The position numbers and the translations under genes were made by a program. From assembly GCF_002150735.1 (NCBI RefSeq), contig NZ_MUKA01000058.1, positions 1 to 64,000 on the forward strand: DNA of 64,000 nucleotides, given 5' to 3'. Origin of the DNA: Streptomyces africanus (GTDB taxonomy: Bacteria > Actinomycetota > Actinomycetes > Streptomycetales > Streptomycetaceae). The notes beneath the pieces were generated by a model, which saw only the letters and a list, made by a program, of their open reading frames with translations, did not search any database and was not told where the DNA came from. This document shows positions 1 through 64,000 of this stretch, piece after piece; the stretch's first letter is position 1, and the number at the start of each line of letters is the position of its first letter.

Positions 1-323
1 CCGGCACCGTTGACGGTCAGCTCCCGTGCGCTCGCGAGGTAGGCCACGCCGGTCGTGTTGATCTCACAGAAGTCGATGGTCAGCTGCATTCGCTTGAGGA
101 CGGGGTCGTCCTTCTGGTTCACGCACGGTGTGCCGTCCGCCGTCCTCTCGAAGAACTCCTCACCGTCCTCATACTGCGGCTCCATTTGCACCTGCACAAA
201 GCCCTTGGTCACGACGACCAGGGATCCGGTGCCGGTGACCGGATTGCCGCAGGCGTCCACGCGCACGATGCGGGCGTGTGTGCCCTTGATCGCGGTGGCG
301 GCCGAGGCCACGGTTGCTACCAC
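1..323 (-). CDS. Phage structural protein of unknown role, 3' end beyond window
   Basis: This minus-strand frame starts at a GTG with an AGGGGTG ribosome-binding site and runs off the left edge. It follows the preceding structural gene by nine bases, so it belongs to the same late operon. The visible 107 residues are a soluble, beta-rich-looking sequence with three cysteines and an acidic patch (QYEDGEEFFE). Its place two genes after the major capsid protein suggests a head-tail connector, decoration or tail protein, but no family is recognised. The overlapping frames here have composition typical of shadow frames. Confidence 0.6.
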   Translation of the reverse strand, partial: MVATVASAATAIKGTHARIVRVDACGNPVTGTGSLVVVTKGFVQVQMEPQYEDGEEFFERTADGTPCVNQKDDPVLKRMQLTIDFCEINTTGVAYLASARELTVNGA

Positions 324-332
324 TGTTCACCC

Positions 333-1217
333 CTAACTGGGTACGCCGAGAGTCATCAAGGCTGCGAGATGCGCGCACTCCCAGCCGAACAGGTACGTGC
401 GGGATGCCTGCTTGCGGACGGTGTTGGTGGACCGGTCGAACGTGCCCGGGAAGTCCCGCACCGCCACGTCCGAGCGGTAGCCGAACAGGGCGCCGGTGGC
501 ATAGATCCACGCAGACCCCGACGGCGGGACCGCGCCGTCGGGACCCGTCCCGGTGTACCCGGCCGCCGCGACGATCAGGTTCCCGCCGGGAGTCCGCAGC
601 ACTCCGTCGTCCTCGCGGACCAGGCTCCGGGCTTTCAGAGTGGCCAGGGCAGCCACCGGCACGTGCACCGCGCCGAGGCCGCCGTACTGCTCGGCGAGCG
701 CCCCGTCCAGGCGGCCGATCGCCACGGCGGCGTCGTCAGTCGCCGCCAGCACGGTGTCGGCGCCGGTCTGGAGCCGGATGCCCTGCGGGTCGTCCAGCGG
801 ATCGTCGGCGGCCAGGTGCGGCCACACGGTGGTCTGTCCGCCAGCTTGCCCGGTCCAGAACGCCCGACTGACCTGGAATGCCTCGCTGCGGGCGAGGGCC
901 TCGGCCGCCTGGTCCACGTCCGGCAGACCGATCAGCGAGCAGTCGAACGCGGCGTACACCGTGAACGCGGTCGCGCCCCGGTCCACACCGCTCGCCGTGG
1001 GTTCCAGCGGCGGCGCGGCCGGGACGGCCCCGTCCGTGCCGGTGACGGCGATGCACTCGTCCGCGTAGGTCGTCTGCGCTCCGCCGCACCAGTCCGTCCA
1101 GGTCACGCCCTGCTGCCAGTGCGGGCCCGGCTGGGCCGGGTGCTGTGCCGCGTCCCACAGGGCGTTGGGGAGCGCGACGAAGTCCGGCCCGTCGACTATG
1201 CCCCGGATACCGGCCAC
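333..1217 (-). CDS. Capsid-adjacent structural protein, unknown family
   Basis: A 294-residue protein encoded directly downstream of the major capsid gene, starting at GTG behind an AAGGGAG site. It has no signal peptide or membrane segment. Gly/Ala-rich segments and motifs such as DCSLIGLPDVDQAAEAL look like a folded virion protein. Capsid-adjacent proteins of this size in actinophages are often head-tail connectors or encapsidation proteins. The position supports a structural role; the sequence alone does not identify it. Confidence 0.6.
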   Translation of the reverse strand: MAGIRGIVDGPDFVALPNALWDAAQHPAQPGPHWQQGVTWTDWCGGAQTTYADECIAVTGTDGAVPAAPPLEPTASGVDRGATAFTVYAAFDCSLIGLPDVDQAAEALARSEAFQVSRAFWTGQAGGQTTVWPHLAADDPLDDPQGIRLQTGADTVLAATDDAAVAIGRLDGALAEQYGGLGAVHVPVAALATLKARSLVREDDGVLRTPGGNLIVAAAGYTGTGPDGAVPPSGSAWIYATGALFGYRSDVAVRDFPGTFDRSTNTVRKQASRTYLFGWECAHLAALMTLGVPS

Positions 1218-1258
1218 GCGGTCACGCTCCCTTCACGTCCTGCTCGTTCACCGGCGGA

Positions 1259-3049
1259 TCAGATCTGCGCGGCTGCGGCAATACCGGCCGTGCCCGCACC
1301 GTTGACGTTGAAGGACGCCCGGTACAGGCGGGACTCGTGGCCCACCTTGGCGACCAGGTGCGCCTCCTCGGCCCACAGGGCCGTGTGGTCGTTCTCCGCG
1401 TTCAGTGCGCTGTCGCGGATGACGCCCAGGTCGAGCTGGAGCCCGTTGCCGTGCAGGAAGGTGCCGGCGGCGTACATCATCATGTCGACGCTGGTCGGCC
1501 AGGCCGTCATGTTCGCGGACGTCCGGCCGAACTGGCCCGTGCCGCGCACCTGCCAGTCGGAGACGAACTGCGGGCGTACGGCCCGATCGGTGAACCACGC
1601 GGTGATCTGCGCGTCCGAGACGCTCTCGCGCTCCACCGAAGTCCGCCAGGCGAGGTCCGCCCGGATGACGGCGAGGGTCCAGCGCGGCAGGACGATCTCC
1701 AGGACCGCGTCCTCGCGCATGGCGAACTTGGAGCGGTAGTCGATCGCCGCCAGCTCAACGCTGTTGAGGATCGTCTGCGTCGCCGGGGAGGTGCCGCCGA
1801 CGGCGATCGCCGACGTCGACCGGGCGACCATGAGGGAGATCAGCCGGGCGTTGATGACGTGCGCGTAGGCGGCACGCAGCAGCCGGATGAAGTTGGCCGT
1901 GGCCTCGGGGTACGCGTCGTCGGTCAGGTTACCGGCGGTCAGCGAGATGCCGTATGCCTCAAGCCGCGTCTCGTCGAACGTCGGGCACGGAACCCTCAGC
2001 GTGGGCTTGTTCACCGAGCCGGTGACGGTGGCGATGTCGTCGGCCTCGGTCCACAGCCACGGGTCGGAGGCGTTGGAGAACGTCACGCCGAAGCCGCCGA
2101 AGCCGCTCGCCGGGTTGGAGCCGGCGTTCTGGAAGAACACCTCACCGATGGACGGGGACACCGGGTAGCGGATGCCGCCACGGGAGACGCCGACGGTCGG
2201 CAGGTCGATCAAGCCCACCGGAGTGTCGGCGATGTTGAAGAAGTCGTAGGTGACCTCGCTCGGAGCGCACCAGCCACCTCCGGCGAGCAGAGCGTCCGCC
2301 TGGCCGCGCTGCTGCGTCATGGAGTGCCACAGCTCCTCCACCGTGGAGGCGGAGGTGCGGTCGTCCACCGTGTGCTCGAACTGGTTGCGCAGTGAGGCGA
2401 CGAGGTGACGCGGGGCGCCCCGGTCGCCGTACTGCGTGGTCGGCACGGCCTTCGCCTTGGAGCGGAAGGCCTCGCTCAGGGCCTCCAGCGTCGGCAGGCT
2501 CTGCCCGGCGCCGACGCCGGGGATGTCCACCGACGCGGTGATGGCGACAGTCGCCGTACCCGGGGCCTTGGCCTGCGGGGCGTGCTCGCGCACCTGGGAC
2601 AGGGAGGCCACACGCTTGCGGACAGCCTCGGGCCCCTGCTCGCCGAACAGGATGGAAGCGACGCCCTTGGCAGTGGCCTCGGTCAGCGCGGCGAGGTCAA
2701 CCCGTCCGCCGGCGGTGGTGACGGGGACGGTGCCCTCGCCCCCGTCACCGGCTGCGCCGTCCTCACCGACGTGCACGGACTGGCGCAGCAGCGCCATGCG
2801 CCGGGTCGCCTCCTGCTGGGCGGTGGCCTGCTCCTCCTCCGCGCGGACCGCGCGCACGCGCAGCTCGGCGCGGATGCGGTCCAGGTCGCGCGTCAGGCGC
2901 TCGCTGTAGGTGATGTGTTCGGGGGTGATGTGCTGAAGACCCGAGACGCGGTCGAACTCCGCGACGGCGTTGGTCTCCAGCTCGCGCAGCTCCGCCTCGC
3001 CCACCAGGGAGAGGTCGTCAGGTGCGGTGAAAAGCTCCGGCTCCGGCAC
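1259..3049 (-). CDS. Major capsid protein with N-terminal scaffold-like region
   Basis: A 596-residue HK97-fold-type major capsid protein. The first ~200 residues are charged and helical (a run of RAVRAEEEQATAQQEATRR around residue 65), resembling a scaffolding (delta) domain removed on maturation. The C-terminal ~370 residues have the capsid pattern, including a spine-helix-like stretch (ANFIRLLRAAYAHVINARLI) and the late LPRWTLAVIRADLAW segment. The GTG at 3049 is chosen because GGAGG lies five bases upstream; the longer reading has no such site. The gene follows the portal and protease genes in the standard head-module order and has its own candidate promoter at 3090-3118. Confidence 0.8.
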   Translation of the reverse strand: MPEPELFTAPDDLSLVGEAELRELETNAVAEFDRVSGLQHITPEHITYSERLTRDLDRIRAELRVRAVRAEEEQATAQQEATRRMALLRQSVHVGEDGAAGDGGEGTVPVTTAGGRVDLAALTEATAKGVASILFGEQGPEAVRKRVASLSQVREHAPQAKAPGTATVAITASVDIPGVGAGQSLPTLEALSEAFRSKAKAVPTTQYGDRGAPRHLVASLRNQFEHTVDDRTSASTVEELWHSMTQQRGQADALLAGGGWCAPSEVTYDFFNIADTPVGLIDLPTVGVSRGGIRYPVSPSIGEVFFQNAGSNPASGFGGFGVTFSNASDPWLWTEADDIATVTGSVNKPTLRVPCPTFDETRLEAYGISLTAGNLTDDAYPEATANFIRLLRAAYAHVINARLISLMVARSTSAIAVGGTSPATQTILNSVELAAIDYRSKFAMREDAVLEIVLPRWTLAVIRADLAWRTSVERESVSDAQITAWFTDRAVRPQFVSDWQVRGTGQFGRTSANMTAWPTSVDMMMYAAGTFLHGNGLQLDLGVIRDSALNAENDHTALWAEEAHLVAKVGHESRLYRASFNVNGAGTAGIAAAAQI

Positions 3050-3089
3050 TGAAACCTCCGTGGGAGTGGCCGAGATCAAGTCGGCGGGC

Positions 3090-3118
3090 AAGGTACACAC
3101 GAACGGCCGAATCGCCAA
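3090..3118 (-). promoter_or_regulatory. Candidate class-2 promoter for capsid gene
   Basis: Read on the minus strand: TTGGCG, a 17-base spacer, then TACCTT. It is one of seven sites of the TCGGCG-N17-TACCRT type in this window and ends about 40 bases before the capsid start. Confidence 0.45.
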
Positions 3119-3157
3119 AAGCCACACAGGCTCTGACGATCCGGCCGTCGGTGCTGG

Positions 3158-3220
3158 TCAGCCGCCGATCGGCGCCGGGGGTGGCGGCGGGGGCGGGGGC
3201 TGCTTGTTACAGCCGCACAT
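3158..3220 (-). CDS. Cys/polyproline microprotein (MCGC type)
   Basis: A 20-residue open frame beginning MCGCNKQ, followed by eight prolines and ending APIGG. It starts six bases after the stop of the protease fusion gene, with GGAGTG six bases before the ATG, and lies between the protease and capsid genes. Very short proteins beginning MCGC are familiar in actinophage genomes. The two closely spaced cysteines suggest metal or redox chemistry, but the function is unknown. Detection rests only on the ribosome-binding site, position and MCGC start. Confidence 0.5.
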   Translation of the reverse strand: MCGCNKQPPPPPPPPAPIGG

Positions 3221-3225
3221 GTCGA

Positions 3226-6200
3226 TCACTCCTCTCCGTGGACTTTGCGGGACAGGGCGGTGAGGACGCGGCGGTAGGCCCACTGGTCCAGTTCGTCTTC
3301 GCTAAGGCCCTCGGAGAGCTGCGGAATACCCGCCGCGACGAGGGCGAGCTGCTGGCCGGACGTCAGATGCGTCTTCAACTTGGGTACCGGGAAACCCGGC
3401 ACGTTCACGGCGAGCAGGCCTACCAGGCGCAGGTTGCCGCCGATGCGGCGCCAGTCGCCGGAGACCTGGCCGGCCGCGCGCAGCTCGTGGATGCGCGACT
3501 CGGGCGTGCCGTGACGGATCGACCCGGCGACCCAGATGCCGTGCGCGTCGTTGCCCACGGCGACGTCCGCCACGGCGGCGCCGGTGTTGTCGTAGTGGTC
3601 GGCCGCCGCGCGGTAGCCGTAGGACAGCGGTGCGTGCCCGGTACCAACGGTGATCTGGCCGACGCCGACGGACGCGCCGTCCTCCGTCCACACGTTGCCG
3701 GTCATGAAGTAGGGGTGGGCCTCCTCGTGCGGCGGGGTGACGCAGACGCCCTCCTGCCCGATGTGGCACGTGCCCCACAGCGCGGCGTGCCCGTACACCC
3801 GGCCCTCCGGGGTGACGGTGATCCCGGTGGGGACCGACAGGCCCGGGTTGGAGAACCATCCGGCCGGCGGGCGCAGCGGGGCGTCCACCGTCAAGGTGCG
3901 AGCCCTCGGGACCCGCGTCTCACGTACCGCGCCGATGGGCTCGCCGCCCGCGACGACCGCGCCCTCCTCGTCGAGCAGTGCGATGTACGCCTCCGCGAAC
4001 GCGGGGATGTCTACGAGCGTCGCCGCGCGGATGCGGCCCTTGTTGAACACCACCTTCTCCGGGCTCGCGAACAGCATGTCGAACGGGTCAGGGCCCTCGC
4101 CGTCGGCGTCCGGGTCGGCGGGCCACACCAACTCCATGTCGGCGTCCTTGATGGAGTCGACATCCACGGACACGCCGCGCAGGAACTGGCCTTTGATCTT
4201 GCCGTGAACGGTGCGACCGTCCTCGGTGGACAGGTCCAGCACCCCCTCACCCATGACCAGGCCGCCGTCCTCGCGCCACACCTTGTCGATGCGGCCGACG
4301 TTGACTGCCACGGTGTGCGGCTCACCGCCGTGGCTGTCCTCCTTGTTCCAGCGCAGCGGCAGCGGCAGGTCAGCCCAGGTGAGCGCCTCGGGCTTGAACT
4401 CGCGGCCGTCCCCGGTCTCGATGCCCTCCACGGTGAGCGGGCCACGCCACGGCGCGGTCTCCCCAGCACCCATCTCACTGACCGGCGGACCCGCCACCTT
4501 CTCGGCGTCGGCCGCCGCGCCGTGCGCCAGGGTTTCCGGGCCGTGTTCGCCGCGCAGCGCCTGAGTGCTCCCGGCCGCCTGCTCAGGGATCGGCACGCAC
4601 TCGCCGCTGTCCTCGTCCAGCTCCATGCCGGGCGGGCACTGCTTCTCCTCGGCCGCAGCCTGGTTCTCCTTGAGCCGCTTGTCCTTCGGCGTGCCGGGGT
4701 TCGGCTCGCCCTTGCTCAGGGCCTCGTTCGTCTCGGTCGCGCTCGTCACGGTCTGGTCTCCCTCCGCCGCGTACAGCGCGGCCAGTTGATCGTCGGCGTC
4801 GCTCTCGTTCGCGTGGCAGCCGGACACCTCTCCGTCGGAGTCCTTCACCACCGCCCAGGGCTTGTCGTTCGGGCATTCCGAGTGTCCGTGGACCTTGTGC
4901 CAGGGCATGGCGTCGTCCTCCTTTGCCGGGTCTGCGCTTGCCGTGGTTGCGGACCTGCGGACCTCTTGCCAGACGGCGACGATGAAGCCCCGGCAGGCGT
5001 TGCCGTACCGGGCGCCGGTGCAGTCCCGGTAACCCATCACCGGGTACTCCGCCACGGCAGCGTCCAGCGTGGTGAATGTGCGGCCGTCGACGCCCTTGCA
5101 CGGCTCGCACGTGCGGCCGTCCAGGATCTCCGAGGCGACGTAGCTGGACGCGGGCGGTGCGGCGTCCATCACCGCGTTGCGCCCGGCGTTCTGCGCGGCC
5201 GTCATCGCCTGGCCCACGGCGGCTCGCACACTGGTGCCATCCACCGTGGCCAGTTCGCGGTCGACCTCGGCGGCTATCTGTGCGGGAGGCCGGTTCGAGC
5301 GCAGCAGCCCGGACAGCTTGCGCTTGGCAGCCGTCAGCAGCGCGCCGGACATCAGGTCGCTGGTGAGTTCCGCGACGGAGGCCAGCAGGCGCCGGCCGGC
5401 GAGCGCCGCTGTCACAGCGTCGTCCTCGTCGTCGGGCAGCGACCAGTCCGGCACCCGCACGCCCTGCGCTTCGGCTTCGCGCTGGCAGGCTCGGCCCGCC
5501 TTGACCGCGAACTCCTCCATGAGGCTGAGCAGCGTCCCGGCGGCGGCCTGCCGGTCCAGGGAGAGCTCCAGCAGCGAGTCCAGGTCGTCGTCAGCGAGGT
5601 CCCGGGTGATCTGCTGACGCAGGTCCAGGCGCCATGCGGCCGTCGTGGACGCGAGCGTCTGCACCGCCCGGTTTGTCGCGGTCTCCCACTCGCGGTGCAC
5701 CGAGGCGAAGTCGGCGCGCGAGGCCACCTCCAGCTCGGTCGGCTCCCGGCGCAGCGGCCCGGCGGCGGCTGTCACTGCCTCGCCGGTCAACGGGATGTCG
5801 TGGTCCTCGTCGCCGAAGCTGACCCGGATCCGGTCGAACGTCACGGGCCCCAGGCGCTGCTCCAACTCGGGGAGGAACGACGGATCACCGCTGTACGCCG
5901 CGCAGATATGGGCGACCCAGGGTGTGTGCGGATCAGGGACGTCCAGGGCCGTGGCCCACACGGCTTCCTCGGCCATCTCGTGGGCGGCCTCCAGGGACAC
6001 GCCGTCGGGCATGTCGCCCACGGACCACACCCAGGACGGTTCATCACCGTCGCCGTTCCAGTGCGCCGCCCCGAACACCTTGGACGTGATCGACGGCAGA
6101 TCCTGGCTGAGCATCCGCATCTCTTCCACCAGGGCCGCACGCGCGTCGGAGTCGTGCGCGTCGGTCTTGCCCAGATAGCGCAGCGTGCAGTGCAGCTCGT

Positions 6201-6342
6201 CAGCCGGCTCGCCGCCGGGTATCGCGAGGCGTTCAGCGTCCTCGGCCGTCGGCATGAGGGCGATCATGCAGCCCTGCGTGTGCGAGCCGTCGGCGGCGGC
6301 CGTCAGGACCGGCGGGTGCTGGTGGTCAGTGCGCGGGGGCAT
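3226..6342 (-). CDS. Fused 2H phosphoesterase-like, MuF and capsid maturation protease
   Basis: A 1038-residue multidomain head-assembly protein. Residues ~25-190 resemble a 2H (2'-5' RNA ligase-like) phosphoesterase, with the first motif ELHCTLRYLG and a weakened second motif WVAHICAAY. Residues ~370-440 resemble a MuF minor head protein, with a CEPC pair before DGRTF. A CHANESDADDQLAALYA segment lies near 500. Residues ~670-1000 resemble a prohead maturation protease/structural region. The start overlaps the portal gene by 17 bases, so translation is probably coupled. In most phages these activities are two or three separate genes. The domain calls are from motif reading; the protease catalytic residues are not confidently assigned. 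Confidence 0.7.
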   Translation of the reverse strand: MPPRTDHQHPPVLTAAADGSHTQGCMIALMPTAEDAERLAIPGGEPADELHCTLRYLGKTDAHDSDARAALVEEMRMLSQDLPSITSKVFGAAHWNGDGDEPSWVWSVGDMPDGVSLEAAHEMAEEAVWATALDVPDPHTPWVAHICAAYSGDPSFLPELEQRLGPVTFDRIRVSFGDEDHDIPLTGEAVTAAAGPLRREPTELEVASRADFASVHREWETATNRAVQTLASTTAAWRLDLRQQITRDLADDDLDSLLELSLDRQAAAGTLLSLMEEFAVKAGRACQREAEAQGVRVPDWSLPDDEDDAVTAALAGRRLLASVAELTSDLMSGALLTAAKRKLSGLLRSNRPPAQIAAEVDRELATVDGTSVRAAVGQAMTAAQNAGRNAVMDAAPPASSYVASEILDGRTCEPCKGVDGRTFTTLDAAVAEYPVMGYRDCTGARYGNACRGFIVAVWQEVRRSATTASADPAKEDDAMPWHKVHGHSECPNDKPWAVVKDSDGEVSGCHANESDADDQLAALYAAEGDQTVTSATETNEALSKGEPNPGTPKDKRLKENQAAAEEKQCPPGMELDEDSGECVPIPEQAAGSTQALRGEHGPETLAHGAAADAEKVAGPPVSEMGAGETAPWRGPLTVEGIETGDGREFKPEALTWADLPLPLRWNKEDSHGGEPHTVAVNVGRIDKVWREDGGLVMGEGVLDLSTEDGRTVHGKIKGQFLRGVSVDVDSIKDADMELVWPADPDADGEGPDPFDMLFASPEKVVFNKGRIRAATLVDIPAFAEAYIALLDEEGAVVAGGEPIGAVRETRVPRARTLTVDAPLRPPAGWFSNPGLSVPTGITVTPEGRVYGHAALWGTCHIGQEGVCVTPPHEEAHPYFMTGNVWTEDGASVGVGQITVGTGHAPLSYGYRAAADHYDNTGAAVADVAVGNDAHGIWVAGSIRHGTPESRIHELRAAGQVSGDWRRIGGNLRLVGLLAVNVPGFPVPKLKTHLTSGQQLALVAAGIPQLSEGLSEDELDQWAYRRVLTALSRKVHGEE

Positions 6343-8173
6343 GGCCGTTCACCGCCCTCGGCACCAGCGACGTGGAGATCATGGCCGTGGTGTCCGCGTA
6401 GGGGCTGCGGCCGTCGAGCACCAGCCGACCGAAGGCGTCCAGGTGGCACAGGTACGTCCCGCTGCCTCCCGGCCGTACGGACGGAGCCGCCGTGGCGACC
6501 GCGTGCGTGAACGGGCATGAATACTCGTGTTCTCCGCACAGGGCCGGGTGGAGCAGGTCCCACCGGCCGGCCGCTCCGACCCGGAGCATGTGCTGGGTTC
6601 GGGCCTGCTGAACGAGGCGCTGCGCCCGTTCCGCCGTGGCGCGCTGCGGCTCGGGCGGTCCGGTCTGGTCCTGCGTCGCCGGCGGGGGTTCCTCGCCCGG
6701 GGCCGACCTCGCCGGCGCGGCTCCCTCGGCAGACTGTGACCCCTCGGGCGGCGGGGTGTCGCCTTGCTGCACGGCTTCGGCGGTGCCAGGGTCCTGCGGG
6801 GAGACCGGGACGATCTGCGGGACGTCCTCGCCGATGAGCTGCGCGAGGGCGGAGGCGGCGCCGGACGGCAGGGTCTTGATGATGACCTTCAGAGCCTGAA
6901 CCTTCAGCTCCTCATCGCTGGGCTTGTCGTCCTCGTCGAACCCCAGCTCCCGGCGGTACGCCGCGCCGGATATCTCCAGCCGGTCGTACGCCAGGGTCGC
7001 GTTGCCGCTGCGGTCCGGGCTCAGGGCCAGTTCGCTCATGTCGTACCAGACGACCCACGCCTCCGGGTCTTCGCCGGAGGCTTCCAACCGGGGCTGGAGG
7101 TAGCCGCGCGTGAGGGCGTCGCAGATCAGCTCGGCGATGGGGGCGATGTGCGTCTTGAGCCCGGATTCCTCCAACTGCCAGGCGCCCCAGTGGTTCACGT
7201 CGCCCATGCCCAGGAGGATCTCGGCCGGCATGTCCAGCTTGGTGGCGAGGCGCTTGATCGCGCTGTCCCGCCGTTCGATGACCTTGTCGTCGATCTTGAG
7301 GGTGAAGTCGACGTGCTTGACCTTCTCGATCGCCTCGGCCGGGCCGACCAGCGGGATGGGCACTACGGCGGAAGCCGTACCGGGGTTCTCGATGGCGGCG
7401 GCCGCAATGGCGATCCACTCCGCCATCAGGGGGTTGTCCTCCTCCTCGAACTCCTCGCGCACCGGGAACGACAGCTCGTCAGGCAGCAGCAGGAGGCCGG
7501 CGGAGGCGAGGCGGGACAGGTACTCGGCTGCGATCTTCCGGTTGACCAACTCCAGCTCCCGCATGACCTCCCGGGCGCTGCGGGCCGGGGAGTCGGCCAT
7601 GTGGAAGTAGCGGTCATGGGGCCGCCAGACACGGACGACGTGGTGCTCCGGGGCGAGGTCGCGCCAGTCCTGGCCGGTGACGGCGCTCTCCTCATCCATC
7701 ACCTGGTACTTGCCCGACTGCACGCGGATCTCGTCCACCGAGCGGACCTGCCAGCGCTCCCGTTTTCCGTCCTGCTCACCGACCAGGTAGCCCTCGCCCG
7801 GGAGGGAGAGCTGGACCGTGAGCCGCCTCATGATCTGCGACTGGCCGGCGACGCCCCCGCCGAACAGCATCATGAGGTCGGCAGCGGTGCCGCTGGTGAC
7901 AATCTCGGGCTCGTCGGTGTCCGGCTGGAGCCGGGCTGCGCGCAGACGCACCCGGGACAGCATGTTCGCCAGCCAGCCCACGCCGTAGTTGAACTCGCCG
8001 AGAGTGTCGTGGAAGCGCCAGACCTCGGCCTGCCACTTCTCGGTCTGGCGCAGGAACTTGGTCTCTGGGCCGGGCGGCTCAGCGGCGGCGGCCGTCAGCG
8101 CTTCGGGTGGTGTCTGCGGCAGCGGAGCAGGCCCCTGGGCCACGCGCCCCCGGAACACGTCGTACCACGGCAT
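6326..8173 (-). CDS. Phage portal protein
   Basis: A 615-residue portal protein forming the DNA gate at the capsid vertex. Portal-like features include the helical KLDMPAEILLGMGDVNHWGAWQLEESG region (~residue 330) and the preceding EYLSRLASAGLLLLPDEL segment. The C-terminal ~100 residues are proline- and glutamate-rich and then contain CGEHEYSC. The ATG at 8173 (MPWYDVF) is chosen because GGGGAGGG lies four bases upstream, not the longer frame start. The gene is first in the head operon and overlaps the MuF/protease gene. Confidence 0.8.
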   Translation of the reverse strand: MPWYDVFRGRVAQGPAPLPQTPPEALTAAAAEPPGPETKFLRQTEKWQAEVWRFHDTLGEFNYGVGWLANMLSRVRLRAARLQPDTDEPEIVTSGTAADLMMLFGGGVAGQSQIMRRLTVQLSLPGEGYLVGEQDGKRERWQVRSVDEIRVQSGKYQVMDEESAVTGQDWRDLAPEHHVVRVWRPHDRYFHMADSPARSAREVMRELELVNRKIAAEYLSRLASAGLLLLPDELSFPVREEFEEEDNPLMAEWIAIAAAAIENPGTASAVVPIPLVGPAEAIEKVKHVDFTLKIDDKVIERRDSAIKRLATKLDMPAEILLGMGDVNHWGAWQLEESGLKTHIAPIAELICDALTRGYLQPRLEASGEDPEAWVVWYDMSELALSPDRSGNATLAYDRLEISGAAYRRELGFDEDDKPSDEELKVQALKVIIKTLPSGAASALAQLIGEDVPQIVPVSPQDPGTAEAVQQGDTPPPEGSQSAEGAAPARSAPGEEPPPATQDQTGPPEPQRATAERAQRLVQQARTQHMLRVGAAGRWDLLHPALCGEHEYSCPFTHAVATAAPSVRPGGSGTYLCHLDAFGRLVLDGRSPYADTTAMISTSLVPRAVNGHAPAH

Positions 8174-8246
8174 ACAGCCCTCCCCGGCTCGGATCGGGGG
8201 CATGGTAGCCGCGATCATCCGAATGACCGTTTTCACGGCATACCGG

Positions 8247-8978
8247 CTACGGGCGGCCAGGGTGGTACTGCTTGCCGGGGCCGCGCCGCCGGTTGTCGCG
8301 CTGCTCTTGCAACTCGCCGAAGCTGGCCAAGCCCTGACGCTTGCGCAAGTGGCGGATGTTGTTGGCGGGGATGCCGACCTTGGGAGGGCCGTAGATGGCC
8401 AGCAGGTCGGACTCCTCTTGCGAGGTGTAGCCGGCGGCCTTCATTGCCTCCTCGTCGGTGAAGACGTCGGCGTGCCGGTCGTGTTCGCGGTCGACGAGGT
8501 GATCCTGCTTGCCGCCGAGGGAGTAGCACCAATGGAAGTTCACCGGCGGGTCCGGTTCCACCAGCTCCTTGAACAGCGCGACTTCCTTGGTGTACGCGTA
8601 GAAGGTCGCGGCGGGCACCACGCGGATGATGCGCAGCCAGGCATCCAGGTACTCACGGCTGAGGAAGTCCCCGCTGTCGTGGATGCGGACGTGGCAGCCC
8701 CGGTAGCGCGGGTGGTTCAGCTCCGACTCCATCCTCCACTCCCAGCCGCGCAGGTCGTCCAGGATCATCGTGAGGTTGCGCTCGTGCGCGGCGAGGACGC
8801 CGGAGAAGCGGTAGGTCCCTGACCTGGCGTAACACAACTTGGCGCAGGAGCTGGCCGAGGGGCACGTGTTGTACGTCCGGCCGTCGGGCAGCCGGCCCGC
8901 CCACGCGGGCAGAGACCAGTTGTAGATGTCCTCGCGGCGCAGCTCGCTGTTCTGGCGGAGCAGCCATTCCCGGGGCAT
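8247..8978 (-). CDS. gp88-like conserved actinophage protein
   Basis: A 243-residue protein that matches my memory of the mycobacteriophage 'gene product 88' family. It shares the opening QNSELRREDIYNWSLPAW, the cysteine cluster CPSASSCAKLCYARSGTY, then RIHDSGDFLS, TFYAYTKEV, SLGGKQDHL and VGIPANNIRH. The spaced cysteines suggest a metal or iron-sulfur site, but the biochemical role is unknown. It sits alone between the portal gene and the graspetide cluster, with a terminator-like hairpin upstream. The family is common in actinophages, so it is not specific to this element. Confidence 0.7.
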   Translation of the reverse strand: MPREWLLRQNSELRREDIYNWSLPAWAGRLPDGRTYNTCPSASSCAKLCYARSGTYRFSGVLAAHERNLTMILDDLRGWEWRMESELNHPRYRGCHVRIHDSGDFLSREYLDAWLRIIRVVPAATFYAYTKEVALFKELVEPDPPVNFHWCYSLGGKQDHLVDREHDRHADVFTDEEAMKAAGYTSQEESDLLAIYGPPKVGIPANNIRHLRKRQGLASFGELQEQRDNRRRGPGKQYHPGRP

Positions 8979-9007
8979 CCGCGTCTCCCCTCAGCAGCCG
9001 TTCGCGC

Positions 9008-9043
9008 GTGAGCCCCGCTGGCCACCACACCGGCGGGGCTCAC
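9008..9043 (-). terminator. GC-rich hairpin
   Basis: An 11-bp perfect inverted repeat, GTGAGCCCCGC and its complement, lies between the gp88-like gene and the graspetide cluster. It would insulate the two transcription units. Confidence 0.5.
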
Positions 9044-9130
9044 GCATCCCTGTGCACCCTGACCCGAGGAAGTCGGATGAACGCGGGGCACTGTACGTCG
9101 AAAGGTTGATTCCGCCTACTCACACACGAA

Positions 9131-9157
9131 GGCCCCGGAGCATCACGCTCCGGGGCC
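9131..9157 (-). terminator. Terminator after graspetide operon
   Basis: A 10-bp stem (GGCCCCGGAG / CTCCGGGGCC) lies just downstream of the maturase stop codon. The same stem recurs downstream of the GntR gene at 10775-10801. Confidence 0.6.
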
Positions 9158-9178
9158 CGGTGAGGGTAGCGATGCTGC

Positions 9179-10183
9179 TCAGCCGTCGGCCGCGCGGCGC
9201 CACGCCGTCCCGGAAGAAGCGCGGTGGCCGCCGCCGGGGGTGTAGACGTGAGTCGCCAGAGCGGTCTGGACGAGGTGGTCGGAGATGGCCCGTGAGATGA
9301 CCATGCCGGTGGCGGTCTCCACGAAACCGAACTGGCCTGCCGGGTTGGCTTCCAGGAACCACCACGTGCCGTTGTGGTCGACGGCGAAGTCCAGCGCCGC
9401 GTACTCCAGGCCCAGCTCACGCATGAGTTTCTGGACCTTCTGGTTCAGGGGCAGGCTGATGCCCACAGCCTCGAAAGTCAGGTCTTTCTCTGGTGCAGCC
9501 CGCCAGTCCAGTGCGTCGTTGGACGTGACCTTGCACGGGAACGCCCTGTCCCCGACCACGGTCAGACGGACGTCGTACGCCTTGTCCACCAGCTTCTGGA
9601 AGTAACAGACGGTCTGACGCACGCTGTCCTCCGCCGCCCCGATCTCCTCGGCAGTCACCAGCCGCGCCTGGACGAACCGGTCGGGGTGCGCGAGGAGCGT
9701 CTTGCACACCACCTGGCCGTCCTGCTCCCTGGCGAACGCGGCAGCCTGGACGGGGTCGTTGGTGTACAGCGCCGACGGGGTCCGGAAGCCCAGCGACGCC
9801 GCTAACTTCAGTTGCCGGGGTCCCGGCCGGGCCGCTTGGGCCCGGCGCGGGTGGTTGACCCACAGCACGTCATCGAGACCGTAAAGGAAGTCCTCCAGGA
9901 TGGTCCTGGACTCCCCCTCCGCCCAACTACCGGGGAGGTTCGGGTGCCACCAGAAGACGGACACGACCGACTGCGAGAGCGTGGTGCGGTGCTCATCCTC
10001 GATCCTGAACCTCAAGGGTTCGTCGTCCGAGAAGCCGGTCATCCTCAACAGGCCCGGTCGCGCGAGGTCGGCCGGGTCGATGCGGTGGATGTCGACCCCG
10101 CGTTCCTGGATCTGCCGTATCACGAGGTCGGCACTCAAGTCGTCGGGTGCAGTGACGACGAGCACTGTGGGTGGATGAGGCAT
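9179..10183 (-). CDS. tgmB: ATP-grasp ribosomal peptide maturase (graspetide ligase)
   Basis: A 334-residue ATP-grasp ligase of the type that installs side-chain ester or amide crosslinks in graspetides (SAV_5884-like family). Visible features are the N-terminal pre-ATP-grasp VLVVTAPDDLSADLV, FWWHPNLPG, the lysine-bearing GQVVCKTLL, the DVRLTVVGDRAFPCKV strand, and the C-terminal LDFAVDHNGTWWFLEANPAGQ with metal-binding E and N. The ATG lies two bases after the precursor stop codon, so the pair is one operon. No aspartyl O-methyltransferase gene, a frequent partner, is adjacent. The family assignment is strong; the exact crosslinks are not predictable here. Confidence 0.88.
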   Translation of the reverse strand: MPHPPTVLVVTAPDDLSADLVIRQIQERGVDIHRIDPADLARPGLLRMTGFSDDEPLRFRIEDEHRTTLSQSVVSVFWWHPNLPGSWAEGESRTILEDFLYGLDDVLWVNHPRRAQAARPGPRQLKLAASLGFRTPSALYTNDPVQAAAFAREQDGQVVCKTLLAHPDRFVQARLVTAEEIGAAEDSVRQTVCYFQKLVDKAYDVRLTVVGDRAFPCKVTSNDALDWRAAPEKDLTFEAVGISLPLNQKVQKLMRELGLEYAALDFAVDHNGTWWFLEANPAGQFGFVETATGMVISRAISDHLVQTALATHVYTPGGGHRASSGTAWRRAADG

Positions 10184-10185
10184 GG

Positions 10186-10458
10186 TCAGTCGTCGTCCTT
10201 CTTGAGTCCCGTGGAGTTGTGGGTCATCGTCGGCCCGAACAGCGCGTGCGGGGCATGGGCGAAGTCGTCGTCCTTCTTGAATCCCTTGCTGTTGTGGGTC
10301 ATCGTCGTGGCCTGGACGTCGGCGACGTCCACCACGGCCTCTCCGCTGGTGATCACGTTGAGCTGGCGGAGCCGGTCGTAGGAGAACGGCGGCGTACGGT
10401 CGGCGGGAGGCGTCGGCACCTCGGTGAGAAGCGCGAACGGGGTAGATGCGGCGGTCAT
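10186..10458 (-). CDS. tgmA: Graspetide precursor peptide with two core repeats
   Basis: A 90-residue precursor. The leader begins with the graspetide-type STPFALL motif and continues to about residue 50. Two nearly identical cores follow: TMTHNSKGFKKDDD (coding bases 10264-10305) and TMTHNSTGLKKDDD at the C terminus (10189-10230). Thr/Ser hydroxyls and the clustered Asp carboxylates fit ester formation by the adjacent ATP-grasp enzyme; Lys could give amides. An AAGGATCC site precedes the ATG. Both cores end in KKDDD, so the unit appears duplicated. No protease or exporter is adjacent. Confidence 0.85.
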   Translation of the reverse strand: MTAASTPFALLTEVPTPPADRTPPFSYDRLRQLNVITSGEAVVDVADVQATTMTHNSKGFKKDDDFAHAPHALFGPTMTHNSTGLKKDDD

Positions 10459-10774
10459 GGAGGGATCCTTCGGGCGTCGGGTGTGAGCCTAGCGCCGGAC
10501 AGGCGCCAGGTTGGGCGGACGAGCGGGGTAACTCCGAAGGTGCCTGGGCCTGCGGCTCCAAGGTCACCCGATCGCGTAGTTCAGCCCGACTGCACCGTGG
10601 CCGTCGATCGTCAGCATGTGGTTCCTCGGTCTCTGGTCACTGGTCTATGGTCGGCCTACGCCGGGTTCCATTCTGGCAACATCTCGGAGGCTGCGGCAGG
10701 TCGCTGACCAGCCATTTCGAGGAGACCGCGAGGGGCGCCCCATCCGACTCTGTAGCCCTGCCCGACATCACGAA
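10459..10774 (-). other. Gene-free promoter region of graspetide operon
   Basis: No convincing gene lies here; open frames on both strands have Arg/Ser/Gly-rich shadow composition. The stretch presumably holds the graspetide promoter, but no clear -35/-10 pair stands out. Four TGGTC-like elements at seven-base spacing occur at about 10625-10650 and could be a regulator site. Confidence 0.4.
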
Positions 10775-10801
10775 GGCCCCGGAGCATCGAACTCCGGGGC
10801 C
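10775..10801 (-). terminator. Terminator after GntR gene
   Basis: A 10-bp stem with a 7-base loop (GGCCCCGGAG / CTCCGGGGCC) lies just past the GntR stop codon, with the same stem as the hairpin at 9131-9157. Confidence 0.6.
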
Positions 10802-10821
10802 TAAGATGGCGGTCAAAACGC

Positions 10822-11499
10822 TCAGGTAAGGACGAGAGGGTGGCCGGGCGCGTACGCGCTCTCGCCGACACCGATCACCGTATTGCCTGTCACGTAGACG
10901 CTCCGCATCACCAGCACGTCGCGGTCGGCGTCCAGGCCGAACGCCTCCCGCTCCTCCAGTGTCGTGGTGCGGACGTCCACGGTCTTGGAGGCCACCTTGA
11001 CCGGGTTGCCGGAACGGTCCTGGTAGAGGGCCTGCCATGTGGGATCGCAGGCCTGGGGCTCGTCGATCTCCGGCACGACGTCGGCAACAGCGATGCGCAC
11101 CCACGACTGCGATGCCTGGACGACCTCGTCCCCGCGATTCACGGTGCGAACGCGGTTCACGCACTCGTCCTCCCCGAGATGATCCGCGACCCAATCCGGG
11201 GCCTGTACGCGCTCGCTGCGCAGGTGGTGGATCGTCTCGCCAGCCTGCGTGATGCCCGCGATGCGCTTCTCGCCCGCGATGAGCCGGCGCCGGTCGGCGA
11301 CGAAGACGCCCCGCCCCTGCTGGGACGTCACGTAGCCCTCGGCTTTCAGCAACGCGATGCCGCGATAGACGGCGTTGTCGCTGATCATGAACTGCTTCTC
11401 CAGAGCCGAGGTGGGCGGCAGCCGGTCGCCCGGCTTCAGAGTTCCCAGGTCAATACGTGCTTTCAGGTAGTCGACCATGCGCTTCACAGTGCCAGCCAT
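10822..11499 (-). CDS. GntR/HutC-family transcriptional repressor
   Basis: A 225-residue regulator. Residues ~5-70 form a GntR winged helix (GTLKPGDRLPPTSALEKQFMISDNAVYRGIALLKAEGYV), and residues ~80-225 form a UTRA-like effector domain. The ATG has GAGGAG upstream. The gene diverges from 11653, and the intergenic region holds two palindromic sites overlapping a plus-strand promoter, which fits autoregulation and control of that gene. HutC-type GntR proteins are the Kor repressors of Streptomyces conjugative plasmids, restraining TraB-type translocases, so control of the transfer genes at 46-53 kb is also possible, though no copies of these sites were seen there. Confidence 0.85.
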   Translation of the reverse strand: MAGTVKRMVDYLKARIDLGTLKPGDRLPPTSALEKQFMISDNAVYRGIALLKAEGYVTSQQGRGVFVADRRRLIAGEKRIAGITQAGETIHHLRSERVQAPDWVADHLGEDECVNRVRTVNRGDEVVQASQSWVRIAVADVVPEIDEPQACDPTWQALYQDRSGNPVKVASKTVDVRTTTLEEREAFGLDADRDVLVMRSVYVTGNTVIGVGESAYAPGHPLVLT

Positions 11500-11532
11500 C
11501 GGGGTCTCCTCGGGTCTTCCTATCGGATGCGG

Positions 11533-11561
11533 TTGACGGTACCGGACCGCTGCTCTAACTT
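11533..11561 (+). promoter_or_regulatory. Sigma70-like promoter for gene 11653
   Basis: TTGACG, a 17-base spacer, then TAACTT. The -10 overlaps the first GntR candidate operator, so binding would block this promoter. Confidence 0.55.
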
Positions 11562-11590
11562 CCTACAGGAGGGACACTTCCTGTAGGAAG
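11559..11590. promoter_or_regulatory. Paired palindromic operators, probable GntR sites
   Basis: Two sites of the form CTTCCTNNAGGARG lie 18 bp apart: CTTCCTACAGGAGG at 11559-11572 and CTTCCTGTAGGAAG at 11577-11590. They sit between the divergent GntR gene and gene 11653. The arms and spacing fit a dimeric winged-helix repressor binding two adjacent sites. Confidence 0.65.
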
Positions 11591-11652
11591 CCTCACATGG
11601 GTATCCCCATGAATTCGATAAATCACACACGCGCTTGACCACGGAGGACCGC

Positions 11653-12033
11653 ATGGCCGCCACCATCGCTCTGCCCGCCACTGTCGAGATCGCCGACCGC
11701 GCGGCGGAGATTCACGCGGCCTGGACGGCCGACCCGGATCTGCCGGCCGTCGCTGGGAGCATGGCCGACGCCGTCCGCGTACTGGCCGTGCGCGCGGCCG
11801 TGCACGAGGCGACCGGCGACGAGCGGGCGGCGGCGCTCGCGGCCCCGGTGGCGGTGGAGCTGTCCGCGATGCTGGTGGAACGCCAGTTCCCGCAGGTACA
11901 CGATGTGATGAAACGGACCGGTCATCGGTTCATCGCCGGCGAGGCGGGCACCCGCTGGCAGCCTGGCGACTACGCCCACCAGGCCTACGTCGGAGCCTTC
12001 GGCCCGGTAGGCGGGCGGCACTGGACGGTGTAA
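11653..12033 (+). CDS. Hypothetical alpha-helical protein divergent from gntR
   Basis: A 126-residue protein of unknown function, alanine-rich and mostly helical, ending VGAFGPVGGRHWTV. The ATG at 11653 has GGAGG upstream; a TTG 18 bases earlier is the longer but less likely start. It has a promoter overlapped by the GntR operators and is closed by a strong terminator, so it is probably a single-gene unit controlled by the repressor. Possible roles include an effector-responsive or transfer-related protein; nothing in the sequence decides this. Confidence 0.6.
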   Translation: MAATIALPATVEIADRAAEIHAAWTADPDLPAVAGSMADAVRVLAVRAAVHEATGDERAAALAAPVAVELSAMLVERQFPQVHDVMKRTGHRFIAGEAGTRWQPGDYAHQAYVGAFGPVGGRHWTV

Positions 12034-12042
12034 CGCGCCGAG

Positions 12043-12090
12043 CACGACGAAGCCCCGGGACCTGTGGTGGAGTCCCGGGGCTTCGTCGTG
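12043..12090. terminator. Strong bidirectional terminator
   Basis: A perfect 19-bp stem with a 10-base loop lies between two convergent units. The stem contains GAAGCCCCGGGAC, a motif shared by several terminators in this window. Confidence 0.8.
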
Positions 12091-12097
12091 TCTGAGG

Positions 12098-12325
12098 TCA
12101 AGCCCCGTACTCCGCTTGGGCTTCGGCGGCCTTCTCCCGCACGGCCGCAAGGAAGTCCTCTACGTCCTCCAGGGCCACGCGCACGAGTTCACCGCCCGCG
12201 TCCATCACCGGAGTCATATCGACGGCCGGGCGCCCGTCCTTGTCCCGCGCGGCGCTGATCTCGATGCCGTCGCCAGACTCGTCCGTGTACGTGATGCACT
12301 TTCCGTGCCGGGTCAACCCGCTCAT
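12098..12325 (-). CDS. Small hypothetical protein
   Basis: A 75-residue acidic protein (MSGLTRHGKCITYTDESGD...), probably a beta-strand hairpin region followed by a C-terminal helix. Its ATG overlaps the previous gene's stop (ATGA), so it is co-translated. The longer reading of the frame is Arg/Pro-rich shadow sequence and is rejected. Function unknown. Confidence 0.55.
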   Translation of the reverse strand: MSGLTRHGKCITYTDESGDGIEISAARDKDGRPAVDMTPVMDAGGELVRVALEDVEDFLAAVREKAAEAQAEYGA

Positions 12326-12828
12326 AGGGCAGCCTCGGGGACCGCCTCGGGGACAATCTCCCTGGCCCTCACGGCTTGGCCCATCGGGACGTCCGTGTCG
12401 CTGTGCAGGTCGCACGAGAACCGGTCGCACGGCCGTCCGAGGTCAGCCTGACGGGCGTAGTGCGCTTCCCGCCCGGCCTTCAGCCAGTCGTCGCCGTCGG
12501 TGTACTCCGGGTTCCACGCGGTCCAACTATCCAGGGCCTTAGCCAGGTGCGGCCCGTCGTAGAACTCGCTGTAGCCGAACATCGCGATGTGGTCGACCCA
12601 GGACGTCCGGCTGGACTCGTAGGCCCGGCGGCTCATGTCGTGGCCGCTGCTCGGGTTGATGTCGTCCAGGTCCACGCCCCGGGCGACGCACAGAGCTATG
12701 CGCGCATCGTCCATGTCGGTGCGCTGCTCCACACCAGCCACGGTCCGCAGGTCGTCCTTGCCTCGGGCGAGGCTGAACATGCGCAGCGTGGCCCGGCTGC
12801 GCATCCTGTCGGCGTCAGTGCGTCCCAT
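12322..12828 (-). CDS. Hypothetical protein
   Basis: A 168-residue protein of unknown family, with aromatic-rich HIAMFGYSEFYDGPHLAKAL and CDRFSCDLHSDTDVPMGQAV segments. DTDVPM also occurs in the protein encoded at 12896-13543, a short shared segment. The start is preceded by the recurrent leader (GACCAAGGAACGAGGA). It is the first gene of a two-gene unit with 12098-12325. Confidence 0.55.
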   Translation of the reverse strand: MGRTDADRMRSRATLRMFSLARGKDDLRTVAGVEQRTDMDDARIALCVARGVDLDDINPSSGHDMSRRAYESSRTSWVDHIAMFGYSEFYDGPHLAKALDSWTAWNPEYTDGDDWLKAGREAHYARQADLGRPCDRFSCDLHSDTDVPMGQAVRAREIVPEAVPEAAL

Positions 12829-12858
12829 CTCTTCCTCGTTCCTTGGTCGGTACGGCGA

Positions 12859-12885
12859 AGCCCCGGGACGTGGTGTCCCGGGGCT
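12859..12885 (-). terminator. Terminator hairpin
   Basis: An 11-bp stem AGCCCCGGGAC / GTCCCGGGGCT downstream of gene 12896-13543, separating it from the next unit. Confidence 0.6.
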
Positions 12886-12895
12886 GGGCAGCGGG

Positions 12896-13543
12896 TCAGA
12901 CGGCGACGGCTCGGCGCTTCGGAGCCTTGCGGACGCTCTGAACGACGTAGTCCTTCGGGTCTTCGGAGTCGAGTGGCCAGGTCTGGCCTGTGCGCGCCAT
13001 CTCCGCGCGGGCCTTGGCGTTCTTGGCTTGGGCGGCAGCGATCTTCTCGGCGACCGCGATGCGCGCGGCCTCGTCCTTGTCCGCTGCTTCCACCTTGCGC
13101 GTACCGGCTCCGATCATGCCGCCGTTGGGGTGGTGGTGCTCTATGGTGACGCGGTAAGCCTCGCGGACCTCGCGTGCCGTGTCGCGGACGGTGGTCATGG
13201 TCTCCACGGCCTGGTCCATCGGGACGTCCGTGTCGCCGCGCTCCTCGCGCACCACGGCGTAGACGGCCGCGTACATCTCGCAGATCATGAGCCGTCCAGC
13301 GGCCATCACGCGGCCCATGAAGCCGGTCGCGGCTTCGTGCTTCTCACGCGCCTCGGCGATCTTGCCCGCGTAGTAGAACGCCTGGTCCGACGAGTAGTTG
13401 CTGCGGACGGTCGTCTCGACCAGGCCGAGTCCGTCGCGGATCGTCTTGTTGGCGGTGGCCTGGCTGATGAGTCCGTTACGGACGTAGGGCGCCATCGCGT
13501 CGCGGGCCGCTCGCTCCGTCTTAGACATCTCACGTCGGGTCAT
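12896..13543 (-). CDS. Hypothetical helical protein
   Basis: A 215-residue, strongly helical and charged protein (MTRREMSKTERAARDAM...), ending in a basic RKAPKRRAVAV tail that could contact nucleic acid. It carries the GDTDVPMDQAVE segment, which resembles DTDVPMGQAV in 12322-12828. The start lies after GAGGG and the shared leader, about 40 bases downstream of an operator-bearing promoter (13587-13600 on the minus strand). Function unknown; it is likely part of the same regulon as the early operons. Confidence 0.55.
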   Translation of the reverse strand: MTRREMSKTERAARDAMAPYVRNGLISQATANKTIRDGLGLVETTVRSNYSSDQAFYYAGKIAEAREKHEAATGFMGRVMAAGRLMICEMYAAVYAVVREERGDTDVPMDQAVETMTTVRDTAREVREAYRVTIEHHHPNGGMIGAGTRKVEAADKDEAARIAVAEKIAAAQAKNAKARAEMARTGQTWPLDSEDPKDYVVQSVRKAPKRRAVAV

Positions 13544-13586
13544 CTGCGATCCCTCATTCCTTGGTCGCCGGGACTCCCGTCCCGAT

Positions 13587-13600
13587 GACTTAATTAAATC
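13587..13600 (-). promoter_or_regulatory. Operator/promoter (GATTTAATTAAGTC)
   Basis: Minus strand: GGGTTGT box, 14 bases, TATGAT -10, and the palindrome covering the -10 and start region. It drives gene 12896-13543. Confidence 0.65.
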
Positions 13601-13671
13601 ATAGGCTCGGCGAGCGGACAACCCGCAGAGTGCCACGGAACCCGGTTCCCGCAGAATCGCTCCTGGGGAGG

Positions 13672-13693
13672 CTCAAAACGTGTGTTTTGAGCA
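13672..13693. repeat. Perfect inverted repeat upstream of recombinase
   Basis: GCTCAAAAC, a 4-base GTGT centre, then GTTTTGAGC. It lies 34 bases before the recombinase start. It may be a recombinase crossover site, an operator or a terminator; its symmetry and AT content are unusual for this GC-rich region. Confidence 0.5.
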
Positions 13694-13726
13694 CGGCTGA
13701 CGGGGCCTCCGGGTAGGGTCAGCGAT

Positions 13727-14806
13727 GTGACGATCATGACGGCGGTCGGCTCCACCACCCTCGCCACCGACGACCCGACACTGCGCGCGGTGACCCGTCT
13801 GCGCGAGCGGCTGGGCACGGTCGCGCCTCGCGACCCGAAGACACGCCGGCTCGGGCCGCGCGTCCACCGGTTGGACCTGCTGCACGAGCTGTGCGAGGCG
13901 CAGACGTTCGAGCACGTCGTGGGGTGGCTGTCCTCCGAGCGGCTGAGTGACGGCACCCGGCGGGAGTACGCCGACGACGTCCGCCACTGGGCCCGCGCCG
14001 GCCGGGAGCTGGTGGGCACGGAACCGTGGTACCTCGGGGCGATCACCTCCGACGTCATCCCGGCGTGGCGCGCGTGGACCGATGACCTCGGGCTCGGGCC
14101 CCGGCGGGTCAACCGCCTGGCGTCGTCGCTGACTTCGCTGATCGAGTACACCAAGTTCCGCACCCGGGCGGAGATCCTCAACCCGATCACCAAGCACGAC
14201 CGGCCTGTGATCGACCCGCACGACGAGTCGGCCATGACGCCGATCCTGGAGGTGCCGGAATTCCAGGCCGTCGTCGCGCAGGCGCAGACACCCCGGCAGG
14301 CCCTCGTCCCGGTGCTCATCTACACCCTGGCCGGCCGGGTATCGGAGTGCTGCGCGGCAGGCAAGCACCACATGGACTCCACCGGCGGGGAGTGCAAGCT
14401 GGACCTGACCCGCAAGGGCGGCAAGGGCCGGAAGTTCACGCTGCCGCCGCTGCTGTGCGAGCTGGGCGCCCGCTGCTGGGGTGATCGGGAGTCCGGGCCG
14501 CTGCTCCTGGACGACGACGACCGGCCGATGGACCGGCACGCGGTGGACCGGCTGCTGAACCGCCTCGGCCGCGCGGCCGGCGTCCTTCCCGGCCGGGACC
14601 TCACCCCGCACGTGCTGCGCGCGAGCAAGCTGACGCACATGTACGACCAGGGCGTGAAGCCCGACGACATCAGGCGGTTCGCCGATCACAGCCACATCGC
14701 TACGACCATGCGGTACATCCGACGACGGGACGACGAGGCCCTCAAGCGCGAGCACGCGGCGGCGGCCGTCCACGTCTACGAAGGCCTGGTGGACCGGTTC
14801 CTGTGA
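13727..14806 (+). CDS. Tyrosine recombinase (integrase or resolvase)
   Basis: A 359-residue tyrosine recombinase. An N-terminal SAM-like DNA-binding region (~60-165) is followed by the catalytic domain with Arg in TLAGRVSE, Lys in RKGGKGRKF, HVLRASKLTH, the FADHSH histidine and the nucleophilic Tyr in TTMRYIRRR. The GTG is used because AGGG lies eight bases upstream; an ATG nine bases inside is possible. It is the only plus-strand gene of known function in the first 36 kb. It could integrate the element or, as Cre does for P1, resolve multimers of a plasmid prophage. No tRNA-type attachment core was identified nearby. Confidence 0.85.
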   Translation: MTIMTAVGSTTLATDDPTLRAVTRLRERLGTVAPRDPKTRRLGPRVHRLDLLHELCEAQTFEHVVGWLSSERLSDGTRREYADDVRHWARAGRELVGTEPWYLGAITSDVIPAWRAWTDDLGLGPRRVNRLASSLTSLIEYTKFRTRAEILNPITKHDRPVIDPHDESAMTPILEVPEFQAVVAQAQTPRQALVPVLIYTLAGRVSECCAAGKHHMDSTGGECKLDLTRKGGKGRKFTLPPLLCELGARCWGDRESGPLLLDDDDRPMDRHAVDRLLNRLGRAAGVLPGRDLTPHVLRASKLTHMYDQGVKPDDIRRFADHSHIATTMRYIRRRDDEALKREHAAAAVHVYEGLVDRFL

Positions 14807-14812
14807 CGCGGA

Positions 14813-14842
14813 GAAGCCCCGGACCACGGGGCCCGGGGCTTC
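14813..14842 (+). terminator. Terminator after recombinase
   Basis: A 10-bp stem GAAGCCCCGG / CCGGGGCTTC just past the recombinase stop, between convergent genes. Confidence 0.65.
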
Positions 14843-14857
14843 GGCTGTGGGGCCGGA

Positions 14858-16123
14858 TCATACCGACGCGGTCACTCCGGCCGCCATCTCCCGCAGCCGG
14901 TCGACCACCGCGCGGCAGTCCGACGAGGCCCGGTGGTCCCCGCCGTACAGCGGCTGCCAGCGGTAGTCACCGTGATAGTCGGACCACTCCCCCACCCAGT
15001 CGGAGTACGGCACCATCGCGTCCTCGAACCGCATCGACTCCAGCCACGCGGCGACGGACGCGGCCGGGTCGTCGTGGCCCACTGCGCGGTAGTGCAGCGT
15101 CAGCTCGTGCCGCAGCCGTCCAACGTCGAACGCCCGGTTGTAGATCAGGCACCGACGGTTGACCAGCGCGCCGGTGAGCTGCACGAGGACGTCGCCGAAC
15201 CGGGGCTGCCCCCGCACGTCCGCGTCGGCGATGCCGTGGACGTCCGTCGCCTCGGCGGGAATCGGCTCGCCCGGGTCGAGCAGCGTGTCCACGAGGACGT
15301 CCCCGCCGACGGTCAGCACGGCCAGGTTGACGATGCGCGCCTCGTCGTGCAGGCCGGTGGTCTCCGTGTCCAGGACGACCGCGCCCGGGTCAGCGAGAAC
15401 GTCCCACGCCCACGCGGACAGCTCGGCGACCTCCCGGCGCCGGGCCTCCTCAGCGCGGCGCTCGTTCTCCACAGCCTCGTGGCGCTGGGCCTCGTACCAA
15501 CGGTCGTAAGCCTCGTCGCACGGTGGGCACCTCCGGGGACCGAGCCAGGTCCCGGCGGCCCGCGCCTCGTTGACCTCATCGTCCGTCGCGGTCTGCACCG
15601 TGCAGTCGCTGCCGGGGTGCCCCGGGCAGGTACGCCGCCACACGATCTCCCGCTCGTCGGCGAGCTGCTTGCAGATCGCATAGCGGATCCGGCAGTGGTC
15701 GCACGCGGGCCATCCGTGCACGTCCTTCGGCAGTGCGGCCCCGGCCTCGCGCCTGCACCGCTCACAGGTCCGTGCCTGTCGGTCCTGCGCTTCCTGCTGC
15801 GCTCGCGCGCGGCACTCGGAGCACCGGGTGTAGACGACGTACCCGCGCACCTCCCGGCACTCCGGGCACGTGCGCCGGGCCTCCATGGCCTGCCTCTGCT
15901 TCGCGGACAGCGGGCGCATCTTCACCGCCCCGGCCGGGTCGTACAACGGGAACTCGCCCCAGCCGTGCCCGCGCCGGTACACCCGCAGCAGGGCCACGGG
16001 TTCCTGTCCGTCGGCCGGCTTCATCCGGTCCTTCTTCAGCTCCGTCATGGTGCGCAGGTGCCGGTGCTGCTCGGGGACGTCCCGGCGCTCGTAGACCGGG
16101 AGCGACGTGGTGGTGTCGGTCAT
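14858..16123 (-). CDS. Zinc-cluster protein fused to DnaQ-like 3'-5' exonuclease
   Basis: A 421-residue protein. Residues ~70-190 contain several Cys pairs (CPEC, CSEC, CERC, CDHC, CPPC) after an AKQRQAMEARRTC segment, like the 'RRQRL-motif zinc-binding' proteins of Streptomyces mobile elements. Residues ~245-415 form a DEDDh exonuclease with LDTETTG, IYNRAFDVGRL and HRASSDCRAV motifs. A role in proofreading, repair or RNA turnover is plausible. The gene ends next to the recombinase terminator and lies at the end of the minus-strand unit 14.9-17.7 kb. Confidence 0.8.
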   Translation of the reverse strand: MTDTTTSLPVYERRDVPEQHRHLRTMTELKKDRMKPADGQEPVALLRVYRRGHGWGEFPLYDPAGAVKMRPLSAKQRQAMEARRTCPECREVRGYVVYTRCSECRARAQQEAQDRQARTCERCRREAGAALPKDVHGWPACDHCRIRYAICKQLADEREIVWRRTCPGHPGSDCTVQTATDDEVNEARAAGTWLGPRRCPPCDEAYDRWYEAQRHEAVENERRAEEARRREVAELSAWAWDVLADPGAVVLDTETTGLHDEARIVNLAVLTVGGDVLVDTLLDPGEPIPAEATDVHGIADADVRGQPRFGDVLVQLTGALVNRRCLIYNRAFDVGRLRHELTLHYRAVGHDDPAASVAAWLESMRFEDAMVPYSDWVGEWSDYHGDYRWQPLYGGDHRASSDCRAVVDRLREMAAGVTASV

Positions 16124-16158
16124 GTCGGGAAGCTACCGCGAGGCACTGACAACGAGGA

Positions 16159-16419
16159 TCACCGCCGGGCCTCCCGCGCACCGGCGACGACCCCGTCAAG
16201 GAAGGCGTACACGCTCGCCCGGTCCATCGGGCTCTGACCGCTGCCGCCGACGTGCACCGCGTACTTGTCGTCGCCCAGGTCGATGATGTGGATATTCAGA
16301 CCGGTCTCACAGGCAGCAACGCCAGCGGACCACTGAACCTCCAGGTGGGGCGGCCAGTTGGGGTCGTACGGCGGGGTGTGGCTTCCGTCAGGGTTCCTCG
16401 TCACGTTCACGCGTGACAC
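16159..16419 (-). CDS. Small hypothetical protein
   Basis: An 86-residue protein of unknown function (SRVNVTRNPDGSHTPPYDPNWPP...), with beta-strand-like NIHIIDLGDDKYAVHVGG and a C-terminal helix. The GTG start is chosen for frame length; other GTGs follow closely. It lies between the DUF1360 gene and the exonuclease gene. Confidence 0.5.
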   Translation of the reverse strand: MSRVNVTRNPDGSHTPPYDPNWPPHLEVQWSAGVAACETGLNIHIIDLGDDKYAVHVGGSGQSPMDRASVYAFLDGVVAGAREARR

Positions 16420-16456
16420 GCTACCGGCCGGCGCAGTGGGGCCGAGGCCGTTTCGG

Positions 16457-16888
16457 TCAGGCCCACTCGCGCGAGGCGAGCAGGGCCGAGGCAGCCCACA
16501 CCGCGCCCCAGACGAGGAACGGCGCCGGTACGCCGACGGTGAGGTCCACGGCGGCTGTGAGTGCGGCGGCCAGCCATCCGGACACGCACCACGGACAACT
16601 CACCAGCTCCGCCAGCCAGTACGGCGACCACTTGGCCCGGCGCACGTAGCGGTTCATCCGGCCGTCGATGCGCATCACGGTGCCGAGGCGGATGTGGTGC
16701 GTCGCGGTGTCAGTGCCGAGGTCGCCGACCTCAGGGTGTCGCTCCAGCTCCCGCGTGGTCAGCGGGCGCCATCCGCCGGCGAGCCGGTCGCGTAGCCACA
16801 GCACGGGCGGGAAATCGTCGCGCACGGCGAGGCGGGACGCACGGTAGTTGGCGAGGATCATGCAGGCGATGAGCAGCCAGACGGGCAC
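16457..16888 (-). CDS. DUF1360-like membrane protein
   Basis: A 143-residue protein with an N-terminal membrane helix (VPVWLLIACMILANYRASRL), a cytoplasmic middle, a CPWC motif and a C-terminal hydrophobic segment, the pattern of DUF1360. The GTG at 16888 follows GGAG by eight bases; the longer frame upstream is shadow sequence. Small DUF1360 proteins are common in Streptomyces phages and plasmids. Role unknown; the position beside holin-like genes suggests the envelope. Confidence 0.65.
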   Translation of the reverse strand: MPVWLLIACMILANYRASRLAVRDDFPPVLWLRDRLAGGWRPLTTRELERHPEVGDLGTDTATHHIRLGTVMRIDGRMNRYVRRAKWSPYWLAELVSCPWCVSGWLAAALTAAVDLTVGVPAPFLVWGAVWAASALLASREWA

Positions 16889-17003
16889 GGTCAGGGCTCC
16901 ATGGTCTGTGGACGGGACGCCCTGTCGGGCGACGGTTGGAGGTGGCCACCAGGCCGAGCGCCCCGCCTCAAAGGAGGACGTTGCGCCTGGTGGCCCGGTT
17001 GCG

Positions 17004-17369
17004 TCAAGCGACGAGACGGCCCGGAGGGGAGACCTCGGGCGGCTGCGGCGCGGCAACGTTCGGCCGGGTCACGAACCAGGCGATGAGCAGCATGACGGCG
17101 CCGACGACCTTGGCCTGCGTCTCGGAGTCCCACTCGAACGCGAAGTAGCTCGTGAGCGACACTCCCGCGACCACGAGGCCGTTCAGTGCCGCGATGATGC
17201 CGTCGCCGACCTGGACGGCGACGATGACGCCGAGCACGGCCGCGACGATGGCCGTGACGATGGACTGGAGCTGCGGGTCGAACCCGAGGCCGAACGCGCT
17301 GAGGAGCTGCCACAGCGCTCCGACGGCTGCCAGCCACGCGGCCGGCTCCCTGCCGAACACCTTGCCCAT
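17004..17369 (-). CDS. Holin-like membrane protein
   Basis: A 121-residue protein with about three hydrophobic segments (WLAAVGALWQLLSAFGLGF; IVTAIVAAVLGVIVAVQV; VVGAVMLLIAWFVTRP) and a proline-rich charged tail. Size, topology and position near the endolysin and large terminase support a holin. GGAGG precedes the ATG at 17369 by six bases. It has its own class-2 promoter. A holin and the neighbouring membrane gene may act together. Confidence 0.65.
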   Translation of the reverse strand: MGKVFGREPAAWLAAVGALWQLLSAFGLGFDPQLQSIVTAIVAAVLGVIVAVQVGDGIIAALNGLVVAGVSLTSYFAFEWDSETQAKVVGAVMLLIAWFVTRPNVAAPQPPEVSPPGRLVA

Positions 17370-17399
17370 GATTGCCTCCTTGGGGATCAATCCCGGGGC

Positions 17400-17428
17400 A
17401 GAGTAGGGCAGATCCTCTGATTCACCGA
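17400..17428 (-). promoter_or_regulatory. Class-2 promoter for holin-like gene
   Basis: Minus strand: TCGGTG, 17 bases, TACTCT. It overlaps the 3' end of the upstream gene and resembles the sequence at 17740-17768. Confidence 0.5.
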
Positions 17429-17712
17429 CTCGTCTGGTCAGGGCGGGCCAGCGCGCGGTCCAGCTTGGACTCGATGCGCTCCAGGTCCCGGGCGTCGGCC
17501 TTGAACATGATGTGCTTCGCCCCGAGCAGCAGGATGGCCTGGAACACGAGCTGCAACCATTCCGACTGCCAGTTCTCGAACGTGGCCGACCAGAACTCCG
17601 ACCACCCCTCTTGGTCGATCTTCGGCTGCATGGCGACGAGCTGTCCGGCCCACGAGCCGGCGAACAGCAGGACGAGGATGTAGACCGCGCCCCAGCGGCG
17701 GAGATGCTGCAC
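17422..17712 (-). CDS. Small membrane protein, DUF6766-like, lysis region
   Basis: A 96-residue protein with an N-terminal membrane segment (GAVYILVLLFAGSWAGQLV), a Trp-rich amphipathic middle (WSEFWSATFENWQSEWLQ), a second hydrophobic helix and a charged helical tail. The opening resembles DUF6766. GTG start with GGGAGGG five bases upstream. Located between the terminase and holin-like genes, it may be a second holin or antiholin. Confidence 0.55.
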   Translation of the reverse strand: MQHLRRWGAVYILVLLFAGSWAGQLVAMQPKIDQEGWSEFWSATFENWQSEWLQLVFQAILLLGAKHIMFKADARDLERIESKLDRALARPDQTSR

Positions 17713-17739
17713 GGCGTCCCTCCCGAGATAGGTCCGGGC

Positions 17740-17768
17740 AGGGTAGGGCAGGCCGCCGGATTCGCCGA
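17740..17768 (-). promoter_or_regulatory. Class-2 promoter for gene 17422
   Basis: Minus strand: TCGGCG, 17 bases, TACCCT, lying at the 3' boundary of the large terminase gene. Confidence 0.5.
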
Positions 17769-17769
17769 C

Positions 17770-19149
17770 TCATCCGATCGTGCGCGCCGCCGATGCCAGG
17801 CCCTTGGACGAGGTCGTGCCGGTCACCGTCGGCTTCACGATCCGCTGGTGCCAGGCCGGCCACACCATCGCGTCCAGCCGGTCAGGACTCCAGTCCAGCT
17901 CGTCGTACCAGGTGCACATCTGGTCCTCCAGCTCCGCGAACTCCCCGACCATGTGCCAACGGCCTTGCTCAGACAACGCGCTGACCGGCTCCGCGCGGAC
18001 CTTCTTCCCCCGCGTCGCGCGCACGACCTTGATGGGGATGTTGACGCCCATGGCGTCGGCGGCGGCGCGGATCGTGTTGACGGCCATGTCCCCACCGAAG
18101 TTCACCTCACAGCAGATGTCGTCCGCCTCGTAGTCGACGGCCGCCTGCACGGCCCGGCGGCCCCAGCCGTCCGGGGAGAGGTGGCACGTGCGGTCGGCGA
18201 GGACGTAGCCGTGGGCGAGCATCGCCGGACGCTCCCGGCCGTTCACCACGCGCAGGTGCTCCTGCATCGCCTTGCCCACCACCACGATTCCCTGCTCGCC
18301 CCGACCGCCCGAGGGGTCCACGCCGACGGACGTGCGCATGAGGGGCGGCAGGTCGCTCGGGCGCAGCCGGTGCTCGTCGATCATCGGCCGGGTCCACAAC
18401 GCGTTCTCGTCGGCGTCGATGATCTCGGCGTGGAGTTCCTGGCGGCCGATCTGCGTGCCCGCGTAGGCGTCCTCCAGCGCGTTGCGGATGTCCTCCGGTA
18501 GGTGCGGGTTGTCGTACATGGACGCCCGGGTGCGCACCACGTTGGCTATCTCGCCGGCCGCGAGTTTCTTGATCAGGGTCCGGGGCTTCGGGGTGGTGGA
18601 GGCTATCCAGTGCGGACGCGGCCCGGTGCGAAGACCGAACCGCATCTGGTCCCAGGTCTGGTCGAGGTAACGCCAGGCGGCCAATTCCTCCAGCCACGAG
18701 AGGCAGCGGTTACCGCCGGAGCGCAAACGCTCGACGTCCTCGGGGCTGTGCGCGCCGAAGATCTTCGCCTCGGAGCCGTTCGGCCACCGGATGACCGTGC
18801 CGCCCTGGACGGTGCGCATCACGGCCTCGGGGCTGTGCACCCGAAGGCCCGACGGTCCGGCGTAGCAGGACGTCGCCGCGTCGCCGAGGGTCGGCGCGAT
18901 GATGCCTATCCAGTGCGGGATCGGGCCGGGCAGGCACGGCGGGCCCATGACGTGCTCGTGGACGTACCGCGCGCAGGCGTCCGTCTTCCCCGCACCACGG
19001 CCGGCGAGGAGCAGCCAGCCGTACCAGTCGCCATCTGGCGGGACCTGGTGGGGCAGCGGAGTCCAGCGCGGCTCGGTCACCAACCGCGCGTGCATCAGCA
19101 GCTTCTCGGCCGCCGCGCGGCTCAGCATCCGATCCACCATGAGGGTCAT
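17770..19149 (-). CDS. terL: Terminase large subunit
   Basis: A 459-residue packaging motor and nuclease. The Walker A is LLLAGRGAGKTDA (~residue 45), and the acidic CLSWLEELAAW (~145) is the Walker B/catalytic Glu region. The nuclease domain starts with VGVDPSGGRGEQG (~270), with a second acidic site near EVNFGGD (~340) and LDAMVWP near the C terminus. The ATG at 19149 is used; a second in-frame ATG follows nine bases later and there is no strong ribosome-binding site. A longer frame crossing the lysin gene is rejected. Confidence 0.88.
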   Translation of the reverse strand: MTLMVDRMLSRAAAEKLLMHARLVTEPRWTPLPHQVPPDGDWYGWLLLAGRGAGKTDACARYVHEHVMGPPCLPGPIPHWIGIIAPTLGDAATSCYAGPSGLRVHSPEAVMRTVQGGTVIRWPNGSEAKIFGAHSPEDVERLRSGGNRCLSWLEELAAWRYLDQTWDQMRFGLRTGPRPHWIASTTPKPRTLIKKLAAGEIANVVRTRASMYDNPHLPEDIRNALEDAYAGTQIGRQELHAEIIDADENALWTRPMIDEHRLRPSDLPPLMRTSVGVDPSGGRGEQGIVVVGKAMQEHLRVVNGRERPAMLAHGYVLADRTCHLSPDGWGRRAVQAAVDYEADDICCEVNFGGDMAVNTIRAAADAMGVNIPIKVVRATRGKKVRAEPVSALSEQGRWHMVGEFAELEDQMCTWYDELDWSPDRLDAMVWPAWHQRIVKPTVTGTTSSKGLASAARTIG

Positions 19150-19298
19150 TGTCGGCTGCGCGGCGGCGCGCGGTTCCCGGAGCACGACGGAGCCCGTGCC
19201 TGCTGCTGGGCGGCACGGGCTCCGCGCGGCGGGCTGCGGGGTAAGGCGGTCCCCGCTCCGGTCCTTGAGGCCTGCCCGCGAGGCAGCCTGTGGGGCGT

Positions 19299-20408
<1,110 letters not shown>

Positions 20409-21224
20409 TCAGGTCGTCGCGGCTTCGGGCAGCAGTCCGAGGGCGCGGGCCTTGCGCAGAGCCTCGGGCAGCCGCGTCCCCTTGTCCATCCACGCCACGT
20501 CCAGCCGCCGGTATGCCTCGGACAACCTGGACGCGCACGAGCCCGGGGGCATCTCCAGCCTGGTCGCGGTCTGCGACAAAGACGCGCCCTTCTCCAGCTC
20601 CAGCAGGATGCTGACCTGCGTGTCAGACAGATGAACCGGGGACTGCGCGCTGCTCGGCCGGGGCGGAGGCTGGTTCCTCAGCAAGCCGCGCATCCGGGCC
20701 TCGCGTAGGGCCACCTCGCGGCGGACCGGCGGCGGGAGCTGTGCGACGCCGAGCGCGGCGTACGCCTCAGCAGTGAGGGACTTCACGGTCCGGTGGCTGA
20801 CGCCCCACGCCTTGCACACCTGCTCCTGCGTGCGCCCCGCGTCGAACGCGCGCAGGAGCCTCACGTGGGGTTCGGCGAGCTGGACCGGCCGGCGCGTGGC
20901 GGCCTCGGCGTCCATGCGTTCCCGGTTGCCTCGCTTGCAGGCGGCGCAGATGGGTTCGTCCCGCTTGAGGTGGCGGCGGTAGGCCGCCAGCAGACCGCAG
21001 TCCTCGTACGGGCCTATGTGCCCGGCCAGCAGGCCGTTGCGGACGGCCTGCGCGGCGGTGGCCACGCCCATGACCGCGTAGATGCGGGCGCAGGTCTTCC
21101 GTACGACGCCCGGGGCCCCATCGGTCTTGCGGGCGATGTCCGCGCAGGTGTGGCCGGTGGACAGCAGCCACAGGATGTGACGTTGACGCTCGGTCAGGAC
21201 GATGGGCTGCGGTGCGGTGTCCAC
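20409..21224 (-). CDS. Triple LuxR-type HTH regulator
   Basis: A 271-residue protein with three GerE/LuxR-like helix-turn-helix units: VLTERQRHILWLLSTGHT near residue 10, VQLAEPHVRLLRAFDAGRT near 110 and VHLSDTQVSILLELEKGAS near 200. A CxxC pair (CAACKRGNRERM) lies between units one and two. GTG at 21224 with AAGGAG eight bases upstream. Its promoter region carries two tandem copies of the phage-wide palindrome, so it is probably under the same control. A late-gene activator is a reasonable inference, because it heads the lysis/terminase region. Confidence 0.65.
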   Translation of the reverse strand: MDTAPQPIVLTERQRHILWLLSTGHTCADIARKTDGAPGVVRKTCARIYAVMGVATAAQAVRNGLLAGHIGPYEDCGLLAAYRRHLKRDEPICAACKRGNRERMDAEAATRRPVQLAEPHVRLLRAFDAGRTQEQVCKAWGVSHRTVKSLTAEAYAALGVAQLPPPVRREVALREARMRGLLRNQPPPRPSSAQSPVHLSDTQVSILLELEKGASLSQTATRLEMPPGSCASRLSEAYRRLDVAWMDKGTRLPEALRKARALGLLPEAATT

Positions 21225-21252
21225 CTCGGCCGCTCCTTCCGTAGATTGGGGT

Positions 21253-21285
21253 GGGCCCCGGGTCACGTCCACTGACCCGGGGCCC
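21253..21285. terminator. Strong GC hairpin in leader of triple-HTH gene
   Basis: A 13-bp perfect stem (GGGCCCCGGGTCA / TGACCCGGGGCCC). It lies between the operator-bearing promoter and the regulator start, so in the minus direction it could act as an attenuator. Confidence 0.55.
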
Positions 21286-21337
21286 TTGTCGACCGGCGAC
21301 GTCCCGGGCAGAATCACCGGGCCTGCCAGGACACTTT

Positions 21338-21351
21338 CATTTAGTTAAATC
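21338..21351 (-). promoter_or_regulatory. Operator copy (CATTTAGTTAAATC)
   Basis: One mismatch from the palindromic consensus GATTTANNTAAATC; the first of two tandem copies upstream of the triple-HTH gene. Confidence 0.5.
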
Positions 21352-21361
21352 CCCGATTGAT

Positions 21362-21375
21362 GGTTTTGCTAAACC
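21362..21375 (-). promoter_or_regulatory. Operator copy (GGTTTTGCTAAACC)
   Basis: The second tandem copy; extended arms ATGGTTT / AAACCAT make it a near-perfect palindrome. Centre-to-centre distance to the first copy is about 24 bp. Confidence 0.45.
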
Positions 21376-21384
21376 ATCTGGGCC

Positions 21385-22467
21385 TCACAGCTCCAGCCAA
21401 AGCGGGTTGTCCAGCGACCAGCGCACGGTGGTCTCGATGGACTTCTCCAGCGGCACAGGCGGCTCCCACCCGAGGCGGGCCATGCGGGAGCCGTCCAGGG
21501 CGTAGCGCAGGTCGTGGCCGGGGCGTGAGGCGTGGAAGGCGATGGGCTCGATGAGGTCGTCCACCACGGCGGAGTCCAGACCCATAGCCTCCCCCACCAG
21601 GTGCACCAGCTCTACGTTGTTCACCTCGCGCTCGCCGACGATGTTGTACCGCTCCGGCCGGGTGAAGGCGCCGTCTCGGTACTGCGCCGGGCCCATGGCG
21701 ATGCGTATGGTCTCGCCGCCGAGGGTGGTCACCTCGGGCTCGTCCTCGGTGTACCGCCGCGTCAGGAACAGCCAGGCGTCAGCCAGATTCCGTGCGTGCA
21801 GGTAGAAGCGGGAGCCGGGGGTGCCGTCGGGCGCGGTGTGTACCAGGAGCGGACGACCTGCGCGCAGACACTTGATGATCTTCGGCAGGAACTTCTCGCC
21901 GTCCTGCATCTCGCCGATGATGTTCATGGTGTTGGTCAGGACGACCGGCACGCCGTAGGTCCGCCAGTAGCTGATCGCTATGACCTCCTGCGCGGCCTTG
22001 CTCGCCGAGTACGGGTTGGACGGCACGGCCGGCTCCCACTCCGCGTGCCGGTGGTCCCCGTAGGCCGGGCCGTAGACCTCGTCCGTGGACATCTGGAGGA
22101 ACAACCGGGGCTTGATGGCCCGCGCGACCTCCAGGATGTTGAGCATCAGCGAGGTGTTGTTCTGCACGAACGTCACCGGGTGAGCGATGGAGCGGTCCAC
22201 GTGGCTCTCGCTCGCGACATTCATGATGACGTCGCAGTCCTCGAACTGGTGCAGCGTCAGCGGGTCGGCCGGGGCTCGCATGTCCCAGTGCACGACGTCC
22301 ACCCGATCCGTCCACCGCAGATCGCATACCGCCGAGGCGATCCGGGCTGGCAGGCCCTTGTGGTGGAAGCTGACCGGACAGGTGATGTCCCAGTCGGTGT
22401 TCGTCAGCAGGTGGCGCAAGAGGTGGCTGCCGACGAAGCCCGACGCACCGGTGAGCAGAACGCGCAT
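21385..22467 (-). CDS. NAD-dependent nucleotide-sugar epimerase/dehydratase
   Basis: A 360-residue extended SDR enzyme, closest in pattern to dTDP-glucose 4,6-dehydratase/UDP-sugar epimerases. Nucleotide-binding LLTGASGFVGSHL is at the start, the catalytic MSTDEVYG region near 115, and YSASKAAQE supplies the Tyr-Lys pair near 150. The ATG at 22467 follows the recurrent leader and a class-2 promoter. It is encoded beside the terminase and base-modification genes. It could supply a modified sugar for DNA-base or virion glycosylation; a second epimerase and two glycosyltransferases are elsewhere in the window. Confidence 0.82.
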   Translation of the reverse strand: MRVLLTGASGFVGSHLLRHLLTNTDWDITCPVSFHHKGLPARIASAVCDLRWTDRVDVVHWDMRAPADPLTLHQFEDCDVIMNVASESHVDRSIAHPVTFVQNNTSLMLNILEVARAIKPRLFLQMSTDEVYGPAYGDHRHAEWEPAVPSNPYSASKAAQEVIAISYWRTYGVPVVLTNTMNIIGEMQDGEKFLPKIIKCLRAGRPLLVHTAPDGTPGSRFYLHARNLADAWLFLTRRYTEDEPEVTTLGGETIRIAMGPAQYRDGAFTRPERYNIVGEREVNNVELVHLVGEAMGLDSAVVDDLIEPIAFHASRPGHDLRYALDGSRMARLGWEPPVPLEKSIETTVRWSLDNPLWLEL

Positions 22468-22502
22468 GGCCCCTCGTCTCCTTGGTCCCTGATCGTGGCC
22501 GG

Positions 22503-22531
22503 ATGGTAGCCAGGGACCGGAGAATCGCCGA
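22503..22531 (-). promoter_or_regulatory. Class-2 promoter for epimerase
   Basis: Minus strand: TCGGCG, 17 bases, TACCAT. The best match to the class. Confidence 0.55.
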
Positions 22532-22640
22532 ACAGCCCAGGAAACGCAGGAACCGCCCGGTGCGGCGCCGGGCGGTTCCAGAGCTGAGGCGGTGCTCATG
22601 AGCCCGCCGTCCCGAGTGTCGTACCCAGACGGCCCGCCGC

Positions 22641-22895
22641 TTACTCGCTGGACATCTGGTCACGCACCGTCGCGTCGTAGGTGCGCTCGACGTAGAGCAC
22701 CTCCTGCTCGGTGCCGTTCGCGTAGTCGGCGCGCAGCGTCGCCAGGGCCGTCTCCAGGTACGGCTGGAACTCCTCGAACGCCGTCCGCCGGTCACCGCTG
22801 TTCGTCGTGACCGTGATCTGAACCGGCAGATTGTTGCTGGTCGCGAGCGTGTAGGTGATCCGCGTGGTCTCGAACCCGTCAGTGGGAAGGGGCAC
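22641..22895 (-). CDS. Small hypothetical protein
   Basis: An 84-residue soluble protein (PLPTDGFETTRITYTLATSNNLPVQITV...), probably two beta strands then a helix. GTG at 22895 with GGAGG five bases upstream. It sits directly after the small terminase gene. Function unknown. Confidence 0.55.
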   Translation of the reverse strand: MPLPTDGFETTRITYTLATSNNLPVQITVTTNSGDRRTAFEEFQPYLETALATLRADYANGTEQEVLYVERTYDATVRDQMSSE

Positions 22896-22960
22896 GTCTG
22901 CCTCCTGTGTCGTGGGTGAGTCCCGGATGATGCCACCGAACGCCACGCGCACCTACCAGC

Positions 22961-23593
22961 TCACTCCGGCTCCTCTGCCTCTCCGACGACCTCGCCCTCC
23001 AGGACGCGCAGGTGCGCGCCGGCGGCCTCCAGCATCCGCTGCCGCTGCGCGGGCTCCAGCTCAACCGCGTTGGCGCCGGCCAGGATCGCCTCCACGACCA
23101 CGGTCGTCTCTTCGTCGACCCGGCGGTCCAGGGCGATGGTCAGCTTCTCCGAGGCGTCCGTGCCGTCGATCTTCGCCTGGCGTTCCTCGATGCGCATCAG
23201 CCGGTCGATGGCCGCGAGGACGGGCCCGCTGTCCCGCAGCGGATTGCCCTCCTCATCGCGGACGATTTGGCCCGCGTGCAGCACGTAGTGCGGCCGGGCG
23301 AGCACCGCGTGGACCTGGCGGCGCAGCCCGTCCAGCCGCATCCGCGCGGCCTCACGGTATTCCTCCAGCCCCATGCCGAGTTCCTTGTTGGCCTGCTTCA
23401 GCGCGCGGGAGACGTCCACGCACGCGGCGGCGGCCGACGGGTTGCCCTCGGAGTCCAGGTAGTGCGGGGCCATCTGCTCAGCGACCTGCTGCCAGCTCAG
23501 GCCCCGGTTCTTCAGTTCGATGGCCTTCGCGCGCCGCTGCGCCACCATCGCCCGGTGGCTCGGCTGCTGGTTGGGTGGATCACCCTTCGCCAT
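22961..23593 (-). CDS. terS: Probable terminase small subunit
   Basis: A 210-residue protein with an N-terminal helix-turn-helix (KAIELKNRGLSWQQVAEQM), a long central helical region and a C-terminal helix rich in Glu (EAAGAHLRVLEGEVVGEAEEPE), the organisation of phage small terminases that recognise DNA and recruit the motor. It is separated from the large subunit by 3.8 kb holding an epimerase, regulator and lysin. It directly follows the base-modification operon, consistent with the same transcript. The small-terminase call is an inference from fold pattern and context. Confidence 0.6.
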   Translation of the reverse strand: MAKGDPPNQQPSHRAMVAQRRAKAIELKNRGLSWQQVAEQMAPHYLDSEGNPSAAAACVDVSRALKQANKELGMGLEEYREAARMRLDGLRRQVHAVLARPHYVLHAGQIVRDEEGNPLRDSGPVLAAIDRLMRIEERQAKIDGTDASEKLTIALDRRVDEETTVVVEAILAGANAVELEPAQRQRMLEAAGAHLRVLEGEVVGEAEEPE

Positions 23594-23614
23594 AGTCCTT
23601 AGCCTCCCTAACGG

Positions 23615-24517
23615 TTAACGCGGTTCACGCAGGACGCCCTTGGTGCGCTCGCGGTACTCCCGGGCCCGGCTGATCTCCTCGGCCTCGCTGCCGCACTTAG
23701 TCATCGCGGTGCGCATGTAACTGACGACCGAGATCCGCTCGGCTCCGCAGGTCTCGCAGTACGCCGTGCGCTTCTCCCCGCAGGCACAGACGAGGGCCGT
23801 GTTGCCGTGCCACTGGTGAGCGTCCATCAGGATCAGGTCACCGTCCTGGAGATCGACCGCGACGCGGAACTCCGGGAAGACGAACCGGCCGCCGGTGTAC
23901 TCGCCCCGTCGCAGACAGAAGATCGTACTGAACCCCTTGTCCAGGTCACCCTTGTCCGTGTGGACGCCGGTCGGGTACGTGTTGTTGACAGTGATCGTCG
24001 TGAACGGGGTGTGTGGGACGACCCAGTCCGGATGCGTCTGCTCGATCTCCTCCATCTGCGCCGCGTACCGCTCGGGCACGTGCGTGCGCATGTTGTCCGC
24101 GACGGCTTGGAGCGCCGGGCGCAGCGCCTCCCACCTGGGGAGGTTCCGACCGGTCCACGCCGTCAACCGGCAGAACTTGAACGTGCCGTTCGGGTCGAAC
24201 GAGCCGAGGATGGATGAGCTGACGTACTTGAAGTACTGGCGTTTCTGTTCCCCCGGCCGGACGGCCTGTGAGCCCGAGGCCGGGCCCCGGTTGTGGGTTT
24301 TGTCGCCGCGCAGCGAATGCAGGATCTCGTACTGCTCCTCGGTCACGACGTCGCGCATCGCGCCGGGCAGGTAGACGCACAGCGGCTGCCCGTTGGGCAT
24401 GAACACCCGGGACGGGCCGGTCAGCAGCACGTTGTAGGCGTCGTCGCCGATGACCTTGCCGATCTTCTCGTCCAACTCCTGCTTGCTGATGCGCGAGCGC
24501 AGGCGAATGGAGATCAC
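23615..24517 (-). CDS. TET/JBP-family DNA base dioxygenase
   Basis: A 300-residue 2-oxoglutarate/Fe(II) dioxygenase of the phage TET/JBP type, which hydroxylates methyl groups of thymine or 5-methylcytosine in DNA. The metal ligands are visible as GVHTDKGD (His and Asp, ~187/189) and QWHGNT (His, ~236); the co-substrate Arg is likely in RISVVSYMR (~262). Preceding TITVNNTYPTG and following GRFVFPEF fit the family. A Cys cluster (CAC...CETC) sits near the C terminus. GTG at 24517 overlaps the kinase stop (GTGA), so the two are co-translated. No cytosine methyltransferase is seen nearby, which favours thymine as substrate. Confidence 0.83.
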   Translation of the reverse strand: MISIRLRSRISKQELDEKIGKVIGDDAYNVLLTGPSRVFMPNGQPLCVYLPGAMRDVVTEEQYEILHSLRGDKTHNRGPASGSQAVRPGEQKRQYFKYVSSSILGSFDPNGTFKFCRLTAWTGRNLPRWEALRPALQAVADNMRTHVPERYAAQMEEIEQTHPDWVVPHTPFTTITVNNTYPTGVHTDKGDLDKGFSTIFCLRRGEYTGGRFVFPEFRVAVDLQDGDLILMDAHQWHGNTALVCACGEKRTAYCETCGAERISVVSYMRTAMTKCGSEAEEISRAREYRERTKGVLREPR

Positions 24518-25089
24518 CAGGTCACCTCCAGGGCAACGGGCGGGAAGACGTCGCGCACCTCGGCCACCATCTCCGCCAGGCTGTACTGCTCCACATCGAT
24601 GCACCGCAGCCTGACGCCCGGGGCGCCGGCGGCCCACTCCGATATGCGCTGAGCCCGGGTGGCCGCGCCCTTGCGCCAGGACGGGTTCTGCTTCGCGCCG
24701 CGCTCGCGCCACCGTGCGTCCAGTAGCGCCGGCGAGGCCATCAGCTCCACCACCGTCACCGCGACGCCCTGTCCGGCGAGGCCTCCGAGGAAGGGCCGCG
24801 TGGCCAGGCGAGCGCCCTCACCGAGGGCGAAGTGGACGTAGGCAGCCGACAGGAACTGAAGTGCCCGGGGCCCTATGTCCATGGCCAGGGCGTCGGTGCC
24901 GGGGAAGTCCTCGCGGGGCACTCCGAGTTCCAGGCCGACGGTGCGGCCGGTCGCCGGGTGGTTCAGCCGCGTGTGAGGGACGGCGTGGTGACGGCTCACC
25001 TCAAGGTCCCAGCCGGTGCGCAACTCCCGCGCCAGCGTGGACTTGCCCACCCCGGGCGGGCCGACGATGTAGAGCAGCTCGCTGATCAC
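24514..25089 (-). CDS. P-loop nucleotide/base kinase of modification operon
   Basis: A 191-residue P-loop kinase with Walker A IVGPPGVGKSTLARE at residues ~7-20 and a lid-like ALLDARWRERGAK near 130. In thymidine hypermodification pathways a small P-loop kinase phosphorylates 5-hydroxymethyluracil in DNA so that the group can be displaced. The same role is inferred here from its place between the FAD enzyme and the dioxygenase. GTG at 25089 overlaps the upstream stop (GTGA). It could alternatively be a free-nucleotide kinase. Confidence 0.72.
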   Translation of the reverse strand: MISELLYIVGPPGVGKSTLARELRTGWDLEVSRHHAVPHTRLNHPATGRTVGLELGVPREDFPGTDALAMDIGPRALQFLSAAYVHFALGEGARLATRPFLGGLAGQGVAVTVVELMASPALLDARWRERGAKQNPSWRKGAATRAQRISEWAAGAPGVRLRCIDVEQYSLAEMVAEVRDVFPPVALEVTW

Positions 25090-25922
25090 AGACCCTCCCC
25101 GGCCAGACGCGCCGCGAGACGCTGAGCAGCGGCCGGCGCTGTGGAGTACCCGGAGCGCCCGAAGCCCGTCAGGGCCCACACCCTCGGCTCCACCTCGCAC
25201 GCGGCAGGGCCCGCCGGCGGGGTGTACCTCACGCCCTCCCGGTAGACCCAGGGCGCCTCGGGGTCGACCAGCCCCTCGTGGCACATGCGCGAGAGGATGC
25301 GTTCAGCTCGCTGCCGGGCACCGGAGGCGGTCGACGCCTTGGAGGCCCCGACCCGCGTGAACGTCCCGTCCCAAGCCGCCGTGTGGCTGAGCCGGTCGGT
25401 GACGCGCAGCAGAGCGAGCGGCCCTGGCCCGGCGAGGTGTCTGCCGGGCGCCTCCCATACGCCTCCGTAGGTGAGTGCCCGCGATGCGCCGGTCGCGGAC
25501 CGGGCCGTGGAGAGTACTAGGGCGTCCGTCTCGGTCCGGGTGCCGTCGGCGAGTGTGACAGCCACGACGTGGCCCGCCCCCTTCCACGCGGTGACGTGTT
25601 GGGCCACATCCGGGTCGACCAGAGGCCCGAGAGGGTCGACGAGGTAGTGGTCACCCTGCCGGACCGTACGCCCGCGCCGGAGATCCTTGACCTCGGCGGA
25701 GTCGTCGACCAGCCACCCGTGCCTGCCGTACCAGGCCAGAGCCGCCCGCACGTCGGTTCGCTGGTCGCCCGTCCACCAGGCGGTCCGGGTGAAGGCGAAC
25801 GCGCACCGGCTCGCCGCGCTCTGCGAGTACCCGTCGGCCACCGTCACATCGTGCCCGCGTTCACGCAGTGCACGGGCCACGCAGCTTCCGGCGATCCCCG
25901 CGCCGGCCACCATCACTCTCAC
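25086..25922 (-). CDS. FAD-dependent amino-acid oxidase-like enzyme
   Basis: A 278-residue flavoprotein with an N-terminal dinucleotide fold (VMVAGAGIAGSCVARALRERGHDVTVAD) and a C-terminal FAD segment (ALTGFGRSGYSTAPAAAQRLA), similar to the D-amino-acid oxidase superfamily. In phages that hypermodify thymine, an FAD enzyme processes a glycine moiety first attached to the base; that role fits here. GTG start overlaps the stop of the transferase-like gene (GTGA). Substrate identity cannot be read from sequence. Confidence 0.72.
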   Translation of the reverse strand: MRVMVAGAGIAGSCVARALRERGHDVTVADGYSQSAASRCAFAFTRTAWWTGDQRTDVRAALAWYGRHGWLVDDSAEVKDLRRGRTVRQGDHYLVDPLGPLVDPDVAQHVTAWKGAGHVVAVTLADGTRTETDALVLSTARSATGASRALTYGGVWEAPGRHLAGPGPLALLRVTDRLSHTAAWDGTFTRVGASKASTASGARQRAERILSRMCHEGLVDPEAPWVYREGVRYTPPAGPAACEVEPRVWALTGFGRSGYSTAPAAAQRLAARLAGEGL

Positions 25923-26836
25923 TGCGGTGTCCTCTCAGGTATACGGCCGGTGTCCCGGTAGACCTTCCGGCGCCCGGCGTCCACCCCGTTCCACCCGTTC
26001 AGCTCTCCGAGGTAGGCCCTCGGCAGCTCCTGGAGACGGGCGGCATAGGCGGCTCCGGCCAGCTCGCTGGGGACCTGGTCGAGCTGATGCTGCATCTTGT
26101 CGATGTCGTGGCCCGGGTAGTAGCCACCCCGGCTCATCGAGTGGAAGTCGCACAGTGACGTCTCAGCGGTCTCGACGCTGACCGAGGGCACCGCCCCGGC
26201 CATGAGGCTCACCAGGCCGTCGGAGACTCGGTTGAGTTCCCGAACAGCCGCAGGGCCGTTGCCGGACGGCAGGCCGGAGTACAGCAGTCCCAGGCCCTTG
26301 CGAGGGCCGGACGAGTGGGCGTGCCCCATGTCCGGCGCCGCGACGTTCGCCCCGCATACCTGTTGCAGCATCTCGCAGGTCTTGAAGGCGGCCCAGCGGC
26401 CGTTGCCCGGGATGCTCAGGAGCCGGCCGGAGAGCATCGCCCAGTTGTCCCGGGGGCCGCCGCCGTCCAGACCCCGCATGAGCCAGCCGCTCAGGCCTCT
26501 GGGGTCTTCGCGGGCAACTTGCTGGACAGCGGAGAGGTGGCGGTGCAGCGCTCTGCGGGACCAGTGGCCGCGCCGCTCGGTGGCCACCGGCAGATCCATG
26601 ACAGCGTCGGAGGCTCGGGCCGGGTCGGGGACGGCCGCGAAAGCACGCAGTGCGGAGCCGAGGTGGTAGTAGGCGACGTGGCACACGACCAGCCACACCC
26701 GTTGTTCGTCCGTCAGGGACAGGCTGTCGGCCATCTGCCGCAGCACCGGGTACACCGGGTCCATGTCCCGGGTGCTCGTCTGCAACCGGTGGAAGGCGAG
26801 GTAGTCGTCCAGCAGCGCGCTGTTCGGTTCGCTCAC
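25919..26836 (-). CDS. Amino-acid:DNA transferase-like (aGPT-Pplase family)
   Basis: A 305-residue helical protein resembling alpha-glutamyl/putrescinyl-thymine pyrophosphorylases, which replace the pyrophosphate of activated hydroxymethyluracil with an amine. The diagnostic stretch is near residues 135-190: LLSIPGNGRWAAFKTCEML followed by APDMGHAHSSGPRKGL. GTG at 26836 overlaps the ParB-like gene stop. Together with kinase, FAD enzyme and dioxygenase it reconstructs a hypermodification pathway. Recognition is from remembered family motifs. Confidence 0.7.
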   Translation of the reverse strand: MSEPNSALLDDYLAFHRLQTSTRDMDPVYPVLRQMADSLSLTDEQRVWLVVCHVAYYHLGSALRAFAAVPDPARASDAVMDLPVATERRGHWSRRALHRHLSAVQQVAREDPRGLSGWLMRGLDGGGPRDNWAMLSGRLLSIPGNGRWAAFKTCEMLQQVCGANVAAPDMGHAHSSGPRKGLGLLYSGLPSGNGPAAVRELNRVSDGLVSLMAGAVPSVSVETAETSLCDFHSMSRGGYYPGHDIDKMQHQLDQVPSELAGAAYAARLQELPRAYLGELNGWNGVDAGRRKVYRDTGRIPERTPQ

Positions 26837-27663
26837 GCCGCATCAGCCGGGGCCGCGTAGATCTCCTCGCCCCGGGCGAGGCAGTCCGCCAGCGTCAAGC
26901 CCGAGTCGGCCCCGTCCATCACCGCCACGGCGACCCGGGCCGCCCGCAGTACGACCTCGCTCTGGGTCATGGCGCCGAAGTGCTCGCGCAGCGCCAGGAT
27001 GCACCGGCCCAACTCGTCGGCCTCGGCGGTCGGCATGGCGAGGAAGATGTCCCGCACGCCGCGTGACTCGTACGGCTGGCTGTTCTCGCCGCCGTGGGAG
27101 TCCATGCGCGCCTGGCGTTCCTCGGGGTCGTCGTTGTAGCCGGCGACCGCAGGGGCGGTGTACTCGACGACGTCCTCCTCCTCGTACCGGGCCAGGATCG
27201 AGTCGGCTTCCTCGTCGGTGTAGCCGGTGCCGGCGGGGCCGCTCTCCAAGGAGCCGAGGATGGCGGCCAGGGCCTCCTCGTCATAGGCACCGTCGTCGGC
27301 CGCCTTGTTGTCGACCAGGTTGATGCGCTTGGCCGTGTCGTCGTCGCACTCGATGAGGTGGGAGAGCGCCGTCGGGTCGTCGGCGTCCACGTTGATGCAG
27401 AGCTGGCACGGCCTGTCGTTGGCCAGTTCCCAGTCCCGGCAGGCGTCACGGCCGGACTCCTCGTGCCGCAGCAGCGCCAGGTAGGTGTGGTTCCCGGCGA
27501 GGATCGTCATCGTCTCGCCCTGCCGGCGGACGGTGAGGGGCTTGTACTGGCCGTTCGCGCGCAGGGAGTCCAGGATCGTCTCCACGTTGCCCCGGCGCGC
27601 GTTGCCCTCGAACGGAGTGAGATCCTCCAGCGAGACCTGTTCGGTTCCGATGGTCGTGGTCAT
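26833..27663 (-). CDS. ParB-like nuclease-fold protein
   Basis: A 276-residue protein whose first ~110 residues form a ParB/sulfiredoxin-like domain (SLEDLTPFEGNARRG; NGQYKPLTVRRQG; ILAGNHTYLALL). The remainder is acidic and helical without an obvious DNA-binding HTH, unlike partition ParB. ParB-like domains recur in operons for complex DNA-base modification, so a guiding or regulatory role there is more likely than plasmid partition. It is the first gene of the overlapping operon; ATG preceded by GAAGGGG. Confidence 0.75.
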   Translation of the reverse strand: MTTTIGTEQVSLEDLTPFEGNARRGNVETILDSLRANGQYKPLTVRRQGETMTILAGNHTYLALLRHEESGRDACRDWELANDRPCQLCINVDADDPTALSHLIECDDDTAKRINLVDNKAADDGAYDEEALAAILGSLESGPAGTGYTDEEADSILARYEEEDVVEYTAPAVAGYNDDPEERQARMDSHGGENSQPYESRGVRDIFLAMPTAEADELGRCILALREHFGAMTQSEVVLRAARVAVAVMDGADSGLTLADCLARGEEIYAAPADAA

Positions 27664-27762
27664 GGCCGCCCCTTCGCCTGGTCGTCGGACGCGGCGATGT
27701 TAAGACCGGACCGGGGCATGATCGTTCCGGTGCTGTGGCCCCGTGAGCGGAGCGAGCGGTGC

Positions 27763-27810
27763 ACGACGAAGCCCGGGGCCGTGAGGGCTCCGGGGCTCGG
27801 TGGTTCGTCG
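27763..27810. terminator. Imperfect GC hairpin
   Basis: CGACGAAGCCCGGGGCC pairs imperfectly with GGCTCCGGGGCTC and a distal TTCGTCG. It separates the unit 27.8-30.6 kb from the modification operon. Confidence 0.4.
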
Positions 27811-27815
27811 GGTGG

Positions 27816-28280
27816 TCAGAGGCAGGTGGACCGCTTGGTCCGGCCGGTCTTCCGCCAGGGCCCGAGCAGTGCGACGACGGCCCGCAGGGCGGCCCGCATG
27901 GCCGGGGCGTCGGGGTCCTCGAACCTCCCCGCCTTGCGCAAGGGGTAGTTGTCCTGCTCCGGGTCGCCGGTCTTCGGCGCCCACTCCAGCCGGGTGCCGT
28001 CGGGCCCCAGCTCCTCCAGCGCCGTCTCCGCCCGGCTCAGCACCGTGCGCACGGAGGTGAGCGCCTCTCCGCTGTCCCGGCCCCGATCGGCCGACGCGCC
28101 GGGAACCTCGGTCACGGTGACCTGGGGCGAGTCGTCGCGGTCGTAGAACGCGTCCGTGATCCACCTCGTTGCTACGTCGGTCAGTTCACGGTCCTCGTAG
28201 TACTCGTCTCCGTGCTCGGCGTCAGGGTGGCCGCGCCACTCGACGTCCACGATCAGCCTCGTGCGCCTCGGCTCAGCCAT
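27816..28280 (-). CDS. Hypothetical protein
   Basis: A 154-residue acidic protein of unknown family (MAEPRRTRLIVDVEWRGHPD...), with beta-like LIVDVEW and VTVTEVPG segments and a basic C terminus (GPWRKTGRTKRSTCL). It overlaps the preceding gene by eight bases and is the last gene of a six-gene operon. Confidence 0.5.
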   Translation of the reverse strand: MAEPRRTRLIVDVEWRGHPDAEHGDEYYEDRELTDVATRWITDAFYDRDDSPQVTVTEVPGASADRGRDSGEALTSVRTVLSRAETALEELGPDGTRLEWAPKTGDPEQDNYPLRKAGRFEDPDAPAMRAALRAVVALLGPWRKTGRTKRSTCL

Positions 28281-28575
28281 CTGCCTGTCCCTCCTCGGTG
28301 ACGACCAGGACCCTGTGGCCGGCCGGGAACTCGCCCGTCAGCGTCGCTCCGGTCTGGCTGCACGCCGTGATGCGCTTGCCCTCCCGGGCCGTGACGGTCC
28401 AGGCGATACCGCGCATCGGCATCTCATGCACAATGCCCGCGCCGTGCACTCGGCCGCCCTCTCCGGCGAAGTAGGCGGCCCCGGTGCCGGGGTTGACCCA
28501 CGTGTCCCCGACGGCCAGTTCGTCGGCCGGGCGCTCTCGCACGTCGCCCCATGTGTACGGGTGATCTGTGCTCAT
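28273..28575 (-). CDS. Hypothetical beta-rich protein
   Basis: A 100-residue protein (MSTDHPYTWGDVRERPADELAVGDTWV...), with regularly spaced short strands suggesting a small beta-barrel. Its ATG overlaps the previous stop (ATGA). Function unknown; it is embedded in a chain of overlapping accessory genes. Confidence 0.55.
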   Translation of the reverse strand: MSTDHPYTWGDVRERPADELAVGDTWVNPGTGAAYFAGEGGRVHGAGIVHEMPMRGIAWTVTAREGKRITACSQTGATLTGEFPAGHRVLVVTEEGQADG

Positions 28576-28934
28576 TCCTCGTTCCTCGCTTCCTTGGTCG
28601 GCAGTTGCAGCGGCGGCCGGATGCAGTGCGCCCAGTCCTTCGGCGCGCACTTGTCGCTCCGCTCCAAGGGCCAGGGCTTCGCTTCCCGGCCGCACCTCCC
28701 GCAGACGTACATCCACGAGCCGTCCTCGTTGCGGTACGCGTGGCGCCCGGCGTCCTTGTTGGCCCGCAGGCGCTGGGCAACGGCGTACTTCGTTCCCGAG
28801 GCCCGGCACTCCAGACGCCGCGCGCTGGCCAGGGCCCGCTCGTTGCCCCGGTGCCGGTACAGCTTCCCCGTGGCGGTGAAGGAGACCGGGTTACGGCACA
28901 GGGGGCAGGTGCCCCCGCTGCTCGCCCTGCCCAT
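28572..28934 (-). CDS. Zinc-ribbon-like hypothetical protein
   Basis: A 120-residue basic protein with Cys pairs CPLC near residue 10 and CGRC near 80, enough for one or two zinc ribbons, and many Arg/Lys residues consistent with nucleic-acid contact. ATG at 28934 overlaps the upstream TAA (TAATG). The longer frame upstream is Arg/Gly shadow sequence. Confidence 0.55.
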   Translation of the reverse strand: MGRASSGGTCPLCRNPVSFTATGKLYRHRGNERALASARRLECRASGTKYAVAQRLRANKDAGRHAYRNEDGSWMYVCGRCGREAKPWPLERSDKCAPKDWAHCIRPPLQLPTKEARNEE

Positions 28935-29116
28935 TACTCCCGGCCCCCTCGGTTGCGCAGGGCCTGAGCGATGTTCAGGATCTCGTCCGTGATGGCGTCC
29001 ACGGCGTCCTGCCCGAGTCGCTTCACGAGGTCGTCGGGCCCCCACTCGCCCATGGCCGCTTCCAGGATCAGCCCCGCCCGGAAGTTGGCCTCTCGCCGGA
29101 TCTCCCGCTTGTTCAT
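28934..29116 (-). CDS. Small helical protein
   Basis: A 60-residue helical, charged protein (MNKREIRREANFRAGLILEAAMGEWGPDDLVKRLG...). Start ATG with weak upstream purines; it lies three bases after the upstream gene and overlaps the next. Function unknown. Confidence 0.5.
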   Translation of the reverse strand: MNKREIRREANFRAGLILEAAMGEWGPDDLVKRLGQDAVDAITDEILNIAQALRNRGGRE

Positions 29117-29119
29117 CGC

Positions 29120-29779
29120 TCAGCCCTCCACCGGGTTGGCCGTGATGACGGCGCGGATGGCCTTGATCGACGGGGTGTCGTGCAGGCGCCTGCGGTCCGG
29201 CGTGACGGACAGCCCGAACGGGGTCCGGCGTGCGACGCCCGGGGCGACGAAGTACGACAGGTCGTACTTCCAGAGCCAGCCTTCGTCGGTGGCCCGGCTC
29301 ACCCGGACGTCCAGGGCGTACCCGTCGTCACGCGACGCCCACGCCTGCGCCGTGGTCCATCCGTTGGCCTCGGCGAGCGCGAACAGCTCCGCGACCGGCT
29401 TCGGCAAGGCGTAGCCGGCGGGCGCCCGGTCCACGATGCCTGCCTTCAGGCGCCGCAGCGTGGTGTCCCGGGTGTACTTCTCCGCAGGAGTGAGCACGGC
29501 GTCGCGCTCCAGCGCGGCGGCCAGGGTGACCGTCCGGCCGCTGTAGCGGCAGGTCCACCCGGTGCCGGTCGCATCGGCGATCACCGGCCGGCGCTTGCCG
29601 TCCCTGTCCCACGTCGACTTCGGCTCGTGGGTGGTCAGGACGCCGTCCCGGACGCTCGTCGTGTTGCCGCACGGGCACAGCGCCTCCACGGTGCGCAGCA
29701 GGTCGTAGAAGGTGTTCGGCGGGATGATGCCCGGGTCGTGCTTCGCCCCAGTGGCCAGAGTCTCAGCGAGGGTCGTCAT
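29120..29779 (-). CDS. Hypothetical protein
   Basis: A 219-residue protein of unknown family. Near residue 35 a CPCG motif precedes beta-strand-like segments; the C-terminal half includes WLWKYDLSYFVAPGVARRTPFGLSV. ATG at 29779 overlaps the upstream stop (ATGA). It may be a DNA-interacting accessory protein, but nothing specific is visible. Confidence 0.5.
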   Translation of the reverse strand: MTTLAETLATGAKHDPGIIPPNTFYDLLRTVEALCPCGNTTSVRDGVLTTHEPKSTWDRDGKRRPVIADATGTGWTCRYSGRTVTLAAALERDAVLTPAEKYTRDTTLRRLKAGIVDRAPAGYALPKPVAELFALAEANGWTTAQAWASRDDGYALDVRVSRATDEGWLWKYDLSYFVAPGVARRTPFGLSVTPDRRRLHDTPSIKAIRAVITANPVEG

Positions 29780-30306
29780 GCCGTCCCCTCCGTCTCCGGG
29801 ATCGGGTCGACGTGGCGGAGGGAGATCCAGGCGCCGTGCCCGGTGACGAACACGACGGCGGTGTGCCCCTCCGCCACCCACGCCGCGCTGCGGGTGCGCC
29901 CCGTCTCGCCGGCGCCCTCACGCGCTCCGGTCCAGTAGCGGACCGTCTGGCCCTCGGGGTACGTCAGGTTCCACGCCTCCGCGCGCTCGGCCGGCGTCGG
30001 GCCGTCGTTGGCCACGCGGGAGCCGTTGCGCAGGGCCGCGTCCAGCGACGCGAACTCCCGGCGGTAGAGGTGGTGGCCGTCGTAGGTGTAGCCGTTCACC
30101 TGGAAGCGGGCGCCGTCGTCGCTGTAGTCAAGCACGGCCTGCGCGGTGACGCCGACGACCTTCGGGTGCTCCATGCCCGGCTCCCCGGGCTTCCAGTCGG
30201 CGCCGACCTTGTCGGTGTGCCGGCGGCGGTCGATGATCTTCCGGGCCCGCTCGATGCGGTCGATGCCGCTCGCGATGTGTCCCAGGTCGTAGGTGTCGGT
30301 GCTCAT
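29776..30306 (-). CDS. Hypothetical protein
   Basis: A 176-residue protein. The N-terminal helix is basic (IERARKIIDRRRHTDK) and later regions are beta-rich with aromatic residues (FQVNGYTYDGHHLYRREF). ATG overlaps the previous gene stop. No family recognised. Confidence 0.5.
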   Translation of the reverse strand: MSTDTYDLGHIASGIDRIERARKIIDRRRHTDKVGADWKPGEPGMEHPKVVGVTAQAVLDYSDDGARFQVNGYTYDGHHLYRREFASLDAALRNGSRVANDGPTPAERAEAWNLTYPEGQTVRYWTGAREGAGETGRTRSAAWVAEGHTAVVFVTGHGAWISLRHVDPIPETEGTA

Positions 30307-30644
30307 CGTCCTGCCCTCCGCGCCCGGTCCTCTGCGATCTCGGCGTGCAGCATGTCGCGGTAGACCTCGTACGCCTCCGCGAAGGTGTCGGTGCGCTCAG
30401 TCCCCAAGTACCACTTGGCGAAGCCCTTGCCGACGAAGATGCCGCTGCGCTCGGCCCACCGCTCGATCCGGGCCGGGGACGCCAGCCACGCGGCGTACGC
30501 GTCGGTGTAGCGGTCCGCACGCCCGGTGTCCTCGTACCACTCAGGGAAGCCGTCTCGGGCTTCCTTGCCAGCGCACTCGGCCCACTGCCGGGCCGCCGCG
30601 ATGCGCTTGCTGCGCTCCGCCGTTTCCTTATGCCGCCAGTCCAT
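30303..30644 (-). CDS. Small Trp-rich hypothetical protein
   Basis: A 113-residue helical protein with two similar segments (FPEWYEDTGRADRYTDAY and FAKWYLGTERTDTFAEAY), which looks like an internal duplication of about 50 residues. It is the first gene of the 27.8-30.6 kb operon, starts behind the recurrent leader and follows the operator-bearing promoter at 30693-30706. Function unknown. Confidence 0.55.
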   Translation of the reverse strand: MDWRHKETAERSKRIAAARQWAECAGKEARDGFPEWYEDTGRADRYTDAYAAWLASPARIERWAERSGIFVGKGFAKWYLGTERTDTFAEAYEVYRDMLHAEIAEDRARRAGR

Positions 30645-30692
30645 GAGGCCCTGCCTTCCTTGGTCGTGGTCCGGCCATCAGCCGAACCATTC

Positions 30693-30706
30693 GATTTAAT
30701 TAAACC
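30693..30706 (-). promoter_or_regulatory. Operator/promoter (GGTTTAATTAAATC on minus strand)
   Basis: Minus strand: GGGGTTGT box, 14 bases, CATGGT -10 region, palindrome. It drives the operon 30644 to 27816. Confidence 0.65.
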
Positions 30707-30730
30707 ATGGCCGGTGCGCCGGAACAACCC

Positions 30731-30922
30731 CTATGGGTGGGCCGCCAGTCGCAGCCGGTCCCCGCCCTCGGCCCGTATGAGCTGCACCGCCAGCGCGTCC
30801 TCGTAGGAGAGCACCGACGCCTCGCAGACCCGGCCCAGCCGGACGGAGTGCACCGGGAGCGTGTCCCACATCTGCACCGGTTCACCGCACGCAGGGCACT
30901 CAGCCCACTCGCCTCGCAACAC
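30731..30922 (-). CDS. Small zinc-binding-like protein
   Basis: A 63-residue protein with ECPACGEPVQ and one further Cys, a partial zinc ribbon. GTG at 30922 with GGAGG six bases upstream and the recurrent leader before it. Located between the polymerase gene and the operator-bearing promoter, with its own class-2 promoter. Confidence 0.55.
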   Translation of the reverse strand: MLRGEWAECPACGEPVQMWDTLPVHSVRLGRVCEASVLSYEDALAVQLIRAEGGDRLRLAAHP

Positions 30923-30955
30923 GGCCCGCCTCCTGCTCTTCCTGGTTCCTTGGTC

Positions 30956-30984
30956 ATTACGTCACTTGTCCGGCGAATCGCCGA
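30956..30984 (-). promoter_or_regulatory. Class-2 promoter for gene 30731
   Basis: Minus strand: TCGGCG, 17 bases, CGTAAT. Confidence 0.4.
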
Positions 30985-31024
30985 ACGCGCCGGGGCCGGA
31001 CGGTGAGGCCCGGCCCCGGCTCGG

Positions 31025-34000
31025 TCAGTCCTTCGCGTAGCAGGAGGCCCAGTCACGGGCCGCTTTGGAGGCCCCGGCCGTGATCGGCACGCCCTTGAAC
31101 TCGAACGTGAACGCCTCCAGCACGGCCTCCTTGACGCCCTCGGCCATGTGTTCGGGGACGCACAGGACGACCTCGTCGTGCACGACGCAGCGCAGCCACT
31201 CCAGGGCCTCGGGGATCATGTCGACCAGGCGCAGCAGCGCCTCGCACATGATGTCCCGGGCGCCGCCCTGGCCCATGAGGGCCGGGGCCTGCGTCCAGGC
31301 ACGGTCGGGGTTGCAGCGCATCTTGCGACCGAACCCGTTGTCCAGCATCTCGCCGGCCGCCGCCCGTTCCCGGACCTCGGTCCGCCAGGCGCACAGCCCG
31401 GGGTACTGCGCGTTCATCTGGTCGTCGAACTTCTGCGCCAGCTCCAGCTCCACACCGCTGTTGGCGATGCCCTTCACGGACATGCCGTAGTTCCAGCCGT
31501 GGCCGATGCGCTTGGAGTTGTCGCGCCACTCGCCATCGTGGCGGCCGAACACGGCATCGGCGATGCGCGAGTGGGCGTCTTCGCCGGGAGCGAAGTTCGC
31601 CATGTACGCCGGGTCCTGGCAGTGCCCGGCGATGGCGCGCATGTCGACCTGGTCCAGGTCGAAACAGATCAGGACGTGGCCGTCGTCGGCGATGAGGGGT
31701 CGCCTCTGCGTGACCTTGCCGCCGCGCTTGGCCATGTTGGTGACCGAGGGGCGGACGTACGCCCACCGGCCGGCGCCCTGAAGGTCGCCGACCTGCGGGT
31801 GGATCCGGTCGCCGACGAGGTGGTCCATGATCTCGGCGTACTTCTGGACCGACGAGGTCACGGTGATGATGTGGCCGCACATCTCGCGCAGGGCGTCTAC
31901 GTCGGCGCCGCGCTCGGCGAACATGCGCAAGACGTTCGGGTTGAGCATGGCGGGCACCTGCCGGGCCCCGGAGCCCTTGCCCACCATGTACGACGCCTCG
32001 CCCAGCGCGTCCTTGTTGAGGCTGATCAGCCCGGAGGCCGTCTTGGGGTAGTGCACCGCACCCCGGTCGGCGAAGGCCTTGATGATCGCCTCACGGCCTT
32101 CGTTGGTGGACAGCGGGGCCTTGACGGACTCGTCGGTGAAGACGCGGTTCTTGCCCCGGCCCCTACCGACGGACTTGGTCAGGGGTACGCCGCAGTGCTC
32201 GTGCAGCCACTCCAGGGACTCCTGCCGCTTGGCCGCCTCCGCGTCGACCAGCTCGCGCAGGACGGGGACGTCGACCTTCCAGCCGGTCAGGGTGGGCCGG
32301 TGCTGGATGTGGGCGACCCGCATCTCCCGGCGGACGTAGTCCGAGGGCTCGCCCAGAGCGCGCCGCACGCCCCGGGTGGCCTGGAGATCGCCGCTGAAGT
32401 ACACGCTCAGCTCGTTGACCGGGATGCGCCCGTACCCGAGGTCCGTGCGCTCGGCCTTGTCCAGTTTGCGGCCGCCGGCCTCCTCCGGACCGTACTTGAA
32501 GGCGAGCGCGGCCAGGTCGTCCGTCTTGCCGGGCAGGCCGTTGCGCTCGGCTACCTGGTCCAGGCCGTAGTAGCCCTTGGTCGCCCACGGCTTCTCGTGC
32601 GCGGCGCCGGGCGGGTCGATGGTCTGGACCCACCGCAGGGTGTCCATGGTCTTCGCGGCCAGCTTGTCGTAGTCGGCGCCGTGGTGACGGGCGAGCGCCA
32701 TCAAGTCGAACCCGAGCAGGTTGTGGCCGTACAGCTCGTCGGCGTCCTCCAGCCGCTTGATCAACTCCTCCACGGAGTTGACGACGACCTCGGTGCCGTC
32801 CTCGGTGACGTAGCCGGCGAGGCGGACGTACGGGTCGCCTCCGAGATCCTTGTGGACGAACAGGCGCTTGGCGCTGTGGGTCTCCAGGTCGAACCCGATG
32901 ACGCCGCCGGCGCGCGGCGGGGTGGCCGCGTCATCCGGAGCCGGGGACGGGGCGGGGACGGTGGCCGCGCGGGGAGCCTGATCAGCTTCCGCTTCCGCGA
33001 ACGGATCACCCGCGAAAGGGTCCGCGTCCGGGTCGGTCAGAGGACGTGTACCCGCTGTACCCTCTACCCCTGTTCCTCCTATGTGTGAGCCAATTTCTCG
33101 GTTATAGGGAGGAGAGGGTACAGGGGGTACACCATTGTCCTCGGTGGGGTTGACCTCGTCTTTTCCGTTCGGGTCCTGGAAGCGCACCCCGAGCCACGCC
33201 TGGTAGTTGACGCCCTTGGGCTCGTGACCGCCCAGAGTCGATCGCCCGTCCCGCGCCCGGATCTTCTTCCGCTGCACGCCGTTCCGCGCGCACTCGTCGT
33301 GGCTTCCGAATCGGGACACGAACGTGCGGTCCGTCCATTCCCGGTGACCTTTGTCCTCCAGGTACCGGTTGAAGACCTCGTGCAGCTCCCGGGCGAGGAT
33401 GTGGGAGTTCCAGTCGAACGTCAGGCAGTCCCCGATGAACGACAGAATCAGGTCCGACTCCTTGCGCCACTCCAGCGTGTCGTCCTCCACCCGCTTCGGC
33501 GGCGGCGGCATGATCTGTCCGGCCGCGTACCACTTGCGGGCGCCCTCCACGGCCCACGCCAGGACGGCCGCCGACACCCGCTCATCCGTCGCGAGGCGCT
33601 GCCGCAGGGTTCCGTCACCGGGCTTGTCATTCGGGCCCGTGCACGGCTCCCCAGCCTTGCGGAAGGTGAACGGGAAGCACAGCAGCGCCAGACGCCGCCA
33701 CGTACCGTGGTCGGTTTCGTCCACCAGAGGCCTGTGGTTCGTGTTGATGATCAACGTGTGCGACGTCGTGAAGGTGACCGGGTCCTGCCTCATCCGGCGG
33801 GCCTTGATGGCCTTCGTACCGGCGAGCTGCTTGGCCCGGTTGACGTCCAGTCGCTTGGCCTCCGGGGTCTCCTCCAGTACCGCGAGCCGGGCCCCCATGA
33901 AATCCATCATCTCCGTGGGGTGGTTGTCGCTTGCGTTCCCGAGCAGGGCCCGGTGGGACACCACTGTGTGGTATCCGTCCTTCTCGCCGGCCGCGCGGGC

Positions 34001-35362
34001 GAGCGCGTCCATGACCGTGCTCTTGCCGTTGGAGCCGCCGCCCTGGAGCAGGAGGATGATGTCGTCTGGGGGGATGTGGCCGGTGAGCGCCTGCCCCATT
34101 CGGAGCTGGAACCAGTCGATCACGTCATCCGGCACGGCCTCCAGAGCCTTGTCCCAGTCAGGGTGCCGGGCGCCCGGGACATAGTCCGCCTCCGTGATCT
34201 TCGTCATGAGCCGGTCGGGGTCATGCGGCGTGAGCACGCCGGTGCGCAGGTCCAGGATGCCGTTCTGGCAGTTGAGCGCGTCAGGGTCGTAGTCGAAATC
34301 CGCCGCGTGAGCGACCAGACTGCCCTTGGACAGCTTCATCAGGTTGCCCAGCTTGGACGCGGACAGGGCCCCGCGCCAGCCGTCCATCTCCGCGCGGTAA
34401 TCCTTGCTCGGCTCGGCGCGCTGCTTGTCCAGCACCCGCTGGAACCCGGAGAGCGCCCATTGGCGGATCTCCTCCAACACCACCGGCTCGGGGCACTCGC
34501 CCCAGGTCTTGCCGTTCCAGCGCATCCACCCGAGGCCGTACGCCCAGCGGTACGTGCCGTCCAGAGCTTCGGAGCACACGGTGTCGGCGAGAACGGCGTC
34601 ACTGAATGCCGCGTCGCGGGAGTTGTCGCTGGGGGTCTCCCGGGTGGCTGCGTCGCGCAGACCCTCAAGCGTTCCGCCGGCGTGGAAGTAGTCGTCCACG
34701 CCCTTGACGGCCTGGCCGTCGACTTCCTCTGGGACGATCAGATACCGGATGTCGGCAGCACCCTTGGACTCCAGCCACGCCCCCAGCCGCCGCATGGCCT
34801 TCAGAACGCTCATGTTGTGGCGCGCGTCGGAGTCGAAGCAGATCACGACTGTGCGGTCCTTGAGGGGGATGTCCTCCCAGTCGCCGAGGGTGCCGTGTCG
34901 TGCACGCCAGTTGTAGACGCCCGAGATGGTGACGACTGGAAGTCCTTTGGACGCTAGGCAGTCCGCCTTTTTCACACCCTCGGTGATCCACAGAGGCGCC
35001 GAGACGGTACGGACAGCAGTCGCCATCAGCGGCGGTACGTCCAGGCGAGCTTTGCCGACCGCAGCCGCGTACTTCACAGGCTTCTCATCGCGCACCTGCG
35101 GCTGGCCGGGCTTGAACATTGCGCCGATCTGCTCACCGGTTACTCGGTAGATCGGGATGAACAGGCCCGGGAACGCCGTGTCTTCGCGCCAGGCCCACAC
35201 CGGAATGGACGCCTCGCGCAGCCGCGCGCGGTCCTCGTCGGTGCCGTACAGCGTCTCGTACCCGCGAGCGTCGCGGATCTCCGGGGCGATCTCGCTGGCG
35301 TCCAGTTCCGCCAGGTGGTGATCTGACAGCTGCCCCGCGTTCGCTTCCACGTACGTGGTCAT
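31025..35362 (-). CDS. Fused primase/helicase and DNA polymerase I replication protein
   Basis: A 1445-residue fusion. Residues ~90-230 resemble a TOPRIM/DUF3854 domain (ITEGVKKADCLASKG; VICFDSDARHN). Residues ~240-700 are a phage/plasmid D5-type SF3 helicase with Walker A LLLQGGGSNGKST (~440). A disordered Pro/Ala linker (~720-815) follows. Then comes a 3'-5' exonuclease-like domain (GFDLETHSAK at ~820; GHNLLGFD) and a family-A polymerase: motif A FDLDQVDMR (~1237), motif B KRIGHGWNYGM (~1290) and motif C VVHDEVVL (~1395). It could prime, unwind and copy DNA in one chain. In most actinophages these are separate genes. The reading frame is intact. Confidence 0.88.
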   Translation of the reverse strand: MTTYVEANAGQLSDHHLAELDASEIAPEIRDARGYETLYGTDEDRARLREASIPVWAWREDTAFPGLFIPIYRVTGEQIGAMFKPGQPQVRDEKPVKYAAAVGKARLDVPPLMATAVRTVSAPLWITEGVKKADCLASKGLPVVTISGVYNWRARHGTLGDWEDIPLKDRTVVICFDSDARHNMSVLKAMRRLGAWLESKGAADIRYLIVPEEVDGQAVKGVDDYFHAGGTLEGLRDAATRETPSDNSRDAAFSDAVLADTVCSEALDGTYRWAYGLGWMRWNGKTWGECPEPVVLEEIRQWALSGFQRVLDKQRAEPSKDYRAEMDGWRGALSASKLGNLMKLSKGSLVAHAADFDYDPDALNCQNGILDLRTGVLTPHDPDRLMTKITEADYVPGARHPDWDKALEAVPDDVIDWFQLRMGQALTGHIPPDDIILLLQGGGSNGKSTVMDALARAAGEKDGYHTVVSHRALLGNASDNHPTEMMDFMGARLAVLEETPEAKRLDVNRAKQLAGTKAIKARRMRQDPVTFTTSHTLIINTNHRPLVDETDHGTWRRLALLCFPFTFRKAGEPCTGPNDKPGDGTLRQRLATDERVSAAVLAWAVEGARKWYAAGQIMPPPPKRVEDDTLEWRKESDLILSFIGDCLTFDWNSHILARELHEVFNRYLEDKGHREWTDRTFVSRFGSHDECARNGVQRKKIRARDGRSTLGGHEPKGVNYQAWLGVRFQDPNGKDEVNPTEDNGVPPVPSPPYNREIGSHIGGTGVEGTAGTRPLTDPDADPFAGDPFAEAEADQAPRAATVPAPSPAPDDAATPPRAGGVIGFDLETHSAKRLFVHKDLGGDPYVRLAGYVTEDGTEVVVNSVEELIKRLEDADELYGHNLLGFDLMALARHHGADYDKLAAKTMDTLRWVQTIDPPGAAHEKPWATKGYYGLDQVAERNGLPGKTDDLAALAFKYGPEEAGGRKLDKAERTDLGYGRIPVNELSVYFSGDLQATRGVRRALGEPSDYVRREMRVAHIQHRPTLTGWKVDVPVLRELVDAEAAKRQESLEWLHEHCGVPLTKSVGRGRGKNRVFTDESVKAPLSTNEGREAIIKAFADRGAVHYPKTASGLISLNKDALGEASYMVGKGSGARQVPAMLNPNVLRMFAERGADVDALREMCGHIITVTSSVQKYAEIMDHLVGDRIHPQVGDLQGAGRWAYVRPSVTNMAKRGGKVTQRRPLIADDGHVLICFDLDQVDMRAIAGHCQDPAYMANFAPGEDAHSRIADAVFGRHDGEWRDNSKRIGHGWNYGMSVKGIANSGVELELAQKFDDQMNAQYPGLCAWRTEVRERAAAGEMLDNGFGRKMRCNPDRAWTQAPALMGQGGARDIMCEALLRLVDMIPEALEWLRCVVHDEVVLCVPEHMAEGVKEAVLEAFTFEFKGVPITAGASKAARDWASCYAKD

Positions 35363-35418
35363 GAGGGGGATCCTGCTTCCTTGGTCAGTGCTTCCTTGGT
35401 CTGCGGGGGCTTGGGCAC

Positions 35419-35901
35419 TTACTCTCTCCTCCCCTTCCGGCCGGCCGGGCGCCGACGATCAAACCGCGCGGCAGACGCCGCGTCCCACGCTGTCCGGAAC
35501 TCGGGGCCGGTCCACATGCGGTGGACGTCGGCGACCATGCCGCTCGGGTGCCAGACACGGACGGTGTGATCCCGCCCGCAGACGTCACCCCGGCGGTGCA
35601 GGCCGCGCACCGTGAACAGCATCAAGCCGGTCCCGGCGACGAGGCCCTTCCAGCGTGGGTCGTCAAAGGTATCCGCGTCGGGCTTTATCTCCATCCACGC
35701 CTGGTCAGCACCGTGATGGGGCCGGATGCGGAAGTCCGGCAGGTACCCTCGCGAGCCGACGCGGTAGGCCTGCGGCTCGTACTCCCACGGGATGCCCGCG
35801 CGTTCGAAAAACACGATCCACCGGGCCTCCAGCCGCGAGCGGGTGGTGACCCCGTGCACGGTGGTGGGTATCGGCTTGACGACCTGGTACAGGCTGTTCA
35901 C
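35419..35901 (-). CDS. PD-(D/E)XK-type nuclease
   Basis: A 160-residue protein with a restriction-like nuclease core: Glu in RSRLEARWIVFFERAG (~25), Asp in GYLPDFRI (~55), and EIK in AWMEIKPD (~72). GTG at 35901 overlaps the stop of the upstream HTH gene. It is encoded beside the replication protein, so a recombination or repair nuclease is likely. The C-terminal region is basic. Confidence 0.65.
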   Translation of the reverse strand: MNSLYQVVKPIPTTVHGVTTRSRLEARWIVFFERAGIPWEYEPQAYRVGSRGYLPDFRIRPHHGADQAWMEIKPDADTFDDPRWKGLVAGTGLMLFTVRGLHRRGDVCGRDHTVRVWHPSGMVADVHRMWTGPEFRTAWDAASAARFDRRRPAGRKGRRE

Positions 35902-36128
35902 GACGTGATGCCTGTGAGGGCCGGCGAGGCGGCCGAGACGTCGACGACGACGGGCGTGTTGCGCAGCCGGGCCCACTCCTCGGCTTCCCTGCGCGGGATG
36001 CGCACGCGGCCGTTGGGCGTCTTGTGCTTGGTCAGCGGCACGTCCGGGTCGTCCAGCCAGCGGTAGACGGACCCGGGGTGGACCCCGGCGAGGTCCGCTA
36101 CCTGGGCGACCGTCAGGAACTCTTCCAC
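35898..36128 (-). CDS. MerR-like HTH protein (excisionase-type)
   Basis: A 76-residue DNA-binding protein with an HTH_17/MerR-like fold: LTVAQVADLAGVHPGSVYRWLDDP, then basic NGRVRIPRREAEEWARLRN. Such proteins are excisionases or small regulators. GTG preceded by AAGGAG. It is the first minus-strand gene at the divergence point, ideally placed to control the replication operon. It is a candidate for binding the inverted repeats just upstream or the window-wide palindrome. Confidence 0.75.
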   Translation of the reverse strand: MEEFLTVAQVADLAGVHPGSVYRWLDDPDVPLTKHKTPNGRVRIPRREAEEWARLRNTPVVVDVSAASPALTGITS

Positions 36129-36138
36129 TGCTCCTCCT

Positions 36139-36187
36139 TGATGGTGTGTAAGTACGCGTAGCGATGATACCCGCGTTTACACACGCT
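36139..36187. promoter_or_regulatory. Divergent promoter region with inverted repeats
   Basis: GTGTGTAA and TTTACACAC form an inverted repeat across about 45 bases, followed by another TACAC copy. TACCAT on the plus strand ~25 bases further could be a -10. It separates the two halves of the window. Confidence 0.4.
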
Positions 36188-36355
36188 TATACACGGGGTA
36201 CCATAACGGACATGAGGCCCGACGGAGCCTCGCCGACCCAGACCAAGGAACTCCCGGGACGCCGGGCGCAGATGGGGCAACGTCACGGCCCCGCAGACCC
36301 CCTTGCGGCCTGCGGGTTCGGTGATTGTGCACCCCGCTGGGAGGATCACGGACTC

Positions 36356-36667
36356 ATGACCAAGGAAGAAACGGCTTACGCGGCTGCACTGAACCGTGTC
36401 GGCTCCGACGTTGAAGACGGCTTGCTGTTCTCCGAAGCGCTCGGCCGGATGCGGCGCGAGGCGCTGCACTCCACCGGCCCGCACGCCGACTGCCCGCACT
36501 GCTGGTGGACGGTCCCCTGCAACGGAGCGCTGGACGGGGACCACTTCCTCGCCCTGTGGGAGCACCTGATCACGCGTCACGGGGTGGACGTCTGGCTCGC
36601 GACGGCCCCGGCCCGCGAAGTCTGGGACCGCGCCGTGGAAGAGTTCAAAGGAGCGATGGCCGCATGA
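36356..36667 (+). CDS. Hypothetical protein with CPHC motif
   Basis: A 103-residue protein (MTKEETAYAAALNRVG...) with DCPHCWWTVPCNG and later histidines, possibly a zinc site. ATG at 36356 with GGGAGG eleven bases upstream; the longer frame begins in promoter DNA. It is the first gene of the plus-strand operon leading to the helicase and overlaps the next gene (ATGA). Confidence 0.55.
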   Translation: MTKEETAYAAALNRVGSDVEDGLLFSEALGRMRREALHSTGPHADCPHCWWTVPCNGALDGDHFLALWEHLITRHGVDVWLATAPAREVWDRAVEEFKGAMAA

Positions 36668-37032
36668 GCGCCGACGACGCCGACCGCAAGCTGCTGGGCC
36701 TGCTCGACTCGCTCAGCCCCGAGCACGTGGAGCGGCTCAAGGCACCGCAGACGGACGGCCCGGAGACGTATCTGGGCGTGGACGTCCCCGCGTACATGAG
36801 GCCTCACTGGGACTCCCCGCAGGCGATGTGGTGGAGGGCCGGGGTGGAGGCCGCACGGCAGGCCCGCCGCTGCGCTCACTGCGGCGGGGTCATCGAGCCC
36901 ACCGGCGGTCACGACTGGATCGGCCCCGTGTCGACCCCTGATGAGCCGCAGAAGCGGTACCACCTGCACCCCGACTTCCCGGACTGCCGTCGGGCGTCCG
37001 GCGCCTGCGGCACGGAAGGGAGCGAGCAGTGA
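36664..37032 (+). CDS. Hypothetical protein with Cys pair
   Basis: A 122-residue protein containing CAHCGGVIEPTGGHDW and later Cys/His, a probable zinc-binding fold. ATG overlaps the previous stop, and its stop overlaps the next GTG, so the four-gene chain to the helicase is translationally coupled. Confidence 0.55.
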   Translation: MSADDADRKLLGLLDSLSPEHVERLKAPQTDGPETYLGVDVPAYMRPHWDSPQAMWWRAGVEAARQARRCAHCGGVIEPTGGHDWIGPVSTPDEPQKRYHLHPDFPDCRRASGACGTEGSEQ

Positions 37033-37481
37033 GCACCAGCGACGAGCAGTACCGGGTCCTGTACTTCAAGGACGGCGAGGACGCGTTCACCGAGCCGGAG
37101 TCACTGGACGACGCCAGGGCGACCGCGCAGCGGCTGGGGAGCGAGGGCTACGACGTCAGCGCAGTCATGGGTGACGTCGCCGCCCAGGGCTACATGCACG
37201 CCCGGCAGAACGGCCCGGAAGGGTCCGACCCGTTCGGACCCGGGCCGGACCTGATGATGTCCCGCGAGACCGCTGATCTCCTCCTGCGGGCAGTCACCGG
37301 CCTGCTGGACGAGGGCTACTGGCCGAAGGCGTACACCGGCTACGGGCCGGACGACACCGACGAGAAGGACTACGACACCGCGCTGGTGCGCAGGGCAGCC
37401 GACATCGTCGGCCGCGACCGGATCAAGAACCGGGGACTGCTGGAGCACCTCGCCGAGCTGGACGCGGAGGTCGACGGATGA
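37029..37481 (+). CDS. Hypothetical acidic protein
   Basis: A 150-residue acidic protein of unknown family, with two overlapping-gene junctions (GTGA at its start, ATGA at its end). No catalytic motif seen. Confidence 0.5.
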   Translation: MSTSDEQYRVLYFKDGEDAFTEPESLDDARATAQRLGSEGYDVSAVMGDVAAQGYMHARQNGPEGSDPFGPGPDLMMSRETADLLLRAVTGLLDEGYWPKAYTGYGPDDTDEKDYDTALVRRAADIVGRDRIKNRGLLEHLAELDAEVDG

Positions 37482-39115
37482 GCCAGACGCTCCAGCTCCG
37501 TCCATACCAGCGCGAGTGCATCGACGCGATTCAGGCGGCATGGGCCGACGGGATGCAGCGGCCGGCCGTCGTGCTCGCCACGGGCATGGGCAAGACCGTC
37601 GTGTTCTCCCGCATGGCGGCCGAGCACGTCGAGTCCGAGGGCACGCGCGTCGTCATCCTCGTGCACCGTGACGAGCTGGCCGACCAGACGATGAACAAGC
37701 TGAAGCAGACTGAGCCCGGCCTGTTCGTCGGCAAGGTGAAGGCGGCGGCCGACAACATCGCGGCCAACGTCATGGTCTGTTCGGTGCAGACGCTCGCCCG
37801 GGAGAAGCGCCTGCACCGGCTGCTCGACTCGCAGGAGAAGTGCGGCAAGGTCGGCCTGGTCATCGTCGACGAGTGCCACCACGCGGCGGCCGAGAGCTAC
37901 CGCAACATCCTCGCCGCGCTCGGCTGCTACAGCGGGATGCCGGGCACGAAGGCCGTGGGCTTCACCGCGACGCTCGCCCGGGGCGACGGCCAAGGCCTCG
38001 GCGACGTGTGGGAAGACGCGGTGTTCACCCGCTCCCCGCTGTGGGCCATGAGCCGGGGCTTCCTGGTCGACGTCAAGTCCAAGCTGATCGACGTGGACAC
38101 CCTGCACCTCGGCGACGTGAAGAAGTCCCGGGGTGACTACACCGCATCCTCTCTGGGCGACGCGATGATGGAGGCCGGCGGCCCGCAGATCATCGCCAAG
38201 GTGCTTCAGGAGCACGCGGCCGACCGGCGCAGCCCGATCGTCTTCACCCCGACGGTGGAAGTCGCACGAGCGACGGCCGAGGCCCTGCCCGACGCGGCGT
38301 ACGTGCACGGCGGTACGCCCCGCGAGGAGCGGCTGAACATCTACCGCCGGTTCCGCACCGGCGAGGTCCGCACGCTGGTCAACTGCATGGTCTTGACCGA
38401 GGGCGCCGACTTCCCTTTCTCCGACTGCGCGGTGATCGCCCGGCCGACGAAGTCCGAGCCGCTGTTCATACAGATGGTCGGCCGGGTCCTGCGGCCCTCC
38501 CCCGCCACCGGCAAGGCGGACGCCCTGGTGCTCATCCTCGCCGGCGAGGGTGGGTCGCTGTGCACGCTGGTTGACCTGGAGCCCGGGTTCGAGGGCAAGG
38601 TGGCCGACGGCGAGACCCTCGCCGACGCCTACGTGCGCGAGGAGTCCCGCAAGGACGAGAAGGTCCCGGCGGGCTCGCTGCGGTTCGAACTGACGCACCG
38701 TGATGTGGATCTGTTCAGGGCCTCGGCCGCCTACTCGTGGCTGCGCACGAAGGGCGGGATCCAGTTCATCCCACTGGGCGACAACGGAGAGATCCTGCTC
38801 TGGCCGTCCCGGGGCGAGGCGGAAAAGTGGGACGTTGCCTACGCCCCGCCGCGTGGAACCTGGGAGCGGCTGCACGAGGGCCTGGACCTCGGCATGGCGA
38901 TGGCTTGGGCGGAGACGGAAGCCACGGACCGCAGCGAGCTGAACATGACCCGCACGGCGTCGTGGAGGAAGAAACCTGCGTCGGAGAAGCAGACCAGGAT
39001 CCTGCGGTACGCCGGTCACACGGTGCCCGACGGGCTTCGGGCGGGCCTCGCCTCCGACCTCCTCGCGGTCACCATCGCGTCGCGCAAGCTGGACCGTTTC
39101 CTTCCCCGCTCGTAG
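37478..39115 (+). CDS. SF2 DNA helicase
   Basis: A 545-residue superfamily 2 helicase. The Q-motif-like LRPYQRECIDAI is followed by motif I ATGMGKTVV (~35), motif II IVDECHHAA (~130), motif III GFTATLAR and motif VI QMVGRVLRPSP (~333). The C-terminal ~180 residues lie outside the core. Phage SF2 helicases of this type act in replication restart, recombination or transcription-coupled processes. The ATG overlaps the previous stop. Confidence 0.85.
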   Translation: MSQTLQLRPYQRECIDAIQAAWADGMQRPAVVLATGMGKTVVFSRMAAEHVESEGTRVVILVHRDELADQTMNKLKQTEPGLFVGKVKAAADNIAANVMVCSVQTLAREKRLHRLLDSQEKCGKVGLVIVDECHHAAAESYRNILAALGCYSGMPGTKAVGFTATLARGDGQGLGDVWEDAVFTRSPLWAMSRGFLVDVKSKLIDVDTLHLGDVKKSRGDYTASSLGDAMMEAGGPQIIAKVLQEHAADRRSPIVFTPTVEVARATAEALPDAAYVHGGTPREERLNIYRRFRTGEVRTLVNCMVLTEGADFPFSDCAVIARPTKSEPLFIQMVGRVLRPSPATGKADALVLILAGEGGSLCTLVDLEPGFEGKVADGETLADAYVREESRKDEKVPAGSLRFELTHRDVDLFRASAAYSWLRTKGGIQFIPLGDNGEILLWPSRGEAEKWDVAYAPPRGTWERLHEGLDLGMAMAWAETEATDRSELNMTRTASWRKKPASEKQTRILRYAGHTVPDGLRAGLASDLLAVTIASRKLDRFLPRS

Positions 39116-39122
39116 CGGGTAT

Positions 39123-39136
39123 GATTTAGCTAAATC
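39123..39136 (+). promoter_or_regulatory. Operator/promoter (GATTTAGCTAAATC)
   Basis: A perfect 14-bp palindrome overlapping TATGAT. It serves the HAD and RecB-like genes that follow. Confidence 0.65.
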
Positions 39137-39153
39137 GACAGGGCGGAGGCCCC

Positions 39154-39525
39154 GTGACCAAGGAATACGTGAAGGCGATCGGCGTCGATTTCGATGGCGT
39201 GATCCACGACTACGCCCGAGGCTGGCAGGGCGGGCTCATCTACGGGGAGATGCTCCCCGGGGCGGCCGAGAGCCTGCGGGCCCTGATGGAGACCTACGCG
39301 GTGTTCATCCACACCACGCGCGAACCGCACACGGTGGTGCCGTGGATGAAGGACCGTGGCTTCCACGCCGAGGCTGACAACGACCCCGGCCGCCGGTTCT
39401 GGGACACCACGGGCACGCTGCTGGTGACCCAGCGGAAGCTGGTGGCCATCGCGTTCATTGACGACCGGGCCATCCCACACCGCACATGGGACCAGACGAT
39501 GCAGGCCGTCGCACAGCTCTACTGA
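39154..39525 (+). CDS. HAD-superfamily hydrolase-like protein
   Basis: A 123-residue protein with the HAD motif I VDFDGVIHD at residues 10-18 (the two aspartates) and a late FIDDRAIPH acidic motif. Short HAD proteins in phages act as nucleotidases or 3'-phosphatases. GTG start with GGAGG four bases upstream; an alternative GTG lies fifteen bases inside. It follows an operator-bearing promoter. Confidence 0.7.
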   Translation: MTKEYVKAIGVDFDGVIHDYARGWQGGLIYGEMLPGAAESLRALMETYAVFIHTTREPHTVVPWMKDRGFHAEADNDPGRRFWDTTGTLLVTQRKLVAIAFIDDRAIPHRTWDQTMQAVAQLY

Positions 39526-39602
39526 GTGACCCGGGGAGGGCTGCGGCGGCCCTCCCCACCTGGCCGTTAGGCCATTGACCAAGGAAGCAGGAAGGTACCG
39601 CA

Positions 39603-42344
39603 ATGACTCAGTCGACCCCTGAGCGCAAACGCTGCTCCGTGTGCCCCGGCGAGTACGCCGTCACGGCGAACGGGACGATCCGTCACCACTTCACCGACAA
39701 CCCGGAGCTCCAGGCCGGGCCCGACTCCCGCAAGTGCCGGGGCGTCGGCGAGCTGCCCGCCGGCGAGCAGACGGCCGATGACCCGGCGAACGGCCCGCAG
39801 TGCCGCCTGTGCAAGCACCCGGTGGAGCTGACCGGCAACGGCCGGGCCCGCAGCCACCTCACCCCCGAGCAGACGCCCCGGCCCTGCCCCGGCGGCAGCG
39901 ACTTCCCGCTGGGCACGTACCCGGACATCCTCGGCACGACGGACGGCCTCGTGGCCACGCTCGCGGCCGACTGCGAACACGTGCCGGTCGGCCAGTGCTA
40001 CGGCTGCCACGGCGCGGCCGGGAACCCCGTCAGCGACGCCGAGCTGGAGGTCATGGCCGAGGCGCAGGGCACCGGCGCGGCGCCGTGGGGCGTGAACCCG
40101 GACGCCGTGACGCAGCAGACCATGGCCGACCAGTTCAAGGGCGTCGGCGAGGCGGTGATCTGCAATTGCGGGGCCTCGTGGCCGACGAACGAGGAGATGC
40201 AGCGGGTCGGGCACGGCCTGGAGCAGTGCCCCCAGGACCGCGCCGCTGGGCCGACCATGGACGGCCCTTACCAGTTCCCCTCTGTCCGACCGATGGCGGC
40301 CGACGCCCTCAGCGATGCTGAGCGGTTCATGGGCGCGGCGCCGGCGACGCACACCGGCCGCCCGTCGATGCACAGCGGCGGCGGCCTCTCCGACGCGGAG
40401 CGAGAGCGCCTCGCGGCTGTCGTTGCCAAGGACCACCGCACCCCGGAGCAGAAGGCCCGGGACGCGCGGACGTCGGAGCTGACTCGGGAAGTCATCAAGG
40501 TGCTGGAACAGCGCAGCCCGGAAGAGAAGGCGGAGACGGCGGCTCGCATGGACCGCACCGCGTCGGCCGCCCTCGGGCTGCCGGTCGACCCGGCGCTGAA
40601 CCGGCCCGAGGACGTGGAGGCGCACGTCGTCACTGACGACAGCGACGACCCGGAGCACGCGGACGACTGCCCCGGCTGTCCAGACGATGAGCCGCAGACG
40701 GGTCCGGTTCGCGTCGGCGACTTGGAGTACGGCGACGTCTTCGTCCGGCGCGGCACCGCTATGCGCGTGACGAGCGCGGGCTACGGCCTGGTGGAGGCCA
40801 TCGTCGTGGACAACGGCCCGCACGCTGGGCGCACAGGTGAGCTGAAGAACCCCGACGAGGTGGTGGAGAGGATCGCCACCAGGACCAAGGAGCAGGAGAC
40901 CAAGGAATGCACGGACGACAGGACGGCGACGTCGCCGCGTTCTTCGGCGGCATCGACGCCGACAACGACCAGCCGGCCGACGGTCCCGGCCCCTGGTTCG
41001 AGGCCGCCTACGAAGGCGAGTGCTCCGGCTGTTTCGCCGAAATCGGAATCGGTGACATCATCCGCGCCGACGGTGCGGGCGGCTGGGAACTCCAGGGGTG
41101 CTGCGGTGACGACTGATCAGAGCGCAGCGGCAGCCGCATTCCTCGGCACTGACCGGCCGGCGGCCCCGGCGGGCGCGGCGCAGACACCCGGGCAGTTCCT
41201 CGCCGGTGCCGCCAGTTCGCGGGGCGAGGACGATACCAAGCGCGACCGGCACGGCCGGTACCTCATCCCGCACCCGGACACCGGCAAGGAGAAGGCGTGG
41301 ACCAGGTCCACCACCTTCGCCAAGTCGATCAGCGACACTTACGCCCTGTCCCAGTGGGGGCTGCGCATGTGTCTGCTTGGTGCGACGAAGCGGCCGGACA
41401 TCATCAAGCGGGCCCACGGCAAGCACGTCCGGGCGGACAAGGCCCTGCTGGACGAGCTGACGGCGGAGCTGAAGAACGCGGCGGGCGCCAAGGTGGCCGC
41501 CAACGACGGCACGGCGATGCACTCCTTCACGGAGCTGGCAGACCGGGCGTGGCACTCCCCCGGCGGCCCGCGCAGCGTCCTGGACCAGGTGCCGGAGGAC
41601 TGCCGCGAGATGGTCGAGACGTACATCCGGCTGCTGGAGGAGACCGGCCTTGAGCCTGTGTCAGGGCTCATTGAGTTCACCGTGGTCGTCAAGCAGTACG
41701 GCGTCGCGGGCACCAGCGACAACTGCTACAAGGTCACCAAGCCGCTCACGCTGAAGATCGGCCGGGCTGAGGTCCGGCTGGAGCCCGGCCAGTACGTCAT
41801 CGGCGACAAGAAGACCGGTAGGGATCTCGACTACGGATGGCAGGAGATCGCTATCCAGCTCGCGACCTATGCGCAGGGCATCAACACGTCCGGGGTCTGG
41901 GACAAGGCCCGCAAGGAGTGGACCCCCGACCCCCTCAACGGCTCCAAGGTACGGCTGGACGCGGGTGTCGTCATCCACCTGCCGGTGGACAAGGAGTCGG
42001 AGAAGACGCCGACGGTATACGGCATCGACCTGGAGTCCGGGTGGAACGCGGCCGTGCTGTGCGAGCGCGTCAGGGCCTGGCGCAACGTCCGCACCCTCGC
42101 CTCGCCGGTCATGGTCTCCGAGGCCGAGACGTTCGCCCCGGAACGACCTGAGCCGACCGTCACCACGCGGACGACGGTACGGCCGCCGACGCTGATGGAC
42201 CGGGCGCAGTCGGTCACGTCCAACGGCGAGGCCTCGGCCGTCTGGAAGGAGGCCATCACGGCCGGCCTGCCCAAGGACGAGGTGGATGAGCTGGTCGACG
42301 TCATGCAGTCGCGGCTGAAGAAACTCGCCGAACCCGGAGGCTAG
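39603..42344 (+). CDS. Zinc-motif protein continuous with RecB/Cas4-like nuclease
   Basis: An uninterrupted 913-residue frame. Residues ~1-430 have several zinc-type Cys groups (CSVCPGEY, CRLCKHPV, CYGCHG, CNCG, CPGCPDDE). Residues ~435-500 are Ser/Thr/Pro/Ala-rich, as expected of an out-of-frame reading of another gene. Residues ~502-913 are a RecB/Cas4-type nuclease, with GTSDNCYKV, the catalytic VIGDKKTG and QEIAIQLATYA. A separate 69-residue gene (40907-41116) occupies the odd linker in another frame. A GTG at 41106 could start the nuclease independently. So this is either a genuine fusion or two genes whose separating stop was lost. The next gene is SSB-like, consistent with recombination. 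Confidence 0.65.
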   Translation: MTQSTPERKRCSVCPGEYAVTANGTIRHHFTDNPELQAGPDSRKCRGVGELPAGEQTADDPANGPQCRLCKHPVELTGNGRARSHLTPEQTPRPCPGGSDFPLGTYPDILGTTDGLVATLAADCEHVPVGQCYGCHGAAGNPVSDAELEVMAEAQGTGAAPWGVNPDAVTQQTMADQFKGVGEAVICNCGASWPTNEEMQRVGHGLEQCPQDRAAGPTMDGPYQFPSVRPMAADALSDAERFMGAAPATHTGRPSMHSGGGLSDAERERLAAVVAKDHRTPEQKARDARTSELTREVIKVLEQRSPEEKAETAARMDRTASAALGLPVDPALNRPEDVEAHVVTDDSDDPEHADDCPGCPDDEPQTGPVRVGDLEYGDVFVRRGTAMRVTSAGYGLVEAIVVDNGPHAGRTGELKNPDEVVERIATRTKEQETKECTDDRTATSPRSSAASTPTTTSRPTVPAPGSRPPTKASAPAVSPKSESVTSSAPTVRAAGNSRGAAVTTDQSAAAAAFLGTDRPAAPAGAAQTPGQFLAGAASSRGEDDTKRDRHGRYLIPHPDTGKEKAWTRSTTFAKSISDTYALSQWGLRMCLLGATKRPDIIKRAHGKHVRADKALLDELTAELKNAAGAKVAANDGTAMHSFTELADRAWHSPGGPRSVLDQVPEDCREMVETYIRLLEETGLEPVSGLIEFTVVVKQYGVAGTSDNCYKVTKPLTLKIGRAEVRLEPGQYVIGDKKTGRDLDYGWQEIAIQLATYAQGINTSGVWDKARKEWTPDPLNGSKVRLDAGVVIHLPVDKESEKTPTVYGIDLESGWNAAVLCERVRAWRNVRTLASPVMVSEAETFAPERPEPTVTTRTTVRPPTLMDRAQSVTSNGEASAVWKEAITAGLPKDEVDELVDVMQSRLKKLAEPGG
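40907..41116 (+). CDS. Small zinc-ribbon protein nested in another frame
   Basis: A 69-residue protein with CSGCFAEIGIGDIIRADGAGGW and a terminal CC, a common small phage zinc-ribbon pattern. The ATG lies within the recurrent leader (ACCAAGGA directly upstream). Its third codon positions are almost all G or C. It lies wholly inside the 913-residue frame in another frame, and its stop overlaps a possible GTG start for the nuclease. The overlapped frame is of low complexity here, which supports this being the selected gene. Confidence 0.55.
   Translation: MHGRQDGDVAAFFGGIDADNDQPADGPGPWFEAAYEGECSGCFAEIGIGDIIRADGAGGWELQGCCGDD
41106..42344 (+). other. Alternative independent start for RecB-like nuclease
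   Basis: A GTG eleven bases before the stop end of the nested zinc-ribbon gene would give a 412-residue nuclease beginning TTDQSAAAAAFLG. CAGGGG lies nine bases upstream. Gene-by-gene coupling in this phage makes this start plausible even though the frame is open further upstream. Confidence 0.4.
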
Positions 42345-42348
42345 AGAG

Positions 42349-42362
42349 GGTTTAATTAAATC
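42349..42362 (+). promoter_or_regulatory. Operator copy (GGTTTAATTAAATC)
   Basis: A palindromic copy just after the nuclease stop, upstream of the long leader of the SSB-like gene. A TATCAT sequence lies 12 bases further on. Confidence 0.55.
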
Positions 42363-42777
42363 CTCTTCCGGGGTATCATAAAAGCATACGGAGCGCACCA
42401 ACTCCGGGCGGTTCAGACCTTCGTGACGTTCCGTCACAGACCCACCCGGAACAACTCCACAGAGACCGCCCCGGGGCTAACCCCCTGGCTCCGGGGCCTC
42501 AGCGACCTACGACGCACCAGCCGTGAGGCGAGTAAGCCACTGGCGGAAACACCAACACCGTGCGGGCGGATCGGGGTCGGGCGGCGGCCGTAAAACGCTG
42601 GACGCGCGGTAGCTCAACTGGCTCAGAGCACAAGGACCCCGGCCCACCCCCGTGCCGGTAAGCCCTTGGAGATCCGGGTTCGAGACCCGGCCGCGCACCG
42701 GAGCCACGTACCACCGGCTCCCCTCCCTCGCTACCGGCGGCGGAGGAACAGGGATCAAAGGAACAAGGGATCACAGC
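42363..42777 (+). other. Long structured leader before SSB-like gene
   Basis: About 415 bases without a credible gene. It has several hairpins, including GTGACG-TTC-CGTCAC (42423-42437) and GCCCCGG...CCGGGGC, and near its end a tRNA-like fold. Operator-bearing promoters elsewhere usually have leaders well under 100 bases, so the length is unusual and implies RNA-level regulation or an RNA product. Confidence 0.45.
42603..42697 (+). tRNA. tRNA-like element with enlarged anticodon arm
   Basis: A tRNA-like fold about 95 bases long. The acceptor arms GCGCGG/CCGCGC pair over six bases (the first pair is mismatched), the D arm is GCTC/GAGC, and the T arm is CCGGG-TTCGAGA-CCCGG, which is canonical. 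A five-base variable loop GAGAT is present. The anticodon stem CAAGG/CCTTG instead encloses 28 bases, which form their own hairpin CCGGC/GCCGG, so no anticodon with U33 can be assigned. No CCA is encoded. It may be a degenerate tRNA, a tRNA mimic or a regulatory RNA. Confidence 0.4.
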
Positions 42778-43359
42778 ATGACGACTGCGACGCAGGCCGA
42801 CCCGTTCGCCCCCAACCAGGCGGCGTTCACCCCCGGCCGGGCCAAGACGGCCACCGACTTCCTCATGGGCGGTGGGACCCTGTCCTGCCAGTTCCCGGCG
42901 AGGGGGACGGAGTACGCGGGCACCATCTCCGAGATGACCGTGGAGGTCCAGCGCGACTACGACGACCCGTCCAAGGTGCTCACCTGGAACGACGGGACAG
43001 CCCGTCAGCAGCTCCGGGTCGTCTTGGAGGGCACCGGCTACACGAGGAAGTTCGACGGCGACACCGAGGAGTGGGTGGACGTCGAGGACGACGACGGCTC
43101 CCGCGCCCTGTACGTGAAGGGCCAGATGGCCAAGGCGTTCCGCGACGCGGTCCGCAAGGCCGGATCCAAGGAGCCCGAGGTTGGCGGGTACCTGAAGGTC
43201 ACCTACGTCCGGAACGGGCAGAAGAAGCCCGGCAGCAAGGGCAAGCCGCCGAAGGAGTACACGGTGGAGTACCTGCCCCCGGCCAAGAACCCGAACCCGG
43301 CCGCACAGTTCCTCGCCGGCGGCGAGGGCGGCGAAGCCCCGAACCCGTTCGGTGACTGA
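42778..43359 (+). CDS. SSB-like single-stranded DNA-binding protein
   Basis: A 193-residue protein with an OB-fold-like run of strands (YAGTISEMTVEVQRDY; RQQLRVVLEGTGYTRKF; GYLKVTYVRNG) and an acidic, Gly-rich tail ending APNPFGD. Such tails in SSB proteins recruit partners. The neighbouring RecB-like nuclease and RuvC-like resolvase support a recombination module. The ATG at 42778 follows AAAGGAACAAGGG. The call is by pattern, not by a signature motif. Confidence 0.6.
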   Translation: MTTATQADPFAPNQAAFTPGRAKTATDFLMGGGTLSCQFPARGTEYAGTISEMTVEVQRDYDDPSKVLTWNDGTARQQLRVVLEGTGYTRKFDGDTEEWVDVEDDDGSRALYVKGQMAKAFRDAVRKAGSKEPEVGGYLKVTYVRNGQKKPGSKGKPPKEYTVEYLPPAKNPNPAAQFLAGGEGGEAPNPFGD

Positions 43360-43379
43360 GCGGATCTAAGGCACCATAA

Positions 43380-43416
43380 GGAAGGCCCCCGGGATGGACG
43401 CTCCCGGGGGCCTTCC
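43380..43416. terminator. Bidirectional terminator
   Basis: A long GC stem GGAAGGCCCCCGGG / CCCGGGGGCCTTCC between the SSB-like gene and the convergent resolvase. Confidence 0.75.
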
Positions 43417-43431
43417 GCGTTCAGCATCATG

Positions 43432-44013
43432 TCAGGCCGCAACCCTCCGCCGGCGGCGGGTCTGCTTCGCCGGTGGCGGCGCGAAGACCGGAGCCGGGGC
43501 CCCGGGGAGGGTCGGCCAGGCCACCTCGCGCAGGGCGTCCATGTTGGCCTTCGGCACCCGGACCACCGGCTCGCCGTAGGCGGCGTGACCGGCCGCCCGC
43601 AGCCACCACGCGTCGCACTGGTCGCCGCCCTTGTCGCCGGTGAACTCCCGGCCCGCGTAGGTGAGCGCGGCCACGGCCATGGACGCCTTGTCGGCCCCGC
43701 CGTGGCCGGTGGCGTACAGCTTCAGCGTCTTCGTGTTGACCAGGACGAACGGGACGCCTGAACGCATGAGAACGAGTCGGACGGTGGCGTGGACCATCGG
43801 GATGACCTTGGCAGACGCTCCACGGAAGAGTCCGGGGTCATCCTCGATGACGGCGAGCTGTGGGCGGGCCACGCGCAGGGCCGCCGTCATGCGCTCCTCG
43901 ATGCTCAGCAGGCGCCGGTCGCCGTCCCCGCGCGGTTTGATGAGCGCCGTGGAGTCGTCCGGGAAGCACACCCCCGTGCACTTCATCGACAGGTCCAGCC
44001 CCATGATGCGCAT
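43432..44013 (-). CDS. RuvC-like Holliday junction resolvase
   Basis: A 193-residue RNase H-fold resolvase with an Asp in IMGLDLSMKCTG (~5-15), a Glu in AVIEDDPG (~58) and Asp residues in GDKGGDQCDAWW (~130). The C terminus is Pro- and Arg-rich (AKQTRRRRRVAA). ATG at 44013 with GGAGG upstream. It is the only minus-strand gene in the 36-64 kb half and has an operator copy upstream. It would resolve recombination or replication intermediates before packaging. Confidence 0.78.
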   Translation of the reverse strand: MRIMGLDLSMKCTGVCFPDDSTALIKPRGDGDRRLLSIEERMTAALRVARPQLAVIEDDPGLFRGASAKVIPMVHATVRLVLMRSGVPFVLVNTKTLKLYATGHGGADKASMAVAALTYAGREFTGDKGGDQCDAWWLRAAGHAAYGEPVVRVPKANMDALREVAWPTLPGAPAPVFAPPPAKQTRRRRRVAA

Positions 44014-44040
44014 TCCTTGGTCCTCCATCCTGGGCGCACT

Positions 44041-44054
44041 CATTTCGTTAAATC
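44041..44054 (-). promoter_or_regulatory. Operator copy (CATTTCGTTAAATC)
   Basis: A degenerate palindrome with a TATGTG -10-like element in the minus direction, before the RuvC-like gene. Confidence 0.45.
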
Positions 44055-44170
44055 ACACATACCCGATACGCTGGCCGGCCACGCTCCCGACGCGGCCTGG
44101 ACTCGGCTACGCGCACGTTTACCCAGTGGGTACGCTCGGAGCAGGACCACGGACTGAGGAGAGCAGACCA

Positions 44171-44641
44171 ATGACGAGCCCTACACCCCTGCCCGGACTG
44201 GAGTCTGTCGGCAAGCCGGGGACCTGGACGATCACCAACCAGCATGGCCAGTCGGTCACCATTACCGGGGAGCTGCTGGGCCTCGGCTCCAGCTACCGGC
44301 CCCGGCACCAGAACCACCCGGACAGCGAGTTCGCCCCGCCGCGCACGCACTGCTCCACCTGCCGCTGGACAGAGATCCGCGTCTTCGCTGTGGACGAGCA
44401 GGACGGCAATTCCAGCCCGCTGCCGTACATGGTCGTCAAGCGCGGCGCCTCCGTCGTTCCCGGGGAGAAGGACTTCGTGGAGTGGGAGGGCCTGGTCACC
44501 GGGGATGAAGTGCTGGAGCTGCTCACCACCCGTCGGGGCGGCCAGGCGACCCTCACCGCGCCGGCCTCCCGGGCACTCTCGCAAGCCGCCTCGTTCGACT
44601 CGGCGATGCGCGACGCATGGCAGAACCGCGCGGTGAAGTAG
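44171..44641 (+). CDS. Hypothetical protein
   Basis: A 156-residue protein of unknown family, with HCSTCRWTEIRVF and DEQDGNSSPLPYMVVKRG segments suggesting a small beta-barrel with a possible zinc site. ATG at 44171 with GGAG upstream. Upstream a palindrome TACCCAGTGGGTA lies about 45 bases before the start. Confidence 0.5.
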   Translation: MTSPTPLPGLESVGKPGTWTITNQHGQSVTITGELLGLGSSYRPRHQNHPDSEFAPPRTHCSTCRWTEIRVFAVDEQDGNSSPLPYMVVKRGASVVPGEKDFVEWEGLVTGDEVLELLTTRRGGQATLTAPASRALSQAASFDSAMRDAWQNRAVK

Positions 44642-44645
44642 GCGT

Positions 44646-44674
44646 TCGGCGCCACCGCGACTCGCTGGTACCGT
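44646..44674 (+). promoter_or_regulatory. Class-2 promoter for gene 44714
   Basis: TCGGCG, 17 bases, TACCGT, beginning five bases after the upstream stop. Confidence 0.5.
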
Positions 44675-44713
44675 CCCCGGCTTTGACCGAGCCGTACGAC
44701 AAGGACGGACTGC

Positions 44714-45001
44714 ATGGGCAAGCACAGCGCGGAACACATCCCCACCCGGGACCTGCGCCGTTCGTACATCAGGCTGCGCGAGGCGTACGAGCGGCTGCTG
44801 CGAGATCATCTGGAACTGAAGAACGCAACCCACGGCCTGCCGGCCATCGCGTCCGGTGGGCCGTCGTCGTACGGGACTGAGGTAGTGCTGTGGAAGCCGG
44901 CTTCACACCTGGCCATGGGCCGGGAGCCGCTGGACGTAGACGCCGCCTGTGAGCTGGTGCGGTCCTCGGGCCTGCTGACGTCGCCGGGGCTTGAGGCGTG
45001 A
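44714..45001 (+). CDS. Small hypothetical protein
   Basis: A 95-residue protein with a helical first half (RSYIRLREAYERLLRDHLELK). No motif recognised. Its own class-2 promoter implies an independent unit. Confidence 0.5.
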   Translation: MGKHSAEHIPTRDLRRSYIRLREAYERLLRDHLELKNATHGLPAIASGGPSSYGTEVVLWKPASHLAMGREPLDVDAACELVRSSGLLTSPGLEA

Positions 45002-45017
45002 CAGCAGGGGGTATATC

Positions 45018-45031
45018 GATTAAGGTAAATC
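45018..45031 (+). promoter_or_regulatory. Operator copy (GATTAAGGTAAATC)
   Basis: A degenerate copy overlapping a TATATC -10-like sequence, 30 bases before the winged-helix gene. Confidence 0.5.
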
Positions 45032-45061
45032 ATCGACACCCTGATCACCGAGGAAGGAACC

Positions 45062-45331
45062 ATGACCGTGACCGCGCCGCAGCGCCCCCCGCGTGGACGC
45101 CCGAGGCCCGCAGAGACCATCGAACGGGACCGCAAGATCCTGGACCTGCTCAAGGCCAACCCGGACGGGATGGCCCGCAACGTCATCGCCCAGGAGATGG
45201 GTCTGAACAAGTCCGTCACCTACCTGTCCCTGGACCGCCTGCGCCGGCAGGGTCTGGCCGAGAAGATCAGCCCCGAAGGATCCCAGGCCGACAAGGACAC
45301 CCTGTGGGTCGCCACCCCCGGGGAGTCATGA
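45062..45331 (+). CDS. Winged-helix DNA-binding protein
   Basis: An 89-residue protein with a basic N terminus (PRGRPRPAETI) and a winged-helix core (ILDLLKANPDGMARNVIAQEMGLNKSVTYLSLDRLRRQGLAEKI). Being under its own operator copy makes it a candidate self-regulated repressor for the palindrome regulon, though this is inference only. Confidence 0.65.
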   Translation: MTVTAPQRPPRGRPRPAETIERDRKILDLLKANPDGMARNVIAQEMGLNKSVTYLSLDRLRRQGLAEKISPEGSQADKDTLWVATPGES

Positions 45332-45627
45332 TGCAGCAGCCCGGAGACACCGTCCGGGACGACGAGCCCCCACGGAGCAGCCGTGGGGGCTCCGTGGTTT
45401 CCCGGGGCCTCATGCAGACGACCCCGCCGAGTTTCGATCAAGCACGGCTGCGCGGATCCGTCCAGGACACTGCCGGGGGTCGTCGGATTGACTCTGCGAC
45501 CTGGGTGGCCAGACTGTACGGTCTGCCGACGGATACGACATCCGGATCATCCACGCCGGGATCCGGAGACGCGATGCGCTGGTACCCGCTGGCCGAAGGA
45601 GAAGAGGTACCGTCATGCCCCGCATGA
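45328..45627 (+). CDS. Doubtful frame between HTH and glycosyltransferase genes
   Basis: A 99-residue frame overlapping both neighbours, but it contains a terminator-like hairpin and has irregular third-position composition. It may be a gene remnant or non-coding; otherwise this 283-base gap holds nothing further. Confidence 0.25.
   Translation: MMQQPGDTVRDDEPPRSSRGGSVVSRGLMQTTPPSFDQARLRGSVQDTAGGRRIDSATWVARLYGLPTDTTSGSSTPGSGDAMRWYPLAEGEEVPSCPA
45366..45390 (+). terminator. Terminator after winged-helix gene
   Basis: A 10-bp perfect stem GCCCCCACGG / CCGTGGGGGC with a five-base loop. Confidence 0.6.
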
Positions 45628-46256
45628 CCGTTGCCGTCGTCGTCCCCACCATCCCCGGGCGCGAGGCGATGCTGGAGCGCGCACTGGCGTCCGTACGCGC
45701 GCAGCGGCGCCGGCCGGACCAGGTCGTCGTCGAACGGGACTCCCTGCGCACCGGGGCGGACCAGGCGCGTAACCGGGCGCTGGAGCGGGTCACCACGGAC
45801 GTGGTTGCCTGGCTGGACGATGACGACGAGCTGAAGCCGAACCACCTCATGGCCTGCATGCGCGTGATGGAGCAGTCATCCGAGAAGCCGGACCTGGTGT
45901 ACCCGGCGCCGGTGGTGCGCGGCGGCGAGGATCCCACGGCCGTGTCCGTTCAGGGCAGATGGGTGCTCCCGTGGGGCGTCCGCTTCGGACCGGAGCAGGA
46001 GACCCATCTGCGCCGGTTCGGGTCGTTCATCCCGATGACTCACGTTGTGCGGACCGAGCGGGTCCGGGCCATCGGCGGATTCCGCCCTGGCGAAGAAGTG
46101 ACGACAGAAGGCCTAGGCCGCCGCTACCGTGGCGAAGACGAGGATTATCTGGTGCGTCTGCTTGACATAGGGGCCACATTCGAGCACTTGAGTGCTCGGA
46201 CGTGGGTCTGGCACGTGCACCGTGGGAACACCGCCGGGCGAGCGCTCGCCAGGTAG
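45615..46256 (+). CDS. GT-A fold glycosyltransferase (family 2-like)
   Basis: A 213-residue glycosyltransferase: N-terminal VAVVVPTIPGREAMLERALASVRAQRRRPDQVVVE, the donor/metal motif VVAWLDDDDELKP near 65, and a late GEDEDYLVRLLDIG acceptor-side motif. The substrate may be modified DNA bases, virion proteins or host glycans. Two epimerases are encoded elsewhere in the window. Confidence 0.75.
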   Translation: MPRMTVAVVVPTIPGREAMLERALASVRAQRRRPDQVVVERDSLRTGADQARNRALERVTTDVVAWLDDDDELKPNHLMACMRVMEQSSEKPDLVYPAPVVRGGEDPTAVSVQGRWVLPWGVRFGPEQETHLRRFGSFIPMTHVVRTERVRAIGGFRPGEEVTTEGLGRRYRGEDEDYLVRLLDIGATFEHLSARTWVWHVHRGNTAGRALAR

Positions 46257-46283
46257 ACATCTGAACACGGAAGAGGAGGAGTC

Positions 46284-46544
46284 GTGCCGACCACCACAGC
46301 CACGACTGGACCACCCCCCACCCTCGCCGATGCGGTCCGGGGACGCATCGGCGAACTCAGCGACCGCAACAAAAAGACGTTCACTGTCGCGGACTTCCCG
46401 GGCGTTGCTGGCCGCGCCGGCCGGCCGGACTCCTGGCTGGAGGACCACCTGCTGGTCCTGGAAGGCATCGGGATCCTGAAGCGCGTCCGTCGCCCCGGGG
46501 CCCGCACGTGGACCGTCAGCCCGGGCTCGGAGTATCTGAGGTGA
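46284..46544 (+). CDS. Winged-helix module protein of transfer region
   Basis: An 86-residue protein with a winged-helix-like core (TFTVADFPGVAGRAGRPDSWLEDHLLVLEGIGILKRV). The core resembles modules in the proteins at 46974, 51886 and the C terminus of the FtsK-like translocase. GTG with GAGGAG upstream; it overlaps the next gene (GTGA). Confidence 0.6.
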   Translation: MPTTTATTGPPPTLADAVRGRIGELSDRNKKTFTVADFPGVAGRAGRPDSWLEDHLLVLEGIGILKRVRRPGARTWTVSPGSEYLR

Positions 46545-46846
46545 CGCGGCGAGTGGAGCAGTTCGGATACGTCTACGGCGGAACAGCCCTCATCAAAGGG
46601 AAGCCGCACGAGCTGGAGGGAACGGCCTGGTCCCTGGGCCGGTGCGACGAGGTGCGGCTGCGCGCGGCAGCCGTACGCGAACTGACTCAGTCGCAGAACG
46701 TCCCGCTTGAGGGAATCGAGATCACCGACTTCTGGTTCAGCGAGATCTTCACTGAGAGCGAAGTCAGGCAGAGTACGGAGAGCGCCGACCCTTTCCGTCC
46801 TCACGCCGGCCCTGACCCCTTCCGCCCGTGCGGCGGGGACATCTGA
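46541..46846 (+). CDS. Hypothetical protein
   Basis: A 101-residue protein (TRRVEQFGYVYGGTALIKGK...), with the repeated segment DPFRPHAGPDPFRPCGG at the C terminus. GTG overlaps the preceding stop. Function unknown. Confidence 0.5.
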   Translation: MTRRVEQFGYVYGGTALIKGKPHELEGTAWSLGRCDEVRLRAAAVRELTQSQNVPLEGIEITDFWFSEIFTESEVRQSTESADPFRPHAGPDPFRPCGGDI

Positions 46847-46866
46847 CGGAGGGACAGCGGACAGCG

Positions 46867-46892
46867 AGCCCCTGCGGGAGATCGCAGGGGCT
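46867..46892 (+). terminator. Terminator
   Basis: A 10-bp stem AGCCCCTGCG / CGCAGGGGCT followed by TTTG. Confidence 0.6.
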
Positions 46893-46934
46893 TTGTCGTG
46901 CCCCGGGGTTGCGCCTCACGGGCCCGGGTAGGAT

Positions 46935-46948
46935 GATTTAAGGAAATC
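46935..46948 (+). promoter_or_regulatory. Operator/promoter (GATTTAAGGAAATC)
   Basis: A palindromic copy overlapping TAGGAT, with a GGGGTT box upstream. It drives gene 46974. Confidence 0.6.
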
Positions 46949-46973
46949 ATCGCGACCAAGGAACGAGGAGACC

Positions 46974-47438
46974 ATGACCGAGCTCAAGACTTCCACCGGC
47001 CCCGAGGACCACGCCCTGAGCGCCCTCAACGCGATCACCCGCGACGACCCCGAGGCGGCCCGGGAGCACATCCGCGCCCTGTCCTTCCGGGACCGCGCCC
47101 TGATCACCGCGTGGGCCGGGGAGTTGTCCAGGCTTGTCCAGGACGAACAGGACAACTACGAGATCTCCGAGCGACGGGCCGCTCGCGATCGACACGCGGC
47201 TGAAGATCGCGCGGCTACGAGCCGCAAAGTTCTGCGCACACGCATCAGCCTCATGTTCGAGGAGTCCGGCGCTGACGCTCCCGCCGTGCGCGTGACCGAC
47301 TTCGCCGACCTCCGGCAGAGCCGGCCCTGGATCGTCGGCGAACTGAAGCAGCTCACCGACGAGGGCGTGCTGGAGCCGGTCCCCGACTACCCGGGGCGGT
47401 ACGTCGTCCTCAAGGCGCCTGACGGGGACAGCGTCTGA
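46974..47438 (+). CDS. Transfer-region protein with C-terminal winged helix
   Basis: A 154-residue protein. The N-terminal ~100 residues are helical and charged (ERRAARDRHAAEDRAATSRK). The C-terminal module (VRVTDFADLRQSRPWIVGELKQLTDEGVLEPV) closely resembles the translocase C-terminal winged helix. The recurrent leader precedes the ATG. It could be a DNA-recognition adaptor for transfer. Confidence 0.6.
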   Translation: MTELKTSTGPEDHALSALNAITRDDPEAAREHIRALSFRDRALITAWAGELSRLVQDEQDNYEISERRAARDRHAAEDRAATSRKVLRTRISLMFEESGADAPAVRVTDFADLRQSRPWIVGELKQLTDEGVLEPVPDYPGRYVVLKAPDGDSV

Positions 47439-47439
47439 C

Positions 47440-48900
47440 GGGACAGTGGGACAGGGACAAGAGACGCCGAGGGGCTCCGGGACACCGGGGCCCCTTCGTC
47501 GTGTCCCGGGACAACCGGCCGTCGGGACAGAGCGAGCGTGTCCCCGGAGGGACACGGGACAAGGGGACAGATCGGCCCGTGTCCCGCCGGGGACATGTCC
47601 CGGGACAAATGTTTGCCGGGGCACGGGACAAGGGGACAGATCAGGTGTACGATGATTTAAGAAAATCAGCACCGACCAAGGAATCGTGACCAAGGAAGAG
47701 AGGACAGACGATGTCCCGCATGTCCCGTCAGACGGCCGCCACCGTCGGGCTCCTTGTCCCGGCCGCACTGGCCCTGACCATGTCCGCCGACACCTCGTAC
47801 CGCTTCATGGAGACGGCGCTTCAGATCACCGACGAGAACGAGCGGATGGCCCTGTGCGGCGTCGCCGAGGCGGCCATCATCGCCCTCACGGTCTACTCCT
47901 GGGCTACCCGGACCAAGGGCCCTGCGTACCTCGCCTACGCCGCCGTCCTCGTGCAGGCCCTCCCTGCCTTCACGGTCTCCGGCAGCGTCGGCGGCCCGGT
48001 GCGTGTCGTCCTCGGCCCCGTGCTCCTGGCCGTCCTCCTGCACCTGCTCCTGGGCCTTGAGCTGCGGATGTCCGGCGAGAAGTCGACCGGCATCCTGGCC
48101 TCCGCCCTGCGTGAGATGCGGGAACGTCTCGTCGCATTCCTCGGCATCGGCCGGCGCGGCGCCGACAGCGCGGCTATCGCCCGCAGCCGGGCCGCTGACC
48201 GTGCCGTAGACCTCGCGGACCGCCTGGAGGGCGCTGAGCCTGGCAAGCGCAGGCACACCCGCCTGACGGCCAAGCTGGCCGCCCAGATCGATGCGGCCCG
48301 CCACGGGCTGGACGCGGACGAGGCCGCAGCCGCCGAAGCAGCGATCGTCGCGCGGGTGGTCCGGCGCAAGTCGGTCAAGTCCCTCGCCAACATCAAGTCG
48401 CGGCACGACTGGACGTTGTCCCTTGTCCCGGCTGAGGGCGGAGCCCGGGACAAGGGACACAGCGATGTCCCCGGGGACATGTCCCCAGCGCCGGTTGTCC
48501 CGGTGTCCCCTGTCCCCCAGGACGGTGTCCCAGCCGCCGTGTCCCCCGCGCCGGTTGTCCCCGCGCGTGTCCCGGCGGTCGTGTCCCGTCCTCGCTCGGC
48601 TGTCCCCGCCGTGTCCCCCTCGCGTCCCTCGGTCCACGTGTCCCTGGACAAGGTCTCCGAGTCTGTCCCGGCCGACCGGGACATGTCCCGGGACAGCGCG
48701 CGCTACGAGGTGAAGTCGTTCGGGGACATCACGGCCGAAGCGCGCGGCGAGTCCCCGGACACGGGACAGGCCGTGGTCGATGTCCCCGAGGACCGGCTGG
48801 GCAGCGTGGCCTCCGTCGTCCGGTTCCTGACCGAGACGGGACACAGCCGGGACGAGATCCGGAGGATTGTCCCGACCCTGCCTCTGGAGAAGCCTGCGGG
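47440..48900. repeat. Dense GGGACA/TGTCCC hexamer array, candidate clt locus
   Basis: By eye about 45 copies of GGGACA or its complement TGTCCC. About 17 lie in the ~210 bases before the SpdB-like gene, three near its start and about 27 in its C-terminal coding part (48410-48880). Many are adjacent or inverted. Streptomyces TraB translocases bind short repeated octamers (TRS) in a non-coding clt region, so this array beside the translocase gene is a strong candidate. The coding part is Pro/Val-rich because TGTCCC reads Val-Pro. Confidence 0.65.
47654..47667 (+). promoter_or_regulatory. Operator/promoter (GATTTAAGAAAATC)
   Basis: A palindromic copy overlapping TACGAT, preceding the SpdB-like gene, at the right border of the non-coding hexamer array. 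Confidence 0.55.
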
Positions 48901-48949
48901 TGAGGAGGCCTTGAAGAAGGCGATCCAGCGGTGCGGGCCCAAGGCGTAG
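47711..48949 (+). CDS. DUF2637/SpdB-like membrane protein
   Basis: A 412-residue protein. Residues ~1-115 contain four hydrophobic segments (VGLLVPAALALTM; EAAIIALTVYSWA; LAYAAVLVQALPAFTV; VVLGPVLLAVLLHLLLGLEL), the layout of DUF2637 proteins of Streptomyces transfer systems. The middle is a helical Ala/Arg-rich region. The C-terminal ~180 residues are Pro/Val/Ser-rich because they contain the hexamer array, then end in a charged helical region (HSRDEIRRIVPTLPLEKPAGEEALKKAI) resembling a helix-turn-helix. A spread (intramycelial transfer) role is inferred. Confidence 0.7.
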   Translation: MSRMSRQTAATVGLLVPAALALTMSADTSYRFMETALQITDENERMALCGVAEAAIIALTVYSWATRTKGPAYLAYAAVLVQALPAFTVSGSVGGPVRVVLGPVLLAVLLHLLLGLELRMSGEKSTGILASALREMRERLVAFLGIGRRGADSAAIARSRAADRAVDLADRLEGAEPGKRRHTRLTAKLAAQIDAARHGLDADEAAAAEAAIVARVVRRKSVKSLANIKSRHDWTLSLVPAEGGARDKGHSDVPGDMSPAPVVPVSPVPQDGVPAAVSPAPVVPARVPAVVSRPRSAVPAVSPSRPSVHVSLDKVSESVPADRDMSRDSARYEVKSFGDITAEARGESPDTGQAVVDVPEDRLGSVASVVRFLTETGHSRDEIRRIVPTLPLEKPAGEEALKKAIQRCGPKA

Positions 48950-48986
48950 AACGGCCTTGCGGTCGGCAGCCGACCGCGAGACGCTT

Positions 48987-49000
48987 GATTTAGGTAAAGC
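48987..49000 (+). promoter_or_regulatory. Operator copy within terminator (GATTTAGGTAAAGC)
   Basis: A degenerate palindrome whose last bases form the left arm of the hairpin at 48996-49029. Confidence 0.4.
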
Positions 49001-49029
49001 CCTACCGGGGACAACCTCGGTAGGGCTTT
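48996..49029 (+). terminator. Intrinsic terminator
   Basis: A 12-bp stem AAAGCCCTACCG / CGGTAGGGCTTT ending in a TTT run, between the SpdB-like gene and the translocase operon. Confidence 0.7.
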
Positions 49030-49067
49030 CGCCCATCAGGAACCAGGAATCAGGAAGAGAGGCGGCC

Positions 49068-49634
49068 ATGAGCCGTATCGGAGAGAACCACCCGGACAAC
49101 CCGTTCAGCGCGGCCGGCCGCGCCAACGGACAGACCAACGACCAGCTCCGCAACCGGGGACTGGACGGCCAGGGCAACCCCCTGCCGAACAAGAACTTCG
49201 CAGGTCAGAAGTCGTTCCGGTCGGGCGGTTCGAGGAACCAGGGCATCGCCCAGCTCGCCCAATCCATCGGCGACATGGACCTGGCCAACCAGGAAGACCT
49301 CCACGCCTTCTGTGACGCGATCAGGAAGATCCTGAACTATTTCGCGATCTCCGTGGAATTGGCAAAGGGCCAGCTCAAGGCAGCTTCCCGGCAGATGGCG
49401 AAGGAGTCTGTTGACGGGCGGCTGACGATGACGCAGCGCGCCGAACTGGCCAGGGCGCTGTCCATGATGAGCCGCGACCTGGACGCGGTCTCGCGCGCGT
49501 GCATCGCCGGAGCGGTCGGCGCGGTCAAGGCCTGGCGCAGGTTCGACTCGTTCCTGGGCGACCTGGACAAGGGCAACGACTCCAAGTTCACCCGCCCCGG
49601 GGGCCGTGGTCGCGGCCCCTTCACCGTGGTGTAG
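49068..49634 (+). CDS. Transfer-associated hypothetical protein
   Basis: A 188-residue protein. The N-terminal ~70 residues are Asn/Gly-rich and disordered (ENHPDNPFSAAGRANGQTND), then comes a long helical region (FAISVELAKGQLKAASRQM; AELARALSMMSRDLDAVSRACIAGAVGAVKAW). ATG at 49068 after GAGGCGGCC. It immediately precedes the translocase, so a mating-pore or regulatory role is plausible. Confidence 0.55.
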   Translation: MSRIGENHPDNPFSAAGRANGQTNDQLRNRGLDGQGNPLPNKNFAGQKSFRSGGSRNQGIAQLAQSIGDMDLANQEDLHAFCDAIRKILNYFAISVELAKGQLKAASRQMAKESVDGRLTMTQRAELARALSMMSRDLDAVSRACIAGAVGAVKAWRRFDSFLGDLDKGNDSKFTRPGGRGRGPFTVV

Positions 49635-49648
49635 GGGCGGTGGACAAC

Positions 49649-51637
49649 GTGTCGAACAGTCACCGCGTGCGCGGATACGCCCTGTTCAGGGTGCCTGAGC
49701 GCATCGTCTCGTACGTCCTGCCGTGGGCCATCGTCGTGGCCGTGTGGCCGCTGACCCTGGTACTCCACCTCGCCATCGGCGACAGCCCGTTGTGGGTGGG
49801 CCTGCTCGCCGTCGGGTTCACCTACCTCGCGCATCAGACATGGAAGATCTGGACGGTGCGCCGCCAGGAGACCCGGAACATGGCGACGGTCTTCGTCGTT
49901 GCCGTCCTGACCTGGGCACTCTTCGCCGTGGCGATCCGTCCCTGGCAAGCCGACATCGTCAAGGCGTGGGCCATCGGCGGCCTCGTCATGTCGGTCGCCT
50001 GGTGCATCCGGCACGCGGCCCTGTCGGGCATCCGGGACACCGACAAGTCCCCGGAGACCAGCGGAAACGACGGCCTGCTGAGCAAGATCCGGGCGTTCAA
50101 GGACGCCAAGGTTGGCAAGGTGACGGAGACCGCCGACGAGCTGCGCGTCCCGGTCCACCTGGACGCGCCGACCACGGCGAAGGAGGCGCAGGACGCCCGT
50201 GAGCAGATCGCGGCCGTCGCCGGTGTGGGCGCTGACCAGGTGAAAGTCCTCAAGGTCAAAGGCGACGAGAGCAAGGTCAACGTGGCGTTCACCCGGGACA
50301 CCAGCGACGCCAAGCCGGTCATCTGGAAGGGCCCGAGGCACCTCGGCAAGTCCATCGCGGACGCGCCGATCTGGCTCGGCGGACGCACCGACGGCTCCGA
50401 CATCAACTGGTGGATCGTCGGCTCTGAGGACGACGAAAACCCCAGGCCACTGGCTCACACGAAGTGCACAGGCATGACCGGCGCGGGCAAGACGGAGACC
50501 ATCTGCACCGCCATCCTCCAGATGCGCGAGCGCACCGACGTCGTCCCGGTCGTGGGCGACCCTGCCAAGTTCCAGCAGTCGTTCGGCGACATCGAGGAGG
50601 TGCTGGGCCTGGCCGCGAAGACCCGGGAGGACACCGAGCAACTGGTGCGCAACCTCATCCCGCTCATCGAGTACCGAGCCGGCTTGTTCGGCACGCTGAC
50701 CAGGGCAGACGGCGGCAAGGGCTACAAGCAGTGGGTGCCTGAGATGTACACGCTGCACGGCATCCCGGCCATCTTCCTGGACATCGAGGAGGCCGCCGAC
50801 GTGCTGATGGTCGTGGACGAGGAGGCCGACGAGGCTCTGCGCAAGCTGCGCTCCATCGGCGTGCACTTCTGCGCGTCGATGCAGACCATGCCGCACGACA
50901 ACATCCCCCGGAAAACCCGAGGTCAGTTCGCCCAGAGCCTGGCCCACGGGCAGAAGGAGTTCCAGGACGCAAAGTACAGCCTGGAGGCCGAGACGCTGGA
51001 GGCAGGGGCCGACCCGACCAAGTGGGCCAACAACGCGCCCGGCAGCCTGTATGCCGAGGTCACGGGCACGGACAAGGCTCATTGGCCTGTCGACGGCCGG
51101 GCGCCGCGCGTGAAGGCGGCCGACCGTGAGGAGATGATCCGGGTCACCCGTCCGTACTGGGCGGAACTGGACGAGGGCAGCTACCGCATCCTCTCCCGGG
51201 GTATCGCGGACGAGCACGACGGGGCCGCGCCGGCGGCCGTGGACCAGCCCTTGGAGGGCACCGTGGACGACGACTTCGCCGAGGTCAGCGGCCTGGATCT
51301 GACCAGCGACGGAATCGACACGAGCGAGCCGCTGGCCGCGCCGAGCGGCCCGGAGGTCACGTTCGCCGCGCCGCTGAACACGAGCCGGATGACCGACGAG
51401 GACGCTCGCGCGGAGCTGCTGAACCGCATCGGGATCCTGGCCGCCGGACCGAGGACCGAGGTCACGTTCGAGGCTCTGGAGGACATCCCGGAGCTGGTCG
51501 GCAGGCCCCGTGGATGGGTGTACGGCGAGCTGGAGCAGCTCGCTGATGACGGCGTGCTGCGCCGGCTCAACCCGCCCACCGAGAAGGCCGTCTACGAGAT
51601 CACCGGCAGCCTGTACGCGGAGGCCGCCGCCGGGTGA
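49649..51637 (+). CDS. FtsK/TraB-type DNA translocase for conjugation
   Basis: A 662-residue translocase. Residues ~15-130 hold several membrane segments (VLPWAIVVAVWPLTLVLHLAIG; VFVVAVLTWALFAVAI; AWAIGGLVMSVAWCI). The motor has Walker A TGMTGAGKTE (~275), Walker B AIFLDIEEAADV (~370) and MQTMPHDNIPRKTRGQF. The C terminus is a winged-helix gamma-like module (EALEDIPELVGRPRGWVYGELEQLADDGVL). Streptomyces TraB moves double-stranded plasmid DNA between mycelia using this architecture and binds clt repeats through the winged helix. GTG at 49649 with AGGGGCGG eight bases upstream. Chromosome-type FtsK is unlikely given size and neighbours. Confidence 0.82.
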   Translation: MSNSHRVRGYALFRVPERIVSYVLPWAIVVAVWPLTLVLHLAIGDSPLWVGLLAVGFTYLAHQTWKIWTVRRQETRNMATVFVVAVLTWALFAVAIRPWQADIVKAWAIGGLVMSVAWCIRHAALSGIRDTDKSPETSGNDGLLSKIRAFKDAKVGKVTETADELRVPVHLDAPTTAKEAQDAREQIAAVAGVGADQVKVLKVKGDESKVNVAFTRDTSDAKPVIWKGPRHLGKSIADAPIWLGGRTDGSDINWWIVGSEDDENPRPLAHTKCTGMTGAGKTETICTAILQMRERTDVVPVVGDPAKFQQSFGDIEEVLGLAAKTREDTEQLVRNLIPLIEYRAGLFGTLTRADGGKGYKQWVPEMYTLHGIPAIFLDIEEAADVLMVVDEEADEALRKLRSIGVHFCASMQTMPHDNIPRKTRGQFAQSLAHGQKEFQDAKYSLEAETLEAGADPTKWANNAPGSLYAEVTGTDKAHWPVDGRAPRVKAADREEMIRVTRPYWAELDEGSYRILSRGIADEHDGAAPAAVDQPLEGTVDDDFAEVSGLDLTSDGIDTSEPLAAPSGPEVTFAAPLNTSRMTDEDARAELLNRIGILAAGPRTEVTFEALEDIPELVGRPRGWVYGELEQLADDGVLRRLNPPTEKAVYEITGSLYAEAAAG

Positions 51638-51885
51638 GACCCACGGTTCGCACCCCCTCAGGGCGGGCATCCCCAGTGTCAGGGGTGCCCGCCCTGACAC
51701 GTCTCTGACGGGCCGTGGTGGCACCGCTGACGCGTCAGCAGACGCCGCCTGACTGTCCGTGACTCCAGCGATTACACGGGTCTGACAGGGGCCCTGACAG
51801 CCTCGGCAGCGCTGCGACCTAAGACTCTTCCCCGCCCGGCCCGGCCGGAGCGGACAACCACCGATGACGCAAGGACTGATGACAC
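51638..51885 (+). other. Gene-free region with terminator and CTGAC repeats
   Basis: After the translocase stop there is a terminator hairpin (51660-51695, stem GGGGTGCCCGCCCT). It is followed by about eight CTGAC/GTCAG pentamers within ~130 bases. No convincing gene. It may bind a regulator or be part of the transfer locus. Confidence 0.45.
51660..51695 (+). terminator. Terminator of translocase operon
   Basis: The stem AGGGCGGGCA-CCCC / GGGGTGCCCGCCCT has one bulged base. Confidence 0.6.
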
Positions 51886-52278
51886 ATGACCAAGGAACTC
51901 AACTGCACCGGATGCGGCCTCCAGGCGGTCCACACCCAGACGGTCCCGCTGTGCCCCCGGTGCGCCCTGGCCGTCGCCGAGGAAGCGTTGGGCGTCGTGT
52001 TCGCCGGGCTGCGCAGCGACGACGGGGTGATCAAGTTGCCCGCTGCGCCGGAGGACCGTATGAGCCCTGCGGAGGCGGACGACGTGACATACCAGCGGCT
52101 GTCCGCGCTGCGCCGGAAGGGCGTGAAGCGGGTGACCTACGAGGACTTCAAGGACTTGCGGGAGATCACAGGCCGGTCCCGGCCGTGGGTCTACCGCTGG
52201 CTGGACAGCCGGGTGAAGGACGGCGATCTGATCAAGGACACGTCGCAGGACCGGGTGGGCTACACCTTCGCGTACTGA
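51886..52278 (+). CDS. Zinc-motif plus winged-helix protein
   Basis: A 130-residue protein with N-terminal CTGCGLQ...CPRC zinc motif (residues ~6-25) and a C-terminal winged-helix module (VTYEDFKDLREITGRSRPWVYRWLDSRVKDGDLIKD). The module aligns with the translocase C terminus. The start codon lies inside the recurrent leader (ATGACCAAGGAA). Confidence 0.6.
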   Translation: MTKELNCTGCGLQAVHTQTVPLCPRCALAVAEEALGVVFAGLRSDDGVIKLPAAPEDRMSPAEADDVTYQRLSALRRKGVKRVTYEDFKDLREITGRSRPWVYRWLDSRVKDGDLIKDTSQDRVGYTFAY

Positions 52279-52309
52279 TCGCCGGGGTTGTGCGGACCGC
52301 CGGACCTGT

Positions 52310-52323
52310 GGTTTAATTAATTC
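52310..52323 (+). promoter_or_regulatory. Operator/promoter (GGTTTAATTAATTC)
   Basis: GGGGTTGT box, about 15 bases, TGTGGT, palindrome. It precedes gene 52348. Confidence 0.6.
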
Positions 52324-52347
52324 ATCGGGACCGACCGGGAGGCATAC

Positions 52348-52584
52348 ATGAACCGCGATGACATCGTCTACTCCGTACCCAGCTACGAGAACGAGGCGGA
52401 CCGCTACGCAATGGACGAGTCCCCGCTGCGTCTGGGCGAACTCGGCGCCGGCCTCGGCCTGGGCGAGCCGGTTGCGACGCCCAAGGCTCGCGACCTGACC
52501 AACCCTCGGTTCCCGAACGGCTGCCTCACCGCACAGACCGAAGGCACCCGGTGCGGCTACGGTCACGACTGCCGCCCCGCCTGA
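52348..52584 (+). CDS. Small hypothetical protein
   Basis: A 78-residue acidic protein (MNRDDIVYSVPSYENEADRYAMDESPLRLGELGAG...), ending with a CGYGHDC motif. GGGAGG precedes the ATG by six bases. Unknown function. Confidence 0.55.
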   Translation: MNRDDIVYSVPSYENEADRYAMDESPLRLGELGAGLGLGEPVATPKARDLTNPRFPNGCLTAQTEGTRCGYGHDCRPA

Positions 52585-52726
52585 TCAACTGAGACGCCCC
52601 GCCGACAGCCCCGGAGCCGCAACGGCCCGGGGCTTCGTCGTTCCCGCAGGTGGTTGGCGGGGCCGCCGTCGTGGTACACCTAATTCAGGGTCGCAGCGGC
52701 GGCCAAGACCTAGGAATCAAGGAATC

Positions 52727-53152
52727 GTGACCATGGAGATAGAGCGGAGGCATGCGCCGGTCACCGGCGAGCTGCTGGAGTACCTGCGGGCGAATCCGAT
52801 GACGGCGGAGCCGGTCGGCGAGGGCGGCAAGCAGGAAGTCCACGTCCACGTGCATCACCACTACGAGGCCCCGCCGGCCGTCCCCGCCGGGCACATCATG
52901 CACCAGGGCCCGGAGAAGACGGTGGCGGAGAAGGTGATCCCGTGGCTCTACACCGCGCTGGTCGCCTGCATCGTCCTGACCCTCTGTGCGGTGGCCCTCG
53001 CCACGGTGATGATCGTCGCCGTGGTGGTGCTGGCGGCGCTGGTGCTGCTCGGCCTGGTGGTCGCGCACATCATCAACTCCCACGCCGGCGCCGCAGAGGC
53101 GAAGGCCAAGGCCGAGGCGATGCTGGACAAGGGCAAGCACAAGAGGCGGTGA
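52727..53152 (+). CDS. SpdD-like small membrane protein
   Basis: A 141-residue protein with a His-rich patch (VHVHVHHHYE) and one or two long hydrophobic helices (WLYTALVACIVLTLCAVALA; VMIVAVVVLAALVLLGLVVAHII), then a Lys-rich tail. It resembles spread-type membrane proteins of Streptomyces plasmids. GTG at 52727 is the longer start; an ATG at 52733 has better spacing from AAGGA. Confidence 0.55.
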   Translation: MTMEIERRHAPVTGELLEYLRANPMTAEPVGEGGKQEVHVHVHHHYEAPPAVPAGHIMHQGPEKTVAEKVIPWLYTALVACIVLTLCAVALATVMIVAVVVLAALVLLGLVVAHIINSHAGAAEAKAKAEAMLDKGKHKRR

Positions 53153-53242
53153 GGCTCATGGCACCGCCGACCCGGAGAACCCCGGACCCGACGAGGGCCG
53201 GGGTTCTTTGCGTTGCGGGGGTTGTGCTCCGTCCCGAGTGAT

Positions 53243-53256
53243 GGTTTAATTAAATC
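53243..53256 (+). promoter_or_regulatory. Operator/promoter (GGTTTAATTAAATC)
   Basis: GGGGTTGT box upstream, TGATGG -10 region, palindrome. It is followed by the long leader to gene 53518. Confidence 0.6.
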
Positions 53257-53517
53257 AGTCGGGGAGAACGAGCCCGGCGGACAACTCAACAGGGAGCGGC
53301 AACAACAAGGCGAGAACGACTCTGGTGGAGTCAAGAGGCGCAAAGCGTCGCAACGGCGAGCGGGTGAGAACCGGGCAGCCACGCGAACCCGTAGCCCATA
53401 CGGTAGGGCAGGGTGTGGTTGGCGGGATGGATGCTCCAAACCAGGCTGAGGATATGAATCGCATGAGCACCGCCGCTCCCTGTTGAGGTCCACAGACCAC
53501 GACGGAGGGAGCCGGGG
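53257..53517 (+). ncRNA. Long structured leader or small RNA
   Basis: About 260 bases without a convincing gene between an operator-bearing promoter and a zinc-motif gene. Hairpins are visible: GACTC-TGGTG-GAGTC at ~53319-53333 and CCCGTA/GGTAGGG. Runs of CAACAACAAGG and ATATGAATCG look unlike the neighbouring coding DNA. It may be a leader that controls the downstream gene, or an independent RNA. Confidence 0.4.
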
Positions 53518-53895
53518 ATGAGCCACCAGCGGACGCACCGCTACTGCGGCGGTAAGGGTGAAGTCCCCCGCACGTCGGGTATGCCCGGCTACTGCTTCGG
53601 CTGCGAAGGCACCGGCAAGATCACCGTTTACACCGCTGCGGAGAAGGCGGCCCGGCAGGCCAAGCGTGAACGGTGGGAGTCCGCCCGCGCCCTGGTCGAG
53701 AAGCACGCCCGCACGGTTCAGGCCCCGGAGGGTGTGCGGGCTCTGGTGTTCCGGCACGAAGTCGTCGCAGGGTTCGACACGCTCGGAGAGCGCGAGCCCC
53801 AGCGGATGGAAAAGCTGTACGCCTCGCTGGACGCGGGCCGGATCGACGACGTCGTGTATGCCCTGTACGAGTACCGGCAGTCCACCGCTGCCTGA
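53518..53895 (+). CDS. DnaJ-type zinc-motif protein
   Basis: A 125-residue protein beginning with a CGGKGEVPRTSGMPGYCFGCEGTGK zinc motif like the central DnaJ repeats, followed by a helical basic region (EKAARQAKRERWESARALVEKHA). GGAGGG precedes the ATG. A regulatory or chaperone-like nucleic-acid role is possible; nothing specific is seen. Confidence 0.6.
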   Translation: MSHQRTHRYCGGKGEVPRTSGMPGYCFGCEGTGKITVYTAAEKAARQAKRERWESARALVEKHARTVQAPEGVRALVFRHEVVAGFDTLGEREPQRMEKLYASLDAGRIDDVVYALYEYRQSTAA

Positions 53896-53927
53896 CCCGC
53901 ACCACCAACCAAGGAACGAGGAACCCT

Positions 53928-54069
53928 GTGAGCACCGACTACCCGAAGGATCCGCATCCTCGCCGTCGCCGGTGAACTGGCCTTACGGCTTCACCTGGAC
54001 GGAGGCGAGGTGGCCGACCTCGCCGGGCTGCCGAACGGCACGCACTCGGCCACCTGCGACTTCAACTGA
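53928..54069 (+). pseudogene. Small gene with apparent frameshift
   Basis: The recurrent leader precedes GTG and a 15-residue frame ending RRRR-stop (53973-53975). The +1 frame from 53950 continues as RIRILAVAGELALRLHLDGGEV...TCDFN to a TGA at 54067. A +1 shift near AAGGATCCGC would join them into a ~46-residue protein. It may be a frameshift mutation, sequencing error, or programmed shift. Confidence 0.4.
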
Positions 54070-54094
54070 CCGACCACGAAACGAGGAACCCGCC

Positions 54095-54190
54095 ATGGCC
54101 GTTATCGCCCTCATCGCCATCATGTCCCCGCTCATCGCCGCCACACTGTGGCTCGTCTTCGCGCCCGTGACGAGCAGCACCGACGACTGA
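54095..54190 (+). CDS. Single-pass membrane microprotein
   Basis: A 31-residue protein, almost wholly one hydrophobic helix (VIALIAIMSPLIAATLWLVFA) with a short polar tail ending SSTDD. The recurrent leader (ACGAGGAA) precedes the ATG. Tiny membrane proteins of this kind are often lysis or superinfection modulators in phages; the role here is unknown. Confidence 0.55.
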   Translation: MAVIALIAIMSPLIAATLWLVFAPVTSSTDD

Positions 54191-54237
54191 CCGGACCGAC
54201 CCTCCGCAGCACCGACCAAGGAACGAGGAGACACGTC

Positions 54238-54519
54238 ATGGGCTGGAACCCATTCGCCCCGAAGCACCCGGCGTCCGACACCCCAGACGCCACGAGCGCT
54301 CCGCGCCCCAGGCAGTCCCGGCGCAGATCCCGCAACTCAGCCCCGGCCTCGTCGGGCCTGACGACGGAACAACTGCGCGGCCTGGCCGTGCACGAGGGCG
54401 GCACCGCCGACATTCGCGGGAACACCGCCATCGTCCGCGTGGACCGCTGGGACGAGGAGGCCCGCATCGCCACCCAGCGGTACGTGCGGCGATCCGACGG
54501 CACTTGGGTCGCCGGCTGA
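54238..54519 (+). CDS. Small hypothetical protein
   Basis: A 93-residue protein, basic in the middle (RPRQSRRRSRNS) and beta-like at the end (ADIRGNTAIVRVDRWDEEARIATQRYVR). The recurrent leader precedes the ATG. Function unknown. Confidence 0.55.
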   Translation: MGWNPFAPKHPASDTPDATSAPRPRQSRRRSRNSAPASSGLTTEQLRGLAVHEGGTADIRGNTAIVRVDRWDEEARIATQRYVRRSDGTWVAG

Positions 54520-54551
54520 CCGCCGCACCCTGACCACGGAACGAGGAAGCG

Positions 54552-54755
54552 ATGACCACGAAGCACAACCACGCCCCGCGCTTCGGCCAGAAGTTCGACG
54601 GCTGTCCGCGCTGCGACGAGCTGAAGGCGGGAGCCGCGCCGGTCACCTGGGGCAAGTCCCGAAAGCAGCAGGACGCGGAGCGCGCGGCCGAGATCCGGGC
54701 GCACGACTGCAATGCGGCCGGTTGTTCCATCGTCTGCACCTTCGGGGACTGGTGA
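54552..54755 (+). CDS. Small Cys-rich protein
   Basis: A 67-residue protein with CPRC, HDC and GCSIVC motifs, probably zinc-binding. It starts a short unit with the RapZ-like gene. Confidence 0.55.
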   Translation: MTTKHNHAPRFGQKFDGCPRCDELKAGAAPVTWGKSRKQQDAERAAEIRAHDCNAAGCSIVCTFGDW

Positions 54756-54757
54756 CC

Positions 54758-55153
54758 ATGACCGCAGCGAACCCCGCGCCCGTGCGGATCGTCTCCTTCG
54801 GCTACGGCCACGGCGACGCCCCGGCCGCCCACCTGACCCTGGATCTGCGCCACCACTTCCGGGACCCGCACGTGCGCCCGGAGATGCGCGAGCTGACCGC
54901 TGTTCACCGCAAGGTGCGCCGCGCCGTCCTCGGCACCCCGGGCGTCAAGGCCCTGCTGACCGCCGCCGTGCGGATGGTCCAGGCGTACGACGCCGGGCCG
55001 TCTGCTCAGGGCACGGTCGTCGCGGTCGGCTGCGTCGGTGGCCGTCACCGCTCCGCAGTCGCGGCCGATGCCCTCGCGCGCCGACTGCGCCGGCGGGGCC
55101 ATCGCGTGATCGTGGAGCACCGGGACCTGCACCGCCCCGTCATCATCCGCTGA
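54758..55153 (+). CDS. RapZ C-terminal-like protein
   Basis: A 131-residue protein resembling the RapZ C-terminal domain: VRIVSFGYGHG near the start and VAVGCVGGRHRSAVAADALARRL near residue 85, with a conserved Cys-Gly-Gly-x-His-Arg loop. RapZ domains bind RNA and amino sugars. The role here is unknown. A GTG at 54752 is an alternative start overlapping the previous stop. Confidence 0.68.
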   Translation: MTAANPAPVRIVSFGYGHGDAPAAHLTLDLRHHFRDPHVRPEMRELTAVHRKVRRAVLGTPGVKALLTAAVRMVQAYDAGPSAQGTVVAVGCVGGRHRSAVAADALARRLRRRGHRVIVEHRDLHRPVIIR

Positions 55154-55198
55154 CTCACCCAGGGCTTCGTCGACCAAGGAACGAGGAATCACAGGATC

Positions 55199-55675
55199 AT
55201 GACCGACGCCGCTGGCACGTTCGCTGCCGCCTTCGGCGCCCTGTTCGTCGCCCACTCCGTTGGGGACCACTGGGTGCAAACGTCTTGGCAGGCGGCCCGC
55301 AAGGGCGACCGTTCGCGCACCGGGCTCGTCGCCTGCGGGCGGCACGTCCTCGGCCTGACCGCGACCAAGATCGTTCTGCTGCTCGTTGCCGTGGCCGTCC
55401 TCGGCCTGGACGTGAGTGTCACCGGCGTGGCAGTCGGCCTCGGCCTGGACGCGGCGACGCACTACTGGGCGGACCGCCGGCACACGCTCGCGGGCCTCTC
55501 CAAGGTCTGCCGCAAGACAGAGTTCCACGTCCTCGGCACCCCGGCGCACGAGCACCACCCGGTGGACGCCGGGGGCAAGTTCGCCCCGACGCTCGGCACG
55601 GGGGCCTACGCGCTGGACCAGTCGTTCCATCACCTCTGGTTGTTTGTCGCGGCGCTCATCATCGCCGCCGTCTGA
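55199..55675 (+). CDS. DUF3307-like membrane protein
   Basis: A 158-residue protein with four hydrophobic segments, the conserved HSVGDHWVQTSWQAARKG near residue 20 and an aromatic/His-rich end (YALDQSFHHLWLF). The pattern fits DUF3307. It is encoded at the end of the 53.5-55.7 kb group and closed by a terminator. Confidence 0.7.
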   Translation: MTDAAGTFAAAFGALFVAHSVGDHWVQTSWQAARKGDRSRTGLVACGRHVLGLTATKIVLLLVAVAVLGLDVSVTGVAVGLGLDAATHYWADRRHTLAGLSKVCRKTEFHVLGTPAHEHHPVDAGGKFAPTLGTGAYALDQSFHHLWLFVAALIIAAV

Positions 55676-55688
55676 CCGCAGGTCATCC

Positions 55689-55718
55689 AAGCCCCGGAGC
55701 CCCACGGTTCCGGGGCTT
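55689..55718 (+). terminator. Terminator
   Basis: A 9-bp stem AAGCCCCGG / CCGGGGCTT after the DUF3307-like gene. Confidence 0.65.
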
Positions 55719-55731
55719 CGTCATGCTCCGG

Positions 55732-55760
55732 TCGGTGATTCAGCGAATCGGCGCTACCGT
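55732..55760 (+). promoter_or_regulatory. Class-2 promoter for glycosyltransferase operon
   Basis: TCGGTG, 17 bases, TACCGT, ~35 bases before the glycosyltransferase start. Confidence 0.55.
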
Positions 55761-55795
55761 TCCGGCGCTCGACTGGATCACGGAACGGAGGCACC

Positions 55796-56500
55796 GTGAC
55801 AGCACCCCTGCTGGTCATCGTCCCGACGAGGGGCCGCCCGCAGAACGCGGCCCGGCTGGTGTACGCATTCGCGGAGACCGAGTCGCTCAACGCGGACCTG
55901 GTGTTCGTCGCCGACCACGACGACCCGGAACTCCCCGCCTACCACGTCGCGGCGCCCCGGCTGCTGATCCACCGGGGCGAGACCGGGACGGGCATGGTCG
56001 CCGGCCTCAACTGGGCGGCCAGCCTCTACACCGACATCTACGATCACATCGGGTTCATGGGCGACGACCATCTGCCGCGCACGCCCGGCTGGGACGCCCA
56101 CGTGCTCGGCGCGCTGAATTCGCCGTGGCCGCAGGTGGTCTACGGCAACGATCTGTTCCAGGGTGAGCGGCTGCCGACGGCCGCCTTCCTCCCGTCCCGG
56201 ATCGTGCGGGCGCTGGGTTACATGGCGCCGCCGGTGCTGCGGCACCTGTACGTGGACGACTTCTGGCTGGAGCTGGGCCGCCGGCTCGGCGGGCTCAAGT
56301 ACCTGCCGGACGTCGTCATCGAGCATCTGCACCCGGCGGCCGGGAAAACGGTGATGGACGAACGGTACGCGGCCGTCAACGCTCCCGAGGCGGACGTGGC
56401 CGACCGGCTCGCCTGGCTGGAGTTCCGGGACGGCGAGGGGTTCGCGGCAGCCCTCCGTCGCGTGCGCGAGGAGTACAGCGTGAAGGGGCTGAGCCCGTGA
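55796..56500 (+). CDS. Glycosyltransferase (GT-A type)
   Basis: A 234-residue glycosyltransferase. Donor-side LLVIVPTRGRPQNAARLVYAF begins the protein, and the metal site lies in IGFMGDDHLPRTPGWD near 85. A DDFWLELGRRLGG segment follows. GTG with GGAGG upstream. It overlaps the epimerase gene (GTGA), so donor synthesis and transfer are coupled. DNA-base or virion glycosylation is plausible. Confidence 0.75.
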   Translation: MTAPLLVIVPTRGRPQNAARLVYAFAETESLNADLVFVADHDDPELPAYHVAAPRLLIHRGETGTGMVAGLNWAASLYTDIYDHIGFMGDDHLPRTPGWDAHVLGALNSPWPQVVYGNDLFQGERLPTAAFLPSRIVRALGYMAPPVLRHLYVDDFWLELGRRLGGLKYLPDVVIEHLHPAAGKTVMDERYAAVNAPEADVADRLAWLEFRDGEGFAAALRRVREEYSVKGLSP

Positions 56501-57396
56501 GGGCGTTGGTCACCGGGGACCGGGGCTTCCTCGGACGGCACTTCAAAGCGGAGCTGCTCCGGCGCGGGTACGACGTCACCGGCCTGGACGTGAAGGCCTC
56601 CCCAGCGCAGGACTGCCGGAACTACTTCCGCGAGTGCCTGAGCAAGGGTGCGGTGCCCGGCATGTGGGACCTCGTCGTGCACTGCGCGGCCGTGGTCGGC
56701 GGCCGGGCGACGATCGACGGTGACCCGCTCGCCACGGCGGAGTCGCTGAGCATCGACGCTGAGATGTTCCGCTGGGCGGCCGTCGCGCGGCCGGGCCGGG
56801 TGCTCTACTTCAGCTCCAGCGCGGCGTACCCGGTGACACACCAGACCGGTGACTTGCCCGCCCGGCTGTACGAGGAGTTGACGGACCCGGTCGCGTATTC
56901 GGTCGACCGGCCGGACCAGGTGTACGGCTGGAGCAAGGTCACGGGCGAACTCCTCGCGGCCCGGCTGCGCGAGACTGGCGTCCCCGTGACCGTGGTCCGG
57001 CCGTTCAGCGGGTACGGCGAGGACCAGGACGAGACGTACCCGTTCCGGGCGATCCTCGGTCGCGTCCAGCGCCGGGAAGACCCGCTGGAAGTCTGGGGGT
57101 CCGGTGAGCAGGTGCGCGACTGGATCCACGTGGACGACGTCGTCGCCGGGGCCCTGGCCGTCGCGGAGTCGGGCACCGAGGACCCGGTGAACCTCTGCAC
57201 CGGTCGGCCGACGTCGTTCCTAGAGCTGGCCCGGATGATGGCGGCGGTCGCGGAGTACGAGCCGGAGATCAAGCCGTTGCCGGGCAAGCCGGCCGGCGTG
57301 GCGTACCGGGTCGGCGACCCGGCGCGGATGCGCCGCTTCTACGAGCCCCGGGTGGACTTGATGGACGGGGTCCTGCGGGCGTTGAACGTGATCTGA
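56497..57396 (+). CDS. NAD-dependent nucleotide-sugar epimerase
   Basis: A 299-residue extended SDR enzyme: ALVTGDRGFLGRHF, then YFSSSAAYP near 105 and YGWSKVTGELL near 145 (Tyr-Lys), and WIHVDDVVAGAL near 210. It resembles GDP-fucose synthase/UDP-sugar epimerases. GTG overlaps the glycosyltransferase stop. Confidence 0.8.
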   Translation: MRALVTGDRGFLGRHFKAELLRRGYDVTGLDVKASPAQDCRNYFRECLSKGAVPGMWDLVVHCAAVVGGRATIDGDPLATAESLSIDAEMFRWAAVARPGRVLYFSSSAAYPVTHQTGDLPARLYEELTDPVAYSVDRPDQVYGWSKVTGELLAARLRETGVPVTVVRPFSGYGEDQDETYPFRAILGRVQRREDPLEVWGSGEQVRDWIHVDDVVAGALAVAESGTEDPVNLCTGRPTSFLELARMMAAVAEYEPEIKPLPGKPAGVAYRVGDPARMRRFYEPRVDLMDGVLRALNVI

Positions 57397-57426
57397 GATC
57401 AGGGGTTGTCCCGTCACCAGACCTAT

Positions 57427-57440
57427 GATTTAATTAAGTC
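57427..57440 (+). promoter_or_regulatory. Operator/promoter (GATTTAATTAAGTC)
   Basis: GGGGTT, 16 bases, TATGAT, palindrome. A clear example of the class. Confidence 0.7.
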
Positions 57441-57474
57441 ATCGAGAGGGACCGACCAAGGAAAGCAGGCCACC

Positions 57475-58008
57475 ATGACCGACGTCATCATCAGCCGCCA
57501 GGGTTTCGGCGAGAACGATGAGCTGCCCGCCACGGTCACCGAGGCTGCGCCCGGTCAGGTTGTCGTCGTCCCGGACGGCCGGATGAAGCACGTTGTCTTC
57601 GTGGACGGCGAGCAGGCTGGCGTGGTGTTCGACGAGTCGGCCGCCAGGCTGGAGCGCGGCGCCTTCGCCGTGTGGGCCCCGAAGCAGAGCAAGCGCCGGG
57701 ACGGCACAGCCGGCTTCTACCCCACTTTGGAGGACGCGGCCCTGGCCGCCGTTGGCCGCACCGCGAAGCCGGCCGAGACGGACAGCAAGGGCCGCCGGAT
57801 CGTCACCGTCAAGGGCAAGCGGTACATCGTCAGCGCCGTCACCCCGGCCCGGCCCAAGACCGAAGGCGCCGTTAGCTGGATCCCCGAGGCGTACGCCTGC
57901 TACTGGTCCGAGCGGAACGGCGAGACCTTCGGCCCCATGCAGCGCGCCCTCGCGAGCCGGAGGCCGGGCACCGTCGGCCGCGCCATCTGGGACGCGATCA
58001 GCCAGTGA
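57475..58008 (+). CDS. Hypothetical protein
   Basis: A 177-residue protein of unknown family, beta-rich N terminus (GQVVVVPDGRMKHVVFVDGE) and a basic middle (SKGRRIVTVKGKRYIVSAV). First gene of an operon with the recurrent leader. Confidence 0.55.
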   Translation: MTDVIISRQGFGENDELPATVTEAAPGQVVVVPDGRMKHVVFVDGEQAGVVFDESAARLERGAFAVWAPKQSKRRDGTAGFYPTLEDAALAAVGRTAKPAETDSKGRRIVTVKGKRYIVSAVTPARPKTEGAVSWIPEAYACYWSERNGETFGPMQRALASRRPGTVGRAIWDAISQ

Positions 58009-58063
58009 CCCGCCGGCCCGGGAGCCGTGCGGCTCCCGGGCCCGACCAAGGAACGAGGAACCC

Positions 58064-58390
58064 ATGACGGACACAAACCCCCGGCCGATGCTGGCGAACG
58101 CGCACGAGGCCGCCGAGGAGTACCTGATGCGCAAGGTGGCAGCCGGCGACATGGAGCCCGACGTCGCCAAGGCCCTGGCCACTACGGGCTTCACCGCCGC
58201 GACCCGGATCCTCTCCGAGCTGCGCAAGCAGGGTGTGGGCGAGCAGAGCATCACGGAGTCCTTCCAGCGGCAGCTCGACCGGGCCCGCGCCGACGGTGAC
58301 GTCCAGCGCGTCATCGCGGCGGAGTTCACCCTGGCCGTCTGGGACGGGATGCAGCGCGACCTCGCCGAGTACCTGAGCAACGCGGGCTGA
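58064..58390 (+). CDS. Hypothetical helical protein
   Basis: A 108-residue helical protein (HEAAEEYLMRKVAAGDMEPDVAKALA...). The recurrent leader precedes the ATG. Function unknown. Confidence 0.55.
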   Translation: MTDTNPRPMLANAHEAAEEYLMRKVAAGDMEPDVAKALATTGFTAATRILSELRKQGVGEQSITESFQRQLDRARADGDVQRVIAAEFTLAVWDGMQRDLAEYLSNAG

Positions 58391-58428
58391 CGGCCCGGCC
58401 ACCCTTGCGACCACGGAACGAGGAACCG

Positions 58429-59007
58429 ATGAACGAACCGAGGGCAAGCGTCCGGGAGATCAGCCACCGGGTGTACGTCAACCTGCCGGACCGGCCCATC
58501 GTCAAGACGCTCAGCGGGAGCCGCCGGAAGGTGTACGGCCTGCGCCTCGAATACGGAATCCGCCGGGACATCTCCCGCGTGGACATCACCCTGGAGTTCC
58601 ACAACGCGGCGGAGCACTTCCCGCCCGTCATGGAGATGCCCGAGTGGATGCGCCGGATCGTGGAGGCCAATCGGCCGGCCGACGTCGACAACCCCGACCC
58701 GAACCGCCGCACCGGCATGGGTGGCTGGCCGCTCCCGGCGCCGACCCTGCCCGCACACCCGGATGCATACGCCAAGCACGACCCAGACGCGATGCACGCG
58801 GCCGTCATCCGGGGCCTGCGGGCCATCGGCCTGAACCCGGAGGAGGCGAGCGCATGGGCCACGGCTCATCAGCAGGACGTGCTGGACCGCGCTGGGGACG
58901 CCATCGACGATGAGGCGTGGCCGCACGAGAAGCCCGAGCACGAGAACGAGGAGCTGTACCGTCTGGCCGACAAGGTCCGGAAGCTGCTGGCCACTGAGAC
59001 GCCGTGA
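58429..59007 (+). CDS. Hypothetical protein
   Basis: A 192-residue protein with a beta-type N-terminal region (VYVNLPDRPIVKTLSGSRRKVYGLRL) and a helical, acidic C terminus. ATG at 58429 behind the recurrent leader. No family recognised. Confidence 0.55.
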   Translation: MNEPRASVREISHRVYVNLPDRPIVKTLSGSRRKVYGLRLEYGIRRDISRVDITLEFHNAAEHFPPVMEMPEWMRRIVEANRPADVDNPDPNRRTGMGGWPLPAPTLPAHPDAYAKHDPDAMHAAVIRGLRAIGLNPEEASAWATAHQQDVLDRAGDAIDDEAWPHEKPEHENEELYRLADKVRKLLATETP

Positions 59008-59051
59008 GGCGCTGCCGCCCCGATCCTCTGCGATCAAGGAATGAGGAACGC

Positions 59052-59375
59052 ATGACGTACACCCTGACCCGAACCCTGCCCGACGGCACGGTGAAGACCA
59101 GCCCGACCGCGATGGGCACCCTGCCCGACGGCACGGTGAAGACCAGCCCGACCGCGATGGGCACCCTGCCCGACGGCACGGTGAAGACCAGCCCGACCGC
59201 GATGGGCACCCTGCGCGCGGTGGAGATTGCCATCGCGTACTGCCTGATGGACAACTCCAACGTGCCGCGCGGGGAGGCCCGCCGGTTCGCCGCCGACGTG
59301 GTCAGCCGGCCGATCGGCGCGGAGGTCGAGCACGAGTCGTCTGGCTACGCCTTCCGCGTGGAGCGTGCCCGGTGA
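59052..59375 (+). CDS. Protein with three perfect 15-residue tandem repeats
   Basis: A 107-residue protein. After MTYTLTR it has three identical TLPDGTVKTSPTAMG units encoded by three identical 45-base repeats (59073-59207), followed by an ordinary helical C-terminal part. Identity at DNA level implies recent expansion or an assembly artefact. Function unknown. Confidence 0.6.
   Translation: MTYTLTRTLPDGTVKTSPTAMGTLPDGTVKTSPTAMGTLPDGTVKTSPTAMGTLRAVEIAIAYCLMDNSNVPRGEARRFAADVVSRPIGAEVEHESSGYAFRVERAR
59073..59207 (+). repeat. Three identical 45-bp tandem repeats
   Basis: Units 59073-59117, 59118-59162 and 59163-59207 are identical to the base, in frame with the host gene. A partial fourth begins ACCCTG at 59208. 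Confidence 0.9.
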
Positions 59376-59527
59376 GCCGCGCCCTGTTCCGGGCCCTGGC
59401 CCTGCCGATGATCGTCGCGGAGTGCGTCGCCCAGTTCGTCCTGCACGACCAGCAGTGGACGGTCCTGTTCGCGGTTCTGATCCTCGGCGTCTGCACCGTC
59501 GGAATGATCGTAAAGGTGCGCCCGTAG
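59372..59527 (+). CDS. Small two-helix membrane protein
   Basis: A 51-residue protein starting at a GTG that overlaps the previous stop. Two hydrophobic stretches (LFRALALPMIVAECVAQFVL and WTVLFAVLILGVCTVGMIV) with a short basic tail. Its position and size suggest a phage membrane accessory protein. Confidence 0.5.
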   Translation: MSRALFRALALPMIVAECVAQFVLHDQQWTVLFAVLILGVCTVGMIVKVRP

Positions 59528-59557
59528 CGGACCGCGTGTCGAAAATTTTAGACATGG

Positions 59558-59587
59558 AACCCCGACGCCCTCTGGCCTCGGGGTTTT
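59558..59587 (+). terminator. Terminator
   Basis: Stem AACCCCGA / TCGGGGTT followed by TT. Confidence 0.5.
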
Positions 59588-59621
59588 GTCGTGCCCGGGG
59601 TTGTCCCGTCGTCCGACCTAT

Positions 59622-59635
59622 GATTTAATTAAGTC
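59622..59635 (+). promoter_or_regulatory. Operator/promoter (GATTTAATTAAGTC)
   Basis: GGGGTT, 16 bases, TATGAT, palindrome. Precedes the 27-residue acidic peptide gene. Confidence 0.7.
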
Positions 59636-59677
59636 ATCGGGTCGCCAGCCAGGCGGCTCTAGGGTCAAGGAGACGTA

Positions 59678-59761
59678 ATGATCGACTACGCCGCGCTGGT
59701 CGCCGACCTCTACGACGAGGACGTCGTGGACTACGACGAGATCCTTGAGCTGGACGCCTAG
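59678..59761 (+). CDS. Acidic 27-residue peptide
   Basis: MIDYAALVADLYDEDVVDYD... with eleven Asp/Glu of 27 residues. AAGGAG lies four bases upstream of the ATG, and it is the first gene behind a strong operator-bearing promoter. Small acidic phage proteins sometimes mimic DNA, but there is no direct evidence here. Confidence 0.5.
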   Translation: MIDYAALVADLYDEDVVDYDEILELDA

Positions 59762-59817
59762 GCCAGCGACTGACGCCTGCCCCACCCTGACCACGGAACT
59801 AAGGAAACGAGGACGAC

Positions 59818-60066
59818 ATGGCCCGCAGGAACCGTACCGGGACCCGGTTGACGGCGCGTGAGGTCCGGAGCATGTACCCGACGCTGGACCCCGGATTCTT
59901 CGGGATCGTGTCCGACGAGGACGTCTACGACCACAACGAGATCGTGGCCCCGGAGTACACCAGTCGCTCGTGCGGTTGCGTCACCGCCGCGTGCCCGACG
60001 TGCAAGCCCTTCTGGTTCGACGCGGACGGCAACTTCACCGGACAGCGGATGTCGCGCTTCTTGTGA
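59818..60066 (+). CDS. Small Cys-rich protein
   Basis: An 82-residue protein with CGCVTAACPTCKPFW, consistent with a zinc site, and a basic N terminus (MARRNRTGTRLT). The recurrent leader precedes the start. Confidence 0.6.
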   Translation: MARRNRTGTRLTAREVRSMYPTLDPGFFGIVSDEDVYDHNEIVAPEYTSRSCGCVTAACPTCKPFWFDADGNFTGQRMSRFL

Positions 60067-60146
60067 CCACCCCGGGCCCCGGCGCCAGTTGGCGATACCG
60101 GGGCCCTGCTCCACCCTGACCAAGGAACTGAGGAATCGAGGGCGTC

Positions 60147-60446
60147 ATGGACCGGATCATCATCGACCAGGCAAAGATCAAGGTGGACGAGAACCTGGTC
60201 CGCCGGGGCGCGCCGCCTTTCCCGCGTCCGCTGACCTGGTGGCAGCGCACAGTGCCGATCTGGGTTGATGTCTCTGAAGCCGAAGACGGCCGCATCGTCC
60301 TGACTCCCAACGGCAAGAGGGCTGACGGGTACCAGTACGAACTCACCCCGGCCGTTGTCCACCAGGAGATCAAGGCCATCGTGAAGTACCTCGGCGACCG
60401 CCGGTACCTGGACTTCTCCGACGCCTGCTCAATGACCAGGGGCTGA
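60147..60446 (+). CDS. Hypothetical protein
   Basis: A 99-residue protein with a two-strand, Trp-containing N-terminal region (LTWWQRTVPIWVDV). Behind the recurrent leader. Unknown. Confidence 0.55.
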   Translation: MDRIIIDQAKIKVDENLVRRGAPPFPRPLTWWQRTVPIWVDVSEAEDGRIVLTPNGKRADGYQYELTPAVVHQEIKAIVKYLGDRRYLDFSDACSMTRG

Positions 60447-60452
60447 GAGACC

Positions 60453-61058
60453 ATGGACCGGATCTGGCGGGACGCGCGCAGCATCGGGGACCTCGGCGGC
60501 GCGATGGCCGGGTGGCTGGAGGGCCGCATCGCCTCGCAGCCGGGTTGCCCGGCCGGGCCGGACGACGAGACGCTGCCGCTCGTGCCGGTGCTCGCGCGGC
60601 TGAACCGGCGGGGCTGGGTCACCACGTGCTCGCAGCCCGGCGAGACCGGCACGGCGTACGACGGCCGTCGGTGGGAGCAGCGCGCGGCCGTGGAGGGATG
60701 GATCTCCTGCCGGAATCCCCTGCTCGGCACGCTCATCCGCCAGGCGCGAGCGACCGGGCTCATCGTCTCCGCGTACGGCCCGGGACGCGCTGTGGGCCCG
60801 TCTCGCGGCCTCGTGGTGACCCGATGGGGCGACGAGCCGCACACCGGCTTCGGAGGGCGCCCCAGGCGCTTCCAGCGCCGCGCGGAGCTGCCGGGCATCG
60901 GTCGCCAGGCCCGGCAGGAACTCGCCCGCCACGGCGTCGCCCTCGCCGTCATCGACCCCGTCTGGGGCCGGGACTCCGTGCTCTGGGACGCCCTGGACCA
61001 GGCCATCGGGCACCGCGCGGACGACACCGCACCGACCAAGGAAATGAGGACCCTGTGA
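60453..61058 (+). CDS. DUF6919-like protein
   Basis: A 201-residue protein matching the remembered DUF6919 pattern: WRDARSIGDLGGAMAGWLEG near the start, PDDETLPLVPVLARLNRRGWVTTCSQPG near 40. Function unknown. Its stop overlaps the next GTG. Confidence 0.6.
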   Translation: MDRIWRDARSIGDLGGAMAGWLEGRIASQPGCPAGPDDETLPLVPVLARLNRRGWVTTCSQPGETGTAYDGRRWEQRAAVEGWISCRNPLLGTLIRQARATGLIVSAYGPGRAVGPSRGLVVTRWGDEPHTGFGGRPRRFQRRAELPGIGRQARQELARHGVALAVIDPVWGRDSVLWDALDQAIGHRADDTAPTKEMRTL

Positions 61059-61456
61059 CCACTGCCGCACAGCACCCCGCCAACCTCCGTCGCCGGGTGC
61101 ACGACAGGATCTCCGCTGCCCGGTACGCCGGCGACCGCGACGCCTGCGAGGCCGCTCAGGCCGACCTGGTGAGGGTGAATCTGTACGAGGCTGACTACCT
61201 CGGCATCCCGCCGCAGTACGTCGACCAGGAGACGGGCCGGTGGGGGATCCCGGAGAACGTCTGCCGCGCCTGCTGGCAGGAGATCGGGGGGCCCGTGTTC
61301 GCCGTCGGGGTGGACGGCTCGTGCATGCATTACCACCCCGACTGCCGCCCCCAGTACGCCGATCTGCCGCCGCGTCCGCTGGACCTGCTGTACCCGGCCG
61401 GCTGGCAGCACCCTCGGCGGTCGTGCCGGTCGCAACTCCCCTACTACCTCGGCTGA
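61055..61456 (+). CDS. Hypothetical protein with Cys motif
   Basis: A 133-residue protein with a helical N terminus and NVCRACWQEI...CMHYHPDC, a probable zinc site. GTG overlaps the previous stop (GTGA). Confidence 0.55.
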   Translation: MTTAAQHPANLRRRVHDRISAARYAGDRDACEAAQADLVRVNLYEADYLGIPPQYVDQETGRWGIPENVCRACWQEIGGPVFAVGVDGSCMHYHPDCRPQYADLPPRPLDLLYPAGWQHPRRSCRSQLPYYLG

Positions 61457-61464
61457 CCCACCGC

Positions 61465-61496
61465 AGAGCCCCGAACCCTCACCGGTTCGGGGCTCT
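61465..61496 (+). terminator. Terminator
   Basis: A 13-bp stem AGAGCCCCGAACC / GGTTCGGGGCTCT followed by TTCG. Confidence 0.7.
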
Positions 61497-61531
61497 TTCG
61501 CGTTTGGGGGTTGTGTCCTCAGCCCAACTAT

Positions 61532-61545
61532 GGTTTAATTAAATC
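61532..61545 (+). promoter_or_regulatory. Operator/promoter (GGTTTAATTAAATC)
   Basis: GGGGTT, ~16 bases, TATGGT, palindrome. Confidence 0.7.
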
Positions 61546-61574
61546 ATCGACAGGGCGGGATAAGGGAGACGGCG

Positions 61575-61847
61575 ATGATGACGACTCAGAAGACCAAGGC
61601 CAGCACTTGGGTTCGCGTCTTCGCCGGCTTCTACGAGCGCATCGGCAGCGACGGCGTCACCGTCCTGGCGGAGATCAGTCGGGACGAGGACGGCACCTGG
61701 AGCTACATGGTGAAGCCCTTCGGCAAGGCAGGGCTGGCCTGGCAGGTGACCGGCAAGGCGACCCTGGCCGATGCCAAGCGCGGCGCTGAGGCCGCGTACC
61801 GCCGGTACATGCAACAGCACTGCGCCATGAACGCCCGCAGCAACTGA
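61575..61847 (+). CDS. Small hypothetical protein
   Basis: A 90-residue protein, beta-strand-rich first half (WVRVFAGFYERIGSDGVTVLAEI) then a helical tail. Unknown. Confidence 0.55.
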   Translation: MMTTQKTKASTWVRVFAGFYERIGSDGVTVLAEISRDEDGTWSYMVKPFGKAGLAWQVTGKATLADAKRGAEAAYRRYMQQHCAMNARSN

Positions 61848-61866
61848 CCAAAGAAGGGGGCCCGAC

Positions 61867-62151
61867 ATGGCCGTCAACTACTCCACCGTGCGGAACTACC
61901 TCGGCAAGGAGTTCAAGCTGAGCCGGACGTCCACCGGCCGCCGGTCCGGGCAGCGCTGGTCCGAGGGCGTCCAGGTCCGCACCTCGCACACCCTCGGCGT
62001 GGTCGTGGACTACGTCGAATCACACGCCGCGTGGGGCTCCGACGGATCCCTGCGGAGGGCCGAGCTGCGCGCGGTTCGGGAGTACCTGGAGCAGCGCTTC
62101 ACCGTGGAGGACCACCCGGCCCGCGATGGCCGCATGGTCGTCTCCGACTGA
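61867..62151 (+). CDS. Small hypothetical protein
   Basis: A 94-residue basic protein (MAVNYSTVRNYLGKEFKLSRTSTGRRSGQR...), with a beta-strand centre and helical end. AAGAAGGGGG precedes the ATG. Unknown. Confidence 0.55.
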   Translation: MAVNYSTVRNYLGKEFKLSRTSTGRRSGQRWSEGVQVRTSHTLGVVVDYVESHAAWGSDGSLRRAELRAVREYLEQRFTVEDHPARDGRMVVSD

Positions 62152-62236
62152 CGAGGACTGAGGAGCGCATCGGGTTCTGCCGTGTTCGTTGGGTCGTCGA
62201 GGCGACTCACTAGACCGGGCGGCCTGAACACCACTG

Positions 62237-62264
62237 AGCCCCGGAGCCACCGCGCTCTGGGGCT
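62237..62264 (+). terminator. Terminator
   Basis: Stem AGCCCCGGAGC / GCTCTGGGGCT with one G-T pair. Confidence 0.55.
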
Positions 62265-62300
62265 TCTTCGTTTCCGGGGTTGTGTCCGTCGGGCAGTCAT

Positions 62301-62314
62301 GGTTTAATTAATTC
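62301..62314 (+). promoter_or_regulatory. Operator/promoter (GGTTTAATTAATTC)
   Basis: GGGGTT, ~16 bases, CATGGT, palindrome. Confidence 0.65.
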
Positions 62315-62360
62315 ATCGGGGCCGGTAGGGCCCGACAGACCAAGGAAAGAGGAACCGACC

Positions 62361-62786
62361 ATGATCAAGGCCTCCCGCCTCCGCCGCCGGATCGTCCGTG
62401 AGCGCGCCGCCGCCCGCCGCTTCGTCCGCTCCCTGTACCGGGGCCGCTCCCTCGCGACGCACCTGGCCTTCGCCGGTGTGGAGGACGCCGAGGTCATCAA
62501 GGGCGCCGCGAGCGGCCTGCGCTCGGCGGCCAAGCGGATCGGAGTGGGGCCTGCCAAGGTCGCCCGTACGCACCGCACCGCCGACGGCCGCTCGCCCCGG
62601 CTGCGCAAGGTGAACCACTACACCCCGGCGCAGATCGCCCGGATCGCCGCCGCATACAAGCCCCGCAAGGCGGAATACAAGGCAGCCCTGGTCCTGCTCG
62701 TCCTGGCCTACGGCGCCCCGGTGACGGTCCGCCAGACGGCCCGTCCCGTCCAGGCCCCGGCCACCCGCGAACTGGTCAGCGCCTGA
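62361..62786 (+). CDS. Basic helical protein
   Basis: A 141-residue, strongly basic protein (RRRIVRERAAARRFVRSLYRGR; PRLRKVNHYTPAQIARIAAAY) with a hydrophobic stretch near the end. Likely nucleic-acid-binding; the second half may contain a helix-turn-helix (YTPAQIARIAAAYKPRKAEY). Unknown family. Confidence 0.55.
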   Translation: MIKASRLRRRIVRERAAARRFVRSLYRGRSLATHLAFAGVEDAEVIKGAASGLRSAAKRIGVGPAKVARTHRTADGRSPRLRKVNHYTPAQIARIAAAYKPRKAEYKAALVLLVLAYGAPVTVRQTARPVQAPATRELVSA

Positions 62787-62848
62787 CCGACAGACTTCCG
62801 GGGCCGTCGACCGGCGGCCCCGGCCCACCGCAGAGAGGAACCGACACG

Positions 62849-63103
62849 ATGGCTACCGGACCCGAGCACTACCGCGAGGCCGAGCGACTCATCGAGCAGT
62901 CCAAGACGTGGGCGAACGCGGACACAGGGTGGAAGGCTCATCTGTCCCCCGAGGTGCGCCGGGCCTACCGCATGGCCGACCTCGCCGAGGCGCAGGTGCA
63001 CGCGGACCTCGCGAAGGCCGCCGCCACGGCGATGGGCGCTCTGTCGGGCGGCATGGCCGGCGAGGACTACTCGGCATGGGACAAGGTCGCCGGCGAGCAC
63101 TGA
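62849..63103 (+). CDS. Small helical protein
   Basis: An 84-residue helical, Ala-rich protein. GAGAGGAA precedes the ATG. Unknown. Confidence 0.55.
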   Translation: MATGPEHYREAERLIEQSKTWANADTGWKAHLSPEVRRAYRMADLAEAQVHADLAKAAATAMGALSGGMAGEDYSAWDKVAGEH

Positions 63104-63187
63104 GCCCTACGTGGACGTCATCGGCCCCGCGCCGGTGGCGCCCGCGAGGCGGCTCAGCCTCACCGACCAAGGAATGAGGAACCGATC

Positions 63188-63343
63188 ATGGCAGTTGTGT
63201 TCTCGGTCCCGGATGCCGGTCTTCTGCGCAACCTCAAGCGGGCCGACGAGGTGGCCGCCGAGTACGGCGGGGACGCCACCGTGAAGCAGGACCCCGCCAC
63301 CGACACCTGGAACGTGCACGTCCCGGACGGGGACGACCGCTGA
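63188..63343 (+). CDS. Small hypothetical protein
   Basis: A 51-residue protein (MAVVFSVPDAGLLRNLKRADEV...), ending VHVPDGDDR. The recurrent leader precedes the ATG. Unknown. Confidence 0.55.
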   Translation: MAVVFSVPDAGLLRNLKRADEVAAEYGGDATVKQDPATDTWNVHVPDGDDR

Positions 63344-63351
63344 CACACTGA

Positions 63352-63375
63352 GGCCCCGCCACCCGGCGGGGTCTT
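63352..63375 (+). terminator. Terminator
   Basis: Stem GCCCCGCC / GGCGGGGT with a pyrimidine-rich tail. Confidence 0.55.
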
Positions 63376-63402
63376 TCTCTTTGACCACGGAAGGAACTGA
63401 CC

Positions 63403-63630
63403 GTGACGAGCACCGGAGGCTCGGTCGTACCGACCAACGACCACGGCCCGGACGGCCTGACGTCTTGTGGTGGCGGGTGCTGCGACGGATTCGGACCGGC
63501 CGGCACACGACCGGGCGACGAGATGCGTTGCCCCTGCGGCCACGCAGCCCGCACGGTGAGGATCTGCCGAGAGTGCGGCCACAAGGGGCACCGTGCGGCT
63601 GCGTGCCGCGAGACCGTAATCCGAGACTAG
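63403..63630 (+). CDS. Zinc-knuckle protein
   Basis: A 75-residue protein with a CGGGCC cluster, CPCG and a near-perfect CCHC zinc knuckle, CRECGHKGHRAAAC (C-X2-C-X4-H-X4-C). CCHC knuckles bind single-stranded nucleic acid. GTG with GGAAGGA upstream. Two or three metal sites in 75 residues is notable. Confidence 0.65.
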   Translation: MTSTGGSVVPTNDHGPDGLTSCGGGCCDGFGPAGTRPGDEMRCPCGHAARTVRICRECGHKGHRAAACRETVIRD

Positions 63631-63701
63631 TGGGAGGGCTGACCCGCCGTCACCGCTGAATCTGTGCCCCGGGGGTTGTCCTAGCCCCGTGGCACAGGTA
63701 T

Positions 63702-63715
63702 GATTTAGCTAAATC
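63702..63715 (+). promoter_or_regulatory. Operator/promoter (GATTTAGCTAAATC)
   Basis: TATGAT overlapped by a perfect palindrome; here the GGGGTT box is about five bases further upstream than in the other copies. Confidence 0.65.
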
Positions 63716-63759
63716 GACCTGTTAGGTCGTAGACCAAGGAACCAGGAAAGTGGTGCCCC

Positions 63760-64000
63760 ATGACCAGCTACTCGGTGGAGAGGCCGGCGCGCTCGCGCGG
63801 CTCCCGTCCGTCCAGCGTCAGTCCCGGACTGGTCCACCTGCGCCCCGGCCAGGCGACCATCGGCCAGCCGGTGACCGTCCGCACGTTCGACGAGGGCGGC
63901 GACGAGATCGAATTCCCGGCCGTCTACGTACGCATGGACCGCAACGGTCTGCACCTGCGCTGCGCCCGCGAGGACGAGACCCGGACCCACAAGTACCGGC
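63760..64000 (+). CDS. Hypothetical protein, 3' end beyond window
   Basis: At least 80 residues: a basic, Ser-rich N terminus (VERPARSRGSRPSSVSPG), then beta-rich sequence (GQPVTVRTFDEGGDEIEFPAVYVRM). The recurrent leader and an operator-bearing promoter precede it. It runs off the right edge. Confidence 0.55.
   Translation, partial: MTSYSVERPARSRGSRPSSVSPGLVHLRPGQATIGQPVTVRTFDEGGDEIEFPAVYVRMDRNGLHLRCAREDETRTHKYR

Follow-up and report, generated by a model that had tools for sequence, protein, structure and literature searches.

Iyer et al. (2013) reportedly predicted a thymidine hypermodification cassette of the actinophage type. The TET-containing cassette type is already in print for the actinophages CaiB and Tonitrus, and the CaiB authors cite Iyer et al. 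2013; the combination of gene families treated here, preceded by both phages, is not new. Five-gene cassettes are found in Gordonia phages CaiB and Wooper, Rhodococcus phage Tonitrus, Mycobacterium phage Phelemich, and Microbacterium phage Kozie. They comprise genes for a ParB-like protein (no match in the stretch of Kozie examined), a TET/JBP dioxygenase, an ADDT transferase, a kinase, and a fifth protein, joined by 4-base overlaps and lying upstream of the terminase. The fifth gene is an FAD enzyme homologue detected by blastp in Phelemich and Kozie and a more distant protein, W5, in Wooper and Tonitrus. In the openly licensed literature examined, TET-bearing actinophage cassettes are annotated without a product. 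A second relevant system, the glycinylthymidine/5-aminomethyl-dU pathway of Pseudomonas phage PaMx11, has neighbouring genes for a transferase (gp46) and a flavin lyase (gp47), a possible kinase homologue (gp49), and a thymidylate synthase-like gene (gp51); none of the 22 PaMx11 proteins examined matches TET.

The locus described here lies in a 64,000-nucleotide stretch of Streptomyces africanus DNA (the window), part of a 92,743-base contig from a draft bacterial assembly of 736 contigs. It shares the gene families, the overlaps, and the position upstream of the terminase with the actinophage cassettes, and neighbouring homologues of gp46 and gp47 with PaMx11. It differs from the CaiB/Tonitrus type, which has a lineage-A TET in second place, by carrying a lineage-B TET as its last gene; its fifth protein is FAD-like, where Wooper and Tonitrus have W5; and, unlike PaMx11, it has a TET and no thymidylate synthase-like gene. 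The contig ends share no exact terminal repeat of 16 or more bases, and a megablast search of positions 20409-35362 against phage records returned no match.

All five cassette genes lie on the minus strand at 23615-27663, and a profile search gives their order as ParB-like, ADDT, FAD/DAO, Ploopntkinase3, and Tet_JBP. The ParB-like protein (276 aa, 26833..27663) matches PHROG 723 (E 1.7e-38). It is followed by ADDT/aGPT-Pplase2, a putative amino acid:DNA transferase (305 aa, 25919..26836; PF18724, 1.4e-17), and an FAD-dependent DAO-fold enzyme that is a putative lyase (278 aa, 25086..25922; PF01266, 6.8e-12). The last two genes encode a P-loop kinase, putatively acting on hydroxymethyl bases in DNA (191 aa, 24514..25089; PF18751, 4.8e-24), and a TETB-lineage TET/JBP Fe(II)/2OG dioxygenase, a putative thymine 5-hydroxylase (300 aa, 23615..24517; PF12851, 3.3e-17). 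Downstream, as with the known actinophage cassettes, lies the terminase large subunit (17770..19149, minus strand; PHROG 2, E 4.7e-22).

The preliminary description of this locus had reported five genes joined by four GTGA overlaps and had assigned each to a family. All open reading frames and overlaps were recovered, and all five assignments are correct: four proteins exceed the Pfam curated cut-offs and the ParB-like protein matches PHROG 723, with the dioxygenase and the transferase falling inside the Tet_JBP and ADDT families. The ParB-like gene starts with ATG, and the other four start with a GTG within a GTGA shared with the preceding stop codon. Such junctions were considered as a special feature and rejected as being frequent on this contig. 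Four-base overlaps join 19 of its 108 same-strand neighbours, as counted with the author's own gene caller and with the FAD start placed by hand, and three more occur in succession at 36356-37478. The chance that all four named pairs would overlap by 4 bases is p ~7e-4, uncorrected for the choice of place. By themselves the overlaps are unremarkable; it is the gene content that exceeds chance.

The cassette is very probably a DNA-base hypermodification system. Because the contig belongs to a 736-contig draft bacterial assembly, the genes might instead be a decayed or silent remnant that leaves the DNA unmodified, but the five open frames, the intact overlaps and TET catalytic residues, and the retention of the same set in related contigs make this highly improbable.

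The two enzymes closest to known chemistry are the transferase and the FAD protein. The window's ADDT scores 64.7 bits against PF18724 (curated cut-off 26.2), and its family profile matches 25qc (3.9e-25) and the glycinyltransferase 8z2m (1e-12). Alignments show conserved DxDPxY, ERR, and ETxLC motifs common to the window ADDT and these two solved transferases. PaMx11 gp46 is 23% identical (blastp E 5e-6). ADDT was found in one of the 100 genomes searched, the window's own, and one further genome contig encodes a relative. The FAD protein scores 46 bits against the DAO profile PF01266 (cut-off 27.9). Its family profile best matches the flavin-dependent lyase 8z2o/8z79 over the full length (2.1e-17), followed by glycine oxidase (7e-10). 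A Foldseek search with its AlphaFold model (pLDDT 91.4) places gp47/NGTO (8z79/8z2o) in the top three rows (E 6.7e-16 to 6.6e-15, TM at most 0.78). Identity to gp47 is 27%, and the full-length homology to gp47/NGTO is closer than that to other DAO-fold enzymes.

These two consecutive enzymes thus match a glycinyltransferase and a flavin lyase with solved structures, which allows a specific base, 5-aminomethyl-deoxyuridine, to be predicted. By sequence likeness, the window ADDT is proposed to transfer glycine to an activated base, and by analogy with gp47 the FAD enzyme may be a lyase leaving a 5-aminomethyl base. A glycine-derived aminomethyl end product is somewhat more likely than not. The low identities to gp46 and gp47 would also suit a thymine that ends in a different or retained amino-acid adduct, made with another donor or another FAD reaction. 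Fifth-gene partners vary as well, comprising FAD, W5, and, in LilMcDreamy, an Asp/Arg hydroxylase-like protein; W5, present in Wooper, Tonitrus, and L095, compares only weakly with the FAD family (hhalign probability 58.8%), and its presence in these relatives means that the choice of amino acid cannot be read from homology. A different or retained adduct nevertheless appears rather unlikely: it is the glycinylthymidine lyase in particular that matches best in both profile and fold, with glycine oxidases far behind in the profile search, and ADDT and FAD genes are adjacent in both the window and PaMx11.

The kinase scores 85.4 bits against PF18751 (cut-off 27) and carries the Walker A motif GPPGVGKST. 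A PHROG label for it, ‘terminase small subunit’ (phrog_800), was rejected in favour of the Pfam assignment to Ploopntkinase3. Among 22 chosen PaMx11 proteins, gp49 gives a weak match to the kinase family profile (28 bits, E 1.7e-9), and blastp of the window kinase against gp49 found no match; that gp49 is the PaMx11 kinase is our reading of this profile similarity and is possible. In the 80 TET-query loci retained, all 32 transferase-bearing loci encode the kinase, as do 16 of the 48 without a detected transferase. When only loci with at least 3.5 kb upstream are counted, the figures are 27/27 and 10/25. One locus counted as having a kinase without a transferase, L106, contains a frame-broken ADDT2-like stretch. 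Kinase and transferase thresholds, like the ADDT2 and PLP motif patterns, were set after inspecting the loci; Pfam confirms ADDT2 and PLP in L113 only.

The TET protein scores 62.6 bits against PF12851 (cut-off 34.9). H186, D188, H237, and R261 are invariant in 33 of 33 aligned TET homologues; from TET family motifs, we take the first three to be the iron ligands and R261 to bind 2OG. The fold and these conserved ligands are shared with the eukaryotic TETs (TET2, NgTET1, CMD1, and CcTet), to which the predicted model (pLDDT 93.5) is 12-17% identical in structural alignments. The model matches TET2 with Z 21.5 and rmsd 3.3 over 258 aligned residues and NgTET1 at 3e-13, and the first row outside the TET family has Z 13.9. 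By sequence, PDB chains show no meaningful match to the TETB family, though the fold matches. ‘Queuine tRNA-ribosyltransferase’, the label of phrog_6059, was rejected because Pfam identifies Tet_JBP; the window TET matches that PHROG weakly and PHROG 24024 best, and the label also appears in records, including that of the Phelemich TET. The record label ‘SNF2 DNA repair protein’ on TETs was rejected on the same ground.

The TETs compared divide into lineages A and B with 100% SH-aLRT (a quick tree with flagged long branches), and the window TET belongs to B, being 26% identical to the Wooper TET over 160 residues. Five lineage-A TETs scanned against Tet_JBP score 19.6 to 32.2 bits, below the 34.9 cut-off; it is profile comparison (hhalign probability 99.9%) that establishes their kinship with lineage B.

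ParB-like, TET, ADDT, and kinase genes occur together with FAD or W5 in 68 loci, of which 43 carry one TET lineage and 25 the other, a count that includes the window's contig (represented among the loci by L020 and L100). Because ADDT or TET served as the query for retrieving the loci, one member of the set is guaranteed in each. The best 80 of at least 573 relatives were kept in one search and 80 of 108 in another. The loci share ancestry and are not independent, and some near-copies remain among the 80 TET-query loci. The five-gene co-occurrence table omits 19 named rows, namely short helper loci, the window, ZL12 pieces, and loci repeating another contig. Most viral records are fragments, which makes gene absences soft. 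On the ADDT tree, TET type switched at least twice, and a single origin is disfavoured (AU p 0.005); this tree omits L006, L159, L161, L166, L177, L082, and L094, and the TET-type grouping was tested after an earlier tree had been inspected. The repeated switching suggests that both lineages deliver the same intermediate. The transferase module is swappable and is accompanied by the kinase in all 32 of the transferase-bearing TET-query loci. Together, the survey points to a modular design in which a ParB-TET core, with two exchangeable TET lineages, is combined with a decorating unit in which either ADDT is paired with FAD or a divergent ADDT is paired with a PLP enzyme.

The substrate of the TET bears on which base is modified. 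Five residues past the first iron histidine, 95 of 104 TETB sequences have aspartate (the pattern used missed nine) and 52 of 53 TETA sequences have asparagine (one missed). NgTET1 presumably also has aspartate here, and NgTET1 prefers 5mC. Burke et al. (2021) are said to have described phage TETs acting on 5mC, and several titles of TET-family structures matched by the window TET mention 5mC DNA. Two C5-cytosine methyltransferase-like (PF00145) genes lie on the contig just beyond the window (64734-66014 and 66317-67375), and their translations show Cys-containing SPIC and PPC motifs, the Pfam match of the former covering only the C-terminal part; one more is found on contig C15 of the host genome. 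5mC may therefore be available to the oxygenase. The phage's own C5-methyltransferases would then supply 5mC, and the TET would convert it to 5hmC, from which the kinase, the transferase, and the flavin enzyme would make aminomethyl-cytosine.

Several observations make this cytosine route unlikely. PF00145 is scarce among TETB records, occurring in 1 of 25 (26 handles represent these 25 records) and being absent from both complete TETB phages, HTVC112P and P12024L. Streptomyces phage ZL12, in which no match to the window ADDT or TET was found, encodes a protein 68% identical to the 66317-67375 methyltransferase; the enzyme thus exists apart from the cassette. ZL12 matches 8 of the 122 called contig genes, which makes it a distant relative. 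TETA and TETB alternate inside one transferase lineage, and the flavin lyase relative whose chemistry is known works on glycinylthymidine, according to the 8z79 title. We know of no amino-acid-derived cytosine hypermodification by a TET-kinase-transferase-flavin route, and none was found in the openly licensed literature. That the phage's own 5mC feeds the chain, giving aminomethylated cytosine alone or beside aminomethyl-uracil, is slightly more doubtful still.

Thymine is quite probably the modified base, with the window TET proposed to oxidise its methyl group in DNA. In the chain that best explains the cassette, the dioxygenase would convert thymine to 5-hydroxymethyluracil, the P-loop kinase would phosphorylate the hydroxymethyl group, ADDT would exchange the phosphate for an amino acid, most likely glycine, and the flavin enzyme would cleave the glycinyl adduct to 5-aminomethyl-deoxyuridine. 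As a whole this predicted route is favoured with modest confidence. All four steps would take place on polymerised DNA. The preliminary description had proposed both the enzymatic logic of oxygenase, kinase, transferase, and FAD enzyme, which the matches to the PaMx11 lyase and the glycinyltransferase support, and a chain running on DNA, which is supported by the lack of a thymidylate synthase-like gene for 5hmU at the nucleotide level. A profile search for PF00303 found none in the host genome, with PaMx11 as a positive control that was found, and none in 28 records with a TET cassette, many of which are fragments.

The ParB-like protein matches nothing in Pfam at E values of 1 or less, and its gene is also first in most related cassettes that reach far enough; its role may perhaps be to load the enzymes onto DNA or to target them. 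Between the cassette and the terminase lies a gene for an NAD-dependent nucleotide-sugar epimerase/dehydratase (21385..22467, or 21385-22491 in a longer form, minus strand; PF01370, 2e-42). An epimerase homologue stands between TETB and the terminase in L022, L023, L058, L059, L101, L105, L114, and L119, and none was detected in the related loci L102, L106, L108, and L113. It is a recurrent neighbour in some related contigs, and its tie to the cassette is unproven.

In the DefensePredictor work, one validated defence system has a 5-hydroxymethyluracil kinase domain, and a predicted system contains aGPT-Pplase. A defence role for the present cassette was set aside, as the contig is phage-like, the terminase lies downstream of the cassette, and phages carry the cassette recurrently. 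Its purpose is probably protection from restriction, hiding the DNA from bacterial defences. What this locus adds to the described cassettes is the other TET lineage, in last rather than second place, the repeated changes of TET type, a prediction of the product, and a transferase module that can be swapped. A TET in place of a nucleotide-level synthase would let every step run on DNA from ordinary thymine. If the prediction holds, the cassette would provide enzymes for attaching a reactive amine to thymine in DNA that is already polymerised.

Five open frames run from 27663 down to 23615 on the minus strand (276, 305, 278, 191 and 300 codons) and are connected through four GTGA overlaps, as the preliminary description stated in every part. 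Overlaps of 4 bases are commonplace on this contig, occurring in 19 of 108 same-strand neighbour pairs. The first gene is ParB-like (PHROG 723), and genes 2–5 exceed the curated Pfam cut-offs for ADDT (amino acid:DNA transferase, formerly named aGPT-Pplase2), a DAO-type FAD enzyme, Ploopntkinase3 and Tet_JBP, the last being the TET/JBP oxygenase gene (23615–24517, minus strand). These are the families originally claimed, and the computation also supports the DNA hypermodification interpretation placed on the oxygenase, kinase, transferase and FAD enzyme.

The contig belongs to a 9.1 Mb draft genome in 736 contigs and has 92,743 bases, of which the window comprises the first 64,000. An IMG/VR entry classed as viral (IMGVR_UViG_2791355405_000002) equals the contig in length and has proteins 100% identical to those of the contig. 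A tyrosine-integrase-family gene (13727–14806), a terminase large subunit (17770–19149), a primase-DNA polymerase fusion (31025–35362) and a ParA-like gene outside the window together suggest that the contig is a temperate phage or plasmid-prophage. The best-placed matches of the terminase are Streptomyces phages mu1/6 and OnionKnight, which points to a probable Streptomyces host. PHROG matches divide the 1445-aa fusion into a primase/helicase part (residues 269–735) and a DNA polymerase part (819–1445). No exact terminal repeat of at least 16 bases was found at the contig ends. Across 100 genomes searched, ADDT was present in one, the contig's own genome.

Several other features lie in the window. 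A nucleotide-sugar epimerase/dehydratase (21385–22467) recurs between the oxygenase and terminase genes in several related contigs. At 55796–57396, a glycosyltransferase-like gene (phrog_14945) is directly followed by an NAD-dependent epimerase, a pair that might supply a sugar for a hydroxymethyl base or for the virion. Six plus-strand copies of a 43-base element (52285, 53218, 57402, 59597, 61507 and 62276), with an AT-rich core, TTTAATTAA, within 70% GC DNA, lie across the rightward gene cluster and are perhaps promoters or operators. The frame at 59052–59375 contains three near-identical 45-base tandem units (59073–59217), and a GC-rich, hairpin-like element of 33 bases, present twice (9125–9157 and 10769–10801), is possibly a terminator.

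This kind of cassette is already known, since actinophage examples are annotated and the paper on Rhodococcus phage Tonitrus names a five-gene thymidine hypermodification system. The window ADDT matches 17 phage records, all from actinophages, some of which are represented by two records. Annotated regions show that Tonitrus, Gordonia phage Wooper, Mycobacterium phages Phelemich and LilMcDreamy, and Microbacterium phage Kozie each carry the cassette at their left end. Local blastp confirmed ADDT and kinase in all five and ParB in four, with no ParB match in the examined stretch of Kozie, and found FAD homologues in Phelemich and Kozie. In Wooper and Tonitrus the fifth gene encodes a more distant protein, W5; in LilMcDreamy, gene 4 (2656–3759 of locus L006) encodes an Asp/Arg-hydroxylase-like protein (PF05118) at the site that the FAD enzyme occupies in other cassettes.

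The window oxygenase differs in type and position from those of the actinophages. With an E limit of 1e-5, a search of the phage collection gave it no match to the TETs of these five phages, and its best matches were Pelagibacter phage HTVC112P and Nonlabens phage P12024L. By local blastp, its similarity to actinophage TETs was weak (best E 5e-8). In a quick tree of 71 TETs, the actinophage type (lineage A, 15 rows, with a long-branch warning for L076) is split from the window type (lineage B, 56 rows) with 100% SH-aLRT. Most complete cassettes among the loci listed (the best 80 of 573 relatives and the best 80 of 108) follow the order ParB-TET-ADDT-FAD-kinase in lineage A, with TET second, and ParB-ADDT-FAD-kinase-TET in lineage B, with TET last as in the window. 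All five parts occur together in 43 lineage-A and 25 lineage-B loci among those listed, the window's contig being one of the 25, with FAD or W5 accepted as the fifth part and 19 named rows dropped.

Lineage-B cassettes do not form a single group on the ADDT tree (39 rows), where well supported branches force TET type to have changed two or more times, in either direction, and a single-origin tree fails the AU test (p 0.0055). A minimum of three changes is required by a quick 46-row tree, some of whose branches are long. TET type has changed repeatedly, and therefore TETs of both lineages have served related transferases. From these sequence comparisons, the two lineages may be read as supplying the same intermediate.

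The modified base is probably thymine. The window TET model has a clear TET fold (TET2 Z 21.5, NgTET1 19.1, CMD1 19.1), but because solved enzymes among these matches are described with 5-methylcytosine (5mC) DNA, the fold does not discriminate thymine from cytosine. That the chain instead starts from cytosine is unlikely, although two C5-cytosine methyltransferase-like genes (PF00145) lie just right of the window at 64734–66014 and 66317–67375 on the plus strand (L011:734–2014 and 2317–3375), and host contig C15 carries another. Two findings weigh against cytosine. Streptomyces phage ZL12 encodes a counterpart 68% identical to the second of the pair and itself lacks a match to the window ADDT or TET. 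PF00145 occurs in one of 25 lineage-B records and one of 21 other records, most viral records being fragments; among the 21 are two complete phages of lineage B, HTVC112P and P12024L, which have none. The methyltransferase-like gene at 64734–66014 carries the motif SPIC and has distant relatives in many actinophages. Residue 191 of the window TET, five past the first iron-binding His, speaks in favour of cytosine: it is Asp, as in 95 of 104 lineage-B proteins (the other nine were missed by the pattern), versus Asn in 52 of 53 of lineage A. This could possibly mark a difference in base specificity; the corresponding position is presumably Asp in 5mC-preferring NgTET1 and Asn in TET2.

Among the 80 TET-profile loci listed, the kinase is found in 32/32 with a transferase versus 16/48 without a detected one, and in 27/27 versus 10/25 when limited to loci with at least 3.5 kb upstream (Fisher p 7e-7; the loci are related, not independent). 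Such a pattern would be expected of a kinase that activates the hydroxymethyl group on behalf of the transferase. In several loci near the window by TET (e.g., L101, 86% identical) the kinase is retained, and ADDT and FAD give way to an ADDT of divergent type and a PLP-dependent enzyme; L022 and L023, also near by TET, retain ADDT and FAD. By motif patterns, the divergent ADDT occurs in 15 lineage-B loci among those listed, 14 of which also show the PLP pattern. TETB-kinase cassettes of this set, mostly with a PLP fold-II enzyme by motif pattern, include L101, L102, L105, L107, L108, L109, L112–L114 and L119; L113 is the sole one with Pfam confirmation (PF18724 3.4e-12, PF00291 5.6e-13, PF18751 7.6e-29). 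Their end product is predicted to differ from that of the ADDT and FAD type. In L129 (8326–10891), the lineage-B TET instead adjoins a radical SAM/SPASM enzyme together with a small protein, glycosyltransferase-like by eye and lacking a Pfam match; no kinase was detected in this locus.

The transferase and FAD enzyme have homologues of known chemistry in Pseudomonas phage PaMx11. The first match of a 27-protein FAD profile is the PaMx11 flavin-dependent lyase 8z2o (2.1e-17, full length), and the three best Foldseek rows for the AlphaFold model of the window FAD protein are gp47/NGTO, titled 5-N-alpha-glycinylthymidine FAD-dependent lyase. A 35-protein ADDT profile matched 25qc (3.9e-25) and glycinyltransferase 8z2m (1e-12), with no further match at E up to 0.1. 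The PaMx11 transferase and lyase (gp46 and gp47) adjoin each other, gp49 is a weak match of the kinase profile, and gp51 is thymidylate synthase-like. PF00303 was detected in PaMx11, in none of 28 TET-cassette records and nowhere in the window's genome. The simplest account is that TET would provide 5-hydroxymethyluracil in DNA where PaMx11 relies on a nucleotide-level synthase, and that a common downstream chain would then lead to 5-aminomethyl-dU as the final base. In PaMx11 an annotated acetyltransferase, gp48, adjoins gp47, whereas no gene intervenes between FAD and kinase in the window, so an acetylated product is predicted to be absent, judging from the cassette genes alone. The result is a specific, checkable product prediction for a known kind of cassette.
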